Of a stretch of 64,000 nt of DNA, positions 1-64,000 are shown one piece after another. The stretch covers positions 372,001 through 436,000 of the forward strand of contig JAQGDQ010000067.1 in the NCBI GenBank assembly GCA_030141605.1, in the 5' to 3' direction. The notes below the pieces were generated by a model, which saw only the letters and a list, made by a program, of their open reading frames with translations, made no database searches and had not been told where the DNA came from. A program made the translations under genes and the position numbers. Every line of letters starts with the position of its first letter. Within the stretch, counting starts at the first letter, position 1. This DNA is from Tubiluchus corallicola. Its lineage: Eukaryota > Priapulida > Priapulimorpha > Priapulimorphida > Tubiluchidae.

Positions 1-74
1 ACCTAATTATAGCTCATGCATGATCTACATGGCATGGAGGAAGAAAACCGCTTCAAGTTCTTGTAAACACTAGC

Positions 75-3000
75 ATGGAGAGTTTTGATACAATTGACTC
101 TGCCGATGACTGTCATCTTTCACAGCCAAAGTTTTCATCTACACCTACAAAGCCAAAACTAAGTTCAGCCACTGGATTCTATCTTCTACGCATTTTAAAT
201 ATCAACTGCCAATATTTGGTAAATAAGGAACAATTGTTTTACAACTTAGTGGACAAGGTGAAACCAGATGTAGTATTCTTAACCGAAACTTGGTTTACAA
301 GCCAAAAACACAATGCAAAATATTTCAATATTAATCATTTTTCTGTGTACAGACAACATAGAGGTGGAAACCTTGGTGGAACTGGCATGATGATGGCTAT
401 AAATAGAGATTTTGACAACTCCCATGAAGAAGATCTTGAGACAGAATTGGCTGAAAAGGCGTTGGTTAAAGTGTGTATAAAAACCTGCAAAAATCTGTAT
501 GTTGTTGGATGCTATCATGCCAAGGCTGGTGATAATGACACAGTAGGGGCACTTGACTCTGTATTACAAAAAATAGCTGATAAAAGGAGCAATCCAATTC
601 TTTCTCAAGTGAGGAATTCAACTTTCCAGGATTTGACTGGCCTAACAGGACATTAAACCAATCGCGTCCATATGTAAACCTGCATAACAAGTTTGACAGC
701 TTAATTAGTGATCATGGTCTCACACAATCGTGAATGTTGCTACTCACCGCGGTAACATTCTTGATCTTATTATCACCAATCGACTGAACTAAATTTTAAA
801 TGCTCATACACTTCCTGGTGTATCAGACCACGATATAGTTTACACGGAAGTTGATATTAAACCAACTAGAAGGAAACAAACTGCACGGCAGATTCCACTA
901 TATCTTAAAACCAACTGGGATGGTTTTCCACAATTTATCAAACAGGTATCAGTTAACATGTGTAATATTGCATCCGTACATACAGCCGATGAACTGTGGC
1001 ACCTTCTCATGTTGCATGAAGGTATTAACATTTTCATCCCACACAAAACTACCAGCCAGCCATGGATCACCAATGCACTCAAAGGGAAAATCCCACTTAG
1101 GGATTGAGCATATTCGGTTAGTAAGAATACTGGCAGTGCACAAGCTGACCAGAGGTTTTTAGCTTTGGAGAGAGAAGTCTAACAGGATATTTGCCGTGCA
1201 TACTGGGCTTATATCAATCATATAGTTACTCTACAGCAGTCAGACAGTAGTGCTTTTTTTCAGGAATGAACTGTTTCTAGACGTTTATCAAACAAAGCTG
1301 TAGATTTCAGTCGAGTTGTACCCTTAAAGTTGGATGGCAAGCTGATTGCAGATCCATAGGGCAAACCCGAAGCCTTGAACAATCAGTTTCAGAGTGTCTT
1401 TACCAGAGAGACTGGCACCTCCAGTAATCATGTGATTACCTCTGTTCCATCTATGTCTCAAATTAGTGTATCAGTTCTAAGTGTATTAAAATTGCTAAAA
1501 AAGTTAAATCCTCCTAAAGCATCGGGTCCGGTCAACCTTAGTCCTCGAGTGTTGTAGGAACTGAGTAATGAGTCGGCTATTCCACTTACATCTTTCGCTA
1601 ATCATTATCATCCGGAGTAGTCCCTACAGATTGGAAGTATGCAAACTTCACCCCTATCTTTAAAAAAGGTGAAAAATATCTTTGTTCAAATGACTGTCCT
1701 ATTAGCTTATCTAGTGTCTTATCTAAAATTGCGGAACATAGTACCTGCAGCTCTCTCATGCATCACACTGACAGCCATAATATATTTTATCAATTACAAC
1801 ATAGTTTTTGCTCCCATCGATCATGTGAAACATAACTGATCGAACTGGTCAACGATATAGCAACAAACATGCAGCTAGGCTTCCAGGCAGACATTTGTGT
1901 GCTTGACTTCTCCAAGGCATTTGATAAGGTGAGCCATAGATATTTAATGGAGAAACGTTTCTTGTATAGTGTTGATTGCATGGTGAACACCTGGCTAGGG
2001 AGCTTCCTGAGTGATTGAACTCAATCTGTTGTTGATGATGGTGCATCTTCGACTAGGGCCTCTGTTAAATCTGGAGTTCCTCAAAGATTCGCACTTGGGC
2101 TATGCCTATTCCTCTTTGCAGTCTAAAGTACGACTGTTTGCTGATGACCCCATGTCTTACTAATCAGTAAAGAATGTAATGTAAAATTTATTTATATAGC
2201 ACAGTACATTGTTTGAAATCTCACAATGCTGAACAATAAAGTGCATTTGAAATTCATAAGAAACAAAATTTAAAAGCCATTAAAAATTAAAAATAATTCA
2301 TCATAAAAAGTACAAATATGTTTTAAACCGTTTTGATAGAATGCTTCAAGAGGATCTGGATAATCTTGTAGGGAGGTCAAGCAAATGGAAGATGGACTTT
2401 CATCCTGACAAGTGTGAGGTCATCAGTATAACAAGGAAAAGGAATTCAGTGAGATACCAATACGTGCTTCAGGGACATCTGCTAAATTATGTGGGCTCAG
2501 TCAAGTACCTTGGTGTCAATATCTCTCCTGATCTGAGGTTGACTAACCACGTAGATCGGACTGCATCTAAAGCTAACTCTACCATTGGCTTTTTGCGACT
2601 AAATATTGATGTTAACAATAAACAAATTAAAGAACAAGCATACATGAGTCTTACGCACCTGGCACTTGAGTATATTCCTGACTGTTTAGGGACCCACACA
2701 CCATCGGTTTAGTAACTAAGTTGGAATCAGTTGAAAGAAGAGCTACAAGGTTTTCCTTACTATAGGAGATCATCAAGTTTGACTGCCATGAAAACAGAGC
2801 CGAACTGGTACCCACTAGTCAACCGACGCAGGATGGCTAGGCTCGTAATGTTTTACAAAATTCACAACCACCTGGTAGCTGTTGACATGCCTCTCCAGCC
2901 AAAATGCCACACACACTATTCCTTTGCGTATGGAGAATTCATTTGCATACAGCATACCATATTCTTCTTTGGATTATCACCATCACTCTTTTTTCCCGCA

Positions 3001-3130
3001 CACCACAAGGGAATGGAACCACCTTCCAGAGTCAACAGTACAGATTGGCACTCTCAACTTATTCAGGAGTGCCATAAGCTTGATCTAAACTGTGTTAAGG
3101 TACTCCACTGCATGTTGAATGCAGTGTAGG
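75..3130 (+). pseudogene. Degraded APE-type non-LTR retrotransposon (LINE), endonuclease plus reverse transcriptase
   Basis: A decayed LINE polyprotein reads on the plus strand in several frames. From 75 to about 560 an endonuclease-like segment shows ILNINCQYL, then VVFLTETWF and a GGNLGGTGMMM stretch, as in exonuclease-endonuclease-phosphatase domains of LINEs. From about 1500 a reverse transcriptase remnant appears: KKLNPPKASGP, then VLDFSKAFDKVSHR near 1900 and SGVPQ near 2070. The FADD box is damaged near 2140 (CLLMTPC in frame). From 2341 the thumb region is readable (HPDKCEVISITRKRN, VKYLGVNISPDL). A C-terminal tail follows to about 3130. Many stops and frameshifts make it non-functional. 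Clade (CR1- or Jockey-like) cannot be fixed by eye. Confidence 0.85.
2176..2328 (-). repeat. Short transposon fragment inserted in the LINE
   Basis: About 150 bp with no RT homology interrupts the LINE between its damaged active-site region and the segment starting MLQEDLDN at 2341. On the minus strand it ends with GTGCTATATAAATAAATTTT, a tail of a kind common at the 3' ends of LINEs and SINEs in invertebrate genomes. The boundaries are estimated from where LINE coding resumes. Confidence 0.45.
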
Positions 3131-3305
3131 GTGTGGCGCCCCTATCTCGAGGAGTTTGGGAATATTTCTACCTCTTTTATTACGTACCACTGTAAACTAT
3201 TTCTTATTTGCACTGGATAAAGTTTCACGCTAGCGCAACATTCACAAAGCTGAGAGCACAGCCATGTGTTAGAGCCTTCAATTTGATGAAGTTAACGCAT
3301 TATCA

Positions 3306-3412
3306 CGAAAAAGAAAAAAAGAGCAAAAGGAAAAAGAGAGAGGGGGAGGGAAGGGAGGGAGTGGGGTAGTGGGGGAGAGAGAAAAGAAGAGAAAGAGATT
3401 TGCAATGTTATA
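3306..3412. repeat. Purine-rich low-complexity tract
   Basis: About 100 bp consist almost only of A and G on the plus strand (runs such as GAGAGAGGGGGAGGGAAGGG). It lies just 3' of the broken LINE. No coding signal is seen. Confidence 0.8.
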
Positions 3413-3568
3413 AATTATATCCCATTTTTTCTTCTTAATTATAGTATCATGAAATCACTGATAAATCCTCATTGAAAGGAAATTGTTGGAAATCTGAGTA
3501 TGAGTTTATCTTTTGTAATTCTAACCTGTTTTATGTGCTAACATCATTTTTACATGCTGTAACTGTAG

Positions 3569-3697
3569 GATGAACAAATTCACCTGAGGCATAATTTTCT
3601 CGGAGATGTATCAAAGATAAGTTTAGTGTTCTGTAAATCCACCGAATCTGTCACAGTTTCACAACCTACTATTTCTTCAGAAACAACTTACATTTAG
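3569..3697 (+). CDS. Candidate orphan terminal exon (unrecognised)
   Basis: An acceptor-like CTGTAG precedes 42 open codons ending in TAG at 3695-3697. The peptide starts DEQIHLRHNFLGDV and ends ISSETTYI. Its composition (Ser/Thr-rich, few simple repeats) looks coding, but I do not recognise the family, and no upstream exon with a matching phase could be tied to it. The C-terminus T-T-Y-I has the S/T-x-hydrophobic form of a class I PDZ ligand. A second candidate terminal exon at 10649-10783 ends T-T-M-I. Chance opening of a frame in AT-rich DNA remains possible. Confidence 0.25.
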   Translation, partial: DEQIHLRHNFLGDVSKISLVFCKSTESVTVSQPTISSETTYI

Positions 3698-4898
3698 GTA
3701 ACGAGTGCACTATGTTTCATTATCACATTGAATTATTTTATATTAGTAAATGTGATATGCAAACATACACTAGATTTATTTCCTTTTTTGAAGGAAATAA
3801 TAGCATCTGTAATGGTTAAGGTCGTGCAGTGATGTCCCCCTACTTTCATAGTTTTGTTTATGTTTGTTTATGTCTCTGTACAGTTTTATTTTTCAATTAA
3901 ACATGCGCACACATGTTTCTGTGTTCTGCATGCAAAATCTTTTTATCTAGTTGCACTTGGTGTTGCCACGTCATCAGAATGTAAGTTAATTTTCATAGAT
4001 GAAAAAAATTACTAGATGCTGCTTGAGTTGTTTTGCCTGAGCTAGCTTTATATTCTAAGCAGTTAAGTTGATTTAAATTTTGAGTGTACAAGAATTATAA
4101 TTCCATTTCACAAGTTTCTCTAGTCTTCCATTTTTCATTTTCGGTCATAAATTCAGATGTTAACATCATTTATTAACAAACTACATTGATTAGTTTATTT
4201 AGGCACATCGGCAACAAATTTCTTCTATTATTGCCAATATTTTTAACAGCAAATTTGCTAAATACATGTACAAAATTGATCTATCTAATAAATCTAAGCT
4301 TTTGCATGCAAAACTGAGTTAAATTTGTTTGTTTGTCCATCTATTCTCTAACGTTTCTCAATAGCAAAGCACCCATGCAATCACATTATAAGGTTATAAG
4401 AAATTATAATAATATTTAGAAGCACCTTTATTTTTGATTTTTGCTTGATTGCAGCTAGCTTGAACTGCATTAAGAAAGGAAAAACATAAACAGCTAATTT
4501 TGATAAATGCATATAGTATGTGTGTGTGTTTTTATTGTTGCTGTTTTGGGTTATACATTTGTGATGTAAAACTTATAAATAGATCTATTTTGCAGTGAAG
4601 TCAGTCTCATTTTCGTTCTCAGTCTCGTTGTTCGAGCATTTCGAAACTCTGCTGTTTACTTATGGTGAGGCAAACAGTGGGTATTTCAAACTTGGATGTG
4701 TGACAACAGTAAAATGATGTGTTTTAATTAATCAATTTAATAATCTATTGATGAAAAAATTATCTCTGTTTATAGTTAGCTTATTACGAATATTTTGGTA
4801 GAAAGCAAAAGCTATGTAGAACGTTTGGTCATTGGTAGATGGATTTATCAGCATTTCTTAGTTCAAGCAGTTTCAACATTGTGTAAAATGTTTTCATT
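3698..4898. other. Intergenic AT-rich DNA, no gene seen
   Basis: No convincing coding segment on either strand. A small acceptor/donor-bounded stretch at about 4596-4659 is open in two frames, but nothing ties it to a gene. A short TG run lies near 4518. Confidence 0.5.
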
Positions 4899-4906
4899 GT
4901 TGCTGT

Positions 4907-6152
4907 CAGGGCTTGCTCTACCACTAGGCAAACTAGGCAGTTACTTAGGACACAAAATTTTCATGGCCCCAATTCTGGAATAAGTCTTCAGGAACGGAAT
5001 ACAAGAAATAAAAGGTAAAGCTGGCAAGTGACGATGTGAACAGCAAAAATAATCTCTAGTGAAGTATTTGCAATCCAATTTCCAAACCAGAATTATAGTT
5101 GTGAAAGTGATTAAGCTAGTGACATGATTGTATGCACGAAAAAAAGGAGTTAGGGTTTCACAAATTTTCTGACGAAAAGTCTGAGGGAAAATCTAGCCAA
5201 GAGTACAAGAAATTGCAGAAATTTAATTGCCCGTCAAGACCAAGGACATACAATTGGGTTATAAGTTCAACTTCAAGTAAAATAAGCTGAAGCAGGTAAT
5301 TAACACTTGTTTAGTATATGTTTAAGCCTAATGCACAGGTACTGTTATACTTCATTATAATATGTGTGTTTGTGCAGCAAAAACGTTCATAAGTTGGCAA
5401 TTAGTGTTTTCCTAGTTATTCACATAACCCGTGAATCTCCATTTCCTGAGGATCATTTTGATACCAAGTTCAGTGCTCTATGTTATTTTTTAGCTGAGAT
5501 AATCCACGTTAAAATTAAGGTGCAGGCTGTGCACTGAAAAACATAAGCTTGAGAAAATTGCTGTTAAAGTTTGCCATTGTTTTTTGTTTCATTTCTTTGA
5601 GACACTTAGCAACCGTGTGAAAGAATGGTTTCAATGGACTTTGTAAAAGCACGTTGAAGTTACTTTAAATGCAGTAGATGGGTCATACAGAAAAGCATCT
5701 GAGCTTGACAACAAAAAAACCCCAAGCAAAATAGCTGATTCCACAAGCTACTGTCGGAGTTGGTAAACACAAGTTTTTCACACCTGAGATACTGATTTTT
5801 GGGCACGGCAGCTGTTAACGGGTTATAAAAATTGAATTTTTAGCATTTTTAAAACATTTTGCTGACAATTTTATGCCAAAATATGAAAGTCCAATATATT
5901 TAACATTTGTTTTTGTAAAAAACAAAAATATGATATTCGACCAAATCTTTGATGCTTTCTACTTTGAGGCATTGTAACATAGTCTTAACGCTGCCGCCAT
6001 GTACGGTTTTGGTTTGCAAGTACACATATTATACAAGAAAAATTCATTTTGTTGGAGTGTGTTGGAAACCATGGGGAAAGGGGTTGATCGTTGAGGAAGT
6101 GGCACTAGAAATACTTCTAGCTGGGGTGTTAAACTACCTAGAACCGGCCCTA
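4907..6152. mobile_element. Non-autonomous hAT-type DNA transposon
   Basis: The left end reads CAGGGCTTGCTCTACC and the right end, read inward on the minus strand, TAGGGCCGGTTCTAGG. This is an imperfect terminal inverted repeat of about 16 bp with the CAGGGC start usual for hAT elements. The flanks are GTTGCTGT (4899-4906) and GTTGCTAT (6153-6160), an 8-bp target duplication with one change, also as expected for hAT. No intact transposase frame is visible inside its roughly 1.25 kb. Confidence 0.75.
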
Positions 6153-6404
6153 GTTGCTATTGCTTTATAATATGGTGTGGGTGGTGTTGTGTGTTTTTTA
6201 AATATTGTGGCATTACAGTTAAGCACTATTGCAGAAGGGACGGACTGAAGGGCAACTTTCATACCATGGCATATTACTAAAATTTGTACATCTTACTCTT
6301 GGAGAGGATATTGATAAATTTAAGAACTACTTAAGCAATATGAAATACATATAAAAACAACAATATAAGAGTGTTGTAGATCATTGAAATGCAAGTAGGT
6401 TTTA

Positions 6405-6800
6405 TAAGAAACCTTGAGGAACACCAGCACTGATTTCATGTACACAAGACTGTGCAATTATTAAACAGCTTGCATTCTTTTATTGTAACATGCAAGATAA
6501 TAGACAGCATTCTACCACCTATGCCATTTTACTAAAGTTTATGGAACAAACTATGTGCCAGAGCTGATTGAAAGTCTTGGACATGTGAATGTTTTATAAC
6601 TTGGATTTGATGCTTAGGTGCTCTAATTAAAGCTCTATTAATATGCTCAATGACTAATGAGAGCACGTGGATAGTTGAGGTAAGAATAGCGAAAACTGCG
6701 GGTTAACCTGTGAGATAATTATTGTCCAAAAATGTAGTGATGACATTCAAAGATTGTAGAGGCAATTGGTAGCAAGCTGATAGGGCGATAATTCACGGAT
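6405..6800 (-). pseudogene. Antisense LINE reverse-transcriptase remnant
   Basis: Read on the minus strand, a frame near 6797-6745 gives NYRPISLLPIASTIFE, the classic finger motif of Jockey/CR1-like reverse transcriptases. Further on come SLVIEHINRAL and, near 6425, ISAGVPQG, which corresponds to the conserved GVPQG box. Stops and frameshifts separate the blocks and the catalytic Asp motif is lost. It is an old fragment. Confidence 0.7.
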
Positions 6801-6829
6801 CTATTTTAAGTGATATGATAATTGATTCT

Positions 6830-7940
6830 AATTTCTATGAAATGTTGAACAGCCTAGCTAGCAGAGCACACAATGTAGGGTTTGCATTTTTAAGACGTGA
6901 TGAAATTTCTCAGGCTCAGGGTTGTTGATGATACAATCAACTTTTCAAGGTGTGAAGCAAAGATCAAAGTTAATTAATGTCTTGGGGGGCGAAAATAATG
7001 GAAGCTGGTGTTCAACTATTCATCGTTTTATGTATTGATATTTTTGCTAAAATGGCAATATAGTAAATTGCATCAATAATAAAAACAAGTTTATGACAAC
7101 GAGCATAGTTGTAAGTTTATTCTTTTGTAAATAAGAAACTGAGCAAGTTTTTCGTTAACACCTTGCATCTAATGCAGCATCCGTTAGCATCTAGATACAG
7201 TTATGAGTCCAAGCTTCAAGAATTTTTTCCATGTTTTAACATTCTAATGGAGCTCTATAGAAGATGTTGTATGTCTTAAAAGTCTTAAAAAACTTTCTTG
7301 TTGCAGCTTCACGTTAGTTGGACAGCTATAATGTATGGCAAGTTAGCAACAACTAAATTTATTGGGTATTGCTAAGATCAGTAAGTTAGGGTTTATGCAG
7401 CATTGAGAATTTTCCCAGTATTTTATTTAGAAAGTAACTGAACGAAACGTTAAATATGTATTTAAAACGTGGGCATGTTTTGATGAATTTATGCTCGTGT
7501 AGTAATCAACTGTTTTAGTCTGGATGATTTACTTCGGATGCCTTTAGGTTGTTGTATCAGTGATACCTCTTATCTAATGTTCACTCTGCTACGGTTTGAT
7601 TCTAGGCCTAAAACTCTAGTTAATGATTATTGCACCAAACCACTACTTACATTTTTGGTTACATCATAAGTTTGGTGATTAGCAATATATTTGTCTTTCA
7701 GAATTTGAATAAATTTACTGCAGAAACTCGAAATACAATGATACACTAATGGGTAAGAGCTAGTAGCTATTGTCATTGCATGTGTGCTTTGCTTATTATT
7801 ATTACACATTATGCCTGCTGGAAATTTATTCTATAATATGAAATTCTTCAGTACCCTTACTTTTACCTGAGCCTTTAACACGATAATTTTGTCTAACGTG
7901 CATATTATGAAGTCCCTCAGTGTCTAATTTTAATTGAAGT
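6830..7940. other. Intergenic AT-rich DNA, nothing recognised
   Basis: Only short open frames without domain signal, no clear repeat structure and no RNA gene were seen. Confidence 0.5.
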
Positions 7941-7949
7941 TAAATGTAT

Positions 7950-8089
7950 TGTTTAATAACTTAATATTGTTCTTATCTTGAACAATATATCTTGTTCTTA
8001 TCTTGAGCAATTTATATATATATATAAATTGTTCAAGATAAGAACAAAATATATTGTTCAAGATAAGAACAATATTAAGTTATTAAACA
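7950..8089. repeat. 140-bp near-perfect palindrome
   Basis: Bases 7950-8019 are the reverse complement of 8020-8089 with two mismatches (7991/8048 and 8007/8032). The centre is an (AT) run. Each arm contains two copies of a shorter, itself partly self-complementary unit, TTGTTCTTATCTTGAACAAT. The two outer ends read TGTTTAATAACTTAATATTG and its complement. Confidence 0.95.
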
Positions 8090-8370
8090 GTTATTAAGAA
8101 CAATATATATAAGCACTTAACATGGCAAGATTAGGCATAATGGCTATTAGGGTGTTGGAAGATGCAGAACTAACACCAATTCAGGAAAATGCCAATGGCA
8201 GTGATGAGCTCAAACCTGCAAAATTTTTAAAAATTTTTACTTTTTGTTTATATGTAACTTTTGCTCATGCAGTTCATGTGGCATGGTATGTATGTTACGT
8301 TTACGTAAACTGCTTTATTGGATTTAGTTATGGATTGGTTTGTTTTATAGTAATAGTAGATGAGGTACAT

Positions 8371-9635
8371 GACATTTGGTCACGGGACATTTGTGCACCA
8401 GAGCACTTGGGCACAAGACATTTGAGCACCAGTAAAATTTAATGTTGTGCCTACTTTTTCATGTTTGTTTGTTAAATTTCTAATGACTCTCTATAATTTC
8501 CTAACTCTCACAATATTTTTTTAAAAAAATCGTCACTTCACTAAATTAAACTTATGCAGTAATGATGCATGCATGTGATATAACAATTAAAAGTAATCAA
8601 TAGACTGTGCACCTGGTTTTTCACCTTAATTCAGTATTTCGTGTGTAGCTTTTAAAATGAACGACGCAGAAGAAGGTACTGCTTTTTATTTCAAAAATAT
8701 CTAGTGCATCACAAAAACAGTGTAATAGAAATATGTGTCGCAAAAAATCTATTAGCGTCAGTACATCTAGTGCAACAATTTAACCAGTAATTTTATATCG
8801 CAGTACCATATACATTGAATGCTTTAAGAAACTGACATAGAACGTATGGTTTAGTTTATTAGTTGCTTACACTAGCTGTCAAAAAGGCAAAAGACAAAAA
8901 GACAACATTTATTTACCCGTCCCTTATTTAACAGGCAACATTAGCATGTAATGACTTGCACCTGAACACAGATAAGGGCATAACACACAAGTAACGAATA
9001 ACATATGCCCTGGTTTTTACAGCTGCTAGTCTTGAACTCAAGACTGCGTGGTTGCAGTCCGAAATCTAAACCACTCAGCCACCCAACCCAGTTGCCAACT
9101 CGAATACGAGTAGCTAGATCAATTAGTAAGCCATTAAATAATACATACTTATTAGTACTAAAATCAAAAATAATTATAAGCATTTTTGCTGTACCTCTTT
9201 CGAAATGTATGATTATTATACGTTCAGCATCTGTGTTTTTACATACACTAAGTGAGTTATACTATGTATAGCTGTTTCCATTTTACACAATTGTACCCAC
9301 CTGTTTTTTCACCACCCCGTCTCTATAACTCTTTATTAAATTATATTGTGCATATGTTAATATTACTAACACGAAAGAGACAATTAAAATAAATTGAATT
9401 ACAATTTAATTTGTACAAATTTTTAGATGTTTAAAATCTTTCATGGTAATCAGGTAGGTTCCGAGGATTCCGACAATAATTTTAGCCTGTTAGGCAGTGT
9501 TATTTATTGTGCAAAACAGAAATGAAGTATTTTTGCGTGATGGAGTTACGGTGGGCGTAACTTGTGCATCGGTGCTGGCATCCAAATGTCTCGCGTTCAG
9601 ATGTCTGTCACCCAAACAGTCTTGCCCAAATGTCC
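8371..9635. mobile_element. Candidate DNA element with iterated inverted ends
   Basis: The left end has four head-to-tail 15-16 bp units on the plus strand (8371-8431), for example GACATTTGGTCACGG then GACATTTGTGCACCA. The right end has four related units on the minus strand (9635 back to 9576), including GACATTTGGATGCCA. Both sets point inward, so together they act as long sub-repetitive inverted termini around about 1.15 kb. No transposase frame is visible inside, and a tRNA-derived SINE sits in the middle. No target duplication was found, so the exact ends and superfamily are open. Confidence 0.55.
9006..9100 (-). repeat. tRNA-derived SINE
   Basis: On the minus strand an A-box-like TGGCTGAGTGGTTTAGA (9081-9065) is followed about 25 nt later by a B-box-like GAGTTCAAGACTA (9039-9027), the internal polymerase III promoter spacing of tRNA-derived SINEs. 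The cloverleaf acceptor stem is not restored, so it is unlikely to be a working tRNA gene. Confidence 0.65.
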
Positions 9636-9639
9636 TGTC

Positions 9640-10640
9640 TCCTAGATGGTTTAGACACCTAGACATATCTCTGTACTTTTTTATAAGTTTAAAATAGAAT
9701 GTGTTTGTTAATGACTTTACTGTTATATAACTATTTAATACACTATACAAATAACAAAAAACATTTTACAGTTTTTATATTTTTGTATTTTGTTTATAAC
9801 CATACCTATAACTCTTCAGTGAGTTAATTTAAAGATAGGAACGGCATTGTAAATAACACTGATTAGCTACTTTGCCTCTTATCTCGTTCCACTTTATGGA
9901 TGGTTGTGGCAAGACGGAACCTGATTCATTATCAAGGCTATATATCTGAGACAGGGCAGTGAACCGACAAATGTGTCTGGTGTTTAGTGCACACATTCAA
10001 ATGTAAATGCACTTCAAATGATGATTTGTACTATGTGATATAATTATAAGGTTATTAGGTTATAGTATTCATTTCATGCACCTTAAGATTCATAACATAC
10101 TTGAAAAGAATTGATCTCTCAAATTGTCATCATGCCACAATTTTTATAGCTTTCTTACTGTGCATTTTTAATTTTATATTTTAAACGCTGACCTGCGTTA
10201 TCTTTTTGTCCACAAATAGAATAAAATATTGAAACCATTCTTAGATTAAAATGATCTTGATTGTTTAAAAGTTTTCATTAATAAACCAAAAAGCATAACA
10301 AACTGTGAATAAATATTAGTTCCATTGTTAGTTAGTTAGTTGCATTGTTTCTTACCAATGCTGTACTGGTCTGTGTCTGCATAGTGGTGACTAGCATTCA
10401 AGAGTTTTACAAAATTTCGCTCCAAGTGATTATTTTTGTTAAAATTAGCACAAACGTGGTGATAGCTATTCTATTTCCTACAAAAAGAGATGCATTTTTA
10501 TTATGCAAAGAGCTATTACTGCCATAAATTAATACATGTATAACATGCAACTAAAGGGTGATTGTGAAAATTACCTTTTGTATTTAATGGCAGTTTATTA
10601 TTTAATTAAATTCTAAGTGTAATAATCATATTGTCTAATT
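9640..10640. other. Intergenic AT-rich DNA, nothing recognised
   Basis: No supported gene. A 60-codon hydrophobic open frame at 10345-10527 has no domain signal and no splice context that would make it credible. Confidence 0.5.
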
Positions 10641-10648
10641 TTGATTAG

Positions 10649-10783
10649 AAAAGAGGTTATCCACCCATGCTGTCTGGCTCTGGACGAGGGGAGATAAATG
10701 TAGAACTTAATCCATCAGAGAGGAGTAATAGAGTCACACCTGTGCTTGAACGTGGTTCAAACATTCAAACAACTATGATCTAA
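10649..10783 (+). CDS. Candidate orphan terminal exon (unrecognised)
   Basis: An acceptor TTGATTAG is followed by 44 open codons and TAA at 10781-10783. The peptide begins KRGYPPMLSGSGRGEINVEL and ends ERGSNIQTTMI. It is hydrophilic, rich in Ser, Arg, Asn and Glu, and of much higher complexity than the surrounding AT-rich sequence, so it looks like a real cytoplasmic tail. The last residues T-T-M-I resemble a PDZ-binding end. I cannot name the family, and no upstream exon was identified with confidence. About 0.9 kb of AT-rich sequence downstream would serve as 3' untranslated region (AATAAA at about 11660). Confidence 0.4.
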   Translation, partial: KRGYPPMLSGSGRGEINVELNPSERSNRVTPVLERGSNIQTTMI

Positions 10784-13700
10784 TGAATGGTCCACAATTT
10801 CAATTCATCGTTATAATAATGGCTGTAAATCACTGCATGTAATTATCTAAATAAGAGAAGAGGTTAATTTTATTTTATTTTGCATCAGTGCTGCACAATA
10901 CTGAAGTAGAATAGCTTTAATAAAAATGTGTAGGATATTAACTATATACTAAACTTGGATAGGTTATCACTATTGTAGGGCATATGTATAGATAATTTGT
11001 GTGTATTTGTAGGTGATTAATTTTTGCAAATTCTTGATTTGAATGCCATGTTGTTTTTTTAAAGTTTATTTCTTAATGTTAAGTAGATGTGTATTTATCC
11101 TGTAAGATGTAATATGCTGTGATTGCTGCTTATAAATATTTATTCAAAGTGCCTTGTGTAAATCAGAGATATTTTCAGCTAGTTGCATATATTTTGGTCC
11201 ATTTTTCGGTTATTTTAATTGTCAAAATTTTTACTCTTAGGTTTGGATGCACAATGTAAGAGGCATGTTTTATCACATGAATGAGTATGTACATCTTATT
11301 TTAATATTAGACTAATTTTTGTAATATTATACTGTATATTTGTTAATGTTGACAGCTGATGTTATTAGTTCTATATCAATGCCCAAATATTGAAAAAATT
11401 ACAGACCTGATTTAAAAACCTATGTACTGTCTCACCTGAACATATAACCAACTATCATAATCATTCTAGTCATTTAAACGTTCATCAAGTTTTGAGAGGG
11501 TTGAATTTGGTAGCACCGTGCAGCAGAATTTCCTCTAAGTGAAAGTATTTAAGCTTTAGTAAGGGTTGCTACTAATTTTTCAACTTATGTGCATAGTCTG
11601 AACCATTATACCTGTGCAATGATTGTGTGTATTAAATGCTGTAATTATTAAGAAGTAATAAATTATGAGTTCTATTAAAACTAATTTTTATTTTGAAATA
11701 CTGCAACAGAATTAGGCTAAATTAATATATATATATATATATGTAACTGATCAGAAACTGGTTTTGTCATCATAAGCAAAAATGAGCAATAACAATGTCT
11801 GAGTTCTAATTTAGGAGTGTCATTGGGTGACTGCTACTTATTTAAAAAAATGAGACAGTTATTAATAATGAAATTTACTTCTTATGCACTGATAATTATG
11901 CACGCAAAGTATGAGAGGACACATACTTGGTTAGATACAGCTAATGACACGTGAAACAAACTAGTTTCATTGTACAACATGTGCATGTACTGTATAATTA
12001 AAATAAAAATTCTGACAATGGCAAATTTTCGCAACAAAAATGGCACCTTGTTTTTGTGAAACAGTATGGTATTAAACAGTAAATACTCGTCAGTACTATT
12101 CTACTTATAATGCAGATGACAACATTCAGGTTAAAATGACAGCCCCTACCCAAATGTACCATCTCTATAAAAACTCGAACATGATTAATAAAGTGATCAT
12201 GATAAACCATTGAAGTAGAAATTAAAACTATTGCATAAAACTCGCACAAAATGTAAGGTATAAATGAGTTTATATGACTAAGTTATTTTTAAAAAAATAC
12301 TTAAATGCCAAAATCCACAAAAATAAATAAAACCTGTTTATCAAAAAGTTATTTGTAAAAAAATACGTTTGGTATTACACTAGCTAAAACTAAGGTTCAG
12401 TTGATTAGCAGATAAAATACATCGTTCAATGTAAAAAAAAATAACACCAGTTATTACATCCCCAACACATGAGAACAAAGTCGCTTCATTGCTACAAAAA
12501 CGTTCCTTGAAAATGAAGTTGAAAGTCTTCAATGGACAAAGAAAACACACTCATGAAGTAGAAAACATTTTGAATGATAGCACTCTTGTCATTCATGGGC
12601 CAATTTTACATCACACGTTCCACTATAGAATATTAACTACTCACAAAGTCATTTCACTCAACGTGGAGCATCTTTTGCTCCATACATGTTTCAGACAGAA
12701 CTAAGAAAGCTGCTAACTGACTTGGATGACACAATAAGTTGTGACTGCCATACGGAGTCAAAGTTTGTTGAGTCAACATACATGTATAGTAGTCAGCTTT
12801 CAAAAATATTAGGGAAACCTCCAAATTTAAGAGAAAAATGCTGCCCATACAGGGAATTAAATTATTGTAAAGAGCTTTAGATTGCTAAAAAGTAAGCAAA
12901 ACTTTAAATCAGTTGAAGCATTTATATGTGGAATAATTATCCTATGTTTTTAACGACAAATTTGTTCTGCAAATGATGTCCAATATCATGAAAAATCTGA
13001 TGATTAAAATTAATCATACAACATGAGCTCACTATCACAGCAAAATAGTTTGATTTGGCAAGTCAACACCTTTGTCATACATGCACATGTCATTACATTA
13101 TCATGAGTAAGTCAACCACATCAAAGTGAATAAAAGTCAGTTCAGCAGTTTTCAATACATAATGGATAGTCAGTATGATTTGGCAACTTTAACTAAAGAT
13201 AAATAAAGACAGGGAAGGACTGACTAACTTTCGAAACATATACGAGACTCTGACCAAAACCTACCACTGTCATCCCCTCACCAAGCACTAGTAGCTTGTT
13301 ATTCTATGAAATGTCAATGCTTGTTCACCACAAGTGCATAACATTGCTCTGTATATTTAGCTCATTTACAACTCAAAGTTTTAGTAGTTTTCTACAATCA
13401 TAATGCAGCATAATATGGTAAAATGACTTTGCTTAATGTCATAATACAATTATAACCTACTGAACATTTTCAAGAGATTATGAACAGTGCATAATCTATA
13501 ATCTTAAAATAAATTAATGATTAATCATCCTACAATGTAATTTTACAAATAAGGCACAGGCTTAATTGAGGGCAACAAATGTATGGTAATTTTTACCTTA
13601 CATAAATTTCACATTCATTTTTAATTATAATTATTATTAAACGATGAGTTCAGAAACCTAATCAAATCATGTATGCTTAATACAAACCATTTGATTAATG

Positions 13701-13890
13701 AATTTCACTTTTGTCTGCAACCATCAACATTATCCTATGGAAGGAAATCTTTAACTCTGAACTCGAAAATAATACTATTGTAATCTGTTACATTACAAAT
13801 ACACAATCAACAGTCAGCATAAGCCTAATTTCATTTCAGCTTGATTTGACATTTATCTCTTAACAAATTAACATGCCTATTAAAATTAAA
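10784..13890. other. Intergenic or 3'-UTR AT-rich DNA
   Basis: Between the candidate terminal exon and the calpain 3' end no gene could be supported. An (AT) microsatellite lies at about 11725-11741. Two overlapping 65-70 codon frames at 12489-12880 were considered and set aside. Confidence 0.5.
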
Positions 13891-13901
13891 TTTAATATTT
13901 T

Positions 13902-13907
13902 TTTATT
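13902..13907 (-). promoter_or_regulatory. Candidate calpain polyadenylation signal
   Basis: AATAAA on the minus strand, about 160 nt downstream of the calpain stop codon, followed by A/T-rich sequence. It is the nearest canonical signal. Confidence 0.4.
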
Positions 13908-14067
13908 TTGCAGCATGATTTTTTTTTATCAAGACTATCTCAACAGCATTCAATTTTTTTATAAGAAGTTATTCTTCGCATAGTTTCAAATTTAGTGACT
14001 GCATTTTTGTCTTTTCTTGTGTTTAGCGTGTTTTGTAATTTATTTTGTGCTTTTCAGGTTGCTGAGT

Positions 14068-14247
14068 TTATAGACTCGCCAAATCGTCGTGTGTTTGTAT
14101 TTTTAACGTTAACTTTCCTTGCTTTGGCTGATCGTCAGCTTTCTTTGGCTGCAGTGGACACTCCAAAATCCGAGTTTGATTATCTACTGGTGCATCAATG
14201 CTAACTTTTCCCATGAATTGGTCCACAACAGGGTTTTTGTTCCACAC
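14068..14247 (-). CDS. CAPN5: Calpain exon 12: end of C2 domain and stop
   Basis: Residues 584-642. It opens [17 protein letters not shown], matching the C2 strand that reads VWN...DEFLG in CAPN5, and ends THDDLASL before TAA at 14070-14068. The acceptor GGTAG precedes 14247. Phase 0 entry matches exon 11. Confidence 0.95.
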   Translation of the reverse strand: MWNKNPVVDQFMGKVSIDAPVDNQTRILECPLQPKKADDQPKQGKLTLKIQTHDDLASL

Positions 14248-17200
14248 CTACCATAAAGATATTATCTTAATGTTAGCTTCACTAAATTAGCCCAACCTAG
14301 TCTTCTACTGCTCAATCGTATTTGAATAATATTCGACTGCTTAATCTGTTAATCTCTGTCTTATTTTACCATACAACAGACTGCACTTTTGTAAAATAAG
14401 ATAATTATATACTTTGTATTTTTATAAAATAACTGGCTTTATTGTGTGAGTTAACTCTCTGCATAGCTGTTGAAATCAATAAATATTACTACTACATAGT
14501 ACTATAATTATTACCTCTATTTCAATAGGCTTATTAACATCTTTGCGGTAAAATATAGCAGTAGCCATATCCCACGAAGGATTCAATGAATCGGATACTG
14601 TGGGAGTTTTAACTTTTTTCTTGCCACATTTAATGATGCAGTAAGGGTCAGCTCCTATAATAAAAGAATTAAAAATTTTAAGTATAGCTCTTATGTAACA
14701 TATCTACATTAGTGCTATTTATGTTTTTGTTGAGAGAAAGATAGCTAAATATTATAATTACATTAGAATAATGGTTTGGCAAAAGTTTTATAGAGACACA
14801 ATGAAAAACTGCACTTACCTTAAATCTAAGTTTTTAACACATTTACATGATACTTCTAGTATTAGGCATTACGTTCTAATTTTGATGCAGAATGATTTTG
14901 GTATTAAATGAAACACAGAATATAAATAATAAAAGTTCGATTACAATTTTCATTTATATTTTTAAAATATGTACTAGCCACAACTTTAAAACAAAAAGTG
15001 AAGCAAATGTATTAGTCCAAAATACTAGTGAAGATAATCAGTAATATTTCGTGATTTTTACAACTACAGGCAGCAAATGTTAAACTACAGCCATTAAACA
15101 ATAGGCATTTTCTACTGAAAACCAAAGTGAAGCATTTATTCCAACCTCCTTCATCTCTGTCTTGCTTCTCCAAATCTGATGCAGAACGACAAGTAACAAC
15201 AACTACAGAGCTTGGCATTGAGATACATGGCCATATGCTAGGCTGAGGAACTTCATGTATCAACTCTCTAAAAACACAGAATAGCATGCAAACAACCCAT
15301 GCTGCTAATAGTGGTGAATAATGAAAATGAAATCACAGAAGATGAAGCACATCAAATGTGTAGCTGAGACATGCCATGTTTATTTTGTTGTACCGAGTGA
15401 AGCACAAAAAATACGACACTGTTTCAACTTTCTTAATGCACCTTTTCAATAAACATTTTTAATGCAACAGTTTAGAGATCAGTACTAAAAACTGACACTT
15501 GCTTGAATGGTTTCATTGCCATTACTAAATTAGATGAACCATTACCTAAAACTACTTTTTTGTAATTAAACAATTGACAACAAATTACTTATTGCAATAC
15601 TAAATGCTCTTTATTAGAAAGCCTACAAAGCTACAGTAACGGTACTCTAGTTTTTTTGTTAAAACTTTCAAGAAAACTTTATATGCTACAGAAGACAAAT
15701 TGCATGAGCATTCGAAAATATCAAAGAAGTCTGTAAAATCCATGATTCAGTAGTAATTTGGAGAGGTCAGACCAAAACAAACCAGAACAATGCCTGTATG
15801 TGAAAAAAAAATCAGCATTCCAACTGAAGCTGCTGTATTTAAAATGGAGGTATCATAGTTTACAGTGTGTATACATGAGGTCAGATATGCTTCCTCTGCT
15901 GGCAGACACAGCAAACCCGACAATGGTAGACACAAAACATGAAAGCCATTTGCAGGAAAACTGACAGACATATTGATGTGAGTTTTGTCTGCTAAGTGCT
16001 AACATCCACTCTGCTGCACTTTTGTTTCACAATAAAATTAGGTCAAGCAGCGCAATAACTCTGACTGTTACAGTGGATTACTCAGACTCTACACTTATAT
16101 TCCAGATAAGCTGCATTGACCGTCACAGTGGATTCCTCAGACAATAAATATACATTCCAGATAAACCGCACTGACCATCACAGTGAATTCCTCAGACAAC
16201 GAATCTACATTCCAGATAGACCCCATTGGATGTGTACTGAACTGTGCAAAATATGGTAATTTGTAAGTTTTGATTTTATATTTTTTGAGAAAAAACTGTA
16301 AATTATAATAAAAAATTTCTTACTGCATTTTAGCCATTTGAATTAGTAAATGATATTGCAATTAGGGATGTTAAATGATACAAATTTGGCAATACGATAT
16401 TTTTTCCAAAAAAATATCTATGATAATTTGGATACAAATGGTACATTACATTTACACCTACACATTTACGCATTTAATGTACATGTATACTACTTATGCA
16501 TTTTAAGGTACAATCCTGTAGATTAAAGCTATGTAACGACTTTAAACTTGGACATGATTGATCCAGCTTGCCTTCAACACTACTCACCAGACACCAACTT
16601 ACGTCACCTTTTTTCAAATAATGCCGGCAGCGATTTTCATTTGGCATTTCTTTTACATTTTTAAGCAAAGCGTTCTATGCGCATATATTGTGTGGTGATT
16701 TCAATATTTTTAATTATACATTAAAATGCAATAATTGTTGTTCGAAGATTGGTTCTTCCTTTAAGTACTTCAGTGTGTTCAGTGCTGTATACTTAAATGG
16801 CTGCTAGCTAAGAAACATAATTTTGTTTGTCATAATGATTCATAAATAAGTAAGTTGCAACAGGTAAATATATGACTGTGACAAAACTATTTGTCTGTGC
16901 GTGCTACTGACAAATTGTCACTAAAAATACTGTCAGTAAATCCCTAATTGCAATTCAAGAATTCATGTTTTCATGGTTCACAATTTTTTCAACTAAAACT
17001 CTTGTTGTTTAAATACACCTAAACTATTTTGTAGATTAGCTCACATTATCAGATATAAAAGAAATACTACTGAATCTAAAAATTTGATTTTACCAAACAA
17101 GAAAATGATTTTTCTCTCAAGTCTGAACTGGCCGAATTTCAAATACTTATATAAAAAACAACTTTTCGTGTTGTGTACTGGACTGTACCAAGAGCAACTT

Positions 17201-18208
17201 TACCAATTTAAATTGTGTTCGATTTTTTGCGCTACCCGGCAGCTCTAACTTCTATGTATATTTTTAAAACACATATTTAAAAAACAAATTTGTATTACAA
17301 AAAGCCATGCTACATTCCTGATGATTACAAAAATGTACAGGTACAATGATAGCAAAAAATGAAACCAGAATACATGCAAGCTAGATTTGCACTTCACATG
17401 CATTATATAACCATGCTAAAGCATCAGTAGCCACATTCAAAAATGTAATCAGATAAAGGCATTTAAAATTTCAAACATGCACTGCTCTACCTCCTGACCA
17501 ATCTTGTTTCTCCAGAGCTCGACAGTGCTCTACACAAACCACAGATACACAGCGTGCAGTGCCGCTACAGCATGGTATTCTACTAGGAGGTGGTACATCT
17601 CTTATTAACTCCCTACATGGTTAATGAAATAAAGTTAAAAAATGTACTGAACTGCAAGTCCAGCAGCAAGGCATGTAAAAACTGTATGATATTTCTTTTC
17701 TTCCACATACTACAGCCTTTAATATGTCTTTACTACCCAATCAACCAACAACTTAATAATGGTAATAAGATCATAAACTGTTTAAGTAACATACTGCTTA
17801 CTGACAAGGATACCTAAAAAAACATTTAAATAGACTACAGTGCTGTCACTGAGCACCAATATAACTGACCAACAAAAAACCCCATAGTGTGGATACATAA
17901 TACAAACATTGTGTTTGTCTTACTACAGTGTCCATGCTACAGTGCATTCAGAACCTGTGACTCTTGAGTTTGAACTTGCAAAGTCAAACAGCGTGAAATA
18001 TGACATTATCAACACTAACAATATCGTACATCTCACACCATTTTGAAAACACACAGCAGTTTTAAAGTCAAATAGTCATTCATATACCCAACAAAGCCAA
18101 AACTGAATCAAAGGAGAAGAACCGTACTCAGCTTACCTGTCAAATTTCAGCCGTATATTTTAACAATCGAGCTACAGATTGTCCACGTATGCACGCATGA
18201 CACACACA

Positions 18209-18267
<59 letters not shown>

Positions 18268-21200
18268 ACACATCCTCTCACCCACTCACAGATCAGACCG
18301 ATTGCTCTAATTCTTCTTACTTGTCTCTTTGCAGACCTGAAGGTGAGGGAGGGTCAAATACATGAACCTGTACTTTGAAGGGAAGCATCAACTAGACAAA
18401 ACGTGAAAATACAAGCAGGCGATTGCAAAACGTAATATCAGTGATCTTATAAACCCAAAGTTAATTAAATTTTGATAACAAATTTGAAAGACAGAAAATG
18501 AGAAAAAAATAAGATGCAACAGGAATTTGAACCAGAGACCATTGCAAATGTTTTAGACCATTAGGCCTATAAGACCACTAGGTCATTGATCATTGGGAAT
18601 AAGGGATTGCTTGGATGCAATACTTGCTGTAAGCTGTTTTATTCCACTAAATATTGATTATTAGGGCTGTTTGCCTCATTGAGGGAAACAATTGAACATA
18701 GCAAACATACTTGATGCCTTTGATCAGTAGCTGATCTAAGAGGGCCAGTCTTGATAATGCACTAGGTTTGGGTCCTGCCACTAACATGTTTAGTAGGTCT
18801 GCCATTGAATGCTGGATTCCGGCTTGTAGTGTGATGAATCTCATAAAAAGATAAATAATGCACACACTGAGCAGATAGTGTTTGTGGCCTTGTTGGGGGA
18901 AATTACCTTACACAACGTTATGAATTTATAATACAGGAAGGAAACATGATATTCCAGTAAAAAGTTTTCAACTAGGCAACATCATTTTCAAAATCCAGTT
19001 ATAGCACACTTAATAATGTGGATTCACTGAATGAGAAAATTGGACTTACTTGCAATCGCTAGCCTGACTCGTAAACAATCTGAGCATAAATTCCCCATCT
19101 TCATTTGGTTCAAAAGTCGTGGGAACTAAGATGTATGTGCCTTTCTTCAATGTTAAACGACTGAACACAGATCTAGTACGAGCATAAACTGAATCACCAG
19201 CTTTTTCGTGAATGTTGTGTAACCTGTATTTTCGATTAAGTTCAGCCTACACATAAACAAAAGTTTCTTTCAGTTTAAAAGTTACAATGAATATTGTATC
19301 AAATTAAGAAACAAAGAGAAACTTGATGGATTAAAGATCATTTAGTACTTAATATCAAACAAAACAAATAACCAATCAAGAAGTATTTACAAATTACTAG
19401 GCTTGAAGTTTGTGCGATCTCTAAGTGGTTGAAAATTTCAGTAAGACAAAATGTCTGTGCAACAGTTTCATGCTTGTTTTTGCACCCAAAAGACTGATTC
19501 AGTCATCCATTCAAATTCATAGGATCACATTTCACTCTAATGTGTCTACCATCATTACTTATATTTTGTCCACTTTTTTCCCTTCCGTTTCTTTCTTATT
19601 TCCAAGTATTTCTACTTTTGCTTGCTCTTAGTGCTGAAAACGTTTTTGAAAGTTAAGAAATCAACTGAAACTTAGGTTCCAACTGCTAGGTCATTATCTT
19701 AATAAAATGGCAGATAAACTTTAATTAAATAAAATGGCTGATAAACTTTAATTAAAAGTATTAGTAGAACATCTTATACTCATTGAATATTAAGCCTCAG
19801 AACAGACATGAAAGTCGTATTACAGTTGAAAAACATGCGTATCACAAGAGAAAAGCACAAGAACATGCCTGATATTATTAATGTAATTTGGTGAATTAAA
19901 ACTTCAATAGAAACAGATTTATGCTAAAAATGCATTATCATTACGATATAAGTGCAGATAATGACCTTCATAATAAAGAATCCAATTGCAAGATTTTTTC
20001 CACCTCCAATAGCTCTACTCTCTCGTGTGTCTCTTTGTGTCAATGAAATCAAAATTTCATCTTCTGGGCTCTCATGGATCTCAAACTTAAACTAATGAAA
20101 AAGTAACAAATAGTAGTAGTAAAAGTAAACTGCAACTACAGTACAATAGTAATAGTAGTCTGTTCCGTTGTAACTAAATATATTACGAAATGTCTTTTTT
20201 GCCAGTTATTTTAATAAGAAATAAAGTAAGAAGTTGTCATGGTATTATAAATAGTTGACTAACTTGCGGGTTTTGCAAAAAAGTGTTTTTGTGGTTGATA
20301 CAACCACCACGCCTGTTTCCACTCCACTGTCCAAATCTCATTGCTTCATGCCACTTCTTTTGCAATGACAGGTAGCGTGTGTTGATCAGTCGACAAATTG
20401 AAACGTCTGTGAAGTTCTGGCAGAAATCTTCCATTGTCATCCTGCAATAAAAACCAATAAAAGTAAGTTTCTCTGCTACAGATGTGCCTACTTGTAGTTT
20501 TTTATTCCTCCAAAAATTTGCAGGTAGAACTATGGTGTTCTTGCTGGAAACAAAAATATATTTTAGCTCTTTTGAGCCAAAAATAGTAGCTATTACCTAC
20601 CATTATTCAATATTACAGTTTATTATATTGCTTACACCCATTTAAATGAAAGTTAACATTGAATTTACTTTTTCTTAAAAAAATACTTTTTAAAAATATG
20701 TATTTACTCGAGCAAATTCTGGCTTTGAATTTACTTGGATCTTAAAGTCAGTCCAGAATTGGAATGATTATTAAAAAATCTTACAGTAAAAAAATGAAAA
20801 GTAGTGGCATTTCAATACACGACTGTGTACTATCTTCAGATGAAAGAAAAGAGAGAACAAAGGTCATTAAATACTAATTATTTTATTTCACAAAAGGCGG
20901 TCACTAACTAACTAATTTTGTGAATGTATTACAAATTATAAAATTCCCAAAAAATATTAATTATTTGGTGATTTATTGGTCTTTTTCTTTCTTCATGAAG
21001 AGTAGAAGTACACACTGCACAGTGCTTCACGTGTTTTTTTCCTCATTGTAAGATTTTTTATTAACAACTAACTGGTGCTGTAAAATTTATATAATAGTTC
21101 AAAGTTTGTTTTAACATATTTCGAGAAGTTAAGATGCTGACATGTATTTTAGATTTTTAGTTTCACATTTCTTTTTTCATGCAACTTAGATGGCTAAAAA

Positions 21201-24200
21201 ATGACATACAGTTGAGCTTACCAGAACTCTCCATCATCCGCTTTAGTTAACCCCAGAGATTCTCTTTGTGCATTACTGATGTTCTGCCATTCAGGATCGC
21301 TAAAGAATTAAGAAATGAAAAGAATTAATATTTAAATTTAATATTAAAAGGGCATGAAGAGTCACAAATATTTATTCATTTAATATAAAAAGGTTGTCTA
21401 ATGTTCTCCATTTTCTAGAAAGACCAAATTACATGCTATAAGCTTAATTATATTATATTATATTAATTGCTGATACTACACTGCATTACACATAGATGTT
21501 TAATTTCTGCTCAGTCCTATGTACTATTGCTTGCTTTGGCTTGTGCTTCAATAAAAAATAAAAGAAGTACCTTACACAAGTGGCTAAGAACAGAAAAAGT
21601 ATGACGTCAGCAAAATAACATGCTCAGAAGTATCCAATTCCTGACATTATACTCTATCTTAACAAATCAACTATTCAACCTTACATGAAAATATCTGTAC
21701 ATGCGAGCTGGTGTTTCAGCTTAATATCTTAACCTAGTTGACAGATGATAACATTATCAAACAAATGAACAATCGAATGTGCTCAACTTCGTAAAAGCAT
21801 TTCAATCGGTTTTGAATTCTGATTTAGGGTCAAGCATGCACCTACTTACAGACTTCTCAAAAGCCAGTTGTTTTGTTAAACACTACTTTCAAAGAAAATG
21901 CTCTTATTGTGTTGTTTTACTGTTCCAAATCAGTTTGCATCTAGTTATCATTTTACTGCCTGCACATGCCTAATTTGCTCTCATAGTTTTGCCTTGGACA
22001 TTCCTAAATATAGCAGCATTGCTTATAAGCTCACATTCTTCATATCTTCATGTTTCTAGGTTTTTCCTCATGCTTCCTAACTGTCGAATTTTTTAACTGA
22101 AAATTTGTTCCCTTGTTGACTACAACCTCTCACACATGAAGACGAATACCAAAAGCATCTTCTACTATTAGCAAATTACTTCTAGGAATTTTCTTATTCT
22201 ACGTTGTGACAAAATAGAAACTGGATTCATTAACAAGCCTATGCCTCTAAAATAACACACTGAACTGAGAGCGATTTCTTAGCTGAGTTCGGATGCAAAT
22301 ATGTCTTCCCTCAAAACCTGCTCCCTCAAACAGCTAGAATCAGCATGGCAATGAAACTTTCCAAAGTGAGCATCGAACCCCCATCTGTTCACTACCAGTC
22401 TTGGCATTGCCTAACTTTGGCCCTTGATGTTAACCCAAAGTACCAAGTTAGTGAAGTACAGTGACTTACATGTAATAAAGCTGATAATTATTGATAAATA
22501 TACAAGGCATTTAAAAAAATTGAACTTACTCATCACTGAAAGCTCCATTCCACTCCTTTTCACCCCAAGGGTTGCGCATGCGAACCATGTAAAGCTTTTC
22601 TTTTGCAGTGTAGCGAAACAAAAATCCTTTGTCTCCGAGGTAAATCTTTTTCACAGCTGTTATGCCGTATGCATGACCTCTTACTAAACCTGAGCTGGTC
22701 CGAGATTCCATCTGCTGAGCAGATTGAACCTTTAAACAATAAAAGTAAATTGAAGTGTTTCACATCACAGCATTTAACGATGTGATACAAACAAAACTTA
22801 AAAGAAATCTTATAAGAAACTTGATCAATGAATTGAGGCTATAAAAACTAAAGCATAAATCCAAAAAAGCCACTTATTCTAGTAAATGATAGTGAAAACA
22901 AATTAATGATACCAACTTAATGGCGTAGCACTTAAGAAAGACAACAATAGTAACATATATCATTGGCTACATACAGCAATGGCACATGACATGAGAGAGG
23001 TACGTTCCCATTCTTTCTGCATTGTCTTATATAAATGATAACGTTTTTCTTCATCATTTGCAAAACCACCTTCTAATAAATTGATGGTTTCTGATACGCC
23101 ACCAGTGAAATCCTCCAGTGCGTCTGACAAATTGCCACCATCTAATGCTTCGTAGCAACCACTCAACCTGAACAGAAATCAATTATCGTAATTAAGCAGC
23201 TTAAGTACAGTCATGTTCTTTGAATTTAGAACAGACGATTGCTATAGAAATGATTTGGAAAGTATCAAAATTCATTTTTACCATATCACAATTGATAAAT
23301 AACTTATAACAGTATCAATAAGAATAATAAAAAGATGAAAAAATCCCACCATAAATTGTTACGATTTACATTTCAATACTGGACATACCGTGACATTAAG
23401 TTAGAGCCATTTCATAATAAAAAGCAAGTAACGCCTTATAATTCTTTACATCATTCCTCTCAGAAATAAAACCTACTGCTCTCTACTGGGTATTACACTT
23501 GTGTGCAAAAAGGCATCCAGTTACTTATGTCATGAATTATATTGTCATCTAGCACTTTTTAATGAACAACAATTAACATAATTCTACATAAAATTAAAAT
23601 TGCGTGCTTTTTTGTTTCAGTGATTTAATTGTAACTTCTTGTAAATGAATTAAGTTTAATTTAATCTAGTTTATTTATAAAATGCCATAAATACAACAAT
23701 GTTATATATTTTACAAAGAAGCTGTTACTACAACAAATGAACAAAATTTAATTTCACCATAAATTGATATATCTGCTGAGGCCAAGAAGGTAGACTTGTA
23801 CAGGACTGAGCAGACGGCTAAATGGAAAGATAAAAAATAAAACGTGCAGGATAAAAAAGCAAAAAATGAAATACAACGGTGGTACTAAGGGTAAAGAAAT
23901 GACAATGAAAAGTGAATGAGATGACGGTGAAAATGAAGATTAGATTCAGATGAGAATGTAAAGGGAAATAGATCAATCAGCAAAAATCAGTAGGAGTCAT
24001 GCCAGGAACTTAATACTTCTATACTTCTTGGTTATTCTTCTTCTTCATTCTTGTATGACATGTGACTAATAAGAGATTACTATACATTATACAGAAAAGA
24101 GTTTGTTAGCACCAGAACTCATTTAACTTTATCAACTAATATGACAGTTTGAGATTATATATCTAGCCTATTAATTAATACAAGACGTTTTAGACTTCTT

Positions 24201-27200
24201 TTATAATTAAGAATAGTATGTTCACATTTAACATAATCAGGTAAATTTCGAACTTCATGTCTGAGGATCATAAAATTTGGTGAACTGCTTAGCAACATTG
24301 GTGCAAACATGCGTGACAATGTATTGATTATAACATGTATTATAGTTTACTTTTAATTTGACAAGAGTAATGAAGAAATTGGGAAAGAATTTATTATTAG
24401 TTTTTATACACGAAGATTGTGGAGTTGTAAAAAATAAATTAGCAATAGTAAAGAAGTTTACATTGTTTGAAATGTGTATCATCTATATGAGAATATTTAG
24501 TTAGTCCAAAAAATAAAAGAGGAAATTTTCTCTGGAGTGATCATAAAGGATTTAGATTTGTTGTATAAGTAATTCTCCAAAGACAACTGACATGATTTAA
24601 TTACGGACAGACTAAAGCATAGTAGAGGGGTAAGTAAATGTGAAGAAGATCTTTTTTATAGGAGATATGATTCCAATATTTTTACCAATTTTAAGGCTAA
24701 TCATTTTTATGTGGGCATTCCAGTCGAGATGCTCATGTAAAATTATACCTCAAAATTTAGTGGATGTAACTCTTTCGATGTGAAGCCCAATGTAAAGATT
24801 AAAATTAGGGGGAGTTTTTTGTTTCCAGATCGGAATAATATATATTTGCTTTTACTAGGATTTAATTGCAATTTGTTGGCTTTAAACCAGTTCGATATAT
24901 TAATTAAACTATCATTTATGTTGTTCATACTAAAGTTATTAAAGTCAAAGAAAAGTGTGGTATCATCAGCAAATTGGACAATATTGGGACAGCTAAAAAG
25001 ATTTTGTATATCATTAATGTAGATCAAAATAAAAGCGGCCCCAAGATCGACCCTTGGGGAACACCACAATTTATAAATAGTTCATTTGATGTGAAGTCGT
25101 TGCACCTGACACATTGGGTGCGATTATTTAAGTAGCTGTTTAACCACGAATATGTGATCCCCCTAAAGCCATAAAAGGACAATTTATGAAGTAAAGAAGC
25201 CGGCTGCAATGGAAATATGTTCATATACAGTTGGATATACAGTTTTGCACACAGTTATCAGAGGTAAGTCAACTGAGCAGTTTTTCCTAAAACCAAATTG
25301 TTTCTCATTCAGTATACTCCGATTAGTTAAATAGCTATACATTTCATTATAAACCGAACGTTCAAAAATTTTGGAAAAAAATGGGAGTAGAGAAATTGGT
25401 CTATGAATTGTTTATTGGATTACCATATTTCAATAAAAGTATGACAACAGCTTTCTTAAGATCGTCTAGCACAACACCAGCAGATGAGAGTCATTTACCA
25501 GATGACTGAGAAGAACTGAAAAAGACTAAATGACATCAGAGACAATTTCTGAGGAAAGGTTGAAGATATCAGTACTTTTACTACAATTGAGGGATCTACC
25601 TATTTTACAAATGTGTTTGGATGTAAAAGGACTGATTGTAATTTCCATGTAAAAATTGATTATAACTAATAAAATCAGAATTAATTTGATTTGAAAGATC
25701 AGATCCTATTTTAGTAAAATAACTATTAAAATTAATGGTCACAGAATCGACATTTGAAATGAGTTTGTTGTTTATATTTAACTTAATACGATTTTCCTAT
25801 ATTCATATTTCCTTCATTGTGTCCCGTGTCTTTTAATATTACTTTTATATTTGACTAGCATGGATTTACAAAAATTAGATTTAGCAGTTTTAATTAAATT
25901 GTTTAATGTGTTTTGCACCTTTTATAATTGACAATATTATCGGGATTGGAGTCACGTAAACATGATTTGTACAAATTATTTTTATCTGTAATGAAGTGAA
26001 GTAAAGCATTAGTTAGCCAAGGTTTTCTTATTCTTAGAGTAAGTCTTAGAGAACTTAGGAAAAGAATAAAAGCAAGATTAGGATAATTAGTATTATAAAT
26101 ATCAACCCACGATTCCTGCGATAAATCAGCAGTTAAGGACTGTTTTCGCATTATATGAAGTATTACAGGAAGTTGGATATCTTAAATTGGTAAAAGTAAA
26201 ATTAGGTAAGTGGTCAGGAATATCCAAAAGCAAATTACCAGAATAGTAGTCATAGCCGAGCAAAATGACAAAAATGTTGTCTATTAAAGTAGAATATTCA
26301 GTTATTCTAGTAGCTTCAGTAATAGTTGGAAATAGGCAATTAGAAAGCATAAAGTCAAGGAAATATTTAGTATTATTACGAAGATTGGTTAAAAGATGAT
26401 ATTAAAATAAAATGCGTTTAGATTGAGATTTGATTTTGTTTATTAAATTCGACAATTTATTAACGCATTGTAGTATAGCATTTCAGGGAGGACAATATAT
26501 AGTATCTATGACAAGACTTTTCACAGAGTCATTATGAATTTCAATGAAAATAGTTTCAAGATCATCATTGCAACTTTGTAGATTATTACGAAGAGTGAAT
26601 GACATATCATCTATAATAAGCATAGCAACGCCTCCACCCCCACGATTCTGCCTATTACCACAAACAAAAGTGTATCCAGATAGTGAGAATACTGAACATA
26701 ATTCATCATTTAACCAGGTCTCAGTTAAAGCGATAACTGAAAATTTTGCTTGAAGTATGTACATATAAAGAATCAGTTTTAGCACACAAACTTCGAATAT
26801 TTAGATGCATCATAGAAAAAAGATTTTTGAATGTAAGGTTTGACATAAAAGAATTAAACTGCATATCACCATAATGTTTACTACCGGAAGAAAAATTAAA
26901 TTGGTTAAAAAAATTTCCGTCGAGTCAATACGACTGTTTTTATCAGAACTGGTGTCAAAATTTTCATCGAAAAGTTGCAGCGTAAATTTAAGGTTAGCAA
27001 TAATTAGTCCAACGTTAGATAACCTGGTCAGAATGCAAAATTCGTTGTCATCTTTAATGTGATTAAACGGAAAACAGTCCTGAATACAAATTTCACAATA
27101 CCAAGAATCATTATTAGATGCTATTATGTGGTAATCAGCTATAGTAAGGTCTGTACACCTGAGATTGATCCAAGTTAGAAAGCCTGAAACATTTTGTTCC

Positions 27201-30200
27201 TTCACTGGGATTCCACACTGTCTAGAATACAGTCCTATATACAGATTTCTTAACTGGTCATTCTAATCTAATATAACCATTTTAGACACAGTGCAGCAAT
27301 CTACTGGAGCAACTTTATCAAACAGACTATTTACTGTTTCGTTTATTTTGACTTCCTTCTAAGCAGCTGTGATGTGTAGACATACATACTTTGCGTAAGC
27401 TTTCTCCAGCAGTGCACTCCAAAACTCATTGCGTGACTGAGAATGAATGAAAACGAGTTCACCATTGATTGTTGGAAGTTGATCATCAACAACTACATCA
27501 ATCCACTCTCCCATCCTCCAGAAACGGAAGTGAAATATTCCGGCATATTTTTCTGGATGTTCATCATCCCACTCTTGGTCCTTTTCGTCTGGGATTACCT
27601 ACATTAGTAACTAGAATTATAACCCTTTAACTGCATAACTACACAAATCATCTAAATTGTGTGTTTTTTTCCAGAACTTTTAACAGTCCCAAATTAAATT
27701 ATTTACTTTCAGTTAGCCTAAAAAACACATCTTCTTTATAAATTTTCAAACTTTTCAAGCTTTTTTTTACTGATTGATAGCCTGCTACAGTATATTATTC
27801 CCAAATAGTAAAAGTTCAACTTCTGCATTTAACTTATAATAGTTTAATTATAACTGAAAGCCTATTTGCTCTTTAGCAATTTGGTAAAATATGTTCGTGT
27901 TTTTAGCATAGATGACCGGTAATAAATGCACAGAAGAAAAAAGTCACAATTAATTTATGGCGGCCAGAAAAAAGTCACAGTCACAATTTATTTAGGTACC
28001 ACAAACAATTAATTTTATAAAACAGAAGATTTATTACAGGAACATAAACATTTATGGTTAAAAACGACACAACTTTATTAAAGCTTTTGCTTTAAAAGAT
28101 TTGACAAATTTAAAATGAAGACAGATGCTTTAAAAAAGACCACCAATGATCTTACTAAAAAATTAAACGAGCTAGACAGAAAGCAGGATGATTTAGACCA
28201 GTATGGGCGACGGGTCACCCTCATTATTTCCGGTATACCCCAAGCTAGTGATTATGAAAATACTGACGAAATTGTTTGTCAAGTAGGTCAAGCCCTCAAG
28301 GTGAACATCTGTAAAGGCGACATCTCGATCTCCCATCGATTGCCATGAAAAGAAAGTGCTACAAGACCACCTTAGATTATTGTGAAATTTATAAAACGGA
28401 AAGTAAGAGACTGTTTGTGGCAAAACAAACCCAAGAGAAATGGATCTCTTAAGGCTAGTGATTTAGGGTATGTTTCACATAATCTTGTGTACATTAGTGA
28501 AAGTTTAACTAATCGTAGACGTGTATTACTTAACAAATGTCTCGAACTCAAAAGAAACAAAGTAATCTTGTATGTTTGGACTAAAAATGGCCAGATTTTC
28601 ATCAGGAAAACTGAATCATCTGAACCCTTCCCTGTAAACAATTTTGATGATGTAGATAAATTAAAACACTAATCACTTCTTCACTCGTTTCAATCAATAT
28701 CCCATTGTAATGGTTAGCTTTAATTGTACTAAGTGTAATAAAACTTGTAAAGCAAATCAAAACTCAATTCAATGTGATGTGTGTTCCCTCTGGACACATC
28801 TAAAGTGTACAATGTTGTCTCATCATGATTTGTAAATTTAGCAAGTTCTAATGGCAGTTACTTCTGCCAGCAATGCATTAACGATGTGCTTCCTTTGCAG
28901 TTCATTGATGATGATGAATTTATGGAAATGACTAATCACTATCAATTTTCTAATTTTGTAAAACATTTATCTTGCTTTTCATCAATTTATGACTCTTCTT
29001 CGCTAGTCCACTGTAATAGAGATGATACAGACATCGACAATTATAGACTTCAGTATGACAGCAAATACATTAATCTCGCAAATCTGAGTAGTGATAAATC
29101 CACAGATAAAGCAAACAATGACACATTTATAATACACTTTAACACATCAAGTTTGTGGAAATACTATTCAGACATGACTGATACATTAACACAATTTCAA
29201 AAAATGCCTGAGTTAATAGCGATCTCGGAAACCAGAATTCACGAATCTGACACTTTTTTATGTAACATTCCAGGATATTCTTTCTTACACTATGATTCCA
29301 ATACAGCTGCTGGTGGCGTAGGTGTGTATGTAAAATCTAGCCTCAATTTTAAAATTAAACCTGAATACAAAATAAGAACTTGTAAAAATGTTATTCTTAA
29401 TGGGATTAGTACAACTAGTAGACTAGCACTCGAGGACCTGTGGCTTGAAATTGCTTCCACCGATAACAAAAAATCTTTTATATTTGGAGTAATATATAGG
29501 CATCCAAACACCCCAGTCGAACATTTTCATGATGAATTAGAATCAGTTCTTTGCACCATCAACTCCACAGGCAAACCAGCTTATATATGTGGAGACATTA
29601 ATATAGATTTATATCAACATGATAACAAACCATTTATTAATAAGTATCTCAACATGCTCTTCTCAAATCAATTTACACCAATTATCACGCGACCAAGTAG
29701 AATTACTGCAACGTGACACACCCTAATTGATCATATTTATACTAATAATCTTTCTACACCCATCACATCTGGCATCATTACTAACCCCATTGCGGACCAC
29801 TTGCCAATATTTGCCATTATAAGAAATACTAATCTCCTGCACAACAACATTAAAAAATCAGTCAGATGTACGAGATCATTCAATCAAGGTAACTTTTTAA
29901 GTGAACTTCAAGTTAATATAAGTAACCTAACACTGAATGATGGCAAAGCAGACATACACTCTTACTGCTCACAATTCATGGACTCATTTAAAACATTACT
30001 TGACAAACATGCCCCACTCAAAACGTTATCAAGGAAAAACTCAACTATAGCTAAACCATGGATCACTCCCGGCATTCTCAAATCTATTAAAACAAGAAGC
30101 CGTATGTATACAACACACAAGTTATCCAACTCGCTGTATAAGCAAAATTTATATAAAACATATTCTAACAAACTTAATCACATCAAACATGCATCCAAAA

Positions 30201-33200
30201 AGAAGTATTACTCCCAGATCTTGCTTGCAAATAAAAATAACATGAAACAAACTTGGAGCACTATCAATGAACTTCTCAAAATTAAAAAAAAGACAGCTAG
30301 TATAATGCCAACTAAAGTTCGTTACCAAGGCACAACTTCATGTGACCCGCACCATAAAGCTAATGCTTTTAACAGTTTTTTGCAAACATTGGTATATCAC
30401 TGGCATCACGCATAACACAACCCGAAAACTGTAAGTATACAGACTATTTAATGCATCCCCAAGAAATCGAGATTTCCCAAGCTATTGATAGACTAGATCC
30501 CAACAAAGCAAAAGGACCTTATGACATCCGAATTACATATTTCAAAATGTCAAAAAACATAATTTTAACTCCACTTACAAATCTGTTTAATGCGTCAATT
30601 CTGACTGGGACATTCCCTGACACTTTAAAACTGGCATAAGTAATCCCCATATATAAAAAAGATGATCCAAATGAGCTGAACAACTACCGACCTATCTCAC
30701 TCATATCACCCATTGCCAAAATTTTTTAGTCAATCTTATATAAACGCCTGATGACATATCTAATCAAAAATGATACAATATCGTGTTTTCAATTCGGTTT
30801 CCGCAAAAATCATTCCACAATATTAGCAATTGCTGAAATCACAGACAATCTTCTGACAAACCTAGACAATAAATTGCTTACCTGCAGCATCTTTCTTGAT
30901 TTAACAAAAGCTTTTGACACCGTTCAACACGACATTTTACTCAACAAAATGGACTATTATGGTATCCGTGGAATCGCGCAAAAACTATTCCAGTCATATT
31001 TTACGAACAGACACCAATTTACGGTAGTTGACAATTTTGCCTCCGACCTATGCCCAATACAATGTGGTGTACCTCAAGGATCCACCTTGGGTCCACTTCT
31101 TTTCCTGATATATATAAATGACCTTCCTCTTTGTACTAACATGCAAACACGACTTTTTGCTGATGACACTAACCTCTTCTTAGCAGACAACGATACGCAT
31201 AATCTTGAGCTTAGAAGTAATGAAGAATTGATCAAAATTAACACATGGATGCGTACAAATAAGTTAACAGTAAACTATAATAAAACAAAATTTATGATCA
31301 TAAGAAATAAATTTGAAAACAATGAAAACTCCATTATAACAGTATCCATGCAAGACTGTTTATTAGAACAAGTATCAGACATAAAATATCTGGGCGTCTA
31401 CATAGATGACACCCTTAATTGGTCAACACACATAAAAAATATTACCTACAAAGTAAGCAAAGTTACAGGTATATTTTTTAAATTGAGGCATTACTTGAGC
31501 ACGGATATACTAAAAATGATTTACTTTGCCATTGTGTACCCTCACATTAACTATTGTAACTATTGTATGCTACCCCTTCCTATGATGCTTTGCAATTATT
31601 AAAAATTAATGAAATTTATAAGCTTGAGTTAGCGAAATTCATGTTCAACTATAAAAAGGGCATTCTACCTAAATTATACGGCAATTATTTCAAAAAGATT
31701 AGTGACGTTCACCAGTAACCCTCACATTAACTATTGTATCTTATCGTGGGGCACAGCAAAAAAAAATCTGTTCTGAAACCACTTACAGCAGCACATAACA
31801 AAATTATCAAAACAATGACTTTTGCTGGGTTCCGAGATCATGCTACCCCTTCCCATTATGCTTTGCAATTATTAAAAATTAATGAAATTTATAAGCTTGA
31901 GTTAGCGAAATTCATGTTCAACTATAAAAAGGGCATTCTACCTAAATTATACGGCAATTATTTCAAAAAAATTAGTGACGTTCACCAGTATTCTACGAGA
32001 GCAGCTACCAAACAAAACTATTTTCAGGAAAGATTTAACACAACAAAAGGTCTACAAACTTTAAAACATAATGGTACAATTCTATGGAATACTCTTTCAG
32101 ATGATCTTAAGCAATCAACTAGTATCTGTCACTTAAGTAAATTATATAAATGTCAACTCTTGCAAACTTATTACTGAGATAATTACATATAAGCGTACAG
32201 TATTTTGCAACAACTTTTATTCCTTTTGCCCTCTAATAAATTGTCTAACTGCATGCAAGAGCAGTTACTGTTATAGCAGGTTCAATTAACTTCAATATTT
32301 AATTGTTTATTGTCTAACTTCTGTAGATCATTTTCAAAGTCTGGACTCCAATTGTCAATCTCCTCATGCAGTCATACAGGTAATTTTTTGTGCTTTAACT
32401 ATCTGCCTATTTATTTTACATCAGATCATCAAAAATCGCTCTGTATTTTTTTTACATTATGCTTGTGTTATAAAGTAAATTTCAGTTGCCATTGTTATTA
32501 TGTTTCTGTTGTCAGATTTTTATTTCAGTTCTTGTTTCCGTTCTTATTTCAGTTTGATTTCTTTTATTATTATTATTATGCACTTATTATTACTGTGTAT
32601 GAATTGTACTAACACGTTATAAGCATATCAATTTAATGTCATTCGTAACAATTTAGTTTTTATTATAAGCAGTACTAACACTAATACACTGTAGCATAGC
32701 GCCTATAAAAAATGTTCATCACTAACCAAAGGGCAGCTGACTAGATGACCATTTGGTCTTTCGCTGCCCTTTCTTCACATTTTTGTTGCCAAATTAATTG
32801 TATTATAACTGTGTGTGTGTTAAAAGATAAATAAAAGATTATTATTATTATTAAAAAGTTAAAATCATGCCAACCGTTTCAACAGACTACTGCTGTCATC
32901 ATCAGTGGTAAATTTACAAACATACAACCAGTTTATATAGGCAGAGCCTATTATGCACTAATTTAGTTAACAGAAGCTAAGTCAGCATTTGGCATAATTT
33001 TAACTTTTTAATGTAAAAGTTTTAATAAAGTTGTGTAGTTTTAACTATAAAAGAGAAGATATTTTAAATCAGTTAACTGGCAACACATGACTTGCACATA
33101 TAGACAACACTATTTATATATGATGGCATTGCATGTATGCGAAAAAAATCATGTTTTGTTCAATATCTTAGAGTTAGGGTTAGGTTATGGGTTAGGGTTA

Positions 33201-36200
33201 TTTCCTTTTTTCTGTGACTTTTTCTAAGACCTTTTTACCTGTGAGTATTTTACATGTAACTCCTTACCTGGATATGCCCAACAACACCGTAAATAAGGAT
33301 AAACACGTAGAAATGGATTAATTAGCATTAATACTTTATATCTTAATTTTACAAACAACAACTTAACAGGTACAGAAACTCTCAACATCTTCTCGAGCAC
33401 TACATTATCAAAAAGAAGACCGTATTAAAATAGCGCGGGATATTGTTACATCCCTCCTCTTTTAGTTTACGCTATACATTACAAATTAAAAAGCAGAACA
33501 ATTAAACTTGAACTTTTGAAATTGCAATGAACTTGGAAAATCTAAATATGACAAAGATCAAATTACTGTAAGCACATACTGTGCACTAATTACCATGAAC
33601 TATTGGTACCAACTTAAATTAGACTTCTTCACATTCATGTTTACATTGATTAACTTTTCAAGTGATGTGTCCATATAATGACTTAAAGTTGAATAGGTAG
33701 ATTTTGCTGCTCTCTTACTTCAACTCATCTAACACGAATTTTAACTTTGTCAAAATAGAGTATTATTCTTATTGGTAAACTTCACCAATTTAAAACTTCA
33801 GCTGTAGATACAGAATGGCAACATCAATTAAACTCAAAACTTTATATCTGTAAAGTATCTGCCAAATACAAACTAAAGTAAAACAGTGTTGTACATGATT
33901 GGCAATTATACACAAAGATTGCTATCAACTTTTAAAATCAACGTATAAAATTCAAATCATGTAATTAGAGATGTATAGAACTGTAACAACCCAAAGGCAC
34001 CCGCCCAATCTTCTCTGTCGCACGCAAAGGGTCGCGGGTTCGCGTCCCGCCGAGGTAAATTTTTTTCGCGCGGATTCGAGCCGAAACTGGTGGAACTTAA
34101 TGCTCGGGCCTTCCTTCGTCGCGTACGCGCGTTGAAAAAAAAATCGCGCCACATTTGTGCGAGGTGAAAAAGTTTTGCCGCAGCGGTGTGCGAACCTGGG
34201 GCCCCTCGTCACAGCACGGGCGTGTCAGCAGACGAAGATAATTTATTGAGGATAAGCAATAGTATAACTTTTCGTACGATTAGTAGATGCATTGAATAGC
34301 TGTTTATGTGGTAATTCTCACAGTAATTCATTTTTCACAGTTTGTGCTTTACAACTCATTCAACGTAATGTAATGTTTTAATTCAGTTGTAATTGTTTGA
34401 ATGCATAATTGAACGTGTATAAACTACTTTTCACAAGTTTCTGGTGTTATTTCGCACTTTATATACTGTGTATTATTTATTTATTCAGCAAAATCAATTG
34501 CAATATAGACAAGAAAACAACATTGTAAGGTTATAAGGTTTTATTTTTAAGGTTTTAAACATTTTTATAACTATACTACTGATTTTATTTTCCATTTTAT
34601 TTTATTATTCTATTTTATTATCTGATAGAACAAGATAGACAGGAAAACCACAAATTACAGAAACATTACAGTCAAAATCAGTTTCTGGTGCTATTTCGCA
34701 CTTTATATACTGTGTATAATTTATTTATTCAGCAAAATCTATACTACTGATTTTATTTTTATTTTCCATTTTATTATTATTTTATTTTATTACTCTATTT
34801 TACTATTCTATTTTATTATCTGATAGAACAAGATAGACAGGAAAACCACAAATTACAGAAACATTACAGTCAAAATACAGTGCAGAAAAAAATACAGATG
34901 ATATACAGGTTTAAGCAAAAAAACTGCACTTCTTGTTAGAATCACAATCACAATATAATATATATCACAAACATTACAGTCAAAATTACATGTTGAAAAG
35001 AATACAGTGCAGAAAAAAATACATGTTTAAGCAAAAAAAACTGCACTAACCATATAATTTAAAGAACACAGTGCAGAAAAAAATACAGATATACAAGTCA
35101 TACAGTTCACAGCATGGCAGAAAAAAAATAAAAACTGCATGGATGGGAAGGGAATGAAAATGAGCTATAGTTAGTAGTGTTGGTAGTTGGTTTGGTAGGG
35201 GCAGAAAAAAATATTAAAAAAAAAACCAAAAAACTGCACAGCAAAAAATAATACAAAATATAAAACAATACAATACAAATACAATACAATGTTTACAACT
35301 GAACTAGCTAGCTAATATATAAATATTATATATAAATTATTTACAAGTATACATAGTATACAGGTGTACTCTTCATGTATGCTCCACAACCTCAAACGTG
35401 CGGCCTTCGTGCTGTAAATTCCATGCGGTAAGGGTTTTGACACCTAAACGATTAGTTCTTTCTCCAGTGGAGACACACACAAAAAATACACAACGTGTGC
35501 CCCAGCAACCTCAAACGTGCGGCCTTTGTGCTGTAAATTCCATACGGTACAGGTTTTTACACCAAAACGATTAGTTCTTTCATCAGCTGGGACACACAAA
35601 ACACATGTAGCCAACAGTTGGCTATAGAGGCAAGCTCTAAAGTGCAGGTCACTCTCCTTCGTCCTTGTCTTTCTGCTTCTCCTCCTCTTTTGCTTTCTTC
35701 TTTGCAGATATTCGGACAAGGACGTCTTCCAACCATTGCTCGTATGGGATACCTTCATTTGGGCAAAAAAGGTATCCACGCTGACACCGATGGCCTGTGT
35801 CAGCAGTCCGTTCCAAGCCACATTTCTTGCAACAGTTGAAAGCCTTCAGACGCTTGTACTTCGGAGCTTGCCCCTCTTCTAGCATGCGACGATGGCGGTA
35901 TGCAGTTGAGCGAGGCGCACTTGGTGGTTTTGGTGGTTTGTCACCATCATCAGGACCATCATCAGGCAACTTCCGCTTTCTTACAGATGCCTCACCAGCT
36001 GTATTCGGAGGTAGAACGTAGGTGTACCTTTCCCGGTATTCTACAACTGGAGGTGCATCGGGAAGTTGATGCGCCGGTGGAAGTGGATGCGGTTATGTTA
36101 ATGGCTGTGATGGCAGGTCCATACCCTGTACAAGTGTGTCCTGCTCTTTCGCTCTCATTTTCTTGTTGAGCCTGCAAGGACAATATACAGTGTTACAATA

Positions 36201-39200
36201 ATATAGTGTATACAAATGCAGTGTAAGTCACAGTTTTTAAACAGTGAAATTGTCAATAATAAATCTGTAAACTTCCCAGTCAATCAGCGTTTTCTGATTG
36301 ATGTAAAACAGCTGCAGCGTGGTGTGGGCTTGCACCTTTGGATTCGACGACAGCAGTTCCTGGATTTGGCCATAATCCTCTAGAATGAGCCTCCATCTGG
36401 TAATCATCTTACGTGGACTGGACGACTTTGGAGTTTTTGGAGACTTCAGTGGGTGTGGATGGATAACGCACAGCTTCAGGCAGATGGCTTCAACTAGCCT
36501 GCTTGCACTTGGGCACTGAGCTGGCCACACATTGCCTCCAACAAAGCACCTAGAGAATAAAAAACACAAATATTCAATCAAATGAAATAATTGACACGAA
36601 AAAATACAAGAGAAAAAATACAAGAAATAAAAATAAAATAAAATGTTAAACAAAATATACCTTTTAACACTCTCCTGTCCAGGTACAACTTGAGATTTGG
36701 ATCGTGCAAAGCGGCCCTTCGTCAGCTGGGGCTTATGCCGTGGTGGATAATCGATCCGCCTCTTGTCCACATCATGGAGGTCGTTCCACAGTGTAATAAT
36801 GGTTGTCACCTGGGAGTTTGAGAGTGCAGCTGAACCTTTTATCGCAACGAGGTAGTTTGCAAGGTTCTGAACTCGATCATACCCTTCCATTCCTGATGGT
36901 CCCATGAAAACTTCTGGTTGTTGAGTTGAAGTCGAAGGTATGGCTTCACCTAGTTGCACTTCTTGCACTTTCTCTGGCTGCACTTGCACTCTTTCTCCTT
37001 CACCGAAGAACTCATCAAGCTCATCTTTAATCGATGCTAGTATTTGATCTTCAGCTTCGATGTCCTCCGCAGGTTCCAGTACTGCCTCGTCTTCTTCGTC
37101 AACTTCATCTTCTTCTTCATCCTTCACATCAGGGTAAGGTGGCTTCAAGACTTTACCGGTTTGCGAGAAGAGGTATTCTACGCCTATCAGCTCACCTATA
37201 AAAATATATAAATAAAAATCAGACAAAAATAAAAAATTTTTATCAGGCATAATAATGTTAAACTGAATATTTTCCACAAATTAAAGTAATGCAATATTAC
37301 AAACCTGTGTATTTTCCTGGTGCTTGATATGAAGAATCATAATCGCATCCAAAAACCTTCCTGTTCAGTTCATTCACTGTCTGCTTCAACTCACCGCTGA
37401 AAGTCCGTTGAGAAATTTTCGTGGTGGTACTAACTGAAGCAGCAGCCCTATCCTCGTTCCATCTCACAATACCCTCCAACGGGTAGGCTTGGAAATGCGT
37501 TTGATTTGCACTTGTTCCTGAAATTGCAATATATAGAAATTAATACTAAATACCAAAAAGAAGAAGTTTTTGTTAACTGAGCCGTTTTGTTAACTAACAG
37601 TCTTTTGTGCAAAGACGCTAATGACACTCAACGAGCTCCTTTGTTAACTGTTCCTGCCTGCCTCCTGAATAGATTACATGCAAAAAAATTAACTGCAACC
37701 TGACTTTCAGGTAAACACATCTGGACAGGCACGTATTAACAGTCAGAATAATTTAACTTTATGATAAAACTTTAATGATAAAAATATTATTGGGCTACTG
37801 TACCGAAACGCTCATACTGTTCGCATTTATGGCGCGCTGGCCCGCTATTGCGTGTCAAAAAATCGGAAATAAATTTGCTTACCGTTTGCTGTCGAGTTCT
37901 CATGTTTCTCTCTCGAAAGAATGGTAAAAATTTCACACAAAGTGTAAATAATTTGTCGCAAACGCATTTCAAATGTGGCGGTGTGGCGAATCTACAGCGC
38001 GTGCGTGAAATTTGCGTCAGCGCCATCTATTAGAAGAAATTCAAACGAATTCCCATTTTGTCTCAATTTGTCTCAATTGTCTCAATTTCACATTGAAAAT
38101 TGGTGTCCGGGAGGCGCAAAACCGAAACTTGCACTGCTGTTTACTATTCAGAAAAGTCAAGTAATTGTTAAATATAGCTTTAGTATGTGGCATTTCTTTC
38201 TCACAGTCATTTATCATTTAGTTATATAGTCTTTTAGATAAGATGGACTTTTAATAATTCTACAAGATCTTTGAACTGGATCACTATGTACTGTGGATTT
38301 ATTCAGAGTATCACTGTAGAAATTTGATTGAATGTAGATTTCAGCTTCGAGACTGAAAGCATATGAACTTTTTGAGATTTAACTGGTTTGTTTGTGTGAG
38401 AAGGTTTCTCGGAAGAGAGTCTTAGGTCACAACAATTTCTGTGATAAAAAGTTCCATCAGACTCTGCTTGATAAGATCGTTGGTCAATTTGGTCAGTCAC
38501 ATATGCTTTTTTCCATTTATCATTTCCAGGTACTAAAGGTCTCATTCGTACCACCTGACCTTTTTCAAAGGGTTGAAGGTCCTTGCTATGTTCATCATAG
38601 TACCACTTGCTTCTCAAGTTTCTAAGTCTTTTGTTTTGTCGCACTTAATCGCTGTCAATACCCTGAGGTTCAAGAAGACTTGACTTCGTAGGAAGCAATG
38701 TACGAGCTCGTCGTACAAGCATTCTCTGAGCAGGACTGAGCCCAGTATCTTGAGTATTACTATATTCTGTAACTGCTACATATGGATCTCTTCCACTCTC
38801 AACAGCTTTGCGTATTAAATTCATTGCAGTCTTAACAGCAGACTCTGCCATTCCATTACTTTGTCCTAACCTGGAGAGCTTGTTATGTGTTGAAAGTCCC
38901 ATTCTTCTGCAAAACTGGCAAATTGCTGACATGAAAATTGTGGTCCATTGTCCAAAAATACCACACTTGGCGAACCCCACCTTGCAAAATGGTTTTTTAA
39001 CTTCTTTATGACTGATTCTGCCTTCATGTTATATAGGTGGTAAATTTCGCAGAAGTTACTATAATAGCACACAGTAACCATGTAATTGTGACCTTTCAAC
39101 TCAAATAAATCAACGCCAATTTTCTGCCATGGTCTATCTGCAATCTCATGCTGGACGAGTGTTTCCTTCTGTTGTTTACTCGAATACCTACTGCATGTCT

Positions 39201-42200
39201 CACATGCCGTAATATATTCTTTCAGATCAGCATTCATACATGGCCAATAGACACATTCTCTAGCATGTCTTAGACACAATTCAACAACAAGATGAAACAA
39301 ATGTACGGCTTCTCGCATCTCCTTGAGAAGACTCATAGGAATCACCACTTGGTCACCTTTGAATATAATACCATCTTGAACAGTGTATTCATCACGTGTA
39401 TGATAGTAAGGATGCAAGGATATAGACACATTTTGTTTCTGTTCAGGCCATCTTTCATGATCATCTCAGATAGCTGATTCATCACATCATCACACTCTGT
39501 AGCTTCACGAATTTTATTTAATCTTTCTTGACGCACTGGAAGTGTTGTGATACCATTCAGATTTTCACATTCTTTACCATCTTCTGTGGAAGACAGGAAT
39601 GATCTAGATAGTAGGTCGGCAATGTGCATTTCATTGCCAGGTAAATATTCAATATTAATGTCATATTGCTGTAGTTTTAGCATCATACCTTGCAAGAGTC
39701 TTGGAGCCATGCACAAAGGTTTATGCATGATTGACTGTAGTGGCTTATGGTCTGACATCACTATGGTCTGACGTCCTACCAAAAGCATACTGATGAAATT
39801 TGTTCACCGAGAAAACAATAGCCAACATCTCTTTCTCGATCTGAGCATATCACTTTTCAGTTGCAGTTAAAGCACGACTTGCATACGAAATTGGGCTATC
39901 ATTTTAGAGTAAGACACTACCCAAACCAAATTGACTGGAGTCACACCGGATCATCAAAGGTTTATTCGGGTCATAAAAAGCTAATAATACTGGAGCAGTA
40001 GTCACCAAATGTTTCATACTTGAAAAGCTTCGTCTTGTTCTTTGCCCCATGACCACTCAGCATTTTTCACAGTAATCTTTCTTATTGGTTCTAGCACTTC
40101 AGATAATTTAGACACGAATCTCTCCAAGTAATTCACCCTACCTGCAAGCCTCTGTACTTCAGTTACATTACTTGGAGGTTTCATTTTCACTATGGCTTCA
40201 ATTTTTGATGCATTAGCATGAAGACCATCTTTACCAACTTTGTGACCTAGGAATGTTATTTCAGATTTCCTCAAGTCAATTTTCTTCTTGTTGAATTTTA
40301 TGCATTTATCTTTACTGCACTGAATCAACGATTTGAGATGCACATCATGATCAACAAGTGCTTGTTCATCACTGTCCCCAACTCCATACAGCAGGGGTGT
40401 GCAAAGTGCAGCCCGCGGGCCGCTTGCGGTCCGCCGAGAGATTTTGTGCGACCCACGAAGAGATTGGTCAACCTAATGAAAGTGCGGGCCAGGCGATGAA
40501 TTAAGTGTATCCAGCGTAGAGATAGTGCGGGCAGTTTTTTCCACTAGATCGGGTGGCATTAACCCTTACAAGGCGGTTGTCACTTAATGTCACTGTCGGA
40601 CATGACGAAATTTAACGTTGCTCACTTGGAACACAAAAAAGCGATGTAATCACAGAACACAGCAAACTATCACGGAAGCCGCCATTGAAACACTCAAATG
40701 TACAAGCAATCTGATTGGCTGGTAGGAAGACCAACCAGCCAATCTCTAGGCTTTTATTATCGGGGCTGTTGACCTGCCCAGTTGTCTTCTTGGTCACAGC
40801 AGGTAGATCATTTTGACTTGGTTATTTTACAAAATAAACTATAAATAAATAAACTATAAAAAATATAAAATAACCAAGTCAAAATGATCCACCTACTATG
40901 ACCAAGAAGATGACTGGGCTGATTAAATTGTAGGTAGCCAGCAAGCTGAAAGTGTGGTCACCCCTGATATAGGGGGATTCCCAGATTTTAGTTTCCGCTT
41001 AGGCTCAGTAGTACAAACCTGGATCAGTGGCTGTTTCGTCGTTTCAACAGGTGTAGTGTTCTTATAGATCAGAAACATGGATAAGAAAAAAGAGAAAGAT
41101 TGAAGAAGAACATCGAGTCAAGGCTGGTTAATATGCACTGTACTACACAGACTGTGTGATACACATCACTAATATGCATTGTAATGAAATTACCACTATC
41201 TGTCGTGAAAGTAGAAATATATGGTTTTTAATATAAATTTTAATAACTTCTAAAATAGTTTCTTGAGTGTAGTAGTAATGATGTGCGCAGATCGGATGCA
41301 AAAAATCGTTATTAGGCCCTACTATGCTTGGCTCCTTAATTAAACTGCCTGTGGCCCGCAGGAATTGCGGAAAAATTAATGTGGCCCGGCTAGTCAGATA
41401 ATTTGCACACCCCTGCCATACAGCATGACATTGTCCGAGACAGATATCACATTATGAAGACCATCTAATGCCTGATGTAAAAATTTCACTTGACAAAGAC
41501 AAACCAAAGGGAAGCCTTGTCCACTTACCAAAAAGCATTTGAAAAGTAGTCAGCAAACTTGATTCACGACCTAGTACACAATGTCAATAACCATTTTCCA
41601 GGTCAAATTTCGAAAATATACGAGCTTTGGATAGTTCTGGTAAAACATCATCAATGACTGGAAGTGGTGCATTTCACCTTTAAGGCTTTTCAATGCCTGG
41701 GATCAACAAATGGAATACTTTCTTTTTTCGACTTGCAACCATTCTGCTACACCATTTAGTCGGTTCTTCTTGTCTGACTACGACACCTTTAGTCTCAAGT
41801 TCTGTCAGTTTTTGTTTAATTTTGCTTTTAATGCTGACAGGTACTCGGCATGAAGCAATAGCCACAGGTTTAACACAATTATCAACTGTAAGATGAACTA
41901 AAGCTGGCAAACTTCCAATTTCTCCTTCAAAACCAACGTCTGACTCACTATGTACAGCTTAATGTTTTCATAGTATATTTCTCTGCTCAATCTTTCTTGC
42001 TTAACAAGATGTTTTACTACAACAAATTCTAGGTTGTATTTCTTTTTGTTCTTCATGTTACGTACATTTAGTCTGCATTTACCTTCAGCTTTCACTTCAC
42101 TGCACTTTTCAGTTTTACATTGCAGGGTTGAAGTGGTATATTGTCTGCTAAATGCCATGGGATAGCATTTACTCTAGCACCAGAGTCAACGTGGAATTTA

Positions 42201-44418
42201 ACTTTTTTACCACTGTGACAAATTTCCATCTCAGCCATGACTGATTTATTGGAATTTTTACTAATTTGCTTAGAACTCACCCGATGATTCCTGTCTGACT
42301 TTGCATATTTACAGTTCTGGGTTGCGATATTGTGCTGATTTTTTTTTCCTTAATGCCGTCACCACTTGAAAATAGCATCATCTGTCTAGGTTTTCCGTAG
42401 ACTGCGTGTACACAGCAGTCTGCTCATCATCTTGACATGCTGCTAACTGTTGCTTAGCCATCTGGTGTGCTATTGCAATCTTTACCGCGAGTTCAAAACT
42501 CAACTGTGCATAGTCTCCTTTGAAAATTTTTTTCGCAAAGACTGACGTCGTTACATTCGAAGATTAGTCATTCGCGTAACATGCTGTCTTTTTCAGTGTT
42601 GAAATCACAGTCCTTCACTAAGACTTTTAGTCGGGCCAGGAATTAGTCAACTGCTTCATCCTTTTGCTATGTACAAAATTTTGTTTTGGCACTGAGAGCA
42701 TTTTTTCTCACATAGAAATATTCATCAAATTGTTTTGTGACTACACTCATATAATCAATTCATTCATCAGAAATGTCTTCAGTGGCCGGGGCCCACGTAA
42801 AACCATTATAAATTTGCTTCAGTTATTCACCTCCTAGGTTAATCAGTAAAGCAACTTCACGTTTATTTTTGAAATTAGCAGCTAACATAAAATATTTGAA
42901 ATCTTGTTTGAATGTTTCCCAGTACTCCTTGTTGTTTCCATCCGCAGAAAGTTTTATCAGTTTTCCTGGATTTAACCCTACCCCGTTTGCCAATGCACAC
43001 TATTACGCTGTAGCAGTAATGTTCAACACTAATAACAGCTGCCCCTGCACATGCAGACACGAAGAAAATAATACGAGAGGTTACATACATTGTTTAAACT
43101 TAATAGTTCTCCACTGGTTTGCCCGTATCACCCACCGTTGCCATCACGTTTTGATATGCCCGACAACACCGCAAATAAGGATAAACACGCAGAAAAGGAT
43201 TAATTAGAAATGATACTTTATATCATCATTTTATGAAACAACAACTTAACAGGTACAGAAACTCTCGAGATGTCGCAGAACACTACATTACCAAAAAGAA
43301 GTCTTATTAAAATAGTATTAAAATAGTGCTGGATATTGTTACAGTATGTCACTTTAATTTTGCTTAGTAACTTTAATGGATTGTGGATTAAGTTTCACAA
43401 TGTGCAGTTGTGTCACTAATAACACAACTGCCACTTAATCGGTATATTTAGAGCAAAATAAACAATCAATCAAACCAATCAATCATAATCAATCAATTAG
43501 TAATTATTTTTGTGCAGTACAGCATAACACTAATGCAGCATAATGTTTGAAAAGCAAACCTCCTTCCAAAGTGCTTTCTCTTGAGCAAGACTTGAACAAG
43601 CAGCAACAAACCAGCAATTTCCCAGACTTCCCTGGCTAACGTCGCCACTACTCGCTCCTTCCACAAACAACTTTGGATTGCTGCAAAGTTCCTAAAAATA
43701 AATTTTCTTAGTTTTACATTTACTATTTTTCTCACGCTTTCATTAAAATTGTTATTGTAGGCAAGGTAATACATGAAACTTAATACATGAAACAAATTAA
43801 ATATTGTTTAGCCAATACCTAGACACTTTAACACCTAATGTGCGCACCAACATGGATATTCTAATCTCTGCAAGAAACAGTCTTTGCAGCACTAGAGGTT
43901 GTCTAGTACTGCAACCAATATTATTTACTTTTTGAGTTTATCTCACTGCATTTTTTTTGCTTAACTTTGCGATGTACAAATATGAATAATTGTTCTCAGA
44001 CTCAGTATAGACTTGAACTGTTTTGAATAAATGAATAACTAGATTAAAAAGATAAAATGTTGAAGAGCAGATTCAACATACACTGTGCAGAATAGGGTAA
44101 TATTCATTTCATATTTATGGTCCTAAAGGTACGGTCCTAAAAACTACATGTTTGTGTAGAAATTAGAATTCCAGTTCACAAATAAATTGTACGAATGCCA
44201 TTTACAGTACAACTGACTATAATAACAGAGATGTAATCATTTACCTTTGGCCTTTTCCATTGGACTCCTCCAACTCGTTGAGAATAAAACAATGATGAAT
44301 CATCAGCAGGAAACTCAGGATCTACAAATAACGTACCAGAATCTGTACATTGTTTCTTCAGTTCATCATATTTCTGATTTTTAAATGGCTTAGGCGAGCT
44401 AAACAGTCCTAAAACCAT
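14068..44418 (-). CDS. CAPN5: Calpain-5/6-type cysteine protease (whole spliced gene)
   Basis: Classical-family calpain with the CAPN5/TRA-3 layout: protease core PC1-PC2, domain III (CBSW), then a C2 domain in place of the penta-EF hand. Coding exons joined on the minus strand: 44418-44245, 43691-43560, 27598-27390, 23167-22975, 22729-22530, 21299-21222, 20441-20264, 20091-19966, 19246-19050, then either 17612-17491 or 15267-15146, then 14654-14515 and 14247-14068. All junctions are GT-AG and phase-consistent, giving 1,929 nt, 642 residues plus stop; CAPN5 proteins are about 640. Catalytic residues are Cys84 (GNCWF), His255 (GHAYG) and Asn289 (NPWG), all intact. Family members are calcium-dependent regulatory proteases with C2-mediated membrane association; that role is inferred. 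Intron 2 is about 16 kb and filled with transposons. RAB6 lies divergently upstream. Confidence 0.96.
14515..14654 (-). CDS. CAPN5: Calpain exon 11: core of C2 domain
   Basis: Residues 537-583. It encodes [15 protein letters not shown] then [16 protein letters not shown], the DPY and NPxW hallmarks of a C2 domain; the IFYRK stretch is typical of CAPN5/6. It begins two bases into a codon (GA), so it needs an upstream exon ending with one base. Both alternative exons supply that base. Confidence 0.95.
15146..15267 (-). CDS. CAPN5: Calpain exon 10b: mutually exclusive exon (distal copy)
   Basis: 122 nt. It encodes [14 protein letters not shown], then [16 protein letters not shown] and EG, the linker from domain III into the first strands of the C2 domain. 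The entry base completes a Lys codon from exon 9 (AA plus A); the exit base plus GA of exon 11 makes Gly. It is homologous to exon 10a: same length, same phases, shared ELI, VP, P-S, PC and LEKQD. The donor is GTTGGA. Because 122 is not a multiple of three, it cannot be spliced together with exon 10a in frame. Confidence 0.9.
15268..17490 (-). other. Intron between the two alternative calpain exons
   Basis: 2.2 kb without coding signal on either strand. It contains the 55-bp tandem repeat at 16063-16227. No further copy of the alternative exon was found here. Confidence 0.7.
16063..16227. repeat. Three tandem 55-bp repeats
   Basis: Three head-to-tail copies start at 16063, 16118 and 16173. 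Each has the core CACAGTGGATTCCTCAGAC (with changes), then ACATTCCAGATA about 15 bp later. They lie in the intron that separates the two mutually exclusive calpain exons. Confidence 0.9.
17491..17612 (-). CDS. CAPN5: Calpain exon 10a: mutually exclusive exon (proximal copy)
   Basis: 122 nt. It encodes [15 protein letters not shown], then [17 protein letters not shown] and WSG. The entry base completes AAG (Lys) from exon 9, and the exit base makes Gly with exon 11. It is markedly richer in Cys than exon 10b and carries a different basic/hydrophobic pattern, so the choice would change the domain III to C2 surface. The acceptor is ATGTAG and the donor GTAGAG. Confidence 0.9.
18211..18271. repeat. 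(CA)n microsatellite
   Basis: About 60 bp of uninterrupted CA dinucleotides in the intron between calpain exons 9 and 10a. The region around it (17613-19049) is otherwise non-coding. Confidence 0.95.
18513..18600 (-). repeat. tRNA-derived SINE
   Basis: On the minus strand a B-box GGTTCAAATTCC (18533-18522) lies downstream of an A-box-like GGCCTAATGGTCTAAAAC (18567-18550). This is the internal promoter layout of tRNA-derived SINEs. The full cloverleaf is not formed. It sits in a calpain intron. Confidence 0.65.
19050..19246 (-). CDS. CAPN5: Calpain exon 9: C-terminal part of domain III
   Basis: Residues 431-495 plus two bases. It encodes [20 protein letters not shown], then [20 protein letters not shown] and [11 protein letters not shown]. 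The LxxGxYxxVPxTFxPxxxGxFxLR pattern is diagnostic for calpain domain III. It ends in AA before GTAAGT, so an exon of the right phase must follow. Confidence 0.96.
19966..20091 (-). CDS. CAPN5: Calpain exon 8: domain III
   Basis: Residues 389-430 (42 codons, phase 0 at both ends). It encodes [20 protein letters not shown] then [15 protein letters not shown]. The LxQxDxR and IGFxIxK blocks are standard in domain III. Confidence 0.95.
20264..20441 (-). CDS. CAPN5: Calpain exon 7: end of protease core into domain III
   Basis: Residues 329-388. It starts by completing the Trp of GEFW and encodes [18 protein letters not shown], then [20 protein letters not shown]. The RGGCxNxxxTFxxNPQ motif marks the start of domain III in calpains. 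Phase 0 exit. Confidence 0.96.
21222..21299 (-). CDS. CAPN5: Calpain exon 6: end of protease subdomain PC2
   Basis: A small exon of 78 nt, residues 303-328 plus two bases. It encodes [20 protein letters not shown], then DDGEF. The final split codon becomes Trp with exon 7. Confidence 0.94.
22530..22729 (-). CDS. CAPN5: Calpain exon 5: catalytic His and Asn
   Basis: Residues 237-302 plus two bases. It encodes [20 protein letters not shown] with catalytic His255, and [19 protein letters not shown] with catalytic Asn289. Both motifs match functional calpains, so the enzyme is predicted to be active. The donor is GTAAGT. Confidence 0.97.
22975..23167 (-). CDS. CAPN5: Calpain exon 4: start of protease subdomain PC2
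   Basis: Residues 172-236. It encodes [20 protein letters not shown], then [16 protein letters not shown] and [14 protein letters not shown]. The GCYEALxGGxxxxALxDFTGG block is the usual PC1/PC2 junction of calpains. The entry base completes Lys172. Confidence 0.97.
23650..27360 (-). mobile_element. LINE (APE-type) in calpain intron 3, sense to the gene
   Basis: A degraded non-LTR element lies in the same direction as calpain. From the 5' side it has a PHD-finger-like Cys segment ([27 protein letters not shown], about 27180-27070). An endonuclease piece follows with [13 protein letters not shown] and [10 protein letters not shown] (26785-26483). Then come linker pieces (26350-25900) and a reverse transcriptase with [13 protein letters not shown] and [11 protein letters not shown] (25224-24743). 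The FADD catalytic motif survives. Several frameshifts are present. Downstream, to about 23650, is a non-coding tail with AATAAA-like signals and a potential stem, CTGCTCAG...CTCAGCAG, near 23775-23815. The 5' end abuts calpain exon 3. Confidence 0.85.
27390..27598 (-). CDS. CAPN5: Calpain exon 3: protease subdomain PC1
   Basis: Residues 103-171 plus two bases. It encodes [20 protein letters not shown], then [20 protein letters not shown] and [16 protein letters not shown]. The WxxGxWxxVVVDDxLP and [13 protein letters not shown] blocks are calpain signatures. The donor GTATGT lies only about 30 nt from recognisable LINE sequence. Confidence 0.97.
28082..28672 (+). pseudogene. LINE ORF1 (coiled coil plus RRM-like), frameshifted
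   Basis: The N-terminal part (28115-28348) reads [19 protein letters not shown], a short coiled coil, then [12 protein letters not shown] and ISISHRLP, the pattern of LINE ORF1 RNA-binding domains. After a frameshift it resumes at 28382 with [20 protein letters not shown] and [20 protein letters not shown], ending at 28672. Such proteins bind the element RNA as a chaperone. Confidence 0.75.
28711..32177 (+). pseudogene. LINE ORF2: PHD finger, endonuclease, reverse transcriptase
   Basis: Starts [14 protein letters not shown] at 28711 with CxxC, CDVC and WTHLKC pairs of a PHD finger, frameshifted near 28833. Endonuclease blocks: [44 protein letters not shown] and, after an in-frame TGA at about 29714, [10 protein letters not shown] and [10 protein letters not shown]. 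Reverse transcriptase blocks: [56 protein letters not shown] and catalytic [10 protein letters not shown]. The thumb has [15 protein letters not shown] local duplication scrambles 31540-31990. The enzyme would nick DNA and prime reverse transcription of the element RNA. Confidence 0.88.
31540..31990 (+). repeat. Rearranged tandem duplication inside LINE ORF2
   Basis: A block of about 145 bp (31567-31716) is nearly identical to 31844-31989, and the short block CCCTCACATTAACTATTGTA occurs before each (31540 and 31719). The order is A-B-A-C-B, where the uninterrupted element should be A-C-B. It breaks the reading frame. Confidence 0.9.
32731..32769 (+). other. Conserved 3' stem-loop of LINE
   Basis: GGGCAGC pairs with GCTGCCC across 39 nt, with an inner GACCATTTGGTC hairpin. 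Closely similar structures occur in two other LINEs at 48855-48893 and 58403-58440. It is a likely recognition signal for the element's own reverse transcriptase. Confidence 0.7.
32851..33011. mobile_element. 161-bp MITE-like inverted repeat
   Basis: TTAAAAAGTTAAAATCATGC starts the left arm (32851) and the right arm (32989-33011) is its complement with one mismatch over 23 bp. The interior is not self-complementary. It adjoins the LINE 3' end directly. Confidence 0.6.
33168..33200 (+). repeat. Interstitial telomere-like repeat
   Basis: Degenerate TTAGGG units: TTAGAG, TTAGGG, TTAGG, TTATGGG, TTAGGG, TTA. About 33 bp, lying about 70 bp outside the left LTR of the gypsy element. Confidence 0.7.
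33269..33450 (-). repeat. 3' LTR of gypsy element
   Basis: About 182 bp, starting on the minus strand TGTAACAATATCC and ending near GGGCATATCC. It aligns along its whole length with 43152-43343, including the block GGTACAGAAACTCTC on the plus strand. Confidence 0.88.
33451..33463 (-). other. Polypurine tract
   Basis: AAAAGAGGAGGGA on the minus strand, immediately upstream of the TGTAACAA start of the 3' LTR. This is the position where plus-strand DNA synthesis is primed in LTR elements. Confidence 0.8.
33990..34235. other. GC-rich island with a T-arm-like motif
   Basis: A sharply GC-rich block in AT-rich surroundings. On the plus strand GCGGGTTCGCGTCCCGC (around 34034-34050) forms a perfect tRNA T-arm with B box. 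A second GGTTCGCACACC lies on the other strand near 34190. No complete cloverleaf could be built. It may be a SINE or one end of the inserted segment. Confidence 0.4.
34437..34877. repeat. Two-copy tandem duplication of about 240 bp
   Basis: Copy 1 (34437-34680) and copy 2 (34681-34877) share TTTCTGGTG, TATTTCGCACTTTATATACT and TGATAGAACAAGATAGACAG. Copy 1 holds about 45 bp not in copy 2. Shorter pieces (CAGTGCAGAAAAAAATACA) recur up to 35090. Confidence 0.85.
35390..35602. repeat. Two-copy 119-bp tandem repeat
   Basis: CCTCAAACGTGCGGCC begins each copy at 35390 and 35509; ACGATTAGTTCTTTC also recurs. It lies just downstream of the stop of the spliced minus-strand gene, in its likely 3' UTR. 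Confidence 0.9.
35649..37903 (-). pseudogene. Spliced gene of unrecognised family inside the gypsy span, one premature stop
   Basis: Five exons fit GT-AG and phase on the minus strand: 37903-37804 ([11 protein letters not shown]), 37517-37305 ([17 protein letters not shown]), 37195-36661, 36549-36273 and 36161-35649. Exon 3 encodes [15 protein letters not shown], a long Glu/Asp-rich stretch, then [17 protein letters not shown]. Exon 4 encodes [20 protein letters not shown] and [17 protein letters not shown]. Exon 5 encodes WLEDVLVRI after a Cys/His cluster: CCKKCG, GHRC and FCPNEG. A TAA at 36095-36093 interrupts exon 5 after 22 codons, but the frame stays open for another 147 codons. The layout recalls uncharacterised repeat-associated zinc-binding proteins of aquatic animals; I cannot name a function. 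Exon 1 and the exon 5 acceptor are the least certain parts. Confidence 0.6.
38303..39429 (-). pseudogene. Gypsy integrase, frameshifted
   Basis: The zinc-binding part reads [20 protein letters not shown] and continues to ACETC (about 39310-39200), the HHCC arrangement. The catalytic core shows the three acidic positions: [25 protein letters not shown] and, after a frameshift near 38900, [13 protein letters not shown]. The C-terminal part (38644-38303) has [19 protein letters not shown]. The enzyme would insert the element's cDNA; stops make it non-functional. Confidence 0.88.
39342..40343 (-). pseudogene. Gypsy reverse transcriptase C-terminus and RNase H
   Basis: The connection region reads [20 protein letters not shown] then [15 protein letters not shown] (40343-40014). 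RNase H follows with [18 protein letters not shown] near 39950, an in-frame stop, [15 protein letters not shown] near 39820, and [15 protein letters not shown] and [15 protein letters not shown] (39788-39590). Order and motifs are those of Ty3/gypsy polyproteins. Confidence 0.85.
40392..41415. mobile_element. 1,024-bp non-autonomous hAT transposon
   Basis: The ends are CAGGGGTGTGCAAA (40392) and its perfect complement TTTGCACACCCCTG (ending 41415). They are flanked by an identical 8-bp duplication, CCATACAG, at 40384-40391 and 41416-41423. The subterminal GCCCGCGGGCC and TGGCCCGC blocks are familiar from hAT elements. Inside, about 50-bp inverted arms (about 40771-40826 and 40869-40921, sharing TCATTTTGACTTGGTTATTT) form a second hairpin. 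There is no transposase. It splits the gypsy reverse transcriptase right after its degenerate active-site block. Confidence 0.93.
41424..41910 (-). pseudogene. Gypsy reverse transcriptase N-terminal half
   Basis: Frame 41910-41680 reads [20 protein letters not shown] then [13 protein letters not shown], the fingers of a gypsy reverse transcriptase. Near 41440 the active-site block reads [12 protein letters not shown], where functional elements carry a DD pair; the second Asp is Asn here, so the copy is dead irrespective of its stops. Confidence 0.8.
42092..42280 (-). pseudogene. Gypsy retropepsin and upstream gag remnant
   Basis: [20 protein letters not shown] carries the DSGA catalytic motif of retroviral-type aspartic proteases. 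Upstream, to about 43100, the minus strand has gag-like pieces in mixed frames with several stops; no zinc knuckle was recognised. Confidence 0.75.
43128..43143 (-). other. Possible primer-binding site
   Basis: TGGCAACGGTGGGTGA lies 8 nt inside the 5' LTR on the minus strand. It starts with TGG as expected for complementarity to a tRNA 3' CCA. The tRNA is not identified and the spacing is longer than usual. Confidence 0.35.
43152..43343 (-). repeat. 5' LTR of gypsy element
   Basis: 192 bp, TGTAACAATATCC at the start and GGGCATATCA at the end on the minus strand, so it has TG...CA termini. It matches 33269-33450 with scattered substitutions and small indels. No clear target-site duplication joins the two outer flanks. 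Confidence 0.88.
43560..43691 (-). CDS. CAPN5: Calpain exon 2: catalytic cysteine
   Basis: Residues 59-102 (44 codons, phase 0 both ends). It encodes [20 protein letters not shown], then [20 protein letters not shown] and LWKE. Cys84 in GNCWF is the nucleophile. The wording of this block is especially close to CAPN5. Donor GTTTGC, acceptor TTTTTAG. Confidence 0.97.
44245..44418 (-). CDS. CAPN5: Calpain exon 1 (coding): start and N-terminal segment
   Basis: ATG at 44418-44416 opens [20 protein letters not shown], then [19 protein letters not shown] and VQWKRPK, the N-terminal signature of calpains. Seven nt upstream is a good acceptor (TTTTCCTTTTGACAG, exon edge 44425), so at least one 5' untranslated exon probably lies further upstream. 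The short N-terminus without a propeptide fits CAPN5. Confidence 0.93.
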
Positions 44419-44425
44419 GATGCTC

Positions 44426-45768
44426 CTGTCAAAAGGAAAATTACAAAACAAGATTAAAAAATTGTTGCAAAACTTTCACAAATTTTAAATTGCAATAAAA
44501 GCTAAATCATTACGCAGCTACAATAAACTATAATGCTTATTTACAAGGACTTTGATGTAGATATATTGACATAGATTTCAGCTTAAATGTTCTTTAAGTG
44601 GTGTGCGATATCGAGAAATGCAGCAGTAATTATTCCTCTGTATAAAGCTGTTGTCTGACCCATTCTGGAATATGCGTCGGTGGTATGGTCACCCCAGTAT
44701 GCTACTCTCAAGAATGCTCTCTAAAGAACTCAGGATAGATGTACTCGTCTTGCTAGTGATTTGGATATCACTTCAATTTCTATACTCGAGCTAAAGAGTG
44801 AGACTGTAAACCTTGTGAACCGCTTCAAAATAAAAAGTGAAAATATTGTTCTGACTGAGACAGACATTTTTCCAGCTCACAAAGTTATTTATGGTCATGA
44901 ATCTATGTTATTTGTGCAACCAGCTAGAACCTTTGGGCATCGTGTAGTTCAACCATGGAATCATCTTTCATCATAAACCACCAGTGCTTCATCAGTTGAC
45001 AGTTTCAAAAGGCATATAAGAAAGGCCGTTCACAGATAGTTACCATCTAGGTCCTTATTTCTTTGGATAAGGTGTTTTTTCTTCGTGTAAAAATAGGCTG
45101 GAGTGCCACTATATTTATTACAATTTGGTAAATATTAATAAGCAACAATTACTAAACACAGTTTATGGCGAAAATAGCAAAACTTTATACACTGATCTAG
45201 GTTCTTTTCACTCACTTTCCAATTAAACTTGAAAATACAACGATTCTTCCTTATACAAAATAACACCACACCCGGCAGCCTCACCAAAGTACAAAACCAA
45301 GTGTACTGCTCTATAGAGACTACAGTACTGTTACAAACAATCTGTATTTTGTAAGGGGTGGCTTGTACTAATAACAAAATAGCCTAACAATAACTATTCT
45401 GTAACACAAACAGATTTAAAATATCTCAACTTAGTATTACGGCATTTAGCTTTTTACTGAAGTTCTCTATTTTGTTTTTTTTAAATTCTGCTTTTTTGGT
45501 TCAATCTGAAAAGCAGCCTCCACCCCAAAACTCCTTTATTTGAAAAAGTACTTCAGTACCCGAACAACAGATGGCAGCTCTTGCCTTTGTAAAATTTTCT
45601 GAACGAACAGTCGTCACACTATACTTTCCTTGTAGTTGTAACGTGGCATATTTGTGTGTTTCTCTGATTAGGAAATACAGTTATCAATTTCGTTAGCTAT
45701 CGTCATATTTTTTTTAAACTGAGCCGCAAGGCAGTATAATAACAGCGAACATTTTCGAAATAACAAAA
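44426..45768. promoter_or_regulatory. Intergenic region between divergent CAPN5 and RAB6
   Basis: About 1.3 kb separates the two oppositely directed genes. Both promoters and the calpain 5' UTR exon(s) should lie here. It is partly filled by a LINE fragment (44590-45125). No clear TATA box or CpG-dense core could be named. Confidence 0.4.
44590..45125 (+). pseudogene. LINE 3' fragment
   Basis: It encodes IPLYKAVV, then PILEYASVVWSPQYATLKNA, SETVNLVNRF, FGHRVVQPWNHLSS and VDSFKRHIRKAV, the C-terminal region of CR1/Jockey-like polyproteins. Several stops. It resembles the tail of the LINE at 75-3130. Confidence 0.75.
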
Positions 45769-45835
45769 ATGACCTCTACGGATTTTGGAAATCCGCTTCG
45801 GAAGTTTAAATTGGTATTTTTAGGCGAACAAAGCG
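45769..45835 (+). CDS. RAB6: RAB6 exon 1: start and first half of P-loop
   Basis: ATG at 45769 gives MTSTDFGNPLRKFKLVFLGE then QS, and one base (G) before GTAAGA. With exon 2 it forms GEQSVGKT, the nucleotide-binding P-loop. RAB6 is a small GTPase of the Golgi that directs retrograde and exocytic vesicle traffic. Confidence 0.96.
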
Positions 45836-48276
45836 GTAAGAGCTAAAACTACTTGGGTTAATTATTGTTTATTTATAGTCACAGACGCAGTTATTATTGG
45901 ACAAAACTGTGAAATCTACGCACAGTAAATAATGATACACTGTCAATGCACCATCTGTCGATAAATTTAAAATGAATATGAGAAGGGACCGTGCACGAGT
46001 TGAACTCTTGGTCCTGATGTCATTGTAAAGAAGATTGTATGGAAGATTGAAGATTGTTTGTAGTACAATTTGTACAGAAGAAGCCAAACTAGAATCAACT
46101 ATAATTGTTTCAAGTGCCTGTAATAAAAATTGACTTGGTTTAGTTTATTTATTTGCGCTTTGTAAAAACAAAATTTATATGCAGTAAAAGTGCTGGGGCT
46201 ACCAGCGTACAGAATAATGACGGGCGATTTTGAAATCTTCTGATTCGATTATAATCTTGTTCTTGTAATTCATTATCATGATTAATCTTTAGTGATAATT
46301 TTTTGATGTTTTAGCCATATTTTTCAAATGTTGCTGCTCTGAAACATATCATATAAACTTCTTCACGGCTTTCATCGCTCTCTGTCATTTTCGTACTAGC
46401 AAATTATTTTTGTAGACACGTACATTCATTAACTACTCTATTATTATGTCAACTGCACACATCATGTGAAAGTGAATAAGAAGCCCCAGTTTGCAATTGT
46501 TTGCATTGTGTAAGGTGAGAAAAACGAAGGAAAAATGCAAGAATTCTATTTATTTATGCTAGAACCACTGCCTTTTAGTCAGTGTGTAACACGTATATTT
46601 TGCTCTCGATTAACTGAATTACTGTTCAATAGTCGATTATATCGATTTACACATGGTTGTAATCTCAATTAATGTATTAATTGCCCATCAGTAGTACAGA
46701 AGGCATAATAATGCCCATTTGAGAGATTTACTGCACTAAGTCGGATGAACAGTCAACACAATACAGCCCGGGCTACCAGATTTTAACAAAATTAATACCA
46801 CAATATTTCAGAATTGGTTATCGTATAGTTACAACATATGCTCGTTTACAGAAATCGTCTTATGGGGTCCCTGTTAGTATGAGTACACACATTGAAGTGG
46901 TTAATAGTGTTTTAATGCATAATGTACAATGAGAGAATTTACCTATTAAAATTCGTCAGAGTCTCACTCTTAGTAGATAGCTTATTGAATTAAGCTAATC
47001 ATCCAGTTTCAGTTGGTGCCAAAATACCATTAATTTTTCAAGATTCTTTACATATGTTGGTATAGTTCTCAAAAATATTTAACTTTAACATAGATAGACT
47101 ATCATAATCGTATAAATGTCAACTAGCTAAGCGATTTTTGCCAATGTTGTCCACAAGAAATAACAGTTATCCTTAATGCTTAATGAGCGAAAGTTCATTA
47201 TAGTTTTTTGACAGACAGACATGGACCCCTGATTTAAAAACTCGGAACTGACGCCGGACATTACCGTATTTTTTGTAATTGGGTCATATCAACTCACCTA
47301 GTTGTCCCCAGGCGACCATGTCAGATTTGCCTGAAAAATTTGTCAAAAATACCTCAGTACTTATGATGAACACTTATTATTAACCTGGCGATGCATAGTG
47401 AATTGCTACATTTGTAGTTGAGTACCCACACAGATGACCCAATTATGAGTGCCTAAAAGTGCTTCCCAAAAAATTAATGATGAAAAATGGCTTCCAGTCC
47501 ATGGGGTATTTCACAATGTTTGAGTAGTGGGCAACTCAACACTACAACCAGCTGTACAGATGAAATATGTTGGAGTACTTATTGACTATAATCTATCATG
47601 GCACTCTCGCATTCAATACATTGTCAATAAAACAAGTAAAATAATTGGAATATTTGCAAAAGCAACCACTAACTAAATGGCAACGCTAAGAATTGCTTTA
47701 TTTATCCCTATTTTTTCCTTATTTACAATATTGCATTCTCTTGCAGGGTACAGCTTCTTTAACAAATTTAAAACCTCTAACTATTAACCAAAATGAATTT
47801 ATCAAACTCATGACTAATTCCAAAAGATGAGCCCATGTCACCTTATTATATTACCAATTAAAATTATTAAAGCTAAATGACGTTTATAAATTAGAACTTG
47901 TCAAATTTGTTGATAAATCAAAAGATAATAACTTACCAGATCTTTTTAAAATTACTTTCAACTGGTGTCTGAACTACATAAACATTATACTAGGTTTGCA
48001 GCAAATCACACTTTTTATGTAAAAGGATGTATTATGCAAAGGTCAAAATACTTTAAAATATCAAGGTGTAACTCTTTGGAATAGCCTCCCAAATGATCTG
48101 AAAACTGGAACTTATATCGACTTAATACTAAAATTTACAGCTACTCTTATTGGTAACTATAATTGTACGTAAATAGTGTTACTAATTAACTACTAACTCA
48201 TTTTGATAGTTTTCTCTGATAGCCTTGCTGTGTTACTGTTATACTTCACTAACAAGTAAATATGTAAAATTATTAA

Positions 48277-48278
<2 letters not shown>

Positions 48279-48348
<70 letters not shown>

Positions 48349-48475
48349 ATGCATGTGTGTACATGCATGCATGTTGTGGTGTATATGAATATATATGTAC
48401 TGTATATATGTGTGCATATGTATGTATGAATGTATGTGTATATGTATGTATAAGTATGTATGTATGTATGTACAT
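48279..48475. repeat. (GT)n then ATGT-rich microsatellite
   Basis: About 52 bp of GT, then GTGC units, then irregular ATGT tetranucleotides. Long open frames over it on both strands (Val-Cys and Thr-His repeats) are artefacts. Confidence 0.95.
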
Positions 48476-48854
48476 GTTTACATATACGTGGCATGTGAAT
48501 ATTTGTTCATGTAGAATAAATTTATTTACATCTAATAAGGCATACAACTTAAGATGCACCTGTGTGAAGTTCAAAAGTTAAATGTTTATACAATATATAT
48601 ATCATTTGTTAACACTAGAAACACGACTAAACAAAATTAATATGAAATATTGTATATATGTTATTGTTATTTGCATTAACTATATACTATTTATTGTATC
48701 GTTTTTTCCTTTAATTTTATCATTTTTTGTGTTTTTTGTTTTGTTTGTTTGTTTGTTTGTTTTTGTTTATATTGCGTGTTTCTCTTATACCTAATTTGTA
48801 GCTTTTTCAAGTATTTTTGCAGTGCACATAATTTTTAATATATTAATTTATGAT

Positions 48855-48893
48855 GGGCAGCTGACTCGATGATCCAAAGGCCTTTCGCTACCC
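48855..48893 (+). other. Conserved 3' stem-loop of LINE
   Basis: GGGCAGCTGACTCGATGATC opens it and CTTTCGCTACCC closes it. It has the same 39-nt length and layout as the stem-loop at 32731, with one base pair weakened in the outer stem. Confidence 0.6.
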
Positions 48894-51557
48894 TTTCGCT
48901 ACCCAGTTAATCACTTATTAATATATTTTCTTCCTCTTATTTTCATGTAAATTTTATATGATGAATCAGCTGTATATTTTATGTAAATGTGCACTGTAAG
49001 AGATGAATAAACATGTCTATGTTTATGTTCATGTGCATGATGGTTACCCACTAGCGAAGGAGAAGATGACATCCTGAAGACCATTAACTTCAAGCCAATT
49101 ATAAAGTAATTCTCTCAAAGAAATTTAGCAAATGTTTGTGTTTAATAATAAATAATTCATAGTAATTACATGTTGTGCCATCACCGTCTGTATTGTTTAC
49201 CAGTTGAGTATCACTTATATGTTCAAATTTTGAGTTTTTCAATTTATTTTATGATTTTTTTCTTGTGTTACATTGTTCAAACTTTTGTGTTGATTAGCCT
49301 TTGCTGCACAGCATGTTTTTTAATGTTTAAACACTGGTTTTGTTGGAAGTACCTATACAGTAAATATACGTTTAATTTTATCGATCATTTTCGTTTTATT
49401 CCTGTGAGTTGTCATGTTTGTAGGGGCCCAGCGCTCTGCTTTGTACGGGCGCGTATTAAGCTGTTTTAAAAGACGACCCTGGCAGAAGCGACGCGATGAT
49501 TGCCTGTTAATCTGTTTAAATGTGTCAATTTTTATATCGAACAACACTAGCATTTATAAAATCTATCATAAAGTGGAGGGTTTTTATTCTCAGTCGTCCT
49601 TTACAAATTCCTTTCAAACGATGTCCCCCTTTCTTTGAGTTTCAATGTTTCTTTCTAATCAGATATGTTAGGACTTGCTTAGATTTACGAATGTGTCATA
49701 CAGAATACAACGTGTGTCATATCGTATCTTATTAAGACTAGTATGGCAAAACCGTTTCACAAGCCACAACCTCATGCAGTACAATTACTCATCATCATTT
49801 GGCCATCCGTCAGGTATACCTTTAATTCACTACAGTATATGCCTTTTTTGTTTAGTCTTTGATGGACACATGACATTAATCATATTTAATGAACTAATCT
49901 ATAAAAACTACAGATGCAAGACGGTTAATTCAAATTCTGCAGCAATTAGAAAGTGCGTGGTGTCATGTTCCTTACCCATGTTTCAACACAATCATGTTTG
50001 TATGTTGAAGACTTAATGCGAAAACTTTCGTTAAATTGCGGCCTCTTATAAATAATATAAATAGAGTTACTTCTGTGAATGAACTAGAGCTTCCACATTT
50101 ATTTAAGATCACTGTTAGTCTACTTACTTGCCAGTTTACTTTTGTTTGCTGCTTTGCAAACAGCCACCATCTAAGATGATGGATAATTGAATTATTTCAA
50201 TCATATAATTAGATTTAATGACTGAATTGAAAGTTTAGTGTGATGATGTAATATCACTGATGCTGACAATAATACAATTTTAAAAACAGCTATAAATCAT
50301 ACAGCAATATCTAAAATGTTTAAAGCATGAATAGATTTTTAAGATATAAAATGTGTTTAATTTCTGTTAATTAAAACTTTTTCCGGTTTGCTTGGTTACT
50401 TGTTTTTTGTTGATGTTTGTGTTTACTTCTTTGCTGATATTTGATGTGTCTAACTCGAGCTTGACAACTTTATTGTTTGTGAATCCAAATTATTCATAAT
50501 AATGACAAGATCTACCATTAATAAACAGAAAGCTCAAAAAATAGTTCTCATTAACTCATTAGGGGTTTTAGAAAACCTAGCTGTTGTGCAAGGGTAAGCT
50601 AGCTCTGTAGCTGCTAATTAGTTAATGCATTAATTCATAAAAATAGTCATTACTTATATAAAAATCTGTAGGTAAAATTGAGTTTTAATAGATGTGTACC
50701 AAAACAGCCATGTATCTGTGCACATCAATGCTGTCAGTGTGTAACAAACTAACATTGGTCATTATTCAATGCTGTAATTCTTATTATTCAATGCAGATAC
50801 AAGGGCAAGTATTGGGATAATAATTAGTAAAAATGCCACAACAAAGAAATTGGAAATCGCGAGGCAGTTTTGTAGTTCTAGTAAGTTTTGGGTGTCATTT
50901 CCTAGACGATAAGGCAAGCAAAGATTTACAAAAGAAGTGTGTTTGAAGTCAAACTGTTGGCAGTTACAGACGACTAGGACTGTAGAGGACTGTGGATCAA
51001 TAGTCAGAGCTGACTCATGAATGTGTCATTCTAGCATGGCTGCAGCCTCTACTGGGCTTCAGTCAACTGTACAACATTCATTTTACTAGTTGTAGTCAGC
51101 AAGCTGAAAGTGAAATTCTTAATGGCCCAACTTTGCTAGATTTGGTGCACATAAAGCTTGTTTATTCGTTTTGCCACAACACGTTTCTAAACAAATTTTT
51201 AATAACAAGCAGTGCCACTCTTAGATCTAACCAGTTAGCTGTAAAGAACATTTTTTCTTACAACTTGCTTTTTGTAGTTGTCTTGTGTATTTTTAGATTT
51301 TAGAGAAAAATGTTTAGCAAAAGTGAAAAAGTTGCACTTATATATATATATATAATAATCTTTATTTGCCATTAAAAACATTGATAATCACTGATAAAAA
51401 CTTTATAGAGATAATCAATCAGTGTTAGTTAATAAAAACTTACACTGCTGAAGGCAAATGCGTCAGTGCAATCTAAACTACTGTGCAGTAATGACGAATA
51501 AAATCAAACATATTTACAACTATACACAAAAAAATATAAAAAAAAACTATGATTTAA

Positions 51558-53204
51558 TTAATATGGCCGTGGGTATATGAATTCGGAATTAGTGTGTATG
51601 TTGTCGTACTGGTGTGATGGTATTTCATATCTGGTTAATATTAGTGATTTTAATTTTGTTTTAAATGCTGATAGGGACTTGATTTGTTTAACTTGTAATG
51701 GTAGAGAATTCCAAAGTAAAATTGCTTGTTTGATTACAGAGTTCGTTCCATAGTGGGTATTTGTCCTAATTTGTTTTAGATTGCTTGTTCTGGAATTAAC
51801 GATAGGATTTGGAAAAAAGGTAAATCTGTTATTCTGGAATGGTTTGCTGATGTTGTTAATGTATTTAAATATAAAAAGCAGAGTAAAATATTCTTTGTGT
51901 GCTTCAATGATTGGGAATTTTAAAGTTTTTCTCAGGTTAGTTGTTGAAGCTTTGAATTTTTGTCTACCTGCCTTGTGTTTGTATGAGTACCTAGCTATCA
52001 ATCTCAACGCATAGTTTTGAAGGAGATTTAATTTTAAGTAATTTTCTCTTTTGGTTTTTTGAAGTAGTGTACATCCATATAAGAAGTGTGGTAGAACTAA
52101 AGTTTTATATATTAGTGTTTTAGTTTCCTTTGTTAGTTGCCCTTTAACTTGTCGGAGATATGATGTGCTAGATGCCATTTTTGTGTATATGTTATTAAAG
52201 TGATCATCCCATGAAAGATTATTGTCTACTTGTATGCCCAGGAGTGTAACATTGTTAGTTTGTTTGATTACAGCATTATCTATTGTCAAAGTGGTTGATG
52301 ATGCATCATTAGTATTTAATGAGGGTGACAGTATCATGAATTCTGTTTTGTCATTATTCATTTTTAGCTTGTAATGACTAAATGCCATATTTATATTTCT
52401 TATATCTTCTTCTAAATAATTTTTTGCAGTTTGGACATTTTCATGGGCTATGTAGATTGTAGTGTCATCAGCGTATTGCGTTATTTGTGAGTGTTTTAAT
52501 ACACTGGATATGTTGTTTATATATAGGCAAAATAATAACGGACCTAGTAGTGTTCCTTGCGGTATACCTCTGTTTAACGTGGCCCAGTCAGAAAAGTTGG
52601 TTGTATCTAACTTTACTCGTTGTTGTCTATCTTTGAGATAATTGTGTATCAGTTTTAACGATATCGAATCTAATCCGATTTGTTTTAAATTATCGTAAAG
52701 TAGTTCGTGATTAATGCTATCGAAAGCTTTACTTAAATCCAAAAATGCTGCTAAAATGTATTGCTTGTTGTCTAAACTATGTCTCCAATTTTCTGTTGTG
52801 TGTATTAGGGCGTCAATGGTTGAAAGGTGTTTACGGAAGCCAAACTGATGTTTTGATAAAAGTTCATGTTTATTTACATATGAATTTATCTGATCATAAA
52901 TTACCCTTTCCCAAACTTTGCCGAAACAATGGATTACGGAAATTGGGCGATAATTCATGGGATCACATTTTGGATCTTTTTTATGGATTGGAGTCACGTT
53001 TGCCATTTTACATACCGTTGGAAATTCGCCTCTCATAATTATCTGATTAGCAATGTAAGTCATATGCGGGGCTATTACAGATGCGCTATCTTTTAGAATT
53101 TTGATAGGAATATCTGATGGTCCACTCCCTTTGTTGGAACTTAGGTTATTTAATATGTCGTTAATTTCTCCTACTGTGACGCTTTTGAATGAGAATACTG
53201 TGTT
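51558..53204 (-). CDS. LINE reverse transcriptase domain
   Basis: Open across the whole catalytic domain. Motifs in order: KGSGPSDIPIKIL, NYRPISVIHCFGKVWERVI, HQFGFRKHLSTIDAL, AFLDLSKAFDSINHE, RGIPQGTLLGPLLF and catalytic QYADDTTIYIA, then VTLLGIQVDNNLSW in the thumb. It ends at TAA near 51558 after NSEFIYPRPY. All catalytic Asp residues are present, but the upstream frameshift near 53205-53230 separates it from the endonuclease. Confidence 0.9.
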   Translation of the reverse strand, partial: NTVFSFKSVTVGEINDILNNLSSNKGSGPSDIPIKILKDSASVIAPHMTYIANQIIMRGEFPTVCKMANVTPIHKKDPKCDPMNYRPISVIHCFGKVWERVIYDQINSYVNKHELLSKHQFGFRKHLSTIDALIHTTENWRHSLDNKQYILAAFLDLSKAFDSINHELLYDNLKQIGLDSISLKLIHNYLKDRQQRVKLDTTNFSDWATLNRGIPQGTLLGPLLFCLYINNISSVLKHSQITQYADDTTIYIAHENVQTAKNYLEEDIRNINMAFSHYKLKMNNDKTEFMILSPSLNTNDASSTTLTIDNAVIKQTNNVTLLGIQVDNNLSWDDHFNNIYTKMASSTSYLRQVKGQLTKETKTLIYKTLVLPHFLYGCTLLQKTKRENYLKLNLLQNYALRLIARYSYKHKAGRQKFKASTTNLRKTLKFPIIEAHKEYFTLLFIFKYINNISKPFQNNRFTFFPNPIVNSRTSNLKQIRTNTHYGTNSVIKQAILLWNSLPLQVKQIKSLSAFKTKLKSLILTRYEIPSHQYDNIHTNSEFIYPRPY

Positions 53205-55353
53205 AGACGATTTGTTTTTAATTTATTAATTATATTATTGCTAATATGAGAAGCCACTCCCTTAAAATTTCCAAGATTCAGGAATATTGCATTTAGCGCG
53301 TTGGCAATATCTTTGGGTTTTGTAATAACAGTGTTGTTGATCTTAATTTCGTCAACACGCGTTAGTTTGTTACGGCATTTATTTATTACATTGTTAATAA
53401 TTTTCCATTTTTCTTTGGTATTTGTTGCGTTTTTACATTGTTGTTGTATATGTTTATTTTTCAAGCATTTATTAAGATTATTAAATTGATTTCTCTTTTT
53501 TTATAATTGTTATGATTGTTTTTAGTTTTGTTCTTTTCGCATATATTATACATTCTGTTTTTCGCTATTCTTAGTTTGTCAAGTTCAGGTGTTGTCCAGG
53601 TACTTTCGTTATTGAGTTTGCTTTGTTGTGGGATTTGCTTTACGTTTTTATATGGTGCATGTACATTAAGGCAATATTCGACATTATATGTCAGAATATT
53701 AACTTGTGTATCTATTTTATCAGTCATATATATGGAGGTCCAGTTCATTTTTGCTAAGTCGATTAAGTCTGAATGTTTGTTGTATTGGGCGTAGTCTCTC
53801 ATTAAATGCCAGACTGAATTTTGGTTATTATTATGCTGTGGGGTCATTTTATCTACTAATATTGTGAAATGATGATCTGAATAATCACACGGGAAAGTAT
53901 CATATGCTACGAAATTATTGTTACTATTCGAAATGAAATGGTCGATTACTGTGGCTGATGTTTTAGAAATTCGAGTAGGTTTATTGTTGTTAAGTATGTG
54001 GACATTATATTGTTTTAAAAGCTCTGTGTATGTTTTGTATGCCAGTGTGTTTGTAGCTAAAATATCAAGGTTGAAATCGCCCATTATAAGAACTTTTTTA
54101 TTTTCGAAAACACTGCGTTCTAGTTCTTCACTAAAATATTTGAAAAATGTTTTGTGTTTGAGATTGGGTGGTCTATATATGGTTCCTATTACATAGTTCT
54201 CAATGCTGCACCAAACAGATTCAATCTTGCCGGTTCTGATGCCTTTCATTTCTTGTGGTCTCAGGTGTGAAGGTATATACATCGCAACCCCTCCACCTTT
54301 CTTATTTTTACATCTATCTGTTCTTATTAATGTGTGATTAGGTAATTCTATAGTGTTGCTAAGTATTTGTTTATGTAGCCAAGTTTCTGTTATGCCTACA
54401 ATCAGATTTTCGGTGGCGTGAATTGTATCTTTCAGCAGCCAGTGTTTTTTGACGAGACTTTGAATATTTATATTTAGAAATTTGATGTTCTTTTTATAAG
54501 TAATCATGAATTTTTTTAGCTCATCACTGGTATTATTATTGTTGGTGTTATTATTATTATTATTTGGCAAAATGGGTCCAGGGTTAGTTTCGATACCACC
54601 AAGTATAAGTAGTAAACGAATTATGGTTAAAATGTAAGCCAGTTCAGAACATGGGTATAGAGTGCTTTCAAATTTAGATGAAATCTGTAATTTTTCCAAT
54701 TTTTTTAGAGCTACGTATTTTAGATTGACATGACGCATTTGTCTTATAGCACTGAGGTACACAACTTTTAAGATGGATACAAATCTTTTTAAAATAAATT
54801 GCATAGAGTGTCTTATTCTATCGCTATTTACAGGAAAAGCAATGAAAAAGTTGTTTAAATTACCTTTAGTCATTACATTACAAATTACTGTTACGTAGAT
54901 CATTTTCAGTTTTAGTATGTATAGTAATGTACGTAGTATAACTAAGACGTAAGCATAGTTACAATAAAAGAACTTAACTGTTTGATATTTGGCGTTAAAT
55001 ATACAAAGGCTCCCATAATCACAAATAAATTTGGTAATTTTATGATAAGATACGTTAGAAATATCAACTATGATACAAGAAGTAAATTCGTATGGTTTCC
55101 AAAATGTACCTATTAACACAAATAAAATAACTTTAACTTGCAGTTTTTTTGCAGTAATACGGCAGCATAGTATCAAGCTTACACAGTAGAATGTTACACA
55201 TGCGTGGTAAATTAATTTTAGAACGATCATAAGGATACTAATATCGGTTGCGAGTAAAAGGGCTTGTATAGAATACAGTACTATAAGAAGTAAATATTTC
55301 CTATTATGTAATAACGTGGGTGAGATAATTGTTATTATAATACTAGTATACAC
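53172..55353 (-). pseudogene. LINE hydrophobic leader, 2A-like motif, endonuclease and linker
   Basis: About 620 codons are open from the first sense codon after a TAA near 55370. The first 250 residues hold several membrane-like stretches (for example YLLLIVLYSIQALLLA and LVILRTLLYILKLKMIYVTV). Then IRLLLILGGIETNPGP, an Asn-rich spacer, and the endonuclease: IKFLNINIQSL, VGITETWLHKQIL, KGGGVAMYIPSHL, VIGTIYRPPN, VLIMGDFNLDIL and SDHHFTILVD. Near 53495 a run of A shifts the frame; the linker continues to about 53172. The true start codon is unclear because the first in-frame ATG lies about 40 codons in. Confidence 0.85.
54574..54600 (-). other. 2A-like ribosome-skipping motif
   Basis: GGIETNPGP, following a leucine-rich LLLIL. 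The core consensus of 2A peptides is D-V/I-E-x-N-P-G-P; here the Asp is Gly, the rest fits. Such motifs in LINEs separate an N-terminal product from the rest during translation. Confidence 0.7.
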
Positions 55354-55418
55354 AAATGTTTACTTTATAATCTTTACACGAGTTAGGATGGATTGGCCTA
55401 TTTTGCCATATTAAGTGA

Positions 55419-56538
55419 GTGGGGTTTGCGGTTAAGACATCACTCATACCAATGGTTCAACCACCTTCTGGTGGCACAGAACGTTTACTATGCATCAAAG
55501 TAAACTCTGGTACAGGCCCGGTAAATCTCATAGCATGCTATGCCCCTACCCTCACCTCAAGCCCTGATGAGAAGGATGCATTCTACGAAGCACTCGATGC
55601 TCTGATCGGGAGGCTACCTAAAACAGAAGACCTGTACCTACTCAGGGATTTCAATGCCAGAGTGGGTGCCTTGCACGATGGCAAACTATGGAGTAGGCAA
55701 ACTAAATGAAAATTTACAAAGGCTGCTTGAACTCTGCTGCAACCGACAGCTCTGCATCACAAACACCTACTTTCCAAACAAGGACAGGCATAAAGTTTCA
55801 TGGATGCATCCACGCTCCCAACATTGGCACCAACTTGATCTCATCATCACAAAAAGAGCTAACCTACAGAATGTACACAACACAAGAAGTTATCATAGTG
55901 CAGACTGTGACACCGATCACTCCATTGTCATCAGCAGAATTGTGTTGAATCCTCGGACAGCTCATTATGCCAAGCCAAAAGGTTTGCCCAAGATAAACAC
56001 TGCTCGTACAAAGGATGCACAGAGGACAAGCCACTTTGTCGCATCTGTAAGCACTATCCCTGGCACTGATGAAGACATGTCAGCAGAAGCCAGATGGTCG
56101 TTTCCTAGTAAAAAGATCCATGCATACGCCATTGATTCATATGGCAAAAGAACAAAACCGAACAAAGACTGGTTCGAAACAAATCTACAAACACTGGAGC
56201 CGCTTATCGAAGCCAAAAGACAAGCTCTGATCAAGTGGAAACAGCATCCTACACACGAAAATCTCAGACTTCTACGCAAAGCCAGAGCTGAAAGCCAGGA
56301 AATGGCAAGGGTATGTGCAAACAACTACTGGCTGGACTTGTGCGACAAGATTGAACAGGTATCCTCAACTGGCAACATAATAGCCTTGTATGAAGGTATC
56401 AAGCAAGCCACTGGTCCGACCACAAAGAAAACAGCCCCCCTTAAGTCCAAAGAAGGAAACATAATCACTGATCGCAGCAAGCAGGTGGAAAGATGGGTTG
56501 AGCACTACCTAGAGCTCTACTCAACTGAAAACATCTGA
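55419..56538 (+). pseudogene. LINE endonuclease C-terminal half and linker
   Basis: NLIACYAPTLTSSPDEKDAF and LRDFNARVGALHDGK in one frame, then after a shift near 55690 GVGKLNENLQRLLELCCNRQ, QLDLIITKRANLQ and DCDTDHSIVISRI, the terminal catalytic block of LINE endonucleases. A basic linker follows to 56538. Confidence 0.85.
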
Positions 56539-56539
56539 A

Positions 56540-58397
56540 GATGCTGTCAACAGTATTCCCGAGCTCCCAACTATGACTCACCTTGATGCTGAGCCCACCC
56601 TCGAAGACCTCGAAAAGGCTATAAATGCACTATCAAGCAGTAAGGCACCTGGAAATGACGCAATACCCCCAGAGGTGATAAAAGAAGGGAAATCGGGCAT
56701 GCTGCCGCATCTTCATGAGCTACTCTGCCTATGCTGGAAAGAAGGGGAAGTACCACAGGACATGAGGGACTCCAAGATAGTAACCCTCTACAAAAACAAA
56801 GGTGACCGCTCGGACTGCAACAACTACCACGGAATATCTCTACTAAGCATTGTAGGCAAGGTGTTCGCGCGTGTTATGCTGATGAGACTGCAGGCCCTTG
56901 CTGAACGAGTTTATCCAGAGTCTCAGTGTGGCTTTAGATCAGGCCGCTCAACAATCGACATAATATTCTCTGTGAGACAACTTCAAGAAAAATGCAGGGA
57001 ACAGCTCTGTACTTAGCTTTTGTTGACCTCACCAAGGTGTTCGATCTGGTCAGCCGCAGCGGATTATTCAGTCTTCTCCAGCATATAGGCTGCCCACCAA
57101 AGCTTCTAAGTTTAATCAAATCCTTCCACACAGATATGAAAGGAACCGTCAGCTTTGATGGAGATACATCAGAACCTTTTAACATTCACAGCGGTGTAAA
57201 GCAAGGATGCGTGCTCGCCCCCACACTCTTCGCATCTTCTTCTCTCTCCTCCTGTACCATGCCTTCGACTCTTCATCTGATGGAGTCTACATTCACACCA
57301 GACATGATGGCAAGCTCTTTAACCTAGCCAGACTGCGGGCTAAGTCTAAGATCACACGTGTGCTCCTCAGAGAAATGCTGTTTGCTGATGATGCAGCTCT
57401 AGCAAGCCATACCCACGACGGTCTACAACGCCTTATGGACCGCTTCTCTAATGCTTGCAGAGAGTTTGCCCTCACAATCAGTATCAAGAAGACGGAGATA
57501 ATGGCTCAGGATCCTCCAATACCCCCCTCCATCTCAATCAACAACTCGCAGCTGGCCACCGTAGACAACTTCAAATACTTGGGCTCGACCATCTCACAGA
57601 ACCTGTCTCTTGATGCTGAGATAAACGCTAGCATTGGAAAAGCAACGGGAGTCATGTCCAAGCTGACAAAGAGAGTTTGGGAAAACAAAAACCTTACTCT
57701 CAGCACAAAGCTGAAAGTCTACAATGCTTGTGTCATCAGCACCCTCCTATATGGCAGTGAGACATGGGCTACCTACACAAGACAGGAGACCAGACTCAAC
57801 TCCTACCACATGAGGTGCCTGCGTCGGCTTCTTGATATTAGGTGGGAAGACAGAATTACCAACCGCGAGGTCCTCAGCAAGGCTAAGATAACATCAATCT
57901 TTGCTATGCTGAGTCAGAGGCGTCTACGCTGGCTAGGTCATGTCTGACGCATGGACAAGGGTCGTCTTCCAAAGGATATGCTGTACGGCCAACTCGAGGA
58001 AGGCACACGTACGACTGGTCGGCCTCGCCTGAGGTTCTCTGATGTCTGCAAAAGAGACCTCAAAGGCACTCACATAGATGTCAGTTCATGGGAAACCAAG
58101 GCAGATGACCGTCCAGCTTGGAGACAAGCAGTCAGCGAGGGCATTAAGAAGGCTGAGGAGGACAGGCATGAAAGACAACATAAAAAGAGACTGGGGAGTA
58201 AAGCATCAACTAGTTTTCTCACTGACCCCGTTTTCACCTGTGGGGCTGCGGCAGAGACTGCCATTCCAGGATCGGGCTCTACAGCCACAGCAGACGCTGC
58301 TCCAGCTCCACTTTATGGCGCATCCCATCGTCTTCATAGATGGACGGAGGCCGACGATGACGAATCCAGCCATGTACAAAAGATATTAAATCTGTAA
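56540..58397 (+). pseudogene. LINE reverse transcriptase and C-terminal region
   Basis: Frames in order: LEDLEKAINALSSSKAPGND and RSDCNNYHGISLLSIVGKVF (56573-57016); LYLAFVDLTKVFDLVSRSGL and GVKQGCVLAPTLF (to 57230); then MLFADDAALASHTHDGLQRL and FKYLGSTISQNLSLDAEINA (57207-57947). After one TGA comes RMDKGRLPKDMLYGQLEEGT and RPRLRFSDVCKRDLK, ending at 58397. The catalytic ADD is intact. Confidence 0.9.
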
Positions 58398-58402
58398 ATA
58401 GC

Positions 58403-58440
58403 GGTGGCTGATTTAGCAGACCGTATGCTCTTTCGCCACC
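58403..58440 (+). other. 3' stem-loop of LINE with compensatory changes
   Basis: GGTGGC pairs with GCCACC. It corresponds to the GGGCAGC/GCTGCCC stem of the LINE at 32731, with both arms changed together, and shares the CTTTCGC loop-side block. Confidence 0.65.
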
Positions 58441-59034
58441 CTTTCTCCATACACTTAACCTTTTTTTAACACCAAATAGGCACTAACAATTACATATTAA
58501 TTTGTAAATTGTCAAAATTATTTATTATTATGTCTATTACGTACTGTCAAACTTAAAGGAGATAAATAAACATTCTTAATCTTAACGTCATCTGCTTGTG
58601 AATTTAAAGTAAATAGACTAGTTTCTGGACCTGTTACCTGTCATCTCCATATTATTCTTGTCAGCCTGATGGTAAATAACTGAACCAAGTTTGGCAACTC
58701 ATTACAAAAAACTTCTTGAGTGTTGATGTGGATTTTGAGCATTACTAAACCCTGCTGCACTGTGGCTTTAAATGATATTCTCTCATCTTTTTCAACCGAA
58801 GAAAATGTGTTAATTACCAACCTGAGAAAGTCAGGCGACATTGGCTTAAATTACTACTATTAATTTAGAATTGATATAACTTTGCAATTACCAGCCACAG
58901 GTCTCCTAATGTGTAGTGCATAAGCTGCATACAGACATTGTCAACTTACAAACTTTAACTAAATTTTATTATTTTAAAAAGCTGCACCATGTCATATGTC
59001 ATACTTAGTTAACTCATTTTATATCATGTTTCAG

Positions 59035-59093
59035 TTGGAAAAACTTCACTTATCACAAGGTTCATGTATGACAGCTTTGACAATACATACCAG
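59035..59093 (+). CDS. RAB6: RAB6 exon 2: P-loop and switch I start
   Basis: Two bases complete Val, then [19 protein letters not shown]. The acceptor is GTTTCAG and the donor GTAAAA. The sequence is practically invariant among animal RAB6 proteins. Confidence 0.97.
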
Positions 59094-59370
59094 GTAAAAA
59101 TTTAAAAAAGTATCTTATCTTTGTGCTCTGCTTCAGTGCCTGTGTTTTTGAGTATTTCTTACAGATTCTGTGTAAACAAGTGGCACAACAAATGCATATA
59201 CTTCAGCCCATTTGCTCTCAGCTCTGCTAAGGCAGTTCTAATTTGAAATGGACACTGATGTATAGGCAGTTTTAAATTCATTATCTATGTCCGTACATTT
59301 TACACCCTGTACTTACTTTTTTGGAAATTCACCTACACTGTTTAAATAAGTATGTTCTTTCTTGTTTCAG

Positions 59371-59424
59371 GCAACCATAGGAATAGATTTTCTCTCCAAA
59401 ACAATGTATTTAGAAGACAGAACG
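59371..59424 (+). CDS. RAB6: RAB6 exon 3: switch I effector region
   Basis: [18 protein letters not shown], 18 codons with phase 0 at both ends. It contains the Thr of switch I (TIG) that binds magnesium and the effector-facing strand. Confidence 0.97.
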
Positions 59425-62400
59425 GTAAATTTAGTAACATTATTACAAATATTAGTTTACACAAAGTTTTAGAAATTGTATTAATAGGCTTTAAAGGATT
59501 TAATTATTATCATAGTCATCTGATACAACACTGGGCAACAAAGTTTTCTTAAGTCAGTGCAGCCCTCAAACTATCATGGCTAAGAATTTCGAACTTTTCG
59601 CTGTGCTGTGGTACTCCGCTATTCTGCTTTGTCAAAGTAAAGTGGCGTAACTGCAAGATTTTAGTTTTGAGTAAATTGAATGTAAAGTTAATGGCAATGC
59701 CAGCTTATACTATGTAACTATGAAAATATTTTCATAGGCTAATGTATTCTTAATGGAAGTACCTTTTCCTCACGTATGTGCAATATTGAAATTTGTAAAG
59801 CCGGAAGTCAGTATGTCACTTTGCCGCTGAAACTCTGTTATTACTAACGTCACTGCACTAATTATAAAGCAAATATGCAAAGTGATGTATTTGCTTCACA
59901 GAAGAGATTTACACAAGAAATACAGGGGAGGCAATGGTGCAAACAATGCTTTTGCATTATAAATTCTTCATCATTTGAAACATTTACAAAAATCCATAAC
60001 TATTTTTAAGACATAGATAATAGATCATAAAGAGCTTATAACATCTCGGTCTAACTAACTAATAAACAAATGTACATGTGGTTACAGTGGCACAAGTTGG
60101 CATTCTAAAACTAAAATTACAAGGTCACAACATACTGCTTAACTATAACTAATTTTAACATAACTATACTTACAGTTTACTTACAGAACTAACAGCAGCT
60201 CAACATAAGTTTTTTTTAAATGGAATTATATTAATATAATATTTTATTATGTAAAACAGATCAGTTCTCTGTGCTTTATTAAACTAGAATGTGGAGGCTA
60301 ATAAGTTAATGACTCAGTTTAATTAGGTGCTTTAGTCTGTTATAACCAACTGCCAAAACACCATGTTGTATACAGCTTTGCCCCAAAAAATATCAGCATC
60401 ATTCTAAAATGGAAAATTTTAGATAAGTTAATGAGGCAGTTCAGTTTGTCTGCCAAAACATCATTTGTAAGCAGCTTTTCCCAAACTTTACTACGATTAT
60501 CAAGCAGTTTGGGTACAAGAAAAAAATCCGGTATTTGAGTCTCATACTGTCATCACACTTTTTTCAACCTAAAATTTCTTACTTAGTAGGATTTATTAGT
60601 TAGGATGTTAACTGGTTTAAAACAAATAAAATGTAGCAATTCGTTAATTAACTAGAGTTGTTTAATAAATAAATTTATAATTAAAATTTTATCCAATTGA
60701 ATCGAATTTTGGTACGATGATTAGTTAGGAAGTCCATGGTTAAAAAGTAGCAATTCGTTAATTATTTAATTAATTTCCCATTTTCTGAAATCTGATGCAT
60801 TGCATTCAAGTCTAAACAACGTGGTTTGTAGCTTCACGTTTTTTAATATTGGGCATTTGATGTTGTTGTGAACAGAATTGCACTCTCATATTGGACCACT
60901 CAGAATGAGGTAAACAAAGAGTGCCAGGTTTCAAGAAACTATTTTGATTGTTTCTGCACAGTCCTCTTACATTACAAAGTTTAAAGTCATAAATAGTTTT
61001 TAATAATATGCACTCTTTAAGAAAAGTAATCTGTTTAATGTGACAAAAACTACAGGATTCATGCCATAACAGTTTCAGGTCAGCAGAGTTAAGTTTTAGT
61101 AAAACAGAGTTAAGTTCCAGTAAGTTGCATTCTTAGTGCATCATGCACATTCTTGAGATACGTTGTTGTGTGGCTTCATGTTTCAGACTAAATTAAAGCA
61201 CATATACCATTGTGACCTTGCTAGAAATGTGCCCCGTAATCTAAATAGTATGAAACTAAATAGTCTTTAAGTCAAATTGGCAAAATTTGCAGTTACATAG
61301 CTTTGCTTTGGTAGGTCTGTATTATACAACTAACTAGTGAGTGATATTATTTGCTAGAGCTCGATTTTATGTACTACAGTTTGCATTGCCTACTCTGAAT
61401 ATAAAATTTCGCATTTTAAATTTTGTATTATATAGAGATTTAAGCTCAGGCCATTAGTATGGATGATCGAATTGCCTCCAAGAACTTTGGCAGCTCAAAA
61501 AATCAGTTGGTTTAAATCTTATATCTCTTCAGTATTGCTAGGGTTTTTTTTATTTGAGAAAAGCATCTAGAGGACAATTAATACGGTAGTTGCCTATTAA
61601 ATTACTGTAGTGGGAATAACAACCAGCAAAGACTTAAGCAAAGATATGGCTTTATGAAAAGCAAACAAAACAAATACTAAATTGTAAACTCTCAAATCCG
61701 TGTAGTACAATGCCAAATGCCAAGAACAGCAGTCACAAATATATAAGCATAAACAACCGAGGAATGTAAGTACAATGACAGTCAGTCCTCAAACCTGAAA
61801 AGAATTCGAGAAATGAACCACAGGGTAAGACACAACAAATTTCCAGATTTAAGGGAACAGGCCTTTTAGTATCTTAAACAATCGATTCTTGGCTTGATAT
61901 CCTTGGTTACCAGTGACCGTAGGGAGGAGTAGATTAACTTTTATGAGCAACCAGAATTTTTGCTGGCTGATGAAATATGTTTTCCAAAAATCTACGAAGA
62001 TATTTATTAAATGTACTGATTGATTAGTGCCACACTCATGAGCATTTGTTCACAAACTCAAACCCATCTAGACTTGATAATTTTAAAAGTTTGGATTCTG
62101 CTAAAAGTGACTTTGATTTGCACATCTTTGAAACTCTTTTGATAAAAAAAACTTCAACCAGAGTTCAATGTTCAACTTTCTTCTTTGCCTTATTTTAAAC
62201 TGGCCCTTGTAGCTGCTCATGTTACAGTGTTGTTCATGTTTGATGCAAAGGTTTCTCTTATTGCGACCCACAGGCATTAGTCAGAGAATGAATGGTGTTG
62301 CAGTAACATAACTTTATTTTTTCTGTAATTTGGCATTGTACTACACTATCTGTACGTTTACAATTTAGTATTTGTTTTGTTTGCTTTTTACAACGTGGAT

Positions 62401-63402
62401 TTTTGCAATTTCTATACACTATATTTTTATTAGGTGGATTGTTGAGTGATCGAGGCCATGTTATAGTTGCAGATAACCAGATGTTTGTGTTGGAATAAAT
62501 TTAACTTGATATTTTATTCGGTCCAGCAGCATAGCTGATCATTCACTTAAACATCGGTTCGGCGACACCCAAGAATAAAAAAATCGACTTCGCTTCGGTT
62601 GATAAAATGTGCCTTCCGTGCACCCCTCCCCAGGCAATAAACAGCACACGATGCAATTTAGAACTTGCATTGTCGAGATCTTGTAAGATTATATCATAAG
62701 ACGGTGCATTTTGTCTACTTGGTGACCATTTTCTTGATTCCTCAAATGAAAACCAGCCCCTTGCTTTAATTATAACTCAAAACAGTCTATCCTGTAAAAT
62801 ATTGAAAGGGAAAATGCATTTTTTTTTCAAGAAAGAATGATACCGCAGAAACGGAAATTTTTGTTCATTCGATTTGTTCTTCACTGTTACAGCCATTTCA
62901 CTATTCACTAGTTAGATGAGCATTAGCGCCAGTATCTTGGAAACATGTTGCACAAAAACGGTTGCTGTACTTTTCAGTTTAGAGATCTTCATTTGTGACG
63001 TAGTGCACACTTTTGAGAAAGAGGGTCATTGAATGTTTGGCTGTTAAAAATTATGTTCAGTTGTGATATCATCATTAGTTGGGTTCAACTGCCGTTAATT
63101 AAGTTTTTACCGTATTATTTATTTATCAGACACGCTTTGGCACTATTGTAGGAGTCAAAATGTATACTTTTTACTGTACTTCAAAATGGAGTAAGATATA
63201 AAAAAATCATCCTGGTTACCTTTAACTTTTTTGGTCCAGTCGTTTCTATAGCTTATGCTAAAATTAGCTTGAATGAAAATATCTTAAGATTCATCATTGA
63301 CATGTTTTATAAAGAAATGATATTAAGTCTTAAATTATGTTACATAGTTCTTTTGTTTAATTTTCAACAGCTAATTTGTATTCAAATATTAATGTTTTTT
63401 AG
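59425..63402 (+). other. RAB6 intron 3 (4.0 kb), nothing recognised
   Basis: Non-coding AT-rich sequence on both strands. No second copy of exon 4 was found, although mammalian RAB6A carries a duplicated alternative exon at this point. Confidence 0.7.
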
Positions 63403-63561
<159 letters not shown>

Positions 63562-63640
63562 TAACTTGCGTGTAACAATATAGTAACATATACTTTTCTT
63601 ATCAACTGTCTCTTTTGCATAAGGATTTCATATGCAATAG

Positions 63641-63763
<123 letters not shown>

Positions 63764-64000
63764 TAAACTTCTGTTTAGTCGAACTTATAATTAAACAAAT
63801 TTCCATGTCCGTATCTTTTTAAAAGACTTATTATTGCGGAATTATTATTTTGCATTGGATATCACTCAAATCATTGTATATTTTTAACTACATAATACTT
63901 GATACAGTAACAGCAGTTTATAATATTTTGGAAGCTTTAGCAGCTGTTTATGGAGTAATCTTATGCAACATTTGCCAAACAAAGGTGTGCCTGAAATTCT

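Follow-up and report, generated by a model that had tools for sequence, protein, structure and literature searches.

Mutually exclusive exons arranged in tandem form an established class of alternative exons (human genes are reviewed in PMC9741552), and pairs controlled by RBFOX proteins have already been described. In egl-15, RBFOX proteins repress exon 5B via UGCAUG in the preceding intron (PMC3585155), and FGFR2 exon 9 is repressed by RBFOX in the same manner (PMC2880598). The U2AF1 exons 3 and Ab are tandem duplicates whose length is not divisible by three; inclusion of both or neither leads to stop codons, and mRNAs with these wrong combinations undergo decay (PMC5224494). In OGDH, one copy of the mutually exclusive pair 4a/4b carries a calcium-binding motif, and splicing sets the calcium response of the protein (PMC9177970).

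The exon pair described here lies in a calpain gene of the priapulid Tubiluchus corallicola, within a 64-kb stretch of genomic DNA that was analyzed as a whole and is referred to as the window. It resembles egl-15 as a predicted mutually exclusive pair with UGCAUG before the second exon, where RBFOX repression favors the first (PMC3585155), but the gene is a different one, three extra sites are found behind the first calpain exon, and the action of RBFOX on the calpain is predicted only. As in FGFR2 exons 8/9 (IIIb/IIIc), UGCAUG is found between the exons, in a position to act against the second, whereas FGFR2 also needs ESRP and GU-rich elements and encodes a receptor, not a protease (PMC2880598). 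Similar to U2AF1, the length of the duplicated exons makes the wrong combinations run into stop codons; however, the calpain exons are 122 nt long and decay is only expected, whereas the U2AF1 exons are 67 nt long and under weak branch point control (PMC5224494). Finally, the likeness to OGDH is in a calcium-related site placed in an exclusive exon, with the difference that OGDH carries a short DADLD motif and the calpain a C2 loop on which a calcium effect is only proposed (PMC9177970). The reading that we favor, with a probability of about 0.7, is that of a duplicated exon 10 pair used one copy at a time, with the choice probably made by RBFOX and the reading frame acting as a filter.

A single CAPN5-type gene with two versions of exon 10

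A single calpain gene occupies the minus strand from 44418 to 14068 of the window. Its 12 coding exons, with either 10a or 10b as exon 10, are joined at GT/AG borders to give one open frame of 642 codons (Table 1). The gene had been called a CAPN5-type calpain from its letters alone, and database searches bear this out: the closest match of the protease core is human calpain-5 (PDB 6p3q, E 8e-122; next calpain 7e-82), and Pfam detects only Peptidase_C2, Calpain_III, and a C-terminal C2 domain in the spliced protein, with no EF-hand domain. Human CAPN5 has the same domain order and aligns exon by exon up to the C-terminus of the protein (the core of the query sequence agrees with 6p3q). The motifs GNCWF, GHAY, and RNPWG are all present in the spliced frame. 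They hold the catalytic Cys, His, and Asn, a set that marks the protein as CAPN5-like rather than CAPN6-like.

Searches of the 343.5-Mb genome assembly detected neither a second CAPN5 gene nor another C2 region of the CAPN5 type. The calpain on C2250 was considered as a second CAPN5 gene and rejected, as it comes without matching C2 exons. No further copy of this genomic region is present in the assembly, the other matches being due to a dispersed repeat at ~16460-16900.

Table 1 Coding exons of the calpain gene and RBFOX-type motifs around exons 10a and 10b (positions in the window)
Feature	Position	Strand	Remark
Coding exon 1	44245..44418	-	starts with ATG
Coding exon 2	43560..43691	-	catalytic Cys region
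Coding exon 3	27390..27598	-	
Coding exon 4	22975..23167	-	
Coding exon 5	22530..22729	-	catalytic His and Asn region
Coding exon 6	21222..21299	-	
Coding exon 7	20264..20441	-	
Coding exon 8	19966..20091	-	domain III
Coding exon 9	19050..19246	-	last part of domain III; exit phase 2
Exon 10a	17491..17612	-	122 nt; encodes linker, first strand of C2, and calcium loop 1 up to its middle; Asp spacing canonical
TGCATG (RBFOX-type)	17476..17481	-	intronic, 9 nt downstream of 10a
TGCATG (RBFOX-type)	17397..17402	-	intronic, 88 nt downstream of 10a
TGCATG (RBFOX-type)	17373..17378	-	intronic, 112 nt downstream of 10a
TGCATG (RBFOX-type)	15285..15290	-	17 nt before 10b, in the acceptor region
Exon 10b	15146..15267	-	122 nt; homologue of 10a; loop 1 longer by one residue and more acidic
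Coding exon 11	14515..14654	-	C2 domain
Coding exon 12	14068..14247	-	remainder of C2 domain, with stop codon

Reading frame of the possible exon combinations

The sequence-only reading had placed two exons of equal length and equal phases at these coordinates, and both were found as claimed, each with AG before and GT after it. Exon 9 ends in AA; each copy of exon 10 completes this Lys codon and passes a single base on to exon 11. Exons 9 and 11 are connected in frame by either copy, again as had been read: 9-10a-11 and 9-10b-11 both give 642 amino acids and end at the same stop. The predicted dead ends were reproduced as well. Double inclusion gives GAG AGT TGA, with a stop after residue 538, and double skipping gives AAG AGC TGA (SDCK-S-stop), with a stop after residue 497. 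The location of the former stop needs correction: it had been put before the C2 domain and is actually just inside it. We would expect the double-inclusion mRNA to decay, because over 100 nt separate its stop, near the start of 10b, from the following junction. The pair had also been termed frame-locked. This is right insofar as double or no inclusion stops early, but the frame is a filter that works after splicing, not a chooser between the exons, and it is not absolute, since 10b has an additional AG at +2.

Several mechanisms known to enforce exclusion were tried. Crowding and splice-site incompatibility do not force it, because the intron between 10a and 10b measures 2,223 nt, and the donors, U2-type without exception, leave no U2/U12 incompatibility. 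Intron pairing as in insect clusters was also rejected, the best duplexes being no better than those of shuffled sequences in a coarse test with 20 shuffles. A short intron, U2/U12 incompatibility, and intron pairing are not required for membership in the class of mutually exclusive exons.

RBFOX-type motifs between the two exons

The hexamer TGCATG (UGCAUG in RNA) is the site of RBFOX splicing factors, and RBFOX sites after an exon usually promote that exon. It was found on the inner flanks of the pair (Table 1), where the sequence-only reading had not pointed it out, and not in the outer flanks (300 nt before 10a and 300 nt after 10b). No hexamer other than TGCATG and GCATGT, its overlapping shift, has three occurrences within the 120 nt downstream of 10a. 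Under a first-order model, 0.05 occurrences of TGCATG are expected in that stretch (P 2.5e-5), and one site 17 nt before 10b has a P of 0.015 for a 40-nt stretch, both values being optimistic because the first two sites were spotted by eye before counting. The background is 0.41 TGCATG per kb and strand. Among 355 kb of strand sequence including the window, clusters of three in 120 nt were found at the 10a site, at an unrelated locus, at an RBFOX-like locus, and in one microsatellite; from the spans of the clusters, we estimate their frequency at roughly 2e-4 per position. The microsatellite, at ~48242-48577, consists of a CA-repeat followed by several TGCATG units (48346-48373), and thus such clusters can arise from simple repeats. 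One TGCATG also lies 38 nt downstream of coding exon 6 of this calpain gene.

The donors of 10a and 10b are among the weaker of the gene (4.6 and 3.4 bits, vs 9.5 for exon 9), that of 10a reading GTAGAG, as for exons whose inclusion is regulated. RBFOX-like RRM exons are present at two genome loci, C1874 and C266, and are 77-85% identical to the human RRM. A cluster of three TGCATG within 92 nt, starting at position 444 of L027, lies near an RRM exon of an RBFOX-like gene and would fit RBFOX self-regulation.

The best-surviving alternative also takes both exons as functional and exclusive, and leaves the choice to other factors or to splice-site competition, at random or by tissue, with decay clearing the rest. 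We regard it as possible, at somewhat better than one chance in four. The frame logic is enough by itself to let through only proteins with a single copy, the 67-nt exon pair of U2AF1 works with such a filter (PMC5224494), and at the background density given above, a TGCATG is not rare by chance. It is the number and position of the sites, confined to the inner flanks, that argue against it. Provided that both exons are functional and alternative, the placement of the motifs makes RBFOX-type control reasonably probable.

Under RBFOX control, the weak donor of 10a would be assisted by the sites directly downstream of it, and the TGCATG in the acceptor region of 10b would let RBFOX block that exon. 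Cells with RBFOX would make 10a, and other cells 10b. From this arrangement, RBFOX should raise 10a and lower 10b simultaneously, a prediction open to direct testing since it names the regulator, the sites, and which way the effect should go.

Two repeats were also observed around the pair. The dispersed repeat at ~16460-16900, between 10a and 10b, has about 40 scored copies in the genome at 75-93% identity and does not include the TGCATG sites. A CA/TG microsatellite at ~18203-18260, about 600 nt before exon 10a, gives UG repeats in the transcript; UG repeats can bind CELF-type splicing factors.

Both copies of exon 10 are retained

The peptides of 10a and 10b had been described as homologous, and the comparison leaves little doubt on this point: they share 45% identity, match each other with a tblastn E of 9e-6 within the window, and score 8 SD above shuffled peptides (0/5000). 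At the DNA level, identity is 49% over aligned codons, and the NG86 method gives a dN of 0.69 and a dS of 2.6, which is saturated, for a ratio of about 0.26, as under purifying selection. Within the alignment, the copies differ in length by whole codons only, and these differences balance each other; all four splice borders are intact. When the drift of exon copies to the same DNA divergence was simulated without selection, the frame was still open in 8% of runs, and the observed amino-acid similarity was reached in 0/8000. Saturated dS, whole-codon length changes, and drift runs that never match the similarity indicate that both copies are old and have been retained as coding sequence. Neither a third copy of exon 10 nor duplicates of other calpain exons occur in the window. 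The comparison confirms 10a and 10b as an adjacent and tandem-duplicated pair of homologous exons in equal phases.

This evidence bears on a second alternative, in which one copy is used and the other is an old duplicate, rarely or never spliced and still undecayed. Weak donors on both copies would suit such a history. Yet a bystander exon would have had to keep its frame and its similarity against the odds of the neutral runs, at saturated synonymous divergence, and also to limit its length changes to whole codons, with the four splice borders kept and C2 profile scores equal between the forms. We therefore consider a silent copy improbable, and it is very likely, from these data, that both exons are functional and alternative.

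Exon 10 and the C2 domain

Exon 10 encodes residues ~497-536, and the Pfam C2 match begins at 518-520. It comprises about 20 linker residues, then the first C2 strand, and then the first half of loop 1. The gene had been proposed to make two full-length calpains differing only at the boundary of domain III and C2; two 642-aa products are indeed predicted, but exon 10 reaches into the C2 domain itself. Both forms score alike against the Pfam C2 profile (60.5 and 62.4 bits). Of the contrast drawn between a Cys-rich 10a and a Val-rich 10b, the first half stands, with five Cys in 10a vs two in 10b, and the second does not, as each copy has five Val.

Loop 1 of the 10a form aligns without gaps in this stretch to the C2 domain of MCTP2 (LLAADFSGKSDPF) and has the canonical Asp spacing. 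The Asp pair of loop 1 is present, and its spacing is canonical with 10a only, the 10b loop having one residue more. The swap of 10a and 10b therefore alters a site used by many C2 domains to bind calcium. That it also affects the calcium or membrane binding of this C2 domain is a proposal. The human CAPN5 exon 10 peptide presumably lacks the second loop-1 Asp. Loop 3, encoded by exon 12, reads VWNKNPVVD and has Asn in two positions that are Asp in C2 domains with calcium binding. The acceptor of exon 11 (14652-14657) reads TAGGAG; use of its second AG would drop one Gly from C2 loop 1 and, in the 10b form, bring the Asp spacing back to the six residues of the 10a form.

A comparable second AG lies 2 nt into exon 10b, and 10a joined there stays in frame. 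The two exons could then form a cassette included in one mRNA, coding for a 682-aa protein. We rate the use of this site as unlikely because its GAG acceptor follows a TAG by 2 nt, an arrangement that is normally disfavored. The product would, moreover, carry a second linker and first strand within its C2 domain, and the cassette is very improbable overall. An assembly artefact, with collapsed alleles or a misjoined paralogue placing an extra exon in the intron, has a negligible probability: nothing was found in its favor, the copies are only ~49% identical on aligned codons, and searches of the assembly turned up neither another C2 region of CAPN5 type nor a further copy of this region.

Proposed mechanism and significance

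In the reading that we prefer, exon 10 of a single CAPN5 gene would have been duplicated in tandem to give two alternative exons, both kept by selection. Exons 10a and 10b would be used one at a time to produce two 642-aa calpains with different C2 domains, with an RBFOX protein as the probable chooser. The 122-nt length would filter errors, since double or no inclusion stops early and would then lead to nonsense-mediated decay. We infer the use of both exons from the sequence, and the action of RBFOX from motif placement. A broader view would be that of a long-kept RBFOX switch: cells that express RBFOX, for example in muscle or nerve, would make a calpain-5 with a canonical calcium loop 1 in its C2 domain (10a), other cells would make the version with the changed loop (10b), and cell type would in this way set how or where the enzyme meets membranes. 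This view is tentative and more likely wrong than right.

Mutually exclusive exon pairs were not found for any calpain in the open full-text literature, and the earlier statement that none had been described for CAPN5/6 holds in the same scope. The pair is thus likely the first in a calpain, as judged from the open literature and one animal genome. To our knowledge, vertebrate CAPN5 has one exon at the place of exon 10. In dysferlin, alternative splicing changes the start of the C2A domain and reportedly its calcium dependence (Fuson et al. 2014); this is said to involve an alternative first exon, unlike the tandem internal pair of the calpain. Calpain-5 is linked to inherited eye disease in people, and its C2 domain reportedly contributes to enzyme activation and membrane localization (Bondada et al. 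2021). A natural swap of C2 strand 1 and calcium loop 1 would amount to a ready-made experiment on the role of this domain.

Other features of the locus

An acceptor-like site just 5′ of coding exon 1 suggests an upstream non-coding exon. A search of Rfam returned no match, and mitochondrial COX1 was not found in the assembly. Two of the introns hold what appear by eye to be remnants of mobile elements on the minus strand: broken retrotransposon-like reverse transcriptase and integrase-like frames at ~38300-42400, between coding exons 2 and 3, and broken fragments of a LINE-type reverse transcriptase at ~24200-26900, between coding exons 3 and 4.
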